IMG/VR virus record: IMGVR_UViG_3300035698_020314 | Location: 1-32,682 of that record | Direction: 5' to 3' (one strand) | Length of the DNA stretch: 32,682 bases | Source of the DNA: a virus | Shown here: in pieces, positions 1 to 32,682 of the stretch | Position numbering within the stretch: position 1 is the stretch's first letter | Layout: every line of letters begins with the position of its first letter | The notes under the pieces: model-generated | The model's database searches: none | What the model was told of the DNA's origin: nothing | What the model saw: only the letters and a program-made list of their open reading frames with translations | Position numbers and translations under genes: made by a program

Positions 1-633
1 GGGGGCGCTACTATATCATCATCTAAATTTATAATAGGCTATAGAGTTTCAGGCAATTCTAATTACGGGATTGCTATTGTTGGAGATGTTTCAGGCACTA
101 TTATTACTTTTGGGAGTGAGTATGTATTTAATTCAGCAAGCTCAAATTGGATGCATAATGCTACCCTCTCTGATACTACATTTCTGATATCTTATGAAGA
201 CGTGGGCAATTCAAACGCTGGAACATCAATAATAGGTAAAAATTCCACTAGTGTTATTACTTATGGCTCAGAGAGTGTATTTTCCACAGGCGCAGTAAGT
301 TATATGAATGCTGAATATTTAGGAAGTGAGAAATATGTTTTGTCATTTAAGGATGAAGGCAATTCTAGTTATGGGACTTCAATAATTGGAGAGTTTTCAG
401 GCAATTCGATTACTCCTGGCAGTGAATATGTATTTAATTCAGCATCATCTAGTTATGTATACGTGTCTGCATTGTCCGCATCTAAATTTATTAATACTTA
501 TCAAGACGTGGGCAATTCTAGTTATGGAACATCAATAATAGGAACGATGTCGGCAGCAGCAACCGCAATAGAACGTAACGGAGTAAACGTTACAGAAATA
601 AACGGAGTAGCAGTAGTTGATTTAAACCTTTAA
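1..633 (+). CDS. Tail-fibre-like repeat protein, 5' partial
   Basis: The reading frame is open from base 1 without a start, so this is the C-terminal 210 residues of a longer protein. It consists of 51-residue repeats with a core resembling KFIISYxDxGNSxYGTSIIG followed by an SGxxITxGSEYVFNSA strand. A short tail (about residues 181-210) has alternating polar and hydrophobic residues. Repeats of this kind occur in phage virion and tail proteins and probably form beta blades or a beta-solenoid. A role in tail fibre or host contact is inferred from the repeats and from the lysis genes downstream. The next gene starts 11 bases after the stop. Confidence 0.7.
   Translation, partial: GGATISSSKFIIGYRVSGNSNYGIAIVGDVSGTIITFGSEYVFNSASSNWMHNATLSDTTFLISYEDVGNSNAGTSIIGKNSTSVITYGSESVFSTGAVSYMNAEYLGSEKYVLSFKDEGNSSYGTSIIGEFSGNSITPGSEYVFNSASSSYVYVSALSASKFINTYQDVGNSSYGTSIIGTMSAAATAIERNGVNVTEINGVAVVDLNL
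25..552 (+). repeat. 153-bp in-frame tandem repeat (3.5 copies)
   Basis: Equivalent codons of successive repeats start at 25, 178, 331 and 484, which is exactly 153 bases (51 codons) each time. The last copy is partial. The copies have diverged at the DNA level but keep conserved stretches such as ggcaattctagttatgg. The regular period points to duplication within the gene, and the array probably continues upstream of the window. Confidence 0.85.
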
Positions 634-643
634 AATCTGAGCT

Positions 644-1714
644 ATGAAAGAATTTATTACAGAGAACATATATTGGATAATAGCACTAGCGGTAATGTCA
701 ATTCCTGCCATACTTTACATCAGGGTATTAGTACATGCAGGGCTATTTAAACGAAGATGGAAAACACCAATAGGAATTATACTATTTGCTTTCTTATTAA
801 CTGGATGTAGTAATGCTGCATTGAAATATGCAAATAGGTTAAAGAATACAATACCAATTGATTTTGGCACACCTTCTTTTGTAGTTGATTTTGACCTATA
901 TGCAGGTCATACGGCAACTCACCGTGATAATGTTAATATAGATGATAAGGGAGTGATGCATCTTACCACAACACCATACGGTAAAATATTTCATCATTGG
1001 AATGGAGATGTATTCGTAGATAATCTTACAGGGTGGGCATCTACAAGGGGTTATAAGACACTCACTACTGGCACGATTGAAGTAAAAGGAAAGTTATCCA
1101 AACCACAGGGTGTTGTTTGGCCAGCGGTATGGTTGTTACATGTCCGACATTCAGTGCCGGAAACGCAAATAGATTGCGCCATTCTTCCGGCTGAAAAAGG
1201 TGAACGCATTGTTCATTTAGATTGTACACCAATGAATAAGCTACGGGTAAACCTGTGGTGCTTTTATCAAGATGAATTTATTGGTCACATCCATTATCTG
1301 GGTAAGGATACAATTATACTCGATCGCATGCTTGAATCCGACATTTCCGGCAGTATTAAAATTGGGATGGATCACATCATCCCTGAAGTTGATGTAATGG
1401 AGTTATTTGCAGGAGGTATAAGGAATACACTTCATTATGGTTATGTATGGGATGAATACAGAGAATCGGAAGTTGGTGGGTATATTATTAGAAATCCTGA
1501 TTTTGATCATATTTATAGTTTTGCAATAACAATTACTAAAGATTATTATCAATATTATATAGATGGCATACCATCTTTCAGAACAACGAAAGGATTGTGT
1601 GATGAACCCGTTTATCTGATAGTTAATAATGCTATTTTACCAGAAGCCTCTTTTGATGGAGTAACGGATTTTGAAATACACGAGATAAATTTTTACGAAT
1701 TTAAAAACGAATGA
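644..1714 (+). CDS. GH16-family glycanase-like protein, membrane-anchored
   Basis: The 356-residue protein has a concanavalin-type fold with GH16 landmarks. A GTIEVKGKLSKPQGVVWPAVWLL strand region lies near residues 143-165 (its core is the GKxxxPxGxxWPAxWLL pattern). The catalytic ExDxxE signature is E248-D250-E253 in PEVDVMELF. NTLHYG follows at 261-266 and IDG at 306-308. About 80 residues are inserted between the WP strand and the catalytic strand. GH16 enzymes cleave beta-1,3/1,4 glucans or galactans such as laminarin, agar or carrageenan; the substrate cannot be read here. The N terminus has a membrane segment (about 10-30) and a second hydrophobic stretch ending in a lipobox-like LTGC (C55), which is odd for a virion depolymerase. 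It sits between the tail-fibre and lysis genes. Confidence 0.75.
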   Translation: MKEFITENIYWIIALAVMSIPAILYIRVLVHAGLFKRRWKTPIGIILFAFLLTGCSNAALKYANRLKNTIPIDFGTPSFVVDFDLYAGHTATHRDNVNIDDKGVMHLTTTPYGKIFHHWNGDVFVDNLTGWASTRGYKTLTTGTIEVKGKLSKPQGVVWPAVWLLHVRHSVPETQIDCAILPAEKGERIVHLDCTPMNKLRVNLWCFYQDEFIGHIHYLGKDTIILDRMLESDISGSIKIGMDHIIPEVDVMELFAGGIRNTLHYGYVWDEYRESEVGGYIIRNPDFDHIYSFAITITKDYYQYYIDGIPSFRTTKGLCDEPVYLIVNNAILPEASFDGVTDFEIHEINFYEFKNE

Positions 1715-1715
1715 T

Positions 1716-1949
1716 ATGACTAATATTTTAATTGGAATTATAATAGGAACAATACTAATGTTTATACTGACACGATTGTTTCCGGGAGAGGTTAAGAATA
1801 TACACAGTATCATCGATAATTTGAAGGTAAAGGACTCTCAAGGGTCTTTAGATATTACTCAAGACCAAAACGGCTCAGAAACGCCGCAAAAGACAAAGAA
1901 ACCGTTTTTAGGCTTTTTAAAGAGAAAACGAAAACGAAAAAGTAAATAA
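1716..1949 (+). CDS. Small membrane protein with basic tail
   Basis: This 77-residue protein starts one base after the stop of the GH16 gene (TGA-T-ATG), so the two are probably translationally coupled. It has one N-terminal membrane segment (about residues 3-22), a polar middle rich in Asp, Gln and Ser, and a strongly basic C terminus ending KRKRKRKSK. I recognise no family. The position suggests a lysis or membrane accessory role, but nothing in the sequence proves it. Confidence 0.6.
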   Translation: MTNILIGIIIGTILMFILTRLFPGEVKNIHSIIDNLKVKDSQGSLDITQDQNGSETPQKTKKPFLGFLKRKRKRKSK

Positions 1950-1969
1950 TCATTTAAAATTTAATCAAG

Positions 1970-2359
1970 ATGAATGACGATGTAAAAGCAATGTTACCGG
2001 GTGAAAAACTTGGTATTGATCAATTGAAAAAAGTTATTGTAGAAGGTATTGGTGTTGTCCAAACAGTAACTGACCAACTTGCCGATGGATGGCAGTGGAG
2101 TGACGCAATCCCAATAGCGATGAAAGCAAAAAATATGGTTTTTGTTTTTACTAATATTAAAGTAATTAAAGCCCAAGTGAAAGATTTGGATTTAAAAGAA
2201 ATTGAAGCTTTGGTATTGGCTGTTGTAGAAGCATTTGGAGTAAGCGATGTTGCTGCTTTAAATTTAATACACGCTTTCTTAAAATTTGTTGAATCAGGTT
2301 ATTCCTTATTCAAAGCGTTTAAAGCTTTTAAAGAATCAAGAAAAAGTAAGGAGGATTAA
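1970..2359 (+). CDS. Helical protein of unknown function in lysis cassette
   Basis: This 129-residue protein is predicted to be almost entirely helical. It has a hydrophobic stretch around residues 45-62, an amphipathic stretch DLKEIEALVLAVVEAFGV, and a Lys-rich C terminus. There is no signal peptide or clear membrane helix. It lies directly before the holin candidate. No function can be assigned from sequence alone. Confidence 0.6.
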   Translation: MNDDVKAMLPGEKLGIDQLKKVIVEGIGVVQTVTDQLADGWQWSDAIPIAMKAKNMVFVFTNIKVIKAQVKDLDLKEIEALVLAVVEAFGVSDVAALNLIHAFLKFVESGYSLFKAFKAFKESRKSKED

Positions 2360-2361
2360 AA

Positions 2362-2583
2362 ATGCTTAAAAATATCCGTAGACATAGATATACCACGAGT
2401 ATTGCTATTATTATAATCGTAGTGTTAATACTTAAAATCTTTGGTCAAATTGATTTATTGCAGTGGTTAAAAGATGTGGTTGATGTTGCATTGACTTTGT
2501 CTGCGGTTATTTCTTCAATTTTACATTTATTTTCCCGTGACCCCAAACAACTAAAATCAAAAACCAAAACAAAAAAATCATGA
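2362..2583 (+). CDS. Holin candidate, two membrane segments
   Basis: This 73-residue protein has a basic N terminus (MLKNIRRHR), a first membrane segment at about 12-28, a second at about 39-60, and a Lys-rich C terminus. This is the size and topology of small class II holins. It lies two genes before the CHAP endolysin. An AGGAGG precedes the start, but it is also coding sequence for the end of the previous gene, so its role is unclear. The stop overlaps the next start (ATGA). Confidence 0.55.
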   Translation: MLKNIRRHRYTTSIAIIIIVVLILKIFGQIDLLQWLKDVVDVALTLSAVISSILHLFSRDPKQLKSKTKTKKS

Positions 2584-2924
2584 GTAATGCAGAGTTGAGT
2601 TTATTAGTAGAAAGAGCAGTTGGGAAAAAAATGAAACCAATTTATTGGATGTTAGGAGTAATGTTAATTATTTTTGTAACTATTGCTGCTCCAATAAGTT
2701 TACAAGTAATATCGTTAACTAGCCAAAATGCTTTACAAATAGATAGTAAAGAAGTTTACAGAAACTTTTTGCCCAAAGCATTTTACCATTTACTTCAAAA
2801 AGAAGAACACAAGGCTGACCGGGAAGCAATAAGTAATCCGGAAAATACGGAATTTATTTATTACAGACTTAATCTAAATGAAGCTGAGAGATTAGATATC
2901 AGATACAGAAGTAATAATAATTAA
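2580..2924 (+). CDS. Single-pass membrane protein, lysis accessory candidate
   Basis: This 114-residue protein starts inside the stop of the holin candidate (ATGA), so it is translationally coupled. One membrane segment (about 20-46) follows a short N-terminal helix with KKMK. The remainder is a charged, probably extracytoplasmic domain rich in Glu, Asn and Arg. There is no lipobox. A spanin-like or holin-regulating role is possible from position only; I do not recognise the family. Confidence 0.55.
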   Translation: MSNAELSLLVERAVGKKMKPIYWMLGVMLIIFVTIAAPISLQVISLTSQNALQIDSKEVYRNFLPKAFYHLLQKEEHKADREAISNPENTEFIYYRLNLNEAERLDIRYRSNNN

Positions 2925-2926
2925 TC

Positions 2927-3493
2927 ATGGAAACATTACCAAAAAGAATAGTTGAAATAGCTCAGGATTTAATAGGGCTTGCTGAAAAAACTCATAATTC
3001 AGGTTTTTATCCTCATCAAAAAGGTTTTGAATTATTTAATATGCAACCTGAAGAGCTTTTTAAAACATTGGGATGGAAAACAGGACAATCGTGGTGTGCT
3101 TACTTTTGTGAAGCTGTTTGGAAAAGAGCGTATTCAGAATATAATACAGGGATGGTTAGTATTTTAGATAACTTGTTTAGTGGCTCTGTTAAAATTACTC
3201 AAAATAATTTTAGTAAAAATTCTGATTTTATATTTTCTAAAAATCCTAAAATTGGAGCTTTAGCGGTGTTTCGTAGTTATGATGAAAACGCTAAAATAAA
3301 GTGGTCAGGGCATATTGGAATTGTAACTAGTTTTAATTTAGAGAAAAATGAAATTATTACAATTGATGGTAATACTAATTGTACAGGCGGCAGAGAAGGA
3401 ACACTGGTTTGGAATAAAAAACGATTTATGAATTTTTATATTCGTCCCAATGCTTTAGTATTAAAAGGATTTATACACCCTAAGATCATTTAA
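2927..3493 (+). CDS. Endolysin, CHAP-type peptidase/amidase
   Basis: This 188-residue protein matches the CHAP (NlpC/P60-like) pattern. The likely nucleophile is C57 in QSWCAYFCEAVW, the likely base is H129 in SGHIGIV, and a polar residue follows in DGNTN (147-151). The N-terminal 50 residues are helical. There is no signal peptide, so release would depend on a holin, which fits the upstream holin candidate. CHAP enzymes cut peptide cross-links or the MurNAc-Ala bond in peptidoglycan. It is the last gene on the + strand and abuts the opposing gene with no gap. Confidence 0.8.
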   Translation: METLPKRIVEIAQDLIGLAEKTHNSGFYPHQKGFELFNMQPEELFKTLGWKTGQSWCAYFCEAVWKRAYSEYNTGMVSILDNLFSGSVKITQNNFSKNSDFIFSKNPKIGALAVFRSYDENAKIKWSGHIGIVTSFNLEKNEIITIDGNTNCTGGREGTLVWNKKRFMNFYIRPNALVLKGFIHPKII

Positions 3494-3802
3494 TTATTTT
3501 TGTTTAAAAAGTATTTTTATCACCCCACAAGAATCTTTTCTCATTACCTGTATTAATTGTTCACCTGAATATAAAATATCAGCAATGTTCTCTAGTTTAC
3601 GTTGATTTTGTTTATTTGTTTTGATTATATAAACTCCTCTTTTTTCAAGGTTTCTTGTATCCATTTGGATTGTTACTGCCACTGGATCAGCTTCTTGTTT
3701 TAAATATAAATGTTTGAAGTTAATGAATGCAGCCAAGTCTAAAATAATTATAATTACAAGAACCCAAACTAATACGTTTTGATGTATATACTGTTTTTTC
3801 AT
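3494..3802 (-). CDS. Small membrane-anchored protein, last gene of leftward block
   Basis: I place the start at the ATG at 3802 (MKKQYIHQN), giving 102 residues, because that ATG overlaps the stop of a coupled microprotein gene just upstream (ATGA). An in-frame ATG at 3853 is possible but would overlap that microprotein. A membrane segment (about residues 11-29, VLVWVLVIIIILDLAAFI) is followed by an 70-residue soluble domain that looks like mixed alpha/beta. The family is not recognised. Its stop codon directly abuts the stop of the endolysin gene on the other strand. Confidence 0.6.
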   Translation of the reverse strand: MKKQYIHQNVLVWVLVIIIILDLAAFINFKHLYLKQEADPVAVTIQMDTRNLEKRGVYIIKTNKQNQRKLENIADILYSGEQLIQVMRKDSCGVIKILFKQK

Positions 3803-3891
3803 AATTGAGAAATTAAATGTAAAAATATTAATACTATTCCAATCAAACAACATATTATTCCTATTGGTTCTAAAATCTTTTGATATTTCAT
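3799..3891 (-). CDS. 30-residue single-pass membrane microprotein
   Basis: Too short for usual gene calling. The frame starts with ATG at 3891 inside the stop of the Rad50 C-terminal gene (ATGA) and ends with TGA inside the start of the next gene (ATGA). The peptide begins MKYQKILEPIG and is then almost wholly hydrophobic (about residues 9-27), ending HLISQL. The double ATGA overlap and the clean membrane helix make chance unlikely. It fills the gap between the neighbours exactly. Function unknown; a small membrane regulator is possible. Confidence 0.6.
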   Translation of the reverse strand: MKYQKILEPIGIICCLIGIVLIFLHLISQL

Positions 3892-4514
3892 AATACTTTT
3901 ATTTTAGTAATTCCATTTTTTATTTGGGTTTCAAATACTCTATCAGCAATATCAATTAAATCTTCTTTAAAAGCCTTAGCGTCACCGATCATTATAATTT
4001 GTAAATTTAGTTTTGTTGAGATTTCTTTTATCATTTTTAATGCGTTTTCATTTTCCTTTTCCCCGCGTAAATGACTAAAGGGTTCATCCAATATAATTGT
4101 ATCACTTTTTTTAGGGTTTTCCATACTCCATGAAGCTATGCGTAAAGCGAAAGCAGCAACATCCACTGTTCCACCCCCAGAAGCATCCATGGGTTTCACT
4201 TTATTATCATCACGGGAGAAAAACAAATCACATTCAGTCTTATTCCTTCTTTCCACAAAATCAAGAATGACTTTATAAGGATTATCAAACACAGCTTCCA
4301 TTGCCATAGAAGTTATACCAGATATATGGAAAGATAGTGAGTTTTGCATTTTCAGTGATATCTCTTTAACGATAGCCAGAGCCTTGTCGTGGTTTGACAC
4401 GTTTTTAGCCATCATTTTTACATCCTCAGTAGTTTCCTTCAGAATAACTTCTAATTGTATCATTTTGCCCCGTTCCTGTTCTAAGCGGGTTCTTAAAGTT
4501 TCAAGTTTAGTCAT
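3888..4514 (-). CDS. Rad50/SbcC-like ATPase, C-terminal half
   Basis: This 208-residue protein is the C-terminal lobe of an SMC/Rad50-type ABC ATPase. It has a short coiled coil (about 1-50), the ABC signature ASGGGTVDVAAFALR (from 111), Walker B IILDEP with D143 and E144, and a D-loop SHL (147-149). There is no Walker A; that lies in the separate gene at 6130-7191. The two chains would have to pair to build ATP sites, as the lobes of Rad50 do. The usual switch-region His appears to be replaced in IIMIGDA. It overlaps the upstream coiled-coil gene by 8 bases. Confidence 0.8.
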   Translation of the reverse strand: MTKLETLRTRLEQERGKMIQLEVILKETTEDVKMMAKNVSNHDKALAIVKEISLKMQNSLSFHISGITSMAMEAVFDNPYKVILDFVERRNKTECDLFFSRDDNKVKPMDASGGGTVDVAAFALRIASWSMENPKKSDTIILDEPFSHLRGEKENENALKMIKEISTKLNLQIIMIGDAKAFKEDLIDIADRVFETQIKNGITKIKVL

Positions 4515-4746
4515 TACTTAAATAACATTTATATAAATCATCTGTTTTTTCTGATACCTCATTATCTAAATCATCTGTTTTCTTCTTTAGTTGTTTTAGT
4601 TTCTTTTTAGCACCATCAATAGATTCACAATTAAATTCCGTTTTCAATCGTTTTAGTAATGCCTTTTTTTCACCTTCCAATTCGTTAGATTTCTTTTCAG
4701 CATTCTCAATTTTTTCTTTTAGTTCTAATAATTTTTCAGTATTCAT
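4507..4746 (-). CDS. Small coiled-coil protein between Rad50-like parts
   Basis: This 79-residue, highly charged helical protein has heptad-like Leu/Ile spacing (KLLELKEKIENAEKKSNELE) and no obvious globular domain. It lies between the Mre11-like gene and the Rad50 C-terminal half and overlaps the latter by 8 bases. The C-terminal Rad50 piece has a much shorter coil than the N-terminal piece, so this protein could supply or pair with part of the missing coil. That is inference only. Confidence 0.6.
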   Translation of the reverse strand: MNTEKLLELKEKIENAEKKSNELEGEKKALLKRLKTEFNCESIDGAKKKLKQLKKKTDDLDNEVSEKTDDLYKCYLSND

Positions 4747-4747
4747 A

Positions 4748-4981
4748 TCAATTAAGTTTAGTCATATTTGCAACTGCTTCTTTTTTACCTTTTTCAATAC
4801 CTATTTTTTCCCCGGCTTCGAAAGCTCTATTCCATAAAGTTTCTATAAAGTCACCAGTTCTTTGTTGCATTTCCATACCCATTAAAAGTTGATTCTTTTG
4901 TAGTTTTAGATTATTTCCTAATTCTTGAATGAGTTGTAGAAATTTTAAAGTTTCTTCATTTTTCTTAATTGATTCCATCAT
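4748..4981 (-). CDS. Small helical protein of unknown function
   Basis: This 77-residue helical protein begins MMESIKKNEE. Its start overlaps the stop of the Mre11-like gene by four bases (ATGA), so it is coupled to it. The C-terminal part has a regular AFEAGEKIGIEKGKKEA pattern, a repeated Gly/Lys/Glu helix seen in many small phage proteins. The family is not recognised. Context suggests a partner of the recombination nuclease. Confidence 0.55.
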   Translation of the reverse strand: MMESIKKNEETLKFLQLIQELGNNLKLQKNQLLMGMEMQQRTGDFIETLWNRAFEAGEKIGIEKGKKEAVANMTKLN

Positions 4982-5880
4982 AATTCTAAAGCTTTAAGAA
5001 TTAAATTGATAATTGGTTTTTTTATTTTGTTTTTCTTTTTAAGTCTTTCAAGGTTTTCAGTGAATGATAAAGTACTATTCCATTCATCTTTTAATTGAGC
5101 TACAAAAGCATCTATCTTTTCATTGCGTTGCTTTTTAATATCAATATGTTCACGAGTGATTACGTTTTCCGCGCATGGTATTTTAACCCGCTTTACCGTA
5201 TTAGTATCAGCATAGTATAAGTACACTGAAGGTTCATGGTCTATTTGATCGGCTTTATGTCGGGTTAAAGAACCGGGATTGACTAAGATGCGACCGTCTA
5301 AAGTTTCCACAAAAGATTGATGATTATGCCCAGTTACAATTAGATCATACTCAGGGTATTTTTTCAATAGTTTAGAAGCTTTCGGGTCAGTACAATCAGG
5401 CCACGGCTTTTTACCTTGGTAAGTCATAGTGTGCCAAACTAATATTTTTCTATTTTGTAATAAATTTGATAAAGCTTGTGAAATAGAAATTTTTTCCCTA
5501 TTTGGTTTTTTACCCCAATGAACATTATCTAATATCATTATTACTCCAGCTTTGGCTAAAGTATGAACACCCGATTTAAATGATAAATCTAAATTATGTT
5601 GAGGTAAATCATGATTACCATAAACTGTATAAAATTGTTTAGGGATGTTTTCAATAGTTTTAGATAGTAAACTTGGAGAAGGTTTCCAATGTTCAAATAA
5701 ATCTCCAGAATGTAATACAGGGCATATATATTTCTTTTGTAAGTTTTTTATAAAGCGTAATTTTTTCCATTGAGCCTCTTCATGATTATCAGTTCTACAA
5801 ATTGGTTGATCTAAACGTAGATGAAAATCACCACACAATATTAAATCCGGGATTTTATTATTTGTTTTATCTCTTTTCAT
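4978..5880 (-). CDS. sbcD: Mre11/SbcD-like metallophosphoesterase nuclease
   Basis: This 300-residue protein has the full calcineurin-type metallophosphoesterase motif set: GDFH (D18, H20), HSGDLFE (D60), YGNHD (N89, H90, D91), VWHTM (H150) and TGHNH (H185, H187), followed by NPGSLTRH. This is the Mre11/SbcD arrangement, a two-metal nuclease that works with Rad50/SbcC on double-strand ends (T4 gp47, T5 D12). The C-terminal 70 residues are helical and may be the Rad50-binding part. It lies between the two halves of the Rad50-like protein and overlaps the upstream small gene by 14 bases. Confidence 0.85.
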   Translation of the reverse strand: MKRDKTNNKIPDLILCGDFHLRLDQPICRTDNHEEAQWKKLRFIKNLQKKYICPVLHSGDLFEHWKPSPSLLSKTIENIPKQFYTVYGNHDLPQHNLDLSFKSGVHTLAKAGVIMILDNVHWGKKPNREKISISQALSNLLQNRKILVWHTMTYQGKKPWPDCTDPKASKLLKKYPEYDLIVTGHNHQSFVETLDGRILVNPGSLTRHKADQIDHEPSVYLYYADTNTVKRVKIPCAENVITREHIDIKKQRNEKIDAFVAQLKDEWNSTLSFTENLERLKKKNKIKKPIINLILKALEL

Positions 5881-6124
5881 TTGTATTTTCTTTTACTGTG
5901 AATTCATGACAAACTATTTTCATAGGGTTTGTATTTATTAATCTAACCACTTCATATTTTTTCCGACCTCTGTATTCAAAATTATGTTTACTTATTTGTA
6001 TTTTCTTTTCAGGTTGAAGCACCTGCCCTTTGTAAAAAGCTTCCATATTCATTTCAGCTATAAATTTTAAACGCTTTTCTTTTCTCTTTTTACAGTACTG
6101 TTCAACGAACACGTGTGCTATCAT
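5867..6124 (-). CDS. Small basic protein of unknown function
   Basis: This 85-residue Lys/Arg-rich protein sits between the Rad50 N-terminal half and the Mre11-like gene and overlaps the latter by 14 bases. The C-terminal half (FEYRGRKKYEVVRLINTNPMKIVCHEFTVKE, described from about residue 49) is predicted as beta strands. The family is not recognised. Confidence 0.55.
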   Translation of the reverse strand: MIAHVFVEQYCKKRKEKRLKFIAEMNMEAFYKGQVLQPEKKIQISKHNFEYRGRKKYEVVRLINTNPMKIVCHEFTVKENTNEKR

Positions 6125-6129
6125 AGTTT

Positions 6130-7191
6130 TTATTTTAAAACGGTATTACATAAGGGGCATTGGTCTGGAAAATCTGTTTCAAATTGCGTTTTGTATTTAA
6201 GGTGGTTTTCCTTGGTTTTCCCCAACTTAATGTCTACATTGGATATATCCGTTAAAAGTTTAGCAATAGTATAGTAAACCTTATGAGAACCCACTAAATT
6301 TTTAGAAAGCCCCTCTATTTCGTTTAGTTCTTTGTCTAACAATCTTAATTTTTGGTATTTTTCTAAATCTTTATCAATAGTTTCGATTTCTTCAATAGCA
6401 GCTTTTAATGAAAAATGAGTTTTGTTTTGTGTTTGTAAATCTTTTTCTAAACTTTCAATTTCATCGAAAGCTTTTCGAAATTCTAATAAAAAAGAATATT
6501 TTTTTAATGCTTCAGTTTTATCTTTTAAATCTGTAATTAAAGTTTTTAAACTATTTCTTTTTTTATGTAATTGTATTTTTTGTTTTTCAGTTTCTTCAAG
6601 AACTTCTAATTCAATTTCAAACTTTTCTAAATTATCAAATTGTTTAAGTTTTTCTTGGGTTTCTTTTTTCTGTTGCTTTTTATTTTCTATTTGAGCATTT
6701 AATTTACGAATCCAACTATTAAGGTTTTGCAATGTCCGGTCAATTTCATCTAACTTAGCAACTTTATTAAAATGAGTAGCAACCTCACCTGCTGTATTGC
6801 TTAATAAGAAGGGGGCGTCAAGTTGTTGTTGTAGATTTACGTTAGAAAAGTTTAAAACATTCTTGATTTCTTCTGGCACATCCGTTTTAAAAGCTTTAAA
6901 CGAAAGTGGTTTTTCTCCTTTTACCTTTAGTTGATATTCATTTAAAGAGGTTCTGTTTTTTCTACGTATAATTACACCAGCATCCGTATGTAACCTGACT
7001 TCCATAGTTTCACCAAATGTACTTATGAAATCGTTTCCAGTTGGTTTGTTATATGCTGCTAATCTTAAAGCCCGGATAACAGCCGTTTTACCGGCATCTG
7101 TATCACCTATTATTACGTTAACACTTGGTGAAAACTTTAAAGTAGTATTTTGGTGACTTTGAAAGTTTTGTATTTCTAGTTTTTTTATCAT
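6130..7191 (-). CDS. Rad50/SbcC-like ATPase, N-terminal half ending at zinc hook
   Basis: This 353-residue protein starts with a typical Rad50/RecF lobe (MIKKLEIQNFQSH), has Walker A GDTDAGKT at 29-36, and a Q-loop-like NLQQQLDAPFLL near 118-130. A coiled coil of roughly 190 residues follows, ending in CPLC (C345, C348), the Rad50 zinc-hook motif, five residues before the stop. There is no signature motif or Walker B; these are in 3888-4514. In ordinary Rad50/SbcC one chain continues past the hook and folds back, so this gene ends at the natural hinge. The role inferred is DNA-end processing with the Mre11-like nuclease. Confidence 0.82.
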   Translation of the reverse strand: MIKKLEIQNFQSHQNTTLKFSPSVNVIIGDTDAGKTAVIRALRLAAYNKPTGNDFISTFGETMEVRLHTDAGVIIRRKNRTSLNEYQLKVKGEKPLSFKAFKTDVPEEIKNVLNFSNVNLQQQLDAPFLLSNTAGEVATHFNKVAKLDEIDRTLQNLNSWIRKLNAQIENKKQQKKETQEKLKQFDNLEKFEIELEVLEETEKQKIQLHKKRNSLKTLITDLKDKTEALKKYSFLLEFRKAFDEIESLEKDLQTQNKTHFSLKAAIEEIETIDKDLEKYQKLRLLDKELNEIEGLSKNLVGSHKVYYTIAKLLTDISNVDIKLGKTKENHLKYKTQFETDFPDQCPLCNTVLK

Positions 7192-7192
7192 A

Positions 7193-7459
7193 TTAACGCA
7201 AGTTATTTTTGATTTTACAAATCACTTTAAATCGATCTTTAAAAATAGTTTTATTTACAAAATCATTTAATATATTTCTCAGCCCAATCTTATCTGAAGT
7301 TATAAAAGTAAAAACGCATTTATTTTTATCAAGGTAAAAGCAACATAAAATATCAGTTTCCTTATTAAGATAATAAAAGGTTTCTTTCTTTTTATTTGAA
7401 GAAATAAATGACCATTCCTTTTGTGCGTTTATAAACTTTTTAAATTTCTTAGCTTTCAT
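7193..7459 (-). CDS. Small basic protein of unknown function
   Basis: This 88-residue protein is rich in Lys, Phe and Asn. It begins MKAKKFKKF and appears to mix beta strands (YLNKETDILCCFYLD, VFTFITSD) with a C-terminal helix. It overlaps the stop-proximal Cys-rich gene by four bases (7456-7459). The family is not recognised. Confidence 0.5.
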   Translation of the reverse strand: MKAKKFKKFINAQKEWSFISSNKKKETFYYLNKETDILCCFYLDKNKCVFTFITSDKIGLRNILNDFVNKTIFKDRFKVICKIKNNLR

Positions 7460-7644
7460 CTTTTATTTAAAAATTTATTTTCCCATGCATCACAAATCAT
7501 ACCTTCTCCAACCATGTCGTCCACCTCTCCACACGTTCCAAATTCATGGGGTTCTAAATCATCTTCATACTCAGTTTGATAACTTGTAAATTTTGTACAA
7601 AAAATGCAATCAAACTTATCTGTGGTTTTCCTAAAATTACACAT
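7456..7644 (-). CDS. Small Cys-rich protein, putative zinc binding
   Basis: This 62-residue protein has Cys at 2, 14, 17, 38 and 51. DCIFC forms a CxxC and TCGE and ICDAWE supply further Cys, so a four-Cys metal site is plausible. It is acidic in the middle (EYEDDLEPHEFG). It ends in a four-base overlap with the following gene. No family assigned. Confidence 0.5.
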   Translation of the reverse strand: MCNFRKTTDKFDCIFCTKFTSYQTEYEDDLEPHEFGTCGEVDDMVGEGMICDAWENKFLNKR

Positions 7645-7646
7645 AA

Positions 7647-7853
7647 TTATAAATATTTTGGCAAGTCTTTAGAAGCTTGTTGGCATCCTCGTTCAAACGC
7701 AGCATAACACAGCGCATTACTTGTAGGCAAATAAGGACGCATTGGTGGTATATCAGCTATTTCCAAAAATGAATTTAAGTACCACACCCACCCTTGTTGA
7801 AAGGGGGTTAATGATGCATAGATTCTAGGTGTTATAAAATGGAAAATACTCAT
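7647..7853 (-). CDS. Small protein of unknown function
   Basis: This 68-residue protein is rich in aromatic residues and Pro (FHFITPRIY, FQQGWVWYLNSF, PPMRPYLP). It has no clear membrane segment. Its start overlaps the stop of the lipoprotein gene upstream by four bases. The family is not recognised. Confidence 0.5.
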   Translation of the reverse strand: MSIFHFITPRIYASLTPFQQGWVWYLNSFLEIADIPPMRPYLPTSNALCYAAFERGCQQASKDLPKYL

Positions 7854-8143
7854 GGTATTTTATTTACCATCAATGACTTCCATTCCCAATATAAGTTTAA
7901 GACTTTTTGAGCACTATCTGCTAATTGTTTATATTGATAATTGCGTTGGGTTAATAAATAAATTAAGTCTTTTTGTAATTTAATAGTACTGTCCTTAACA
8001 ACAATAGTACGTCTATTAATGATTTCAATTTTTTCTAAATTACTAGTTATTTCGTTAATCTTCTTTTGAGTATCTTTTTGAGTTGTTAAACAACAAGACA
8101 TAAAAGAAAATAAAAATACAGTAATTAATAATAAATTTTTCAT
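7850..8143 (-). CDS. Putative small lipoprotein with coiled coil
   Basis: This 97-residue protein has a clear N-terminal signal (MKNLLLITVFLFSFMSCC) with a lipobox-like SFMSC, so Cys at about 17 would be lipidated. The rest is a charged helix with coiled-coil spacing. A lipoprotein inside a replication operon is unusual. Some phages use small lipoproteins to block superinfection (T5 Llp), but nothing here shows that. It starts two bases after the RuvC gene. Confidence 0.6.
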   Translation of the reverse strand: MKNLLLITVFLFSFMSCCLTTQKDTQKKINEITSNLEKIEIINRRTIVVKDSTIKLQKDLIYLLTQRNYQYKQLADSAQKVLNLYWEWKSLMVNKIP

Positions 8144-8145
8144 AA

Positions 8146-8733
8146 TTAATTCTTTCTAATAAATTTTAATATCTCTGACTCTTTACAAGCTACGTGATGT
8201 ATTGATAACGAATCAGCCACAGCTTCATCAAAATACTTAACACCAGACCAGGGCGCAGTTTCTTTTAGTTTTTTACCGGAAACTGGAACACTATATAATT
8301 TATCAATCTTTTGAATAGTTTCTAATTTCGAAGCAGAAGCCCTTCCAAATAAAGCTTTCTTAGCATCTCCCTCAGAATACCACTCAATGCCAATTCCGGT
8401 AAACACAGAAACAGTTTGTAGTATTCCTAAAACAGCTCCAACCATTACTGCCGCAGCAGCACTCTGACTTCCGTGGGGTAATTCCGAAACGATGTGTTTA
8501 ATATTATGAGTTTCTATAATACTTTTTAAAGCATTCCCTATTTCAGAAGCCCGACGTACCCGGTCATCCCCTTTTCTTATTCGAAGTTTAGCAGCTTTAG
8601 ATTCTGTTTTAATACACCCCTGAGCGTGGATAGTATTATTCTCATCAATTACTACCCACCCCCACCCTGTCAAGCTTGGATCATTGGCAAGAATATTAAA
8701 TGTTGAAGCTCGTTTTTTATTTCGTTTCTTCAT
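8146..8733 (-). CDS. ruvC: RuvC-like Holliday-junction resolvase
   Basis: This 195-residue protein has the RuvC RNase-H-like fold. D18 lies in NDPSLTGWGWVV, E84 lies in the strand end IVSELPHG, and the C-terminal acidic pair is in FDEAVADSLSI (E170, D174). A basic N-terminal extension of about 10 residues precedes the first strand. Such enzymes cut four-way junctions left by recombination or replication before packaging. It lies with RecA, SSB and the Rad50/Mre11 genes, which fits recombination-dependent replication. Confidence 0.8.
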   Translation of the reverse strand: MKKRNKKRASTFNILANDPSLTGWGWVVIDENNTIHAQGCIKTESKAAKLRIRKGDDRVRRASEIGNALKSIIETHNIKHIVSELPHGSQSAAAAVMVGAVLGILQTVSVFTGIGIEWYSEGDAKKALFGRASASKLETIQKIDKLYSVPVSGKKLKETAPWSGVKYFDEAVADSLSIHHVACKESEILKFIRKN

Positions 8734-8744
8734 TTTATATAATA

Positions 8745-9035
8745 TCAGTTTAAGGTTTCTTCAATTTCACTTAAAATATATTTCATTTCGGGAGACAAAT
8801 AATGATCGTGGTTAGGTTTATCAAAATCTTTAATAGTCTGCCAAATAGTTCTTAACACCAGCGGAAAGTCCTGATGATAAATATCCCTGCCTTTATTATA
8901 CGCTTGTTTCTTTTCGATCTTCTTTTTAACCAGTTTGAAGACGTTAGGGGCGTTTTCTTCCACCCACCTTAATAAAGTCTTATTAGGGATGGGAAGCTGT
9001 TTAATTTTGGCTGATTTCTTAGTTCTTTGTTTCAT
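8745..9035 (-). CDS. Small basic protein of unknown function
   Basis: This 96-residue protein is Lys-rich at the N terminus (MKQRTKKSAKIKQ) and helical afterwards, with LLRWVEENAPNVFKLVKKK. The C-terminal part is acidic. It shares one base with the RecA stop. No family is recognised; it is possibly a recombination accessory by position. Confidence 0.5.
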   Translation of the reverse strand: MKQRTKKSAKIKQLPIPNKTLLRWVEENAPNVFKLVKKKIEKKQAYNKGRDIYHQDFPLVLRTIWQTIKDFDKPNHDHYLSPEMKYILSEIEETLN

Positions 9036-10093
9036 TATCGTTTTTTACGTTTCCGGTCTTTTTTAAATTTATCTTCCACAATTTCCCATAAGTCCATAGT
9101 GGCTTCTTTTAGTTTATTTTCCAAACTATTTTCTTCCACCCAATCAATAGACTCATCAAGACTCTTTTTTAATTTAGTATCACCAAATCCATATACAGAT
9201 AAACCCTGATACATTTTACAAAATTTCAGGTTTTCTCTAATGTCATCTATCCCATAATCAAATAGAATAGTGACAGGGGCAGTCCGGTACGGTTTCCAAA
9301 CAGAACTTTTCTCAACTTCAATAATAACCTCAACACCGCAAGCCCTTTCAACCAGCTTACCTTTTATGGTTTTCTTATCTTTAATCTTTTTGGCATTACT
9401 AAACTTTAAACGTAAGCTTGAATAATACTCAATTGCTTTACCTCCGGGACTAATATGCTTTTTACCAAACATTCCAGCATCTGTGTTTTCCCGTAATTGA
9501 TTAGTGCAAAATAATAATAGGTTTCTTTCAGAAATAACACGGGCACATTTTCTTAAATGCTCACTAAACTCTTTGGCTCGTTTCATTCCCATCTTATCAC
9601 CGTCATCATTATCCATTTCTAAAGAAGTAGACAAAGCTGCCAGAGAGTCCATACAATACCCATTTATTACAGAAGTATTAATATCATCCCAATGGTATAA
9701 AGGCAAAAAAGCATCTGTGACCGTATTAGGTTTATCATGATCCACTTCTTTCCAGTTTAAATCAAACATCTCTGCGAAGTTCTTATTCAATCGAGCCTCT
9801 GGGTCACGAAATTTAACCAAACCACCTTGACGTTGTATGCTACCTGCTACTTCACAAGCCAATACAGTTTTACCACTACCACTTGGCCCAAAGGCTTCCA
9901 CCATAATTCCACCCGGTATTCCACCCCCTCGTTTGCGCCCTCCTGAGATAGCTAAATCTAAAAGTGTTGACCCTGTACTAATAGTGGTTTCTATATTACC
10001 ATCATACTTTTTTTTAACAACAGTTTTCGTTTTAGTTCGGGCTTTTAATTGCTTTTCTAATTTATTTTTATCTCTCTTCATCTTTAAATCCAT
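9035..10093 (-). CDS. recA: RecA-like recombinase
   Basis: This protein of up to 352 residues has the RecA core: TGSTLLDLAISGG, Walker A GPSGSGKT (69-76), the catalytic-Glu strand KFRDPEARLN (E99), and a Walker B-like VINGYCMDSLAAL. A loop segment NQLRENTDAGMFGKK leads to SPGGKAIEYYSSLRL, matching the RecA Q-N-R and GG-A-L pattern. It would form filaments on ssDNA and catalyse strand exchange. A basic N-terminal helix and a Lys/Arg-rich C terminus replace RecA's acidic tail. The ATG at 10081 (MKRDKNK) is an alternative start; either overlaps the upstream gene. Confidence 0.85.
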   Translation of the reverse strand: MDLKMKRDKNKLEKQLKARTKTKTVVKKKYDGNIETTISTGSTLLDLAISGGRKRGGGIPGGIMVEAFGPSGSGKTVLACEVAGSIQRQGGLVKFRDPEARLNKNFAEMFDLNWKEVDHDKPNTVTDAFLPLYHWDDINTSVINGYCMDSLAALSTSLEMDNDDGDKMGMKRAKEFSEHLRKCARVISERNLLLFCTNQLRENTDAGMFGKKHISPGGKAIEYYSSLRLKFSNAKKIKDKKTIKGKLVERACGVEVIIEVEKSSVWKPYRTAPVTILFDYGIDDIRENLKFCKMYQGLSVYGFGDTKLKKSLDESIDWVEENSLENKLKEATMDLWEIVEDKFKKDRKRKKR

Positions 10094-10433
10094 TAGCTAT
10101 TTTTACACGGGTTTCCGCATCAATGCCTTTGTCACAAAGTTCCTGTTTTAAACAATCAACATAATCGTCAAAGGTTTCTTTATTCACAGCTTCAGACTTT
10201 CTTAAAATCCATTTCTTTTTAGCTCTTTGGATTACAAGATTTAGCAGATCATCTTTCTCAATATACCGATCTGACTTAAAGAAACGTTCAACCAAACCTC
10301 GAATAAAGCTTGATTTACTTATTCCTTTAGCCATACAATACAAGGAAATGTACACCCCAATAGGCACGTCCACTTGCGTGCCTACAAAAGATGTTGGTTT
10401 GTTATTTTTATTTGTTTTACTAAGTATTTTCAT
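10068..10433 (-). CDS. Putative ribbon-helix-helix DNA-binding protein
   Basis: This 121-residue protein has a segment from about residue 18 (TQVDVPIGVYISLYCMAKG, then ISKSSFIRGLVERFF). It fits the strand-helix-helix pattern of Arc/CopG/MetJ proteins. A Lys/Arg-rich helical C-terminal half follows. It could be a phage transcription regulator. It overlaps the RecA start and lies just after the SSB gene. The match is by pattern only. Confidence 0.5.
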   Translation of the reverse strand: MKILSKTNKNNKPTSFVGTQVDVPIGVYISLYCMAKGISKSSFIRGLVERFFKSDRYIEKDDLLNLVIQRAKKKWILRKSEAVNKETFDDYVDCLKQELCDKGIDAETRVKIANGFKDEER

Positions 10434-10439
10434 AATAGT

Positions 10440-11369
10440 TTAAAAAGGCAAATCATCATTACCGTTAGCATACTCAGTGCACTTGTCCCAGATTTTACAT
10501 TTTTTACAAACTTTTTTACTGTCCACGTCTTTACCAAATTTAAGACCATTTGGACATTTCATTTTCTTTGGTTTTTTTGTTTCTTCTTTCTTTTCAGATT
10601 TTGAAGATTTGTCACGTTTAGTGCGTTTTGGTTTTTCTTCTTCAGCCTCCTCCTTGAATTTAGCCTCAAGTTCTTGATAACTTAATTCCTTTAAAACCTT
10701 ATCCAGATTAGGTACTTTTTTCAACATTTTTAAATCATATGGTTTCTTCCGGGTTTTAAAATCAATTCGAGAGGCTTTAGCAAATTTGTTATTATTGAAA
10801 ACCTCTTCATCAAATCTAACTTTTAAAGTATGACCCACTTCCAAATCTGGAAAATCTTCAAAGCTTTCATCCTCATCAATTTCTTTGTTTAAAAGAGCTT
10901 GGAAATTAAAAGCCGAAATGTCCGCAATATGAATTTCTTTCTTATGTTCTTTAGAGTCGTGAGGAATTACAATGTATAAATCCCGTTTTTTAGGGCGCAT
11001 AGCATCTGTCTCATCTTTCTCAGCCCCTTCTTTCATTCTCATGTCCCTATATTCACATATTGGGCATTTTTTTCCGAAACTTTTTAAACAAAGAACACTT
11101 TCGTTGTCAGCTCCTACATTACCGTGAACTAAAATAGGACGTTTATACCACTGAGAGCCTTTTAATGCAATACCATCCTTTTCTGACTTATCAGGGTGAT
11201 TGTCATCCGTAATAATGTATGGTAAAATATCCAAATTTACTGTTGCCCCTGCTTCGGGTGCGTATTTATTAACACCATCAGGATAGTTAATATATCCATA
11301 CTTACTTTCACCTTGTCGTGCGGCATCCCTTTTTGTTTTGCCTCTGAAACTACTTTTCTTTTTAACCAT
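10440..11369 (-). CDS. gp32-type ssDNA-binding protein with SSB-like tip
   Basis: This 309-residue protein has the hallmarks of a phage ssDNA-binding protein. A zinc-site pattern H82, C94, C102, C105 closely resembles T4 gp32 (His and three Cys). A mixed strand core follows to about 210, then a low-complexity charged linker rich in Lys and Glu (235-270). A second Cys set is C272, C288, C291 and C297. The C-terminal tip NGNDDLPF is like the DDIPF end of bacterial SSB that recruits partners. Combining a gp32-like zinc core with an SSB-like tip is notable. Neighbours are RecA, clamp loader and polymerase. Confidence 0.78.
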   Translation of the reverse strand: MVKKKSSFRGKTKRDAARQGESKYGYINYPDGVNKYAPEAGATVNLDILPYIITDDNHPDKSEKDGIALKGSQWYKRPILVHGNVGADNESVLCLKSFGKKCPICEYRDMRMKEGAEKDETDAMRPKKRDLYIVIPHDSKEHKKEIHIADISAFNFQALLNKEIDEDESFEDFPDLEVGHTLKVRFDEEVFNNNKFAKASRIDFKTRKKPYDLKMLKKVPNLDKVLKELSYQELEAKFKEEAEEEKPKRTKRDKSSKSEKKEETKKPKKMKCPNGLKFGKDVDSKKVCKKCKIWDKCTEYANGNDDLPF

Positions 11370-11387
11370 AATAATTGAATTTAGTAT

Positions 11388-11885
11388 TTATTTCTTTTTG
11401 TTTCGTTTACTAAGTTTTTCACCTACTTTACGGTTGGAACGTTCCTCAAGGGCTTCACGTTCTGTTTTTAGATTACGGGGAGTGCTTGGCCCAGCAAAGT
11501 ACCTCTGTCCATGTAGAATGATTAAATTTTCCAGCATTGTTTTCCGGGTTACACTGATTTCACGTTTGGCTATTTCTGCTAAATTACATTGATAGACAGC
11601 TTCAACCCAAGCATCTTTAGCCTTTATGTACTTTTTGTGGGTTCTATAAAAAGCCTCCACATTGGCCGCAATTGGTTTAATTCCAACCCCTAAATATGTA
11701 TCAGGGTCTGCATTTGCTTTTTTAACTAAATCTGAACGCACTGTTTTTATATTCTCTTCAGCCAAAGCCTCTTTATGTTTACAGTCAGCCCATTCCTTTC
11801 CGTATTTTAAAGCTAACTCAGCTTGTTGTAGACATTCCACATCTAATGCAGTTTCATCAATTTTTATGTCCTTGTCGTAATCCAT
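11388..11885 (-). CDS. Helical protein, possible recombination mediator
   Basis: This 165-residue protein is all-helical. An N-terminal LDVECLQQAELALKYG stretch precedes a coil, and a characteristic patch ILHGQRYFAGPSTPRNL lies near residues 123-139, followed by a basic tail. I believe this patch recurs in phage proteins of unknown function, but I cannot name the family. Its place next to the ssDNA-binding protein and RecA would suit a UvsY-like loader. That is inferred from position and helical content only. Confidence 0.6.
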   Translation of the reverse strand: MDYDKDIKIDETALDVECLQQAELALKYGKEWADCKHKEALAEENIKTVRSDLVKKANADPDTYLGVGIKPIAANVEAFYRTHKKYIKAKDAWVEAVYQCNLAEIAKREISVTRKTMLENLIILHGQRYFAGPSTPRNLKTEREALEERSNRKVGEKLSKRNKKK

Positions 11886-11886
11886 A

Positions 11887-12117
11887 TTACAAATCTTTTA
11901 ATTGTTTTTTAAAAACGTCTTTAACCTTATTAAGTTTATTTAGTATTACTTTTTTTAGTTCAGCTTTTAGCTCCTCCATATCTTTTTTGCTAAGGAACTC
12001 CAAATCCATTTCATCAACTCCGTCCATTACCTGTGTGTTGATTTTTTTAACGGTTTCATCTGCATTCACTATTTTACCGGAAATATCAACCACTTTTTTA
12101 ACCGTCTTGTTATCCAT
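11887..12117 (-). CDS. Small helical protein of unknown function
   Basis: This 76-residue, highly charged helical protein has a C-terminal coiled-coil-like stretch (MEELKAELKKVILNKLNK). It overlaps the previous gene by eight bases and ends one base before the next start. No family recognised; it may be an accessory to the clamp loader or SSB. Confidence 0.5.
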   Translation of the reverse strand: MDNKTVKKVVDISGKIVNADETVKKINTQVMDGVDEMDLEFLSKKDMEELKAELKKVILNKLNKVKDVFKKQLKDL

Positions 12118-12331
12118 TTAGTTTAAATTTCTTTTTTAATTGTTTAGATTGTTTTTTAACGTTTTCGGAAAGTTTTTGAAATAGTTTTTCTTGTACTTCA
12201 AAAGGGTCTTTATTTCCATACGTTTTACTCAAACCACTTTCAATTTTAACATTGTTATAGTTACCTAAATTAACAGTACAAGAAACAGTACACCAGACTT
12301 TATCATCTTCAATCTTTTTAGTGGATTCCAT
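12110..12331 (-). CDS. Small beta-rich protein of unknown function
   Basis: This 73-residue protein has an N-terminal beta pair (VWCTVSCTVNLGNYNNVKIESGL, described from about residue 12) and a C-terminal Lys-rich helix. The strand pattern VNLGxYxNVKIE followed by a helix is one I associate with small proteins in phage replication modules, function unknown. It sits directly after the clamp loader gene. Confidence 0.5.
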   Translation of the reverse strand: MESTKKIEDDKVWCTVSCTVNLGNYNNVKIESGLSKTYGNKDPFEVQEKLFQKLSENVKKQSKQLKKKFKLNG

Positions 12332-12336
12332 TATTT

Positions 12337-13245
12337 TTAATTTTTAGTCACTGAATAACACGCATAAACTAATCCGGGAAAACCAGAGTTGTAAAAAGGC
12401 TCAACAAACTCTTCAAGAATTAATCCTAATTTGCCGTCATCCTTATTTAAAAGAGTGGAGGATGCATAACCTAAAACATGCCGTCTTATTCCTTCAGCAT
12501 CTTGTCCTTTTAAACCCCGTAATATAGTACTGACGGCTTTCCACGGTTTACTATAAATTAAAGCTTTGCACAATTCAATACTTTGTGATATTTCTTCTTC
12601 AGCTTGTTGTGCTATTTTCTCCCGGTTCTTAGGGTCTGCTGATAAAATAGTTTCTAATAACTGAATGGCAGCTCTGGGATGACCGTGGGACTTTTCAACT
12701 ATTAAGTTTAAAACGTTTTCTTTTACCTCCTCTTTTTCTTTCTTGACTATCTTTTTTAATAGTCCCTTCATTTCATCATCCTTCAATAAATTAACCGTAT
12801 AATGAATACAACGGTCTCTGACTGCTTTTATTAATTTAAGAGGCTCAGTGGTACAAAGAATAAAAACAGAATTAGGTGGTGTATCTTCAAAGGTTTTTAA
12901 AAACCCGTTTTGCGCGTCCCCTGTCAACTTATGAGCCTCATCCAGTAAATATACCCTAATTTTTCCGTTCATAGGTTTAAATTGGGCATCGTTGGCTAAT
13001 TTTCGGGCTGTGTCTATTCCGCGAAAGCTCCCAGAATTGATTTCTTTATAATCGGCTTTAGAGCAACCCATTTCAGTAGCAAGTATTCGAGCCAACGTAG
13101 TTTTACCGCATCCTGTTTCCCCACTAAATAGAAAAACTTGAGGCTTGTCTTTTTTCTTCAACATTCCTTGAATCGAAGAAATCATTTGATCATTCCCTTT
13201 TACCTGATCTAAAGTTTTAGGACGATATTTTTTATATAAACTCAT
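12337..13245 (-). CDS. Clamp loader ATPase, RFC-small/DnaX-like
   Basis: This 302-residue AAA+ protein starts MSLYKKYRPKTLDQVKG, the classic DnaX/RFC opening. It has Walker A GETGCGKT (42-49), Walker B LLDEAHKL (DEAH 102-105), sensor-1-like CTTEP (131-135) and an RDRC at 143-146 where DnaX has the SRC arginine finger. A sensor-2-like GHPRAAIQLLE follows. It resembles T4 gp44 in being a single loader subunit. It would open the sliding clamp encoded at 16106-17128. No separate gp62/delta-like subunit is evident nearby. Confidence 0.85.
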   Translation of the reverse strand: MSLYKKYRPKTLDQVKGNDQMISSIQGMLKKKDKPQVFLFSGETGCGKTTLARILATEMGCSKADYKEINSGSFRGIDTARKLANDAQFKPMNGKIRVYLLDEAHKLTGDAQNGFLKTFEDTPPNSVFILCTTEPLKLIKAVRDRCIHYTVNLLKDDEMKGLLKKIVKKEKEEVKENVLNLIVEKSHGHPRAAIQLLETILSADPKNREKIAQQAEEEISQSIELCKALIYSKPWKAVSTILRGLKGQDAEGIRRHVLGYASSTLLNKDDGKLGLILEEFVEPFYNSGFPGLVYACYSVTKN

Positions 13246-13247
13246 AA

Positions 13248-13484
13248 TTATTTGATTTTAATTACACAATTTTTAGTCAATCCCGGTGGTATTATAAACA
13301 CACAACCCTCTGATTTAACAGTTATTACATCATTGGTTTTCGTTAACATGTTTGCCATTACTTCAATTTTAAAAGCACTCAAATTGTCTTTGGCAATTTT
13401 AAACTTTATAATCTCCACTCCTGTTTGTTTAGAAATAAAGATCACTTTTTTAGTTTTACTCTTTTTAATTTCGTCAGTATCCAT
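13248..13484 (-). CDS. Small beta-rich protein of unknown function
   Basis: I choose the ATG at 13484 (MDTDEIKK), giving 78 residues. It lies four bases after the polymerase stop, while a longer frame to 13547 would run well into the polymerase gene. The protein looks like five or six short beta strands with one helix (AFKIEVMANML). No family is recognised. Its position between polymerase and clamp loader suggests a replisome accessory. Confidence 0.5.
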   Translation of the reverse strand: MDTDEIKKSKTKKVIFISKQTGVEIIKFKIAKDNLSAFKIEVMANMLTKTNDVITVKSEGCVFIIPPGLTKNCVIKIK

Positions 13485-13488
13485 TATT

Positions 13489-14883
13489 TTACATTTTAAT
13501 TTTTTCTTTTTCAGCCCAACTACCGTCCACTGGACATAACTCAGCATCTACATTTAAAGGAACGTTAATCCATTTCCAAGCTTGTTTTAAATCATTACAA
13601 GTTACGCAACGAATTACTTTTAAAATATGCTCTAATTCAGACGGGTGCACATCCAAAACAATAGCATCATGAATTTGCCCTATTATACGGGTTTTCCATT
13701 TCTCCCTTTTCATTATTTCAGTAAGTTCTATAAAAGACCATAAAAGACAATGAAACGCAGAACCCTGTACTGGATAATTAGTAACTTCATTGCACCTCAT
13801 TAAACCTTTACAAACAAATCCAGTCTTTAATGAAACATAGCCCTTTTTCTGGTAATCTTTCCAAGCCTTTTCTTTCCATTCTTTATATTTTGAAAAACGA
13901 TCTTCCCAAAAATGTTTTTCTATTTTCTGAATATGGTTTTCAAAAGCTTTATAAGATTCAATTCCATTTTTAATTAAGTGGTCTGAAATAGTTCCTTTAT
14001 CTAATTTAATTCCTTGACCTTTTTTCCATTTACCTTTAGAAAGCTTACACCAACCAACCGCCAAAGAATCTGCATTGTTTTTATAGTAGTCGCCATAGAA
14101 TTGAGGAAATACAAAACCGTTTTTAGCAGCTTTACGTAAAGTGGAATGGGCTTTAGAATCTTCATTAAATTTCTTTAACATGAATATTTCTTTAGCCATA
14201 TCAGCGTGCATATCAGAAGCAGGATTATTTAAGTATTCTAACATTACAGGGTCTTGGTGATAACAAGCTCCAATAGAAACTTCTAAACCGGAGTAATCAG
14301 CTTCCAATAATTGATGCCCCTTTCTTGGATAAATAGCTTTTCTACATATCTGTTGTGATTCAAAATCCCTATTTGGTATATTCTGAAAATTAGGATTAAA
14401 ACTTGATGAGCGATATGTTACCGGAAAAGCCAAACCAAAAGATGGATGGATATAACCCTCCACTGTTTCCCTCGCAAATCCTTCTAAAAAAGTATCACGA
14501 AGTTTTTTATATTTTTGAGCTTTTATTAGAATATTTAATTCAGGGATATTTAACAATTTCAAAGTCTCTTCACTAGTGCTACCCAAACCAGATTCAGTGA
14601 ATTTAGTTATGGGTATTTTTTTAACACCGTAAATAAAACCGCGCAATTGAGCATCTGAATATATATTTAAAGTTCCTTTACTGGTATGTTGCCAGTGTCT
14701 ATAAAATTTAGTTGTTTTAAACTCTTTTTCAAGTTTGTCTATTTTTATAGTTAACTCCTTTTGCGTTTTTTTAATATATTTCGTGTCTATTCTAAAGCCT
14801 TGTTTTTCTGCTAAATGTAAAGCTAAAGTTCCATCATGAAATAGTCGGTAAGCTTCTTTGGTAATTGGTAATGATTTACTCAT
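13489..14883 (-). CDS. Family A DNA polymerase, polymerase domain only
   Basis: With the ATG at 14883 the protein has 464 residues. Motif A is LLEADYSGLEVSIG (D196). Motif B is R250-KAA-K254 followed by FVFPQFYG, and motif C is QIHDAIVLDV (H405, D406). RSSSFNPNFQNIP precedes motif A as in other Pol I enzymes. It has no 3'-5' exonuclease; that domain is in the upstream gene, overlapping here by 8 bases (ATGAGTAA). The spacing in motif B seems one residue longer than in E. coli Pol I. TTG (14913) or ATG (14901) are alternative starts. Confidence 0.85.
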   Translation of the reverse strand: MSKSLPITKEAYRLFHDGTLALHLAEKQGFRIDTKYIKKTQKELTIKIDKLEKEFKTTKFYRHWQHTSKGTLNIYSDAQLRGFIYGVKKIPITKFTESGLGSTSEETLKLLNIPELNILIKAQKYKKLRDTFLEGFARETVEGYIHPSFGLAFPVTYRSSSFNPNFQNIPNRDFESQQICRKAIYPRKGHQLLEADYSGLEVSIGACYHQDPVMLEYLNNPASDMHADMAKEIFMLKKFNEDSKAHSTLRKAAKNGFVFPQFYGDYYKNNADSLAVGWCKLSKGKWKKGQGIKLDKGTISDHLIKNGIESYKAFENHIQKIEKHFWEDRFSKYKEWKEKAWKDYQKKGYVSLKTGFVCKGLMRCNEVTNYPVQGSAFHCLLWSFIELTEIMKREKWKTRIIGQIHDAIVLDVHPSELEHILKVIRCVTCNDLKQAWKWINVPLNVDAELCPVDGSWAEKEKIKM

Positions 14884-16102
14884 GATCTGGCACCTTTCCA
14901 TAAATTTGATCAATTTGCAATACTGCTAAACGATATTGGTTAATAGTATCTAAAGCACAATATCCCATCAGTTCTTTTTGTCCTCCCGGTTTTTTTAGAA
15001 GCTCTTTAATTTGATTAAAGGAATTAGCATTTTTACTATCTTTCCCTTTAGTTTCTAAATAAGGAGTGACTTCACTGGCATAATCTACCACCCCAAATAT
15101 TACGTATGTTTGAAACTTTAAACTAACAATTCCACTTCGATTATCAAGTATATGAGCACCCAACATACTATCCCATACCCAATTTGCTACGGAAGTGCCC
15201 AATATTTCTACACTCCACGTTTCTTCATACTTCATATTATGCGCCATCTTTTTGATTAATCTATTTTTCAATAAATTAATAAACGGTTTTCTTTTTTTCT
15301 TTTTCTCCGGCATCATAAAAACATACGCTTTGTTCTCACTAACAGCGACTGAAGTGCACACGATTTCATGTCCTTTCCGGTGGGGTTTTATTCCGGTTGT
15401 TTCGTAATCAATAGAAACTAAACTATTGGCTTTAAGCTTATCAAATATACTTAAATCCTTAATGTATTTTATTTTCGGCTTTGGATAAGTTAATAAAGGT
15501 TTTCCAATCAGCTTACTAATACGTTTTAAATCTTGAAACCAAATAGTATCAATTTCTTTTCCTTTATGAGCTTCTATTTTCTCTGGGTGATATACCGGAC
15601 AAACCCAAGCATTAAAATCCTGATCTGGTATTGTCCATCCCCTCCACTTTTCAATAGAACCCATATTTTTTTTCCATCTGGATGCTATAAGTGTATTCAA
15701 AGGAAACTCACCAAAGCTTATTATTATCTTTGGTTTGTTTTCCTTTATAATATCTAAGACCCTTTTACGACAGCAATTAATAGAATTAGCAGTAAGAGGT
15801 TTATCACCTCCGAAACAATTAACAGCGTTTATCCCCATACAATCCTCAAACAGGTTAATACCTACTTCAGACAACGCTTGTTCGATCATTTTCCCATACT
15901 TATCTTGAAAAGGTTTTCCCCGTGAATCATCTAAAGCTTCCGGGGCTTTTCCTATCACCAGAATCTTCTTTTTAAATTTACCAAAAGGGGGCAGCTTGGG
16001 ATGTTCCGCATTTTCATGTAAACCGCATGAAACGCATGACAAAAACTTTCCCCCTTTGAGTTGAGAAGATTCTTTTTGCTTATTACTAAAAAAGCCTCCC
16101 AT
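14876..16102 (-). CDS. UDG-like domain fused to DnaQ-like 3'-5' exonuclease
   Basis: This 408-residue protein has two domains. Residues about 15-200 resemble family-4 uracil-DNA glycosylase, including four candidate cluster cysteines (C23, C26, C96, C110 or C111) and ILVIGKAPEALDDSRGKPF. Residues about 210-408 are a Pol I-type exonuclease: SIDYETTG (D232, E234), AHNMKYE (N289, E293), and YCALD (Y381, D385). A UDG-exo-pol order is known in SPO1-type DNA polymerases, so this is the front half of such an enzyme. The UDG acidic motif is changed (GKAP rather than GEAPGEEED), so glycosylase activity is doubtful. The usual second exo Asp is Glu. Confidence 0.8.
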   Translation of the reverse strand: MGGFFSNKQKESSQLKGGKFLSCVSCGLHENAEHPKLPPFGKFKKKILVIGKAPEALDDSRGKPFQDKYGKMIEQALSEVGINLFEDCMGINAVNCFGGDKPLTANSINCCRKRVLDIIKENKPKIIISFGEFPLNTLIASRWKKNMGSIEKWRGWTIPDQDFNAWVCPVYHPEKIEAHKGKEIDTIWFQDLKRISKLIGKPLLTYPKPKIKYIKDLSIFDKLKANSLVSIDYETTGIKPHRKGHEIVCTSVAVSENKAYVFMMPEKKKKRKPFINLLKNRLIKKMAHNMKYEETWSVEILGTSVANWVWDSMLGAHILDNRSGIVSLKFQTYVIFGVVDYASEVTPYLETKGKDSKNANSFNQIKELLKKPGGQKELMGYCALDTINQYRLAVLQIDQIYGKVPDHE

Positions 16103-16105
16103 AGT

Positions 16106-17128
16106 CTATTCTTGTACGCTTAAAAGAACAGTTACATACTCCCAACCTTGTCCGTAAAACTTCAATTTGTTTTCGGTCATTATAGCTTCCGTAGCTTGTT
16201 TTAAGATCGTTTTTAATAGATACGGATAAATTGAGAAACGTAAACCTGCTGCTTTCTTCATATCACAATCAACCGCTTCTTTAAACCAACCTCCATTTTC
16301 TGCTTTGGCAGTTACTTTTAATTTTCCTTTTTCAAGTTGAATACTAATTTTCTCATTCAACAATCCCGGTCTTTTATAGAAAGGTTCAGCCCTTTCGATT
16401 ACGGATATTAAAGTGTCTGGAAAATTGATTTTAACACCCTCTGCTTTTAAATATTCATCAATAGGTGGGTATTTTTCAGACAGTACTCTACATGAAATAA
16501 TAGTATCGTTTGCGTTCTTAAAATGAACCCATCCATCCCCTTCACATATTTTAATTGGGTTTAAATTTAAAACTTGGTTAACTGAAGAAACCGGAATTAA
16601 AAAAGCAGGTATGCTGATTTTCTTTTCTAAAGTACACCGTGCAATTTGATAACTATCTGAACCCTCAACGTGGATGCCATCTACATTTACGCAATTTAAA
16701 ACATCAGCACTTTTGCTACCGTCACAAGCCCCCAAAGCTATCTTTAAATAATTTAGGAAATCTTCAGGTAATTTTTTCCATTTACCGACTTCCACTGAAG
16801 ATTCTTCAAGCGGCAATTTAATTTTAGAAGCTATTGGAAACCCGGCTTTTGCTCTCCCGGCTTTTATGTCCAATTCAGTTTTGGTTATTTCCATTTCAAC
16901 TTCCGCAACTTTCAACTTCTTTAGAAATTTATAGAAAGAATCAGAATCCACAGCCCCTTTAATTTGTAAATCTTTTACAGGATGAGTAATGCTAATTTCA
17001 TCGTTGTACGTAACTGCTTTATTATTCATAAAAGCAAACTGCGTAGATTGTTCAATACTTTCGTTTGTACCCAAGCCCGGTTTTACTATTTCCAGAGCTT
17101 CAATTAATGATTTAATTTTTACTTTCAT
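16106..17128 (-). CDS. dnaN: DnaN-like sliding clamp
   Basis: This 340-residue protein has the length and strand-helix repeats of a bacterial-type beta clamp. VEGSDSYQIARC (near 154-165) corresponds to the conserved TDGHRLA segment of DnaN, and SCRVLSEKYPPIDEYL corresponds to the LIEGRYPDY segment. The C-terminal part also fits clamp-like strands. It would tether the split polymerase to DNA. It lies three bases before the UDG-exonuclease gene and overlaps the previous gene by four bases. Confidence 0.8.
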   Translation of the reverse strand: MKVKIKSLIEALEIVKPGLGTNESIEQSTQFAFMNNKAVTYNDEISITHPVKDLQIKGAVDSDSFYKFLKKLKVAEVEMEITKTELDIKAGRAKAGFPIASKIKLPLEESSVEVGKWKKLPEDFLNYLKIALGACDGSKSADVLNCVNVDGIHVEGSDSYQIARCTLEKKISIPAFLIPVSSVNQVLNLNPIKICEGDGWVHFKNANDTIISCRVLSEKYPPIDEYLKAEGVKINFPDTLISVIERAEPFYKRPGLLNEKISIQLEKGKLKVTAKAENGGWFKEAVDCDMKKAAGLRFSIYPYLLKTILKQATEAIMTENKLKFYGQGWEYVTVLLSVQE

Positions 17129-17931
17129 AATTTTTCTTTTATCATTCCTGAATAAACTTTTCTTTTACTTACCGGGTTTAACTTATCTTTAAACCGTTCC
17201 AACCCGGCTAAACCTAAAGTGCCCCCGTCATTTACTAATTTCTTTTTGTCTTGAATTTCTGGATCAGTATAAAATAAATATCTCATGAACTCATCAAGGT
17301 ATGGTTCATTTTCACGCACAATAACAAATCGGTAGTTTATAAATTTCCAATTCTCATCGTAAACGTTTACAGCTTTTAATTGACCATCATGGTATAATCC
17401 TATAAAGGAGGCTTTGGAATCTTTATTCAAAGTCATATCAATTAAAACATCAGAACCTTGAAAATTTAATTCTTTACTTTCTAACCATTCCCCTATCAGA
17501 CAAGAAAGTTCTATGGTATCGTCAATTTCCCGATAGTGACACATTTCATGTGTTTTAGGGTACTTTCTTATGTTCTTTCTAAAGGTAGCCCATTGAGAGC
17601 CTGAAAGGTCATTAAAACGCTCCGGGTCATAAATGTATTCCCATTCCAAAAATTGCCAATCTATTTTATTATAAAAGCTAAGTAATAAATAATTATATTC
17701 AAATAAGTTACTCCAAATGTTTAGCGTATTTTTAGAGTCTGGGGCAGTTGAATACCTTTCTTTAATCGGGGGAAATAAACTCCAACCACTTTCAGTAACT
17801 TTCCACCAACCATCTTTTTCCCAACATTTTGCTTTCACAGCTTCTAAATAAGCTTCAGACATAAAAAAGTTTGGCGTAATCCCGGCTTTCTCAGCTACGG
17901 TCAAAAAATCCTGTATGCTTTTTCGATTCAT
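17125..17931 (-). CDS. DUF2156/LPG-synthase-C-like (GNAT-fold) protein
   Basis: This 268-residue protein matches the two signature regions I know from the DUF2156/COG4866 group. The first is a central YIYDPERFNDLSG followed by a basic FRKNIRKY patch. The second is a C-terminal VNDGGTLGLAGLERFK followed by NPVSKRKVYS. Members of this GNAT-fold group include the aminoacyl-tRNA-dependent lysylphosphatidylglycerol synthases, but most have no known substrate. No membrane segments are seen. It is coupled by four bases to the clamp gene and overlaps a microprotein gene upstream. The substrate is unknown. Confidence 0.55.
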   Translation of the reverse strand: MNRKSIQDFLTVAEKAGITPNFFMSEAYLEAVKAKCWEKDGWWKVTESGWSLFPPIKERYSTAPDSKNTLNIWSNLFEYNYLLLSFYNKIDWQFLEWEYIYDPERFNDLSGSQWATFRKNIRKYPKTHEMCHYREIDDTIELSCLIGEWLESKELNFQGSDVLIDMTLNKDSKASFIGLYHDGQLKAVNVYDENWKFINYRFVIVRENEPYLDEFMRYLFYTDPEIQDKKKLVNDGGTLGLAGLERFKDKLNPVSKRKVYSGMIKEKL

Positions 17932-18046
17932 CTTTATTTATTGAAGGTTTTCCACAATTTGATTTATTAACAACGTGAGTTCCTGCTTTTAAAGCTTGTA
18001 TGAGTTTCTTACTTACACCTCCTGATTTTCTACTTTTTCCGCCCAT
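17891..18046 (-). CDS. 51-residue basic microprotein
   Basis: Too short for usual gene calling. ATG at 18046 opens a 51-residue frame starting MGGKSRKSGGVSKKLIQAL and ending DRS with TGA at 17893-17891. It bridges the otherwise empty gap 17932-18029, overlapping the upstream gene by 17 bases and the downstream gene by 41. It is rich in Lys, Gly and Ser. No family is assigned; reality is supported by the tight packing of this operon. Confidence 0.5.
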   Translation of the reverse strand: MGGKSRKSGGVSKKLIQALKAGTHVVNKSNCGKPSINKDESKKHTGFFDRS

Positions 18047-18812
18047 GAGTTTTATCCCTTTTTGGTTTTTCGTTTCTTGTTGCGTTTCTTATTTCAATAA
18101 CCTCGTCATATAAACAACAAGCAATAACGCAAGACATATTACGTTTTTTCATATCTGTACTTTCAACCTTTATGAAGTCCTCTTTTTCTTTACTTGGGAA
18201 AAGAAAACGCAAAGAATCTTGAAATGAAAATAAAGCCCTAAAATCACCTGTTTTAATAGCTATTGGGCCAAAGTTTTGCATACTAATTTCATTTATTAAT
18301 CCTTTGTTCTTTTTCTGTACTTCAATAACTGTACCACTGTAAATGTTTCTTTGTATGATTTTAATTGGTTCTCCTTTTTTAGCGGAAAACTCAACGTGAC
18401 TTAAATCAGAATCTAATAATTCCAAAATGTTTTTATTAAGAATAGAAACAACTTGTTTTTTATTTACTGGTTCATTTTCAAACTCAAGATAAAGTTTCTC
18501 AACCTCCTCCGGGGTGATGTCTGTCACGGCACAAACCTTCTTACGTTCAAAGTCCTCTTTGGTGGTGGTAAAAATAATCTTGTTTCCTTTCTGTTCAAAT
18601 TCATTACTGTCATAATCATTTGCCTTAAATGAAATCGGAGTTTTAAAACGGGTTTCTGACTTGCGCAAAACGAATTTTAAGAATACAGTATGATCATAGT
18701 TTAAAATGTAAATATGATCATCAATTGCGTAGATGGTATTTTTTAACCCCCCACTTTGTTCTAAAGCCACCGCAGTAGCAAATAATTGTTCAACTAAATT
18801 AGTTATTTTCAT
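18030..18812 (-). CDS. Beta-rich protein of unknown function
   Basis: This 260-residue protein has many predicted strands (IYAIDDHIYILNYD, VFLKFVLRKS, ISFKAND, KIIFTTTKEDF). A helical middle precedes further strands and a basic C terminus (KPKRDKTHGRKK). The family is not recognised. The serial strand pattern recalls clamp-like or single-strand-binding folds, but no motif confirms it. It starts three bases after the stop of the small Cys-rich gene and overlaps the microprotein gene downstream. Confidence 0.55.
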   Translation of the reverse strand: MKITNLVEQLFATAVALEQSGGLKNTIYAIDDHIYILNYDHTVFLKFVLRKSETRFKTPISFKANDYDSNEFEQKGNKIIFTTTKEDFERKKVCAVTDITPEEVEKLYLEFENEPVNKKQVVSILNKNILELLDSDLSHVEFSAKKGEPIKIIQRNIYSGTVIEVQKKNKGLINEISMQNFGPIAIKTGDFRALFSFQDSLRFLFPSKEKEDFIKVESTDMKKRNMSCVIACCLYDEVIEIRNATRNEKPKRDKTHGRKK

Positions 18813-18815
18813 AAT

Positions 18816-19013
18816 CTATTTTTTAGATTTATTCGTATCAGTTTCATAAACCCAATTTGGGTTTTCTTTTAAAGAGACTGCGTCACATTCTACAACATTA
18901 TCACTACCTTTACCACTTCCCAATATAGTTACTTGGGTAGGACAATCAGCAATACAATATTTACAAATATCGCATAGGTTCTTTTCTAAATCGGTTGTTC
19001 TATATACTTTCAT
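18816..19013 (-). CDS. Small Cys-rich protein, ferredoxin-like or zinc-binding
   Basis: This 65-residue protein has C14, C17, C20, C24 and C43. LCDICKYCIADCP reads as CxxCxxCxxxCP, the consensus for one [4Fe-4S] cluster of bacterial ferredoxins. The rest of the sequence (LGSGKGSDNVVECD) instead recalls small zinc-binding proteins with a late conserved Cys. Its start overlaps the radical SAM stop by four bases, so the two are coupled. If it carries a cluster it could feed electrons to that enzyme. Both readings stay open. Confidence 0.55.
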   Translation of the reverse strand: MKVYRTTDLEKNLCDICKYCIADCPTQVTILGSGKGSDNVVECDAVSLKENPNWVYETDTNKSKK

Positions 19014-20413
19014 AATAAATTATTTACAAGATTTTCTCTGTAATCAGTATCTTCTTTTTTCCATAAAACACCATCTTCATCACGACCTGCCGAAACTAAA
19101 CCTGCAGCCCACTGGTGTCCATAAGCTATATTGCCTTCCAAGTTCCAAAGCTTCTTAACTTCTAACCTTAAAGTAGGGGTGAGGAAACCCCCGTGGTGGT
19201 CTACAAACTTCTCAAACATCGACCAACTCACCAACTTTCCTTTCTTGTCACAAATAAAACGAGCTGCCATTACAGTACACCCGTAGTTCCAACCCCCTTT
19301 AAAGTAATCAGCAACCTCACAACATATTGCTTGACTATTTGCCGGAGCGTTACCCATATCGAAAGTAGAACTTGAAAAACCAGCCTCTCTAAATAACTCC
19401 ATAAATTTTCCCAAAAGTAAAGAGCCCAAAGGTTGGCTGTCACAACCCACTAAAAACATACGGTCATAGTCATAACCCTCGTTAATAAAACTTTGACGTA
19501 TTCCACTATTTCCAGCAGTATATGAGTACGTGTCAAATGTAATGTTCCGTACTCCAACCGCTTTTAAATCTTCCATATAACGAGCCACATCATCTGGATC
19601 ATCAGTTATTAAAAATAAATATGGCTCAATTCTAGCAACTACTCTAATTCCAGCGTCAACCATTCTTTTAATAGCTTCTAATCGTTTTGTATAAGTGGGT
19701 GCGCCAGGTTCTAATTTCTTTAAAACAGTATCATTGCTGGAAATCAAAGTAACATGCACAGCTCCTCCGGCAGGGTTTTCAGATAACGCTCTCAAGTACG
19801 AATCCTCACCAACCAAAGCTGATTTGGTATTAATCATTACCGGATATTCAACCTCTTTTAAATACTGTAACATTGCTAAGCTTATGCCGTCCCGTTTTTC
19901 ATGTTTAAGAAAGTCCTCAAACCTTATGCCCATACGTACCGGAATTTCTAAACCATACGCTTTATTAATTCCTTGGAGTTCTCTTTTTCCATCTAAACTT
20001 AAAGCTCTAAATTTAGACATCTTGTCCATTTCCCGTTTATAGTAATCCGGATTACAGTGACGCAATCCCATCGTTTTACTATTATCGAAAAAGGCAGTGT
20101 AAAGACTTGCCCGGAAAGAATTAGCATAACAATAAATACAATTATAAGGACAGGTGAGCCCATCCCAAATATCCATATTAAAAGGCATAGGACACGCAGC
20201 AGCTCTGACCGATATTTCCAAAAAAGAATTAATTTCTTCAGTGTTCAATAAACGCTCCTGCTTTCTCCACTCCTTGTGTTTTAAATTGTATTGTTTGTAA
20301 TTCTTTTTGCGCCCCTTTTCCCGAACTAGTTCTGATTTCCTATTCGAAGGAAACAGCTGTGTCATTCGTGGAATGATCTTACTTGCTTTTTTTCTTAATT
20401 CCCAATAGTCCAT
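19010..20413 (-). CDS. Radical SAM protein, spore-photoproduct-lyase type
   Basis: This 467-residue protein has the radical SAM cluster motif CPYNCIYCY (C88, C92, C95). It continues with the COG1533/SplB pattern: a VHVTLISSND strand, LEPGAPTYTKRLEAIKRMV, then DAGIRVVARIEPYLFLITDD. Known members include SplB, which repairs thymine photodimers, and many uncharacterised enzymes. Extra Cys occur at the C terminus (ICCEV, YGCTV). It is the fourth of four adjacent redox or radical genes and overlaps the Cys-rich gene downstream. Substrate (DNA lesion, base or protein) cannot be read. Confidence 0.78.
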   Translation of the reverse strand: MDYWELRKKASKIIPRMTQLFPSNRKSELVREKGRKKNYKQYNLKHKEWRKQERLLNTEEINSFLEISVRAAACPMPFNMDIWDGLTCPYNCIYCYANSFRASLYTAFFDNSKTMGLRHCNPDYYKREMDKMSKFRALSLDGKRELQGINKAYGLEIPVRMGIRFEDFLKHEKRDGISLAMLQYLKEVEYPVMINTKSALVGEDSYLRALSENPAGGAVHVTLISSNDTVLKKLEPGAPTYTKRLEAIKRMVDAGIRVVARIEPYLFLITDDPDDVARYMEDLKAVGVRNITFDTYSYTAGNSGIRQSFINEGYDYDRMFLVGCDSQPLGSLLLGKFMELFREAGFSSSTFDMGNAPANSQAICCEVADYFKGGWNYGCTVMAARFICDKKGKLVSWSMFEKFVDHHGGFLTPTLRLEVKKLWNLEGNIAYGHQWAAGLVSAGRDEDGVLWKKEDTDYRENLVNNLL

Positions 20414-20414
20414 A

Positions 20415-21368
20415 TTATTTAATTATAAATAGAAATTTATTAGACCATGAATCTATTTCTTCAATATCGTTTTTACTCAAAAAAAGATTTACAGAATCAT
20501 AATTTATTTTAACATTATCTACATTGTTTGATTTTGGTATGGGTATAATTCCTTTACTAATTATCCAAGATAAAATTAATTGAGAAACTTCACAATTGTT
20601 TTTAGAAGATAAAGAATGTAAAAAAGAATTGCTGTCTAATAAAGTTAATGACTTTTTAAGATTTTGAGAAAAAGGACTGTAACCAATAATTTTTATTTTA
20701 TTTTTAATACAAAAGGGTATTAAATAATTTATTGAATCTTTTCTCCATAAAGAAAATGGAATTTGAATCGTTTCAATTTTAGAAGTAAGGGACAATGCTA
20801 ATTTTAAGTATTCCCCATTGCAATTACATAATCCTAAAGAATAGGGGGCTTTAAAAAAACCGGAATTTAACTTTACTACACTTTCAATAACTTTCAAAAA
20901 ATTAAAATTAATATTTGGCCAGTGTAATTGGTAATGTATTCTTTGGTTTTTAAATTTAATTAGCTCTCTGTTATACCCTTTCGAAATGTTTTGATTTGTC
21001 ATTAAATTTTTAGCAATCTTAGTAGCTACTAAAACACCTTCATAATTTGAAAGTAGTGATGAAAGTTCCTTTTCTACTTTTCCAAAACCATAAGTTGGTG
21101 ATGTATCAATAAATGAATAACCTAATTTTAATGCAGTCTTTATAATGGAGTGATCATATTTCCATCCATACGTGCCTATTCCAATTTTAATACTATCCCA
21201 ATTAACACTCTCTTTTTTACTTCCATCACATACATTGGTTTTGGGTTTTTCAATTAATATTTTTTTAAACTCCTTTAGCTTAACAATTGATAAAGTATCT
21301 ATTGCATCCCGAACTAAATGAGACCAAGCAACACCTTGTATATGATCTATTTTTTTAGAATTTTTCAT
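20415..21368 (-). CDS. Aldo/keto reductase family protein
   Basis: This 317-residue protein has the AKR barrel with a complete catalytic tetrad: D88 and Y93 in FIDTSPTYGFG, K117 in LVATKI, H149 in YQLHWPN. A C-terminal PIPKSNNVDNVK is the usual nicotinamide-cofactor region. The first 50 or so residues precede the barrel and match nothing I know. AKRs reduce carbonyls using NADPH; the substrate here is unknown. It overlaps the FAD gene by 14 bases and ends one base before the radical SAM start. An AKR is an unusual gene in a replication operon. Confidence 0.8.
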   Translation of the reverse strand: MKNSKKIDHIQGVAWSHLVRDAIDTLSIVKLKEFKKILIEKPKTNVCDGSKKESVNWDSIKIGIGTYGWKYDHSIIKTALKLGYSFIDTSPTYGFGKVEKELSSLLSNYEGVLVATKIAKNLMTNQNISKGYNRELIKFKNQRIHYQLHWPNINFNFLKVIESVVKLNSGFFKAPYSLGLCNCNGEYLKLALSLTSKIETIQIPFSLWRKDSINYLIPFCIKNKIKIIGYSPFSQNLKKSLTLLDSNSFLHSLSSKNNCEVSQLILSWIISKGIIPIPKSNNVDNVKINYDSVNLFLSKNDIEEIDSWSNKFLFIIK

Positions 21369-22296
21369 CTTTTATTATTTTATTGGCGGAAAATCCTGCT
21401 GATATTAATCCCATTTTTCCAGAGCCTACTGCCACCCAACATTTATCTTTTTTTAGTATTGCACAAGGTTTATGTTCTTTTATTCTAGTGAAACAACGCA
21501 AACCTCTAATTGTTCTTATTAATTTTAATTCATTTCCAATTTCACCCCTTATCCTTTTTAAACTTTCATCAATCCTACCTTCATACCAACTGGGTAAAGT
21601 TAATGCAGAACCATCACCACACCAAAGTATCTTTTCTTTTTCATAAAAACAATTGTGGACGGTTATTTGTTTATATGGTGCCCAAAATTTAACAAAAGGC
21701 TGATCGATCAAACCGTCAAAATGGAAAGAAAACCCCCGTTTTACAATTAAACCTAATGAGTCACAAACGGATGGTAATAATTTTAAACTATCAAAAGCCG
21801 CAGCAAGTACAATTATTTCTGCTACTATTTTTTTGTAAACACCTTTTTTGGTTTTATAAAAAACAATTCCATCTTTTTCATTTATAAAAACAACTTCACC
21901 ATAATTCTTTTTTATTCCAAAAATAGAATCCATATTAACACCATGAGTGTCTACTTTTACGAAATTGCCGGAAGGTCTTAAAATTATCTTTTCTTCATGC
22001 GTACCAAAAGTTGAATCTATAAGAGTCAATACCTCTTTAAATTGGTATTTGTCTAAAGATGTAAATCTTGAAGGCTTTATTAAACCACCACAGGGTCTAC
22101 TCCCTGAATCTTTGCTTTCATTATCCAATACAAAAACATCCTTTCCCCTATTTCTTAATGATTGAGCAATAGTAGCTCCCATAATTCCTGAACCTATAAC
22201 AACTATTTGTTTTTTAATTGTTTCTGAACTTTTAGAAGCAAAAAAGGTTTCTTTGTTTTTCCTTCTTTCTATTTTATAATCAAATAATTTATTCAT
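21355..22296 (-). CDS. FAD-dependent oxidoreductase, DAO (ThiO-like) family
   Basis: This 313-residue protein has a Rossmann dinucleotide motif VVIGSGIMGATIAQSL (GSGIMG 35-40) with the acidic strand end VFVLDNE. A C-terminal FAD-contact segment WVAVGSGKMGLISAGFSANKII is present, as in amine/amino-acid oxidases of the DAO family. About 30 extra residues precede the Rossmann fold. It probably oxidises an amine or amino-acid-like substrate, not specified. It overlaps both neighbours (4 bases upstream, 14 downstream), so it belongs to a coupled set with the AKR and radical SAM genes. Confidence 0.75.
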   Translation of the reverse strand: MNKLFDYKIERRKNKETFFASKSSETIKKQIVVIGSGIMGATIAQSLRNRGKDVFVLDNESKDSGSRPCGGLIKPSRFTSLDKYQFKEVLTLIDSTFGTHEEKIILRPSGNFVKVDTHGVNMDSIFGIKKNYGEVVFINEKDGIVFYKTKKGVYKKIVAEIIVLAAAFDSLKLLPSVCDSLGLIVKRGFSFHFDGLIDQPFVKFWAPYKQITVHNCFYEKEKILWCGDGSALTLPSWYEGRIDESLKRIRGEIGNELKLIRTIRGLRCFTRIKEHKPCAILKKDKCWVAVGSGKMGLISAGFSANKIIKDEKF

Positions 22297-23348
22297 AATC
22301 CTGTATCTTTTAAAGTGTAAAAATCACATTTTTCACCTCTCACTATTTGACAACCTTGTTCGTAGTTTCCTGTGCCATCATTACATAGTTGTAAGATTGT
22401 TTCGGGACTTTTACCCAGTTGAGCATATTTCTTAAAGTAATGACTATTAAAGGTACAAGGGTTTGGGACGTCAATACCACAACAAGTATTCGCTTTCTCC
22501 AACCAATCTTTTCCGCTATTTACGAAATCTGGGCAACCTAATAGAATACCATGTTTTTTTGATAAGTTCAATAACTGTTGTAAAATAGGTTTCCAATGTT
22601 TGTCTTGGTTATAATACCATATTTGTTCAATATCTACTCCCGGCAGATTTACCATTCTTTTAGCTACAAAAGCATTAAAATGAAAATTATATGTATTATA
22701 ACTTTTGATCTTAAATTCTTTTAAGAGTTTCAAAGTATTTTCGAAATCTTCAACTTTATGAAATCCCGGAATAAAGGGCTCACCATTAACTCCTCCGGGC
22801 ACTCCTTTTTTTAATAGCTTTTTAAGGTGTTTTAAGCGTTTTAAAGGGTTTGTAGTTAGCTTATGTTCAAATGTCTCCCAATCCTTCTCTAATCCGGGGG
22901 AAACAATAGGCATTACGGTTATTAGTTTCTTTTCATTACATTCCATTATCTGATCTACATAATCTAACATAACATGAGTGAATTTTGTTTGGATTACAAA
23001 AGACCAATCGTGTTTAATAAATAATGGAAATATTTGTTCTGCTATTTTATGCTTTCTTTCTGCTAATTGAAAGGGGTCTGTTTTATTGCCCCACCTGATT
23101 GTTTTCTTTTGACTTAATGCGTGAGCTAAAGTAGTTTTTGGATTTGTATTCTTTAAACCGTTTGTTAGCTTCTTATCTAATAAAGTAACATCCGTTGGTT
23201 TTAAATCTTTACCCCATGTATGATTTAAATGACGAAAATAACAATGAATACAATCGGTCATACAGTTTCCGTAACTATCTAATGAAAGGGAAAGGGGGCA
23301 ATATAGACTGTCCCCTCTCATAGTTAAACTATTTTTTAAAAAATTCAT
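22293..23348 (-). CDS. Radical SAM protein, second SPL-like
   Basis: This 351-residue protein has the cluster motif CMTDCIHCY (C29, C33, C36) and a radical SAM barrel pattern (KTIRWGNKTDPF, VIQTKFTHVMLDY, ITVMPIVSPGLEKDWE). The early part looks like COG1533 enzymes. The C-terminal third is Cys-rich (TCCGID, PCTF, GCQIVRGEKCDF), which could hold an auxiliary cluster. It is the first gene of the coupled block, overlapping the FAD gene by 4 bases. Substrate unknown. Confidence 0.75.
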   Translation of the reverse strand: MNFLKNSLTMRGDSLYCPLSLSLDSYGNCMTDCIHCYFRHLNHTWGKDLKPTDVTLLDKKLTNGLKNTNPKTTLAHALSQKKTIRWGNKTDPFQLAERKHKIAEQIFPLFIKHDWSFVIQTKFTHVMLDYVDQIMECNEKKLITVMPIVSPGLEKDWETFEHKLTTNPLKRLKHLKKLLKKGVPGGVNGEPFIPGFHKVEDFENTLKLLKEFKIKSYNTYNFHFNAFVAKRMVNLPGVDIEQIWYYNQDKHWKPILQQLLNLSKKHGILLGCPDFVNSGKDWLEKANTCCGIDVPNPCTFNSHYFKKYAQLGKSPETILQLCNDGTGNYEQGCQIVRGEKCDFYTLKDTGL

Positions 23349-23349
23349 T

Positions 23350-24141
23350 TTAGTTCAAAATTCCAATAGCTTCAAACACTTGTTTAACCCTTCTGTATTC
23401 TGCTTTTTGTTCTCCAAAATTCAAATCTTTACCTTCATGTTCAGAATAAAGCTTATCTGCTTCTTTTACCAAATCCTCCATACTACCTTCCAAATTCTTA
23501 TGAAATACTTGAGCCATAACCGTTATTCGACTGATCCGTTTTTTATTTTTGTCTTTTTTCGGAGCAGCTTTCTTTTCAGCCTTTTCACGGGCTTTCTTTT
23601 CCTTTTTGGTTTCCACTACCGGAGGAGCGGCAGCAGCTTCAGTTTTTTCACGGGCTTTCTTTTCCTTTTTAGTTTCTTCTGGAACAGGAGCGTCATCTGC
23701 CTCAAGATATTCGCGCATCGCTTTTTTCAAGGAAAGGTGATTGTCAATTTTGGCAAGTTTTTTTCGACCTTCATTAAATACCGGGTTTTCCAACATTTCC
23801 AAAATTTCAGTCTTTTTCTTCATAGGCTTCAAAACATCAACCATTTCAGCTGGGCTTAAATCAGCTTCAGCAGCGGGTTCTTCTTTTTTACCTTTACCCT
23901 TTTTTTCTTTTTTCTTTTCCACTTTAGCTTCAGCAGCAGCTTCTTCAACTTCTGCTTTCAAAGCGTCAATTACTTTCTGGGTAGCAGGTGTCCACTCATC
24001 CGTATCTTCTAATTGAGGGATGGCATCAATTACGAACGTTCTATATTGCTCGTCAGTAAAATCTTTACCCAATTGAGATGTTTCGAACATTTCTTTGTCT
24101 AGTTCGACAGCTGCTTTTTTAATTTGCTTTTCTGTTGCCAT
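23350..24141 (-). CDS. Lys/Glu/Ala-rich protein with C-terminal helical domain
   Basis: This 263-residue protein has an N-terminal helical part, a highly charged low-complexity middle, and a helical C-terminal domain (about 203-263, ISRITVMAQVFHKNLEG onward). In the middle ETKKEKKAREK occurs twice, at 156-166 and 177-187, 21 residues apart. The Lys/Ala-rich tracts resemble histone-tail or linker segments, so DNA or RNA binding is possible but unproven. It is the first gene after a long intergenic region with a terminator, so it probably starts a transcript. Confidence 0.6.
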   Translation of the reverse strand: MATEKQIKKAAVELDKEMFETSQLGKDFTDEQYRTFVIDAIPQLEDTDEWTPATQKVIDALKAEVEEAAAEAKVEKKKEKKGKGKKEEPAAEADLSPAEMVDVLKPMKKKTEILEMLENPVFNEGRKKLAKIDNHLSLKKAMREYLEADDAPVPEETKKEKKAREKTEAAAAPPVVETKKEKKAREKAEKKAAPKKDKNKKRISRITVMAQVFHKNLEGSMEDLVKEADKLYSEHEGKDLNFGEQKAEYRRVKQVFEAIGILN

Positions 24142-24321
24142 AATACTTTTTCTTTTTTTGATTAAAAAATTTTAAATTTGAACTTCTTTCACCAGTAAAA
24201 CCCCAAAGCTCGAAAACTTTGAGGCAACTTTTCCGACACAATAACCGTGGACACACCGGAAAAATAGATTAGAACTCATGTAGAAAATTGTCGCTACAAA
24301 TCGATTTGAAATTTTATTTTC

Positions 24322-24351
24322 AAAAGGGGAGCGGCTTATAACTCCCCTTTT
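24322..24351. terminator. Bidirectional intrinsic terminator
   Basis: A perfect 10-bp inverted repeat (AAAAGGGGAG and CTCCCCTTTT) has a 10-base loop. The A and T runs flank it, so either strand reads as GC stem followed by T run. On the minus strand it would end the transcript coming from the QueE-like gene. On the plus strand it would stop antisense transcription. Confidence 0.7.
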
Positions 24352-24453
24352 TGACCCGATAAAACTATTTGTGATAACTTTTTTAGGTCATCATTCACTC
24401 TAGCTTAATCCTCAATTTATGCCACTAAAAAAAGAACGTTAATAAATATAGTA

Positions 24454-24461
24454 CAAAAGTA
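24454..24461 (-). promoter_or_regulatory. Candidate Bacteroidota-type -7 box
   Basis: Read on the minus strand this is TACTTTTG, matching the TAnnTTTG -7 element of Bacteroidota promoters. No clear TTTG -33 element lies about 19 bases upstream, where only T-rich sequence is seen, so support is partial. A transcript from here would reach the terminator at 24322-24351 after roughly 100-130 bases, so it would give either a short RNA or attenuated read-through into 24141. Confidence 0.35.
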
Positions 24462-24524
24462 AAACCTTTATTTAAAAAAACCTAATTTATTAAGAAATAA
24501 TTTAAGAAAATCTTAAAAATAATC

Positions 24525-25232
24525 TTAAAACGTATAGTTATAAGGGAAAAAAGAAGCTAACTGGACGTTTTTATCTAAACATAATTTAGTTAACTTTATT
24601 AATTCGTTTGGTTGATTTTGATCTTTTCTGATTGTATAAAATAATTGGATTTGATCTATTTCCAATAAATCCTTTTTCAAGTAGTCCCGACTTATTTCTT
24701 CCCATTGCTCCTCCGGGTTCTCAAGAACAAAATAGAAATTAACGTTATTATAAGCTGCTAACTTTTTAATGAAAACCGGAATGCATCGTTTTGGATTAAC
24801 ATGATTTGATGAACTTAGCTCTAAATAGATATGCCATTTTTTAACAATCGCATTAAAATGATATTTGATTATGTTTTCCAAATTACTTGATACTTCAATA
24901 TTCAACCTAAACCCAAAACGCTTAAAGAATAAATCTCCAAAACGAATTAAAGAAAGCTGATACAATAAAGGCTTACCACTTATACAAAAAGGTTGTGTTT
25001 CTAATTTAGATACTAAACCCGGTTGACTTGATATTAAATCTAATATTTCAATATAGGAATAAGGGTTTGAATCTTCATTACTTAATTCTAACACTATACA
25101 TGGTTTTCTTGCCACAGTTAAACAATTAATATCAAAAGATACCACGTTTAAATAATCGCTTAAAAAAACACCTTCTAAACGATTTACTTTCCGGGGATGA
25201 AATTCAATTAAATTCTTGTGTAATGTTTCCAT
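24525..25232 (-). CDS. QueE-like radical-SAM-fold protein lacking cluster motif
   Basis: This 235-residue protein can be aligned by eye with 7-carboxy-7-deazaguanine synthase (QueE). LEGVFLSDYLNVVSFDINC resembles the GEGPFLGRPAIFVRLSGC start. CISGKPLLYQ resembles TGGEPLLQ, and GFRLNIEVSSN resembles the ETNG strand. The CxxxCxxC motif is absent; only C37 and C45 (eight residues apart) remain, and GGE is SGK. It is therefore either a non-radical derivative of the fold or a chance likeness. It lies downstream of DnaB and before a terminator. No other queuosine-type gene is in this window. Confidence 0.4.
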   Translation of the reverse strand: METLHKNLIEFHPRKVNRLEGVFLSDYLNVVSFDINCLTVARKPCIVLELSNEDSNPYSYIEILDLISSQPGLVSKLETQPFCISGKPLLYQLSLIRFGDLFFKRFGFRLNIEVSSNLENIIKYHFNAIVKKWHIYLELSSSNHVNPKRCIPVFIKKLAAYNNVNFYFVLENPEEQWEEISRDYLKKDLLEIDQIQLFYTIRKDQNQPNELIKLTKLCLDKNVQLASFFPYNYTF

Positions 25233-25242
25233 ATTTCAATTT

Positions 25243-26772
25243 TTAGTAACTTGTTAAAAATGGTCTGCCTCGTTTTATATTCTGTAACACATGGACTTCT
25301 TTGGTAGTATCAAATTCATCCTCCCTGACTACAATTTCATTAATCCTCATAACACCCATTTGCTTTTCATGCCCTCCGGGGTCTTGATTTAATCCATACA
25401 TAGCAGTCACATGGGCATATTTTCGCTTATCTTCTGAGAAGTTTTTCAAACTCAATGATCGTTTAGAGTAACTATCAGCATCAGCTTGGGTTGGTGAAAT
25501 AACAAGGGGTTCTTTATTCTTTTGAGACAAACCCCTTAAAGCTTTCCAAATTTCGTTTTGTTGGTGGCGAAATTCAATTGGAGTTTCTGGTATTAAAATA
25601 TCAGCGTAATCAATTAAAATAATATCAGGTTCAAAACCTTTTGTTTTTTTCCAGTCGTGTAGTATTGATTCAATCTTACCAACTGACAGAGTACCATTTG
25701 CATGGGTGGAGAGCTTAAAAGATCGTTTGTGTCGTATAAATACCTGTTTAATTATTTGCTTGGCTTCTAACGGTGTTAAAACGCTTTTTACATTAACTTG
25801 TTCAATCCAATTAGTTCCAAGCTTATATTTTTCCCATTCTAAACAATTATGACAGGGAGCATAACCGGGATTGTTATGGTACTCTTCAATTAAGGTGTCC
25901 ATATCAGCATCCCACATTTCTGTTTTATCTCTGAAGATTCCAAAGTCACATTCTCTTAATTTCTTATTACAAATGTCTAATTGGTTTCTGGTACAATCTT
26001 TTACTGGGTTCCAAATCTTACCTGTATACTTTTCTTTATTAGAAGTTTTTGTAAGATTAATACATATTCGCATTAATTGTTGTTTGCGAGTCATATCACC
26101 CGCTTGAAAGAAAGCAACCTTGCGTCCCTGCCGGGCAGCACGTAAAGCCATATCAATCAACCACCAAGTTTTTCCCCGTTTTTCTGGGCTCAGAATACTA
26201 ACAAACCCCCCACGCACCAATTGGTGGTTCCAAAACTCTCCTAATCTTCCGGGATAACGTATAAGGTTTTCAGAAGTACTTAAAAAAGCTGCATCTATTT
26301 CTTTTAAAACCTTTTTATCGCTGAGATCAATTTCATCATTATTTGCTACTGCTAAAGGTTCATAATTGGCAGCTGCTTTATTAGCTTTTTTTACCTCCCC
26401 TTTTTGTAGTAATAATTCAATATCATTTTTATGAATATCCAGATGACGTTCTGTAAAGTATTTAAAAGTTTTATTAACTAAATACTTTAAATCAAAATCA
26501 TCGTTTTCATACTCATCACTTAACTCTGGTAAAATCTCTTGTTCTATTTCCTCAGCAATATCCTTTGACAGATTTCCTTTGAGCTTTTCAAAGAAGATCG
26601 TTTCAATATTCTTTCCCGGAGCTTTATTGTATTTGTCGAAATGTTCCCAACACCAGTTCGCTAAAATACGGGCAGTAGGTGATTCAACAAATTCCACATT
26701 CCAAAGCTTTTCGATTTGGTGTAAGTATTCCGTGGAAGTAATAAGTCCAATTATTATTTTACGTTCAATCAT
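25243..26772 (-). CDS. dnaB: DnaB-like replicative helicase
   Basis: This 509-residue protein has an N-terminal helical domain (about 1-130) and a RecA-like helicase core. The core has Walker A SPEKRGKT (195-202), Walker B IILIDYADIL, a Gln/Asn sensor VISPTQADAD and the C-terminal NIKRGRPF with arginine-finger position. A Cys-rich insert between them (C at CTRNQLDIC, RECDF, CHNC) may bind zinc. It would unwind DNA at the fork, loaded by the DnaC-like protein nearby. The first Walker A residue is Ser rather than Gly or Ala. Confidence 0.82.
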   Translation of the reverse strand: MIERKIIIGLITSTEYLHQIEKLWNVEFVESPTARILANWCWEHFDKYNKAPGKNIETIFFEKLKGNLSKDIAEEIEQEILPELSDEYENDDFDLKYLVNKTFKYFTERHLDIHKNDIELLLQKGEVKKANKAAANYEPLAVANNDEIDLSDKKVLKEIDAAFLSTSENLIRYPGRLGEFWNHQLVRGGFVSILSPEKRGKTWWLIDMALRAARQGRKVAFFQAGDMTRKQQLMRICINLTKTSNKEKYTGKIWNPVKDCTRNQLDICNKKLRECDFGIFRDKTEMWDADMDTLIEEYHNNPGYAPCHNCLEWEKYKLGTNWIEQVNVKSVLTPLEAKQIIKQVFIRHKRSFKLSTHANGTLSVGKIESILHDWKKTKGFEPDIILIDYADILIPETPIEFRHQQNEIWKALRGLSQKNKEPLVISPTQADADSYSKRSLSLKNFSEDKRKYAHVTAMYGLNQDPGGHEKQMGVMRINEIVVREDEFDTTKEVHVLQNIKRGRPFLTSY

Positions 26773-26777
26773 AAAGT

Positions 26778-26966
26778 TTAAAAGTCTTTCAAATCGGTTC
26801 TTTTAAATTTACTATAAAATTCCACACGCTCTCTAATAAATGGAGTCCCTTTTCGATTTGTATAAACTACATACAAACCATGCATTAACTTTCCGTTTGT
26901 TGTATTTATAACGCAACCAAATACTACTTGATAAAGTTCCTTAGTTTTAATATTCCTATAAATCAT
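26778..26966 (-). CDS. DUF1653-like small protein
   Basis: This 62-residue protein follows the pattern Y-x-N-x-K-T-x-E-L-Y-x-V-V, NTTNG, VVYT, FIRERVEFYSKF. It recalls small SH3-like DUF1653 proteins common in phages and bacteria. Function is unknown. It sits five bases before the helicase start. Confidence 0.45.
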   Translation of the reverse strand: MIYRNIKTKELYQVVFGCVINTTNGKLMHGLYVVYTNRKGTPFIRERVEFYSKFKRTDLKDF

Positions 26967-26977
26967 AATCTTATATT

Positions 26978-27187
26978 TTAATTATCACTTTCTTCATTCT
27001 CTAAATCTAAACGCCTTTTAAATTCTTTTTCAGCATCCCGCTTATCTTCAGCGTTTATAAAATTCATTCTTTCATTCTCCGGTCTTTTTCTTAAACCACA
27101 TTTAGGACAAACGAGCCAAACAGAATAACGTCCTATTTTTCGAGAATCTTTTTTCATAGGGACTACACAATCAGGACAATATTCCAT
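26978..27187 (-). CDS. Zinc-ribbon protein
   Basis: The ATG at 27187 (MEYCPDC) is chosen, giving 69 residues. Longer frames to 27271 would overlap the upstream gene. C4, C7, C27 and C30 form CxxC and CxxC pairs with a typical zinc-ribbon spacing. A charged helix follows (KRDAEKEFKRRLDLENEE). It may be a small nucleic-acid-binding protein; the partner is not known. Confidence 0.65.
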   Translation of the reverse strand: MEYCPDCVVPMKKDSRKIGRYSVWLVCPKCGLRKRPENERMNFINAEDKRDAEKEFKRRLDLENEESDN

Positions 27188-27197
27188 AATTATATTT

Positions 27198-27398
27198 TTA
27201 AACAAATGATTCATCCACTTCTTCAAAAGGAACAGATTGTAAGCAACAAAAAAAGTCAGCATCACTTGCATCTTGTACTAAATAACAATTAGGGTCTGTT
27301 GCGCAATTTAAGTCCAATATTACAACGTCTTGCCCTATATGACATTCATGTTCTCTGCTTTTTTGTTGTATTATAAAAGTATCTCCAATATTTAACAT
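27198..27398 (-). CDS. Small beta-rich protein of unknown function
   Basis: This 66-residue protein has Cys at 19, 32, 38, 51 and 52 and predicted strands (GDTFIIQQ, DVVILDLNC, NCYLVQD), perhaps a small SH3-like barrel. It lies between the helicase loader and the zinc-ribbon gene with short gaps on both sides. The family is not recognised. Confidence 0.5.
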   Translation of the reverse strand: MLNIGDTFIIQQKSREHECHIGQDVVILDLNCATDPNCYLVQDASDADFFCCLQSVPFEEVDESFV

Positions 27399-27402
27399 CG
27401 TA

Positions 27403-27954
27403 TTAATGTTTATAAGTTTTCTTCAATTTAATTATATGGTATTTTCTGGATATTCGTGAAGGGATTCGATCATCCCCTAACTTGGTTGCTAATTCATCCA
27501 AATCCAAATTACTTGTTATTACTGTCAACAAATCGTTTTCCATTCTCCGGTTAACTATTAAGTATAGAATATCCAGCACCCAATCTGTTGACTTTTCCGT
27601 ACCCAAATCATCCAGTACTAACATAAAACAGTCAGAGTATCGTTTGAGCCGTTTTCCGGTGTTTTCTTCTTTCGAACTATAACTATTCCGTATTTCTTCT
27701 AAAAGTTCGGTAAAGCTTATGAAAATACACTCTCTTTTGTCCGTAACCCCGTCCAGATAGTTTCGTTTTTCGGTTTCTAATAATAAACGAGCTGACAACA
27801 AAGTTTTACCCCTCCCTACCTTACCGAAAATGAAAGTATCTTGTATGAGAACTTTTTGGAAAGCAAACTTCATTACTTCTTTTCGTATTCTTGGTGGGAA
27901 CTTCAAAAGGACTTTTGGTTGAATCCTTTTACTCCAATTCTTTTTTGTTCTCAT
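27403..27954 (-). CDS. DnaC/IstB-like helicase loader ATPase
   Basis: This 183-residue AAA+ protein has Walker A GKVGRGKT (44-51), Walker B MLVLDDLGTEK (D115, D116), a sensor-1-like VITSNLDLDEL and an arginine-finger region GDDRIPSRI. That is the DnaC/DnaI arrangement without the usual N-terminal domain. It would help load the DnaB-like helicase encoded shortly after it. It lies directly downstream of the winged-helix initiator, a common phage order. Confidence 0.8.
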   Translation of the reverse strand: MRTKKNWSKRIQPKVLLKFPPRIRKEVMKFAFQKVLIQDTFIFGKVGRGKTLLSARLLLETEKRNYLDGVTDKRECIFISFTELLEEIRNSYSSKEENTGKRLKRYSDCFMLVLDDLGTEKSTDWVLDILYLIVNRRMENDLLTVITSNLDLDELATKLGDDRIPSRISRKYHIIKLKKTYKH

Positions 27955-27956
27955 AA

Positions 27957-28826
27957 TTATTTGATTACCTCGTCAGGTTTTCTGTATTTACTTTTTGAAC
28001 CATTTGTTCGGCTTCCATTACTGGAGGGGTTTATTGGTTTGGAATCTCTTTCAGCTGCACTTTCTAATTTAATGAACTTTTCCTTGAGAGAGCTTCCTGA
28101 TTCAATTACTGGAACATAAGCGCCTCCAATGTTTTTAGCATACCATTTTAAAGCAGTCTTTATTCGGAATGGGTCTATTTCATTGTTTTCAACTAATTGT
28201 CTGATATCATTTGTCCAACTCTTTAAATTGGATGGAGTATGTTTAATGTTTTTATTGGATTGGATTATTTGAGAAAGTTGTTTTGCTATGGGAATATAAA
28301 CTTGATTTCTTTGGGCAATAGTTTCTTTTTTTGGGGTATTATACTTAATACCCTTTTTTTCTTTATCTCTTTTAGGTAAAAATACTGTCCTTACGCGCGG
28401 GACAGTGACTGGGTATTCAGTCTCTAGTGCATGGAAAAACACGTCTCTAGTGTGGGGGTCGATATTTTGTGGGAGGCAGTAGTGCGTAAGTTTCTGGAAA
28501 TCAATTTTAAAGAACTCTTTTGCTGGAACACCCCTCCGACTTTTTTTAATGATACCTAATTCAATAATAGATTCTTTGGCTTTCTTGATAACAAACTCAC
28601 CAACCCCTAAATTTCGCCTGATTGTATCATATGTACAATAAAACCATCCATCTTCATCAACGTCCCTTTTTTCACAATCAACATAAGTGTCGATGTACAT
28701 AGTTAAAACGGAAGCATTAACGATTCCAAAACGCAGTATTAAATTTTTGTTGATTACTAAACCGCTATCAGACCTGACAGCTTGTAGTGCTAATAATTTA
28801 ATTTGTCTTACTTTTTTCTTTTTCAT
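27957..28826 (-). CDS. Winged-helix replication initiator-like protein
   Basis: This 289-residue protein has an N-terminal winged helix (about 25-115): INKNLILRFGIVNASVL, DGWFYCTYDTIRRNLGV, then KKSRRGVPAKEFFKIDF, a pattern found in phage replisome-organiser proteins. A polar linker with a repeat-like PKKE stretch leads to a C-terminal helical domain (about 185-260, NLKSWTNDIRQLVENN onward) of DnaD-like character, and a Ser/Lys-rich tail. It likely binds the origin and recruits the loader next to it. A structured hairpin and an open 35-codon frame lie just upstream. Confidence 0.7.
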   Translation of the reverse strand: MKKKKVRQIKLLALQAVRSDSGLVINKNLILRFGIVNASVLTMYIDTYVDCEKRDVDEDGWFYCTYDTIRRNLGVGEFVIKKAKESIIELGIIKKSRRGVPAKEFFKIDFQKLTHYCLPQNIDPHTRDVFFHALETEYPVTVPRVRTVFLPKRDKEKKGIKYNTPKKETIAQRNQVYIPIAKQLSQIIQSNKNIKHTPSNLKSWTNDIRQLVENNEIDPFRIKTALKWYAKNIGGAYVPVIESGSSLKEKFIKLESAAERDSKPINPSSNGSRTNGSKSKYRKPDEVIK

Positions 28827-28930
28827 GTTAGTAATATAAAAACAACCAAAAAGTTTCCGGGATGCCGCCCGTACTCCTTTTTGGCTAAATGTTGAACTAA
28901 CAAATATTGTGAGTGTATCGGCATATACAT
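28823..28930 (-). CDS. Possible 35-residue leader peptide
   Basis: A short frame starts MYMPIHSQYLL at ATG 28930 and ends with TGA that overlaps the initiator ATG (ATGA). The ATG follows an A/G-rich GAAAAGGAAAA stretch. The peptide passes through the hairpin region and has no recognised family. The exact overlap favours a coupled leader, but a short frame overlapping a structured element may also be chance. Confidence 0.3.
   Translation of the reverse strand: MYMPIHSQYLLVQHLAKKEYGRHPGNFLVVFILLT
28846..28884. promoter_or_regulatory. Nested hairpin upstream of initiator gene
   Basis: On the plus strand CCAAAAAG (28846-28853) pairs with CTTTTTGG (28877-28884). Inside, CGGG (28858-28861) pairs with CCCG (28868-28871), with a 6-base loop. 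On the minus strand the stem is followed by a T-rich run, so it could be a terminator, an RNA operator or an origin-proximal structure. It ends about 20 bases before the initiator ATG. A distant TACTCC/GGAGTA pair (28872, 28942) may also contribute. Confidence 0.45.
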
Positions 28931-28983
28931 TTTTCCTTTTCGGAGTATAAAGATAACTAAATTTTAACTAATTATAAAAATTA

Positions 28984-29301
28984 TTATCTAAATCGCTGTC
29001 TTTTAGGTAGTTTAGAGTGTTTCGATTTTCTATTGGGTAATATAATCTTTTTAAGTTTTATATGCTTATCTCTTTGAAGCATAGGGGGTTTATCAACAAT
29101 TTTGTATTCATGTTTCCATAAATATGTGGGCTCAGAAATACCATTAACCCAGATAACATATTTACGATCATCGTGGGGTTTGATTACATTGTGAATAGTT
29201 CCAATAATTAAATGACGTTTATTTTCGGTAAGCTTAGTGTAACAAACAATCATTACCCATTGTCCAGGTTTCGCGTGGGGGTGTCCGTTAGGGTTTATCA
29301 T
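28984..29301 (-). CDS. Small basic beta-rich protein of unknown function
   Basis: This 105-residue protein has a short N-terminal part (NPNGHPHAKPGQWVMIV), strands HLIIGTIHNVI and KYVIWVNG, and a long Lys/Arg-rich tail (KLKKIILPNRKSKHSKLPKRQRF). The strand pattern recalls SH3-like barrels. Nucleic-acid binding is plausible from the charge. It shares four bases with the primase gene stop. Confidence 0.5.
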   Translation of the reverse strand: MINPNGHPHAKPGQWVMIVCYTKLTENKRHLIIGTIHNVIKPHDDRKYVIWVNGISEPTYLWKHEYKIVDKPPMLQRDKHIKLKKIILPNRKSKHSKLPKRQRFR

Positions 29302-30212
29302 TTTGTTAATTGTTTTACTAAATAGTCAGCTTCACTTTGTTTCATAGCTCCGGGGTCACCTTCAATAGGAACATGAAAAGCGTCAACACCTCTAAACTTT
29401 AACTCAGCTACTAATTTAAGGGCTTGTTTGGTAGCTTCAGCCCCCTCATCAAATACCACAGCAACTCTTTTAAAGGAGGCTTTAATCAAACGTATTTGAC
29501 GTGGGGTGTACTTTATACCACAGGTGGCAAAGCTTAATGGGCCAAGCCTCCAAACGTCCGTAGCACCCTCAACACAAATACCAGTATCTTTCCATTTTTC
29601 CTGATTACCGTATAATATATGTTTTCTTTCAAAAGCCTCCCGGTGTTTGGGACAGGCTTGATATCTTAAAGGGTTTTTATCGTTAGCTGCACGAGCGTCA
29701 AAGGTTACCAATTGACCATTCCAATAAAACGGAATTAAAATGCGTTTACCATAATCAATCTTATCTAATAAACTTATTGGCCCAGTGGATTTTAGTTTCC
29801 AAAGTTTTTCTAATCTGTCTGGATCATAATTCCTTTTAATTAAATACAGCTTATGCGCCTTTTTTAGAGGCTCTACACAAGAAGGTAGTCTAAAGGTCTT
29901 TTTATCTACTTTAATGGGTTTATTAACGTCAATAGTGGTAATAACACGACCATACGGGGTTAATAGTTTACGCACATCCCTTTCAGATACTTCCAACAGA
30001 CCCGATACTGTTTGTATAACGGGATGCCAACCACATCGCCAACAAGTAAAATAATGATCATTGACGTTCCATCCTAAATGGTAACCTGGATTAGAACCCG
30101 GAAGACTTTTACAAAAGGGACATTCGGTATTTATGAACCCCGGACGCGCGTGTTTATGTCCTTCCGTAACGTAACCAACATTATAATCTTGATAAAGTCT
30201 TAAAACATCCAT
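29298..30212 (-). CDS. DnaG-like primase (zinc ribbon plus TOPRIM)
   Basis: This 304-residue protein has an N-terminal zinc ribbon (C31, C34, C57, C60: CPFC and CWRC), a linker domain and a TOPRIM core. The core shows VEGATDVWRL (E215), VVFDEGAEA (D255) and GDPGAM (D286). It would make RNA primers for the split polymerase. The usual TOPRIM DxD reads D-E-G, so the second Asp is absent and other acids may compensate. It is about half the length of bacterial DnaG and has no helicase-binding C-terminal domain. Confidence 0.75.
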   Translation of the reverse strand: MDVLRLYQDYNVGYVTEGHKHARPGFINTECPFCKSLPGSNPGYHLGWNVNDHYFTCWRCGWHPVIQTVSGLLEVSERDVRKLLTPYGRVITTIDVNKPIKVDKKTFRLPSCVEPLKKAHKLYLIKRNYDPDRLEKLWKLKSTGPISLLDKIDYGKRILIPFYWNGQLVTFDARAANDKNPLRYQACPKHREAFERKHILYGNQEKWKDTGICVEGATDVWRLGPLSFATCGIKYTPRQIRLIKASFKRVAVVFDEGAEATKQALKLVAELKFRGVDAFHVPIEGDPGAMKQSEADYLVKQLTK

Positions 30213-30559
30213 TATAATATTTTATTCATTTCAGATTTTAATTCCATCGTATCTTCCTGAAGCGTCAGACATTCAAAGTTTGCTTTTGATGCGTTAATAC
30301 CGGGATTTTGCCAAACAAAACCTCCTCCGATCTGAAGCACAAAAGGTATTTCGTTTAATAGATTTTTATTGTGTAAAGATTTGACCACTTTATTAAACCA
30401 AGTTGTTATTGTTAAAGTAGGACGGTCAATGCGTTTTTTTCTATGAGAATATACATAGTAACTATCCCAAAAATTATTACTTCCGATTTCTATAAAATTT
30501 ATAACCTCTGCTTCTTTTTTAGAAATAGGAATACCATTGTATTTTATTCGTTTTTCCAT
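30212..30559 (-). CDS. Protein of unknown function, possibly winged helix
   Basis: This 115-residue protein has a helical N-terminal half (ISKKEAEVINFIEIG), then TLTITTWFNKVVKSLHNKNLL, which has the rhythm of a winged helix, and strands with a GGG. The C terminus is acidic. It shares one base with each neighbour (primase and SNF2 helicase). No family is assigned. Confidence 0.5.
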   Translation of the reverse strand: MEKRIKYNGIPISKKEAEVINFIEIGSNNFWDSYYVYSHRKKRIDRPTLTITTWFNKVVKSLHNKNLLNEIPFVLQIGGGFVWQNPGINASKANFECLTLQEDTMELKSEMNKIL

Positions 30560-32130
30560 TATGCTGATTTTAAGTATTCATTTATAATTAAATTTTCAAA
30601 CAGTTCATTTTTATCTACACCTTTGCCGTCTAAAACGTTTCTGGAAATCATTCTTTTATTATCTATCATTCTTGCTATTTTCTCCTCAATAGTATCTTTA
30701 GCAAAAAGGTAATAAATAATACATTTACGTTTTTGACCAATACGGTGTATTCGATCTTCAGCCTGGTCTAAAGCACTTGGGGTAAAAGGAAACTCAACAA
30801 AAACGGTATTAAAAGCAGAGGTAAGCGTTGAACCAACCCCAGCTGCTTTAATATTGCCTACAAATAGTTTTATTTTAGGATTGTTTTGAAATTTGTTTAC
30901 AATGTTTTGTCTATTTTTTTCTAAAGTACTACCGTCAATTTTAACGGCAATTCGTTTAAATTTTTGGTATATAGGTTCAACCATAGCGCAATGGTGGGCA
31001 AATACAACTAATTTATTACCACTATTAAGAAAGTTTTCAATCCATTGTATGCTATATTTTAACTTACCATCAGCAGCTAGGGTTCTTAATTTGGTGTATT
31101 GTTTTCTAATCAAATTATAATTTCCATTACTTAGGGAACGTTCAAACGCTTTATGGGCAGTGGCGTATTCTTTTTTATTATCAATTTCCAGAGGTACTAT
31201 TGTTTTCGTTTTTGGTGGTAGCTCCGGGAGGACATTTTGTTTTAACCTGCGAATCATAATAGTATCTTTTAGGATTCTATTTAATTCCATAGTGTTTGAA
31301 GCTCCTTTGTAATTCCAACTAAAACCGTCATGGTAAGCTCCACAAAACTTATGTGCAAAAGTAATAAAAGGGGGACAATTTTTTGGGTCTATTAAATTCC
31401 AAGCATTAAAGATTTCTACAGGACGGTTTTCAATAGGTGTGCCACTTATTAAAATCCTATGAGGAGAAAGTGCCCCCAATGCTTTTACGTTTTGAGTTCT
31501 GAGAGTATCATTGTTTTTAAAGTAGTGACATTCATCAGCAATAAATACCTTAGCATTCATTTTCTTTAGCTTCTTGTACCAATATCCCAATATATCGTAA
31601 TTGATTATTGCTATATCCTTTTTTATAGAGTGAGTAGTGCATCCAGAAAGAACTTGAAAAGAGGGTTCTACAATATAATTCTCTATTATCTCAGCCCAGT
31701 TAAGTTTAAGGGAGGCAGGGACAACTATGATAGCAGGTCTTTTTTTTGGGTGTAATTGTAACCAAGCTAATACTTGAATAGTTTTACCCAGTCCCATTTC
31801 ATCTGCCAATAGAACGTTTCCTTGTTTAGCATCTATCATCGCAATCCCTTTTTTCTGAAAAGGGTATAATTCAATATTTTTTAAACCGGGAATGTTAAAA
31901 TCTTTTATATGCTTCTTATAATAATACTGTAAAGGGCTGTCCAAGGTATAACTTAAACTAATTAACAATTGGATAGACACTAAATCAGCTACTAATAAGA
32001 CAGTTTTAGAAGCGGCGTGATATCTTCTATATGAAAGGGGGTTAAACTGTTTTAAATCGGATGTAATAAAGCCTTTAGCTTTTACCAAGTAAGTCCCTTT
32101 ATTGTTTCGTATTAATTGCGCCGTTTTCAT
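30559..32130 (-). CDS. SNF2-family ATPase/helicase
   Basis: This 523-residue protein has the SNF2 motif set: LADEMGLGKT (108-117, Walker A), IIVVPASLKLNW, DECH box (199-202), ISGTPIENRP, and in the second RecA domain FVGNIKAAGVGSTLT and QAEDRIHRIGQKRKC. This is the compact SMARCAL1-like arrangement found in phages and other mobile elements. Roles can include remodelling forks or annealing strands. It follows a small gene and a pentapeptide protein and precedes the primase. Confidence 0.85.
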   Translation of the reverse strand: MKTAQLIRNNKGTYLVKAKGFITSDLKQFNPLSYRRYHAASKTVLLVADLVSIQLLISLSYTLDSPLQYYYKKHIKDFNIPGLKNIELYPFQKKGIAMIDAKQGNVLLADEMGLGKTIQVLAWLQLHPKKRPAIIVVPASLKLNWAEIIENYIVEPSFQVLSGCTTHSIKKDIAIINYDILGYWYKKLKKMNAKVFIADECHYFKNNDTLRTQNVKALGALSPHRILISGTPIENRPVEIFNAWNLIDPKNCPPFITFAHKFCGAYHDGFSWNYKGASNTMELNRILKDTIMIRRLKQNVLPELPPKTKTIVPLEIDNKKEYATAHKAFERSLSNGNYNLIRKQYTKLRTLAADGKLKYSIQWIENFLNSGNKLVVFAHHCAMVEPIYQKFKRIAVKIDGSTLEKNRQNIVNKFQNNPKIKLFVGNIKAAGVGSTLTSAFNTVFVEFPFTPSALDQAEDRIHRIGQKRKCIIYYLFAKDTIEEKIARMIDNKRMISRNVLDGKGVDKNELFENLIINEYLKSA

Positions 32131-32131
32131 A

Positions 32132-32320
32132 TTAGTTTAAACAAATGAGTGAAAAATTCCCATTAGGATTAATAAAAGAATCCTCATGTTCCAACAGGTT
32201 AATAAATATATATAAGTTTAGCAGCCTTGAGTAACGTTTGTAAGGTTGTCGTTCCCTTGACAACATATAAACTGATCTAACAATCTTAAACTTTTTTGTG
32301 GTCATGATTATGTTTTTCAT
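32132..32320 (-). CDS. Small basic protein of unknown function
   Basis: This 62-residue protein begins [16 protein letters not shown]. Its ATG overlaps the stop of the pentapeptide gene (ATGA), which supports this start over the internal ATG at 32305. It is Arg/Lys-rich with hydrophobic patches ([13 protein letters not shown]). One base separates it from the SNF2 gene. No family recognised. Confidence 0.5.
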
Positions 32321-32682
32321 AATTCAGGTACTTCAGGGATTCTATGAAACTGATTAACGTAAGGTTTTAATGTTTCCAACAATTCCGTTTCTTCTTTAGT
32401 CGGGTTTTCTGAATGTTTTATTAAGGAGGCTAAATGGTAAGCTATTTGTATTCTGATTTTAGAATCGGTTTTCATTTTCAAACTCCCACACCATAAGGGT
32501 AAACATGAAAAATCCAAATCAGCATCTCTCAAATCAGCATCTCTCAAATCAGCACCTCTCAAATTAGTATTATCTAAATCAGCATCTCTCAAATCAGCAT
32601 CTCTCAAATCAGCACCTCTCAAATTAGCACCTTTTAAATCAGCATCTCTCAAATCAGCATCTCTCAAATCAGCATCTCTCAA
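32317..32682 (-). CDS. Pentapeptide-repeat protein, 5' partial
   Basis: The frame runs to the window edge without a start (its first codon there is TTG, Leu), so the N terminus is missing. The visible part has eleven pentapeptides of A(D/N)LRx type, then a C-terminal domain ([18 protein letters not shown], then a [11 protein letters not shown] end) of a kind I recall in phage and bacterial pentapeptide proteins. Pentapeptide repeats form a right-handed quadrilateral beta helix; some such proteins mimic DNA and bind gyrase, most are unassigned. Confidence 0.75.
32521..32682. repeat. 60-bp higher-order repeat of 15-bp pentapeptide units
   Basis: The 15-base unit agcatctctcaaatc recurs. Blocks beginning at 32521, 32581 and 32641 are near identical: the first two share their first 47 bases exactly, and the third, cut by the window edge, matches the first two for 34 bases. 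So four pentapeptides (60 bases) form a larger repeating block. Recent duplication is the simplest explanation. Confidence 0.8.

Follow-up and report, generated by a model that had tools for sequence, protein, structure and literature searches.

What do two radical SAM enzymes and a set of redox enzymes do among the replication genes of an uncultivated phage? The locus lies in a viral DNA stretch of 32,682 nucleotides, the whole of which is called the window here. The sequence-only reading of this window had grouped five genes at positions 18816-23348 into one coupled redox block and had taken DNA modification as one hypothesis only. Our comparative analysis showed that this hypothesis is clearly the best supported. 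That is, the genes appear to belong to a cassette for phage DNA base hypermodification, probably of thymine, which has a radical SAM core and presumably acts on DNA itself, and we put the probability of this reading at roughly 0.7. The reading is based on homologies, the constancy of the gene order, the exchange of enzymes at one position, the exclusivity of the genomic contexts, and the absence of canonical genes.

The five open reading frames were confirmed at the coordinates given, all on the minus strand like the other genes of the window described below. Three of their four junctions are overlaps (4, 14, and 4 bases), and the fourth is a 1-base gap. The cassette is embedded in a co-directional minus-strand array of 29 kb containing replication genes, in which 41 of the 45 gaps between neighbors are 15 bp or less. 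Tight packing is thus normal in the array and is therefore not evidence for coupling, and the borders of the supposed block proved to be an arbitrary slice of the array. We compared the window with 76 other loci of uncultivated phages (77 loci in total). The order of the genes in these loci was as follows: a Lys-rich protein, rSAM-A, an exchangeable slot, rSAM-B, a PCNA-like clamp (P260), a 51-aa GGKSRK protein, a transferase of the MprF/FemX fold, a further clamp, a uracil-DNA glycosylase (UDG)-exonuclease, and PolA. The conserved unit extends via positions 17125-18812 as far as the genes of the further clamp, the UDG-exonuclease, and the polymerase. The first reading, although its five frames are real, had overlooked P260 and the 51-aa protein as well as the fold of the transferase.

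At the upstream border is a Lys/Ala/Glu-rich protein (23350-24141), directly upstream of rSAM-A. This is the position of family f9, which is present there in 45 loci; the copy in the window was not joined to f9 by BLAST. The 65-aa ferredoxin-like frame with a CxxCxxCxxxCP motif (18816-19013), which had been counted as a member of the system, gave a weak Fer4 match below the cut-off and occurred in the window only (0 of the 76 other loci), and we removed it from the system.

The two core enzymes, rSAM-A (351 aa, 22293-23348) and rSAM-B (467 aa, 19010-20413), both possess the CxxxCxxC cluster motif (C29/C33/C36 and C88/C92/C95, respectively), which is invariant among the aligned relatives, together with the radical SAM core, as expected for members of this superfamily. 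The Radical_SAM profile (PF04055) matched rSAM-B with an E value of 1.2e-8 and rSAM-A with 0.013, and the two proteins are homologous to each other (hhalign, 95%). rSAM-A was found in 69 of the 77 loci, and rSAM-B in 74 viral loci. These enzymes had been called similar to spore photoproduct lyase (SPL). The description holds at the level of the superfamily, but by family match the closest named families are PA0069/Rv2578c (rSAM-A against the PA0069 family, E = 2e-16) and the 'radical SAM mobile pair', not SPL, and the scores of both enzymes against these families are far under the curated cut-offs, so that no function can be transferred. A sequence search detected no relatives of either enzyme among known structures; among named phage records, rSAM-A gave no match and rSAM-B two weak partial matches only.

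The slot of the window contains a flavin enzyme (313 aa, 21355-22296) and an aldo/keto reductase (AKR; 317 aa, 20415-21368). The former had been described as an FAD enzyme of the DAO family, and indeed it matches DAO and has the Rossmann motif. Over residues 28-309, it also matches the structures 8z2o and 8z79, named 'Flavin-dependent lyase' (E = 2e-23). The protein in 8z2o is PaMx11_47 of Pseudomonas phage PaMx11 (Abidjanvirus), with about 27% identity to the window enzyme. The motifs GxGxxG, WAPYxQ, GxGSA, KPC, and ISAG are common to both, and thus homology over the whole fold and shared invariant motifs place our enzyme in the PaMx11 type of flavin-dependent lyase. The AKR (PF00248, E = 3e-28) has the complete D-Y-K-H tetrad noted earlier, and these four residues are invariant in 12 distinct copies; the AKR fold was confirmed as well. 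The flavin enzyme occupies the slot in 4 loci. The AKR occurs in 15, where it follows family f15 in 11 and the flavin enzyme in 4, its neighbor always being one of these. Family f15 had no match in Pfam and, by eye only, resembles a Rossmann methyltransferase. A single-sequence search of viral contigs, with patterns that are too specific, returned no relatives of the AKR.

In 33 loci, the slot is occupied instead by a PLP enzyme (family f12) homologous to gp52 of Pseudomonas phage M6 (33-37% identity, E down to 8e-52). The flavin enzyme and the AKR are therefore exchangeable, whereas the two radical SAM genes form a fixed core; the question whether the same genes occur separately in related phages, raised against the coupling, thus has a different answer for each pair. 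On the tree of rSAM-B, the PLP gene underwent at least 21 changes of state. By count, the PLP enzyme and the AKR are nearly exclusive, one locus having both, but independent tree pairs gave no significance, and we therefore do not claim exclusivity.

Outside the cassette, the flavin enzyme was present in 12 viral loci, each of which carries canonical genes of thymidine hypermodification, and the PLP enzyme adjoins such genes in 52 of 60 viral loci. When 80 PLP loci were classified, 52 had canonical genes only, 19 the radical SAM cassette only, 1 both, and 8 neither. Of the parts of the canonical thymidine hypermodification system, the cassette has a tailoring enzyme, a flavin lyase or a PLP enzyme, in the slot of such loci. 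In PaMx11, the flavin enzyme is paired with ADDT, an acetyltransferase, a kinase, and a thymidylate-synthase homologue, and neither an AKR nor rSAM-A/B was found beside it. We also found no M6-type radical SAM enzyme or AKR in the canonical flavin clusters, and therefore the flavin step of the cassette may act on a different intermediate.

Known thymidine hypermodification begins with a hydroxymethyl group supplied by a relative of thymidylate synthase or by an oxygen-dependent TET/JBP enzyme. Among the cassette phages, ADDT (PF18724) was found in 0 of 41, with a profile that recovered 3 of 3 positive controls and that a very divergent transferase could escape; the 5-hmdU DNA kinase of the PF18723 type, as distinct from P-loop-only kinases, in 0 of 40; and TET/JBP (PF12851) in 0 of 33, where a very divergent hydroxylase could escape. 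The search for thymidylate-type enzymes suggested earlier was positive (PF00303) in 3 of 40 records, the rest being without them, and in 0 of 15 records in another search. The first reading had seen neither a dUMP hydroxymethylase nor a base kinase, and this applies to nearly all relatives. It applies also to two relatives with terminal repeats, G020 and G024, which are not flavin-type cassettes and in which ADDT, kinase, TET/JBP, and thymidylate-synthase-type genes were all absent; therefore, fragment status alone does not explain the absence.

The remaining core proteins were examined through predicted structures. The AlphaFold2 model of P260 (260 aa, 18030-18812, 74 of 77 loci; pLDDT 88.8) resembled PCNA and Rad9-Rad1-Hus1 in Foldseek (E about 1e-7, TM about 0.5-0.6), and P260 is thus predicted to be a two-domain sliding clamp of the PCNA/9-1-1 fold. 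The transferase (268 aa, 17125-17931, 70 of 77 loci; pLDDT 92.4) matched 2hqy, MprF/L-PGS, FemX, and Sbb17, which indicates a double-GNAT fold of the MprF/FemX type, with aminoacyl-tRNA as a possible donor. Between them lies the gene of the 51-aa protein (17891-18046), with the recurrent head MGGKSRKSGGVSKxLI and a variable tail; 58 different sequences in the loci bear a motif of this type. Downstream follow CLAMP (340 aa, 16106-17128, 66 of 77 loci), a sliding clamp by eye with no match in Pfam, a uracil-DNA glycosylase fused to a PolA-type 3'-5' exonuclease (14876-16102; PF03167, E = 2e-13; PF01612, E = 1.3e-5), and a family A DNA polymerase (13489-14913; PF00476, E = 2e-44). Each of the 11 large contigs contained the radical SAM enzymes, P260, and the transferase, and also the clamp, loader, primase, and RecA. 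Some relatives of this replisome, such as L299, entirely lack the radical SAM core, which counts against the hypermodification reading.

A 137-kb viral contig, L156, gives an instructive comparison. Its CLAMP, UDG-exonuclease, and PolA are related to those of the window, and TET/JBP, kinase, ADDT, and flavin enzyme genes lie directly upstream of the clamp, at the position equivalent to that of the cassette. It differs in using the TET/JBP oxygenase route and a SPASM-type radical SAM enzyme, and rSAM-B and P260 were not found in it.

This genomic setting might also suit DNA repair, in which a 9-1-1-like clamp would keep SplB-like radical SAM enzymes at the fork to undo photoproducts of thymine. 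The SplB-type superfamily of rSAM-A/B, the Rad9-Rad1-Hus1 matches of P260, and the nearby UDG, RecA, and nuclease-like (SbcCD-like) genes agree with this view. We nevertheless consider it improbable, because the flavin lyase, PLP enzyme, AKR, and transferase would be superfluous for repair, the slot enzymes elsewhere mostly accompany hypermodification genes, and L156 has a hypermodification set at the equivalent position. It is slightly less probable still that the core hypermodifies another base (adenine, guanine, or cytosine) or RNA (tRNA), with slot enzymes that were co-opted. The core has no canonical thymidine gene alongside, the flavin enzyme shows weak MnmC/ThiO-type matches as well, and a QueD-family gene is close by in G014; yet the nearest known relatives of both slot enzymes are in thymidine hypermodification clusters, and L156 holds the TET/JBP type at the equivalent position. 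Least probable is a peptide or cofactor pathway in which the 51-aa protein, with its conserved head and variable tail, would be a RiPP-like precursor modified by the radical SAM, flavin, AKR, and transferase enzymes, because its tail is charged, of low complexity, and without recurring core residues, and the homologues of the slot enzymes sit in DNA hypermodification clusters, even though the transferase is folded like enzymes that depend on aminoacyl-tRNA.

For the preferred reading, DNA hypermodification, we infer DNA as the substrate, together with the sequence and chemistry of the steps, the tethering, and the aminoacyl donor, as follows. The core would consist of the two PA0069/SplB-like radical SAM enzymes, P260, the 51-aa protein, and the transferase. 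P260 may keep the enzymes on newly synthesized DNA, where rSAM-B and rSAM-A would activate the base and attach to it a side group resembling an amino acid, thereby replacing the dUMP hydroxymethylase or TET/JBP, the 5-hmdU kinase, and the amino acid:DNA transferase of known pathways. The side group would then be trimmed by the slot enzymes. In the window, the flavin enzyme may oxidize it and the AKR may reduce the resulting carbonyl; in PLP-type relatives, the M6 gp52-like enzyme would act in place of both. Finally, the transferase could add an acyl or aminoacyl cap. A more specific version, which we regard as doubtful, holds that the radical SAM route starts directly on the DNA base and needs no hydroxymethylated base, kinase, or ADDT, that a dedicated PCNA-like clamp works at the fork, and that an aminoacyl-tRNA-dependent transferase is the finisher, so that amino acids from tRNA would end up on DNA.

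Among the closest known pathways is that of 5-(2-aminoethyl)-dU in M6 and other Yuavirus phages, in which roughly 30% of thymidines become 5-NedU (PMC11946847). The likeness consists in gp52, the homologue of f12, in one radical SAM enzyme of the same superfamily, gp53, which matches rSAM-A by profile (94% probability), and in the nearby replication genes. M6, however, has a dUMP hydroxymethylase, a 5-hmdU kinase, ADDT, and one radical SAM enzyme, where the cassette phages have two, with P260, the 51-aa protein, and the MprF/FemX-fold transferase. In the CmoA-CmoX-CmoY 5-carboxymethylcytosine system (PMC12783734), a phage route couples an amino acid to a DNA base without starting from a hydroxymethylated one; it uses other enzymes, another base, and no radical SAM enzyme. 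In the large group of uncultivated phages represented by the 77 loci, the finishing enzymes are retained, and the start of the pathway has apparently been replaced by two replication-linked radical SAM enzymes. If this is true, it would mean an oxygen-independent way of functionalizing DNA bases, several new nucleosides predicted from the exchangeable slot, functions for two radical SAM families that form a conserved pair, and a sliding clamp of its own for DNA modification.

Some relatives of rSAM-B carry insertions, which sit at C88 or C95 and were inteins where tested; members of Rv2578c with inteins are also known.

The window is a viral record of 32,682 bases, and the five ORFs that the sequence-only reading had grouped as a redox block were found at the stated positions; neighbouring ORFs overlap by 4, 14 and 4 bases, and one pair is separated by 1 base. 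The enzymes that it had named were also recognized by Pfam. That is, the two radical SAM enzymes, rSAM-B (19010-20413) and rSAM-A (22293-23348), matched Radical_SAM with E values of 1.2e-8 and, weakly, 0.013, and the CxxxCxxC cysteines of both were invariant in the aligned relatives; the FAD enzyme (21355-22296) matched DAO (6.7e-9); and the aldo/keto reductase (AKR, 20415-21368, E 3e-28) kept D-Y-K-H unchanged across 12 distinct copies. Two points had to be given up. The tight packing, taken as a sign of coupling, says little because gaps are 15 bp or less in 41 of 45 neighbouring pairs of the minus-strand array, and the CxxCxxCxxxC ORF, taken as a block member, occurred in 0 of 76 other loci. 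Elsewhere in the window, a 235-aa ORF between the helicase and Lys-rich genes (24525-25232) was absent from the relatives and had no match in Pfam, PHROG or NCBIfam, and an ORF with pentapeptide-type repeats is cut by the contig end (32317-32682).

Single-sequence searches and an rSAM-B alignment search gave rSAM-B relatives at 74 viral loci; the genome collection yielded just two, each on a metagenome-assembled contig. Among named phage records, rSAM-A had no match and rSAM-B had two, weak and partial. The gene order shared across 77 loci was: helicase, Lys-rich f9, rSAM-A, a variable slot, rSAM-B, P260, a transferase, the protein CLAMP, UDG-exonuclease and PolA. P260 was present in 74 of these, the transferase in 70, CLAMP in 66 and rSAM-A in 69, a count that, at the BLAST threshold used, may take in second rSAM-B-like genes where a DUF362 protein (f18) replaces rSAM-A. 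The rSAM pair, P260 and the transferase were all present in 11 of 11 large contigs, as were primase, clamp, clamp loader and RecA. The two rSAMs are related to each other (hhalign 95%), and rSAM-A aligned with the rSAM of Pseudomonas phage M6 (hhalign 94%, E 1.3e-7).

The predicted structure of P260 (pLDDT 88.8) matched PCNA and Rad9-Rad1-Hus1, and that of the transferase (pLDDT 92.4) matched 2hqy, the MprF/L-PGS C-terminal domain, FemX and aminoacyl-tRNA-dependent peptide synthases. The head of a 51-aa gene product, MGGKSRKSGGVSKxLI, hardly varies; the tail is charged and variable, and LFD, LLD or GFF often lies near its end. Judged by eye, these ends may resemble clamp-binding peptides.

The slot holds the flavin enzyme and AKR in the window. 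AKR occurred at 15 loci, in 11 next to f15 and in the other 4 next to the flavin enzyme, and a PLP enzyme (f12) at 33, only one of them with AKR. The PLP enzyme is homologous to M6 gp52, with 33-37% identity along almost all of its length and E values as low as 7.7e-52. At least 21 changes of state for the PLP gene and 9 for AKR map onto the rSAM-B tree; the cassette is therefore a stable core with fast-turning accessories.

Residues 28-309 of the flavin enzyme matched PDB 8z2o and 8z79 (E 2e-23), both titled 'Flavin-dependent lyase'. The aligned 8z2o sequence is PaMx11_47, whose cluster in phage PaMx11 has an amino acid:DNA transferase (ADDT), acetyltransferase, kinase and thymidylate-synthase homologue. 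Among 15 flavin-enzyme loci in viral contigs, 3 are cassette relatives and the remaining 12 of 12 carry canonical hypermodification genes. The 80 PLP-enzyme loci carry canonical genes only (52), the cassette only (19), both (1, the canonical part being a short thymidylate-synthase piece) or neither (8). Nearly all canonical PLP loci also have an M6-type rSAM; no cassette locus does. Because neither AKR nor M6-type rSAM was found in canonical flavin clusters, the cassette intermediate may differ from theirs. A Lys/Ala-rich protein lies just upstream of the modification genes in M6 (gp49, L048:7439-8122), PaMx11 (PaMx11_45) and the cassette (f9, window 23350-24141).

The missing dUMP hydroxymethylase and base kinase, already remarked on from the window, are missing from nearly all relatives too. 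The thymidylate-synthase family was found in 0 of 15 and then 3 of 40 cassette phage records (one of the 3 full length), and the 5-hmdU kinase helical domain in 0 of 40. ADDT was found in 0 of 41, with 3 of 3 control phages positive, and TET/JBP in 0 of 33, by a Pfam model that detects the L156 copy at the protein level. Two phages lack all four, G024 (PLP type, 73.8 kb) and G020 (f15+AKR type, 75.0 kb); their ends repeat exactly over 123 and 114 bases, respectively, which suggests that the genomes are complete.

In the bridging record L156 (136.9 kb), there are relatives of CLAMP, UDG-exonuclease and PolA, with a SPASM-type rSAM, a flavin enzyme, ADDT (E 8e-9), TET/JBP (2.5e-22) and a P-loop kinase immediately upstream; rSAM-B and P260 are absent. 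Thus, either a canonical system or the rSAM cassette can occupy the same place beside the replisome. The close replisome relative L299 shows a third state (2512-5427), in which the stretch from an f9-like protein to CLAMP encodes two N6/N4-type DNA methylases and a PLP enzyme instead of rSAM-A, rSAM-B, P260 and the transferase.

We think that a variant pathway of DNA hypermodification explains these findings best, with a probability of roughly 0.7. The analysis itself showed homology, gene order, slot exchange, context exclusivity and the absence of canonical genes. We infer that rSAM-B and rSAM-A would form an amino-acid-type adduct with a base, most likely thymine, that the flavin enzyme and AKR in the window, or the PLP enzyme in relatives, would trim it, that the transferase would cap the trimmed product and that P260 may keep the machinery on DNA. 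Flavin oxidation followed by AKR reduction would then be predicted to give a hydroxyl at the position that would carry an amine in PLP-type phages. The finishing steps of the cassette resemble those of known thymidine hypermodification, but the defining first steps are lacking, and we therefore do not class it as a member of the canonical system.

Directly upstream of rSAM-A, L024:3501-3851 (G014) is a gene of the QueD family (6-pyruvoyl-tetrahydropterin synthase), which might be left over from a 7-deazaguanine pathway. The UDG domain is fused to a PolA-type exonuclease in most cassette phages (window 14876-16102) and elsewhere, by eye, lies at the C-terminus of a PolIII-alpha-like polymerase (L082:14314-17799). 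Insertions break up rSAM-B in about 14 loci (for example L047:14262-16660, L022:15458-18076 and L079:8373 onward), at or close to either C88 or C95, the first and third cysteines of the cluster motif, and they carried Hint/intein-splicing domains in 3 of 3 tested loci; intein-bearing members of Rv2578c-family rSAMs are known. Upstream of P260, L100, L101, L102, L104, L108 and L109 have extended islands that contain a DUF362 protein, extra rSAM-like genes, an insert-bearing epimerase-like gene and numerous small genes; homing-endonuclease-like ORFs appear to be common there.

Follow-up and report, generated by a model that had tools for sequence, protein, structure and literature searches.

What a coupled set of two radical-SAM enzymes (rSAM1 and rSAM2), an FAD enzyme, an aldo/keto reductase (AKR) and a small Cys-rich protein does within an uncultured phage's replication operon is the question raised by this locus, which lies on the minus strand of a 32.7-kb fragment of a phage genome (the window, 32,682 nt). 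The initial annotation offered DNA modification as one hypothesis, with DNA repair or a peptide or cofactor pathway as alternatives. We consider it fairly likely that the locus forms the variable section of an operon for hypermodifying a phage DNA base, most likely thymidine, with finishing enzymes of known types and a front end for which the radical-SAM pair is the suspect. We infer both the chemistry of the modification and the identity of the base.

The coupled block and its gene families

We confirmed all five open reading frames and the junctions first described for them: 4-nt overlaps between rSAM1 and the FAD gene and between rSAM2 and the Cys-rich gene, a 14-nt overlap between the FAD and AKR genes, and a 1-nt gap between the AKR gene and rSAM2 (Table 1). 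The block is not a chance run of open reading frames, because dozens of phage contigs also carry the radical-SAM pair and because rSAM2 is the most conserved protein compared, with a median identity to its relatives of 70% versus 54% for the DNA polymerase. The coupling of five genes stands, while the unit itself is longer, taking in the gene for a Lys/Glu-rich protein upstream and those for a clamp with the PCNA fold and a protein with the FemX/MprF fold downstream. Many relatives carry similar low-complexity proteins at the position of the Lys/Glu-rich one. The Cys-rich protein, initially counted as a member, clustered with no relatives across 79 loci and is thus not conserved, and its matches to ferredoxin models are only partial.

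Table 1. Genes of the module and of the adjoining replication region
Feature	Coordinates	Strand	Evidence
Lys/Glu-rich protein	23350..24141	-	upstream of rSAM1; 1-nt gap between the two
rSAM1: radical-SAM enzyme, 351 aa, SPL/PA0069/Rv2578c-like	22293..23348	-	NCBIfam PA0069 2e-16; invariant C29/C33/C36
FAD enzyme, homologue of phage DNA-hypermodification flavin-dependent lyase	21355..22296	-	phmmer 8z2o/8z79 2e-23
Aldo/keto reductase (AKR), D-Y-K-H tetrad intact	20415..21368	-	PF00248 3e-28
rSAM2: radical-SAM enzyme, 467 aa	19010..20413	-	Pfam Radical_SAM 1.2e-8; invariant C88/C92/C95
Small CxxCxxCxxxC protein, possible one-cluster ferredoxin	18816..19013	-	Fer4 models 5e-4, sub-threshold
PCNA-fold two-domain clamp	18030..18812	-	AF2 model and Foldseek
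DUF2156/FemX/MprF-fold protein	17125..17931	-	PF09924 4e-5, below cut-off; AF2 and Foldseek
DNA polymerase processivity factor (clamp)	16106..17128	-	phrog_947 3e-28
UDG-domain/3'-5' exonuclease protein and family A polymerase (replisome neighbours)	13489..16102	-	PF03167 2e-13; DNA_pol_A 2e-44

Profile searches agreed with the family calls first made for the four enzymes (Table 1; DAO 6.7e-9 for the FAD enzyme). The CX3CX2C cluster motif is invariant in rSAM1 and rSAM2, placing both in the radical SAM superfamily, and the AKR tetrad, reported as complete, is D88-Y93-K117-H149 and invariant in five of five aligned sequences. Searching PDB sequences with profiles of rSAM1 and of rSAM2 yielded nothing useful, and neither tblastn with rSAM2 nor DNA megablast against phages gave any match. 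rSAM1 aligned with the M6-type radical-SAM protein at an hhalign probability of 94.8% (E 5e-8). An orthology between rSAM2 and M6 gp53 was unsupported (hhalign probability 35%). By these profile comparisons, neither protein is established as the gp53 orthologue, and the M6 enzyme is only remotely related to rSAM1.

The FAD enzyme was more informative. Its residues 28-309 align to residues 2-283 of the solved 'Flavin-dependent lyase' (8z2o/8z79), a full-length homology with an E-value of 2e-23 versus 1e-3 for the next-best solved structure. It also matches phrog_16743 (2e-25), its WAPYxQ and GxR motifs and R267 are invariant in the alignment, and its identity is 27% over about 90% to PaMx11 gp47, a phage thymidine-hypermodification enzyme, and 32% to the Epa5 homologue. 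In PaMx11-type phages, a flavin-dependent lyase removes part of the glycine attached to the thymine C5-methylene. Judged from its sequence, the gene encodes a homologue of this lyase, a finishing enzyme of the DNA-hypermodification kind; as it shares only about 30% identity with the enzyme that has been characterised, it could act on a different substrate. Eighteen records of the phage collection match the FAD enzyme, and in both annotated records inspected (PaMx11 and RHph_TM26) the gene lies near a thymidylate synthase (TS) gene and other hypermodification-type genes. When the FAD protein was searched directly against IMG/VR, no relative emerged, and relatives were consequently reached through the radical-SAM proteins.

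A fixed radical-SAM pair around an exchangeable slot

The search for the same gene order in other phages returned about 79 loci, most of them on contigs of unknown completeness, in which rSAM1 is followed in turn by the variable slot, rSAM2, the PCNA-fold clamp and the FemX/MprF-fold protein. The slot holds a PLP enzyme, FAD plus AKR, a methyltransferase-like protein plus AKR, a methyltransferase-like protein plus a PLP enzyme, or nothing. FAD plus AKR and PLP interchange within one well-supported clade (100/98) that includes the window, and the combination of methyltransferase-like protein and AKR forms a single rSAM1 clade (100/100). The radical-SAM pair is therefore the fixed core of the module and FAD plus AKR a swappable cassette. 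The initial annotation had held that separate occurrence of these genes in related phages would speak against its reading; this was found for the FAD and AKR genes, which come and go, and not for the radical-SAM pair. One slot, in L060, contains an amidoligase-type gene, which also fits amino-acid chemistry.

The PLP slot gene of close relatives is 33-36% identical over 98-99% to gp52 of phage M6, the PLP enzyme of M6's 5-(2-aminoethyl)-dU (5-NedU) pathway. Its homologues occur in 65 phage records, while a bacterial phylum sampled with 198 genomes gave only two weak matches (about 27 bits). M6, Pam3, CN1 and Bhz59, the hypermodification phages inspected, have the PLP gene together with radical-SAM, TS, amino acid:DNA transferase (ADDT) and 5-hmdU DNA kinase (HMUDK) genes. 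Homologues of known hypermodification finishing enzymes are thus present in the window (FAD) and in its relatives (PLP). Together with the pairing in M6 of a PLP enzyme and a radical-SAM protein of the same broad family, these homologies clearly favour the thymidine hypermodification option.

Two of the downstream proteins were assigned by predicted structure. The 260-aa protein (AF2 pLDDT 82), encoded next after rSAM2 with small open reading frames sometimes intervening, matches PCNA and 9-1-1 clamps (Foldseek E about 4e-8, prob 1.0); it was dropped as a replacement transferase or kinase on account of this fold. The other (AF2 pLDDT 86) matches 2hqy (6e-13) and also MprF, A-PGS and FemX, and this fold is that of aminoacyl-tRNA-dependent transferases. 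It was considered as an aminoacyl-tRNA-dependent substitute for ADDT, but we assign it no role in the pathway, because its gene persists in relative L203, where rSAM1, rSAM2 and the PCNA-fold clamp are absent and a base glycosyltransferase (TAGT 7.6e-40) stands in the same place. The processivity factor gene was found in 68 loci and adjoins the module in nearly all relatives. A module beside replisome and clamp genes fits DNA as its target.

The initiating step and competing explanations

The absence of a dUMP hydroxymethylase and a base kinase, noted at the outset, is true of the window and of most relatives. A TS-family dUMP hydroxymethylase was absent from the window, from 14 relatives and from a terminally repeated contig of 73.8 kb (repeats of 123 bp). 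Of 29 large relatives, just three carry a TS-like gene, which in two cases lies a few kb downstream of rSAM2. With Pfam models, HMUDK and ADDT each scored in 0 of 15 and 0 of 29 records, with positive own-profile controls. Over 43 relatives, the kinase and the transferase were never found, and the TS-like gene only in those three. HMM searches run with --max and positive controls likewise found no front-end enzymes in near-complete relatives or in the terminally repeated contig. A TET/JBP dioxygenase (PF12851) was rejected as the source of a hydroxymethyl base, being absent in 15 and 27 records; in both the window and the 73.8-kb relative, it went undetected along with the canonical front end. 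An unrecognised upstream enzyme may nevertheless exist, given the three TS-like genes and the TAGT of L203, which has no visible source of hydroxymethyl base.

Because the finishing enzymes are of known types and every known first-step enzyme is lacking, this phage group probably modifies its DNA along a pathway that has yet to be described, and the radical-SAM pair is the prime suspect for its front end. The pair would help to make a base that bears an amino acid or is activated in some other way, and would do so by attacking C5 of the pyrimidine with a radical instead of using 5-hydroxymethyl-phosphate chemistry. FAD plus AKR would then trim and reduce this base, the PCNA-fold clamp may keep the enzymes on DNA, and the modified product would protect phage DNA from host nucleases. 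A more specific version, which we put forward only tentatively, makes the pair the core of a hydroxymethyl-free hypermodification: the thymine C5-methyl would be functionalised directly in DNA with a dedicated PCNA-fold clamp, an amino-acid-like group installed, and PLP, FAD and AKR enzymes used for trimming, with no need of a modified dNTP, base phosphorylation or ADDT.

The finishing enzymes of known kinds would also suit an ordinary thymidine hypermodification, in which the 5-hmdU, kinase and transferase steps are too diverged or lie on missing parts of contigs and the radical-SAM proteins act only as isomerases, as in M6. The window is a 32.7-kb fragment, and the three large relatives with TS-like genes, including the two with the gene close to rSAM2, point the same way. 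We regard this explanation as unlikely, in view of the empty HMM and Pfam searches, which extended to near-complete relatives and the terminally repeated contig, and of L017 and L062, where both radical-SAM proteins are conserved with no finishing enzyme detected, an arrangement that one isomerase step cannot explain.

Activities outside DNA hypermodification fare worse. Modification of a small molecule, cofactor, tRNA or peptide would suit the AKR, DAO-type FAD and PLP folds, which many metabolic enzymes have, and the FemX/MprF-fold protein, whose class uses aminoacyl-tRNA. We judge it very unlikely, because no precursor peptide or biosynthetic genes were seen, the FAD and PLP enzymes find their best matches among phage DNA-modification enzymes, rSAM2 is followed by a PCNA-fold clamp, and in L203 the locus holds a DNA-base glycosyltransferase. 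It is scarcely probable that the pair mends thymine lesions by SPL-like repair while the redox genes serve other metabolism. Both proteins do fall in the broad SPL-like/PA0069 group and lie among replication and repair genes, but the two paralogues form a fixed pair, the enzymes in the slot are homologous to those that finish hypermodifications, and the M6 homologue, of the same broad family and annotated 'DNA repair photolyase', itself sits in a hypermodification locus.

A widespread group of uncultured phages with known finishing enzymes and no known initiating enzymes points to another way of activating DNA bases, possibly by functionalising a thymine C-H bond within DNA through radical chemistry. 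Natural variants for testing are already at hand in the exchangeable slot, and what the module makes would be relevant to how phages escape restriction and to the chemistry of DNA labelling.

Comparison with known systems

The well-studied phage thymidine hypermodifications, those of M6, ViI and phi W-14, are thought to share a 5-hydroxymethyl-dU intermediate (PMC6449724). The PaMx11 pathway to 5-aminomethyl-dU (5-NmdU, or its acetylated form) resembles the present module in having a homologous flavin-dependent lyase in a replication region. There, ADDT, HMUDK, a P-loop kinase and a TS-like enzyme lie beside the lyase with no radical-SAM pair nearby, whereas the window has two radical-SAM proteins and an AKR and is missing those four enzymes. 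The 5-NedU pathway of M6 and YuA shares a PLP enzyme, whose homologue occupies the slot in sister phages, and an adjoining SPL-like radical-SAM protein; the M6 locus has one such protein and a full front end, in contrast to the two here. TAGT shares the replication region in L010, L058, L081 and L158 and replaces the module in L203; unlike TET-associated TAGT loci, no TET/JBP gene was found, and the window has no TAGT match. With the SPL, PA0069 and Rv2578c proteins, the likeness extends to the broad radical-SAM family and the CX3CX2C motif; unlike them, the phage proteins fall below the family cut-offs, are paired and phage-restricted, and are coupled to modification enzymes.

Gene block and finishing enzymes

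The initial annotation described five coupled ORFs (overlaps of 4 or 14 bases, a 1-base gap), and ORF inspection bore out both genes and junctions; profile searches agreed with its families, including two radical-SAM enzymes (rSAM1, rSAM2) flanking a FAD enzyme and an aldo/keto reductase (AKR). The block lies within a replication module encoding a primase, replication initiator, DnaC-like loader, DnaB-like helicase, UDG-domain exonuclease, family A polymerase, clamp loader, UvsX/RecA, RuvC and SbcC-like ATPase. The exonuclease fusion is kept across the lineage and is noteworthy in phages whose DNA may contain modified pyrimidines. The phage also has two clamp-like proteins, only one of them tied to the rSAM pair.

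Among solved structures, the FAD enzyme's sole strong matches are two 'Flavin-dependent lyase' entries (2e-23, full length), followed by sarcosine oxidase (1e-3). The Arg of its GxR motif is invariant (6/6 aligned sequences) and resembles the Arg by which DAO-type enzymes bind the substrate carboxylate. The lyase reportedly turns N-alpha-glycyl-thymidine into 5-aminomethyl-dU. Eighteen phage records contain matches; 15 belong to Pseudomonas phages, PaMx11 gp47 among them, and one to a Rhizobium phage. In PaMx11, the homologue adjoins genes matching models of the amino-acid:DNA transferase (ADDT), the 5-hmdU DNA kinase (HMUDK) and thymidylate synthase (TS).

Variable slot between the radical-SAM genes

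Scanning IMG/VR with rSAM1 and rSAM2 yielded 14 contigs, later about 80. In many of these relatives, the slot between the two genes holds a fold-type-II PLP enzyme. Its 65 matches among phage records come exclusively from phages of Pseudomonas (M6/YuA group), Bordetella, Rhizobium, Sphaerotilus, Stenotrophomonas and Pseudanabaena; M6 gp52 itself adjoins an rSAM gene annotated 'DNA repair photolyase'. Because 198 genomes of one bacterial phylum gave just two matches of about 27 bits, the connection with the phage enzymes is specific as far as this test goes. With a FAD homologue in the window and a PLP homologue in relatives, the finishing enzymes of both known glycine-derived branches share one slot in a single phage lineage.

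With few exceptions, the loci keep one gene order: rSAM1, slot, rSAM2, PCNA-fold clamp, FemX/MprF-fold protein and polymerase clamp. Across 79 loci, near-copies counted, the slot contains PLP (29), methyltransferase-like (MT-like) plus AKR (11), MT-like plus PLP (7), FAD plus AKR (3), MT-like (2), FAD plus AKR plus PLP (1) or AKR (1), while none was detected in 25, many on truncated or rearranged contigs. In the rSAM1 tree, MT-like plus AKR loci form a single clade (100/100), and FAD plus AKR and PLP swap inside the window's own clade (100/98). The lower GC3 of FAD (0.18) and AKR (0.16) than of the rSAM genes (0.25, 0.32) is consistent with cassette exchange. Of all proteins compared, rSAM2 shows the highest median identity (70% versus 54% for the polymerase); it occurs on only two MAG contigs among GTDB genomes, indicating an essentially phage-borne system.

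Several relatives carry additional genes. Apparent rSAM2 inteins with homing-endonuclease-like ORFs occur at the CX3CX2C motif in further loci besides those tabulated, at two different insertion points, with splicing-type motifs read by eye. The DUF362 gene recurs in nine further loci of one sub-group, and a short possible QueE fragment also lies upstream of rSAM1 in L017.

Positions of features in the window and in relatives' contigs
Record	Positions	Feature
Window	14876-16102	Polymerase 3'-5' exonuclease fused to UDG-superfamily domain
Window	16106-17128	Separate polymerase processivity factor
Window	18030-18812	PCNA-fold clamp, tied to rSAM pair
L015	8730-9296	Apparent rSAM2 intein
L016	8543-9899	Apparent rSAM2 intein
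L055	7430-8284	DUF362 gene (7e-36), before divergent first rSAM
L060	8523-9440	Amidoligase_2-like gene (4.5e-7), between PLP enzyme and rSAM2
L017	3501-4066	QueD-like gene (read by eye), upstream of rSAM1
L203	4710-5855	TET-associated glycosyltransferase, flanked by helicase and FemX/MprF-like gene
L010	3767-4591	TET-associated glycosyltransferase
L081	18022-18873	TET-associated glycosyltransferase
L158	5794-6711	TET-associated glycosyltransferase
L058	13250-14083	TET-associated glycosyltransferase

Search for the front end

The window is a 32.7-kb virus fragment, so a gene's absence from it alone proves little, and relatives are required. Pfam searches detected no HMUDK or ADDT in the window, 14 relatives and then 29 further records, and three TS-like genes among the relatives and further records. 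Our own front-end profiles, built from seven hypermodification phages and run unfiltered, detected the positive controls M6, PaMx11 and Pam3 and found none in the window, the 14 relatives and eight large contigs. One large contig (73,759 bp) has a 123-bp direct repeat at its ends, indicating a complete genome, and a second encodes terminase, portal, head and tape-measure proteins. The absence of the front end is a search outcome short of proof.

L203 (60 kb) has its helicase, FemX/MprF-like gene, clamp, exonuclease and polymerase in common with the lineage, and carries the tabulated TET-associated glycosyltransferase. Neither rSAM gene was detectable there, nor any slot gene or PCNA-fold clamp; the profile search covered all but 165 bases of the record. 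This single case suggests a locus at which DNA-modification genes are exchanged, and a PCNA-fold clamp that accompanies the rSAM pair. No TET/JBP gene turned up in any of the records searched for one.

Proposed chemistry and known systems

Judged from its homologues, the FAD or PLP enzyme would act on an amino-acid-bearing pyrimidine. The rSAM pair might build that adduct, and the modified nucleoside would probably be thymidine. The AKR may reduce an aldehyde base or glyoxylate freed by the lyase; its occurrence without FAD, then nearly always paired with the MT-like gene, argues against glyoxylate disposal as its sole role.

Three features that define M6/PaMx11-type thymidine hypermodification (hydroxymethylase, kinase and amino-acid transferase) were sought for the block and not found. 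Consequently, we do not class the block as a member of that system, although it resembles the system's late part in its working.
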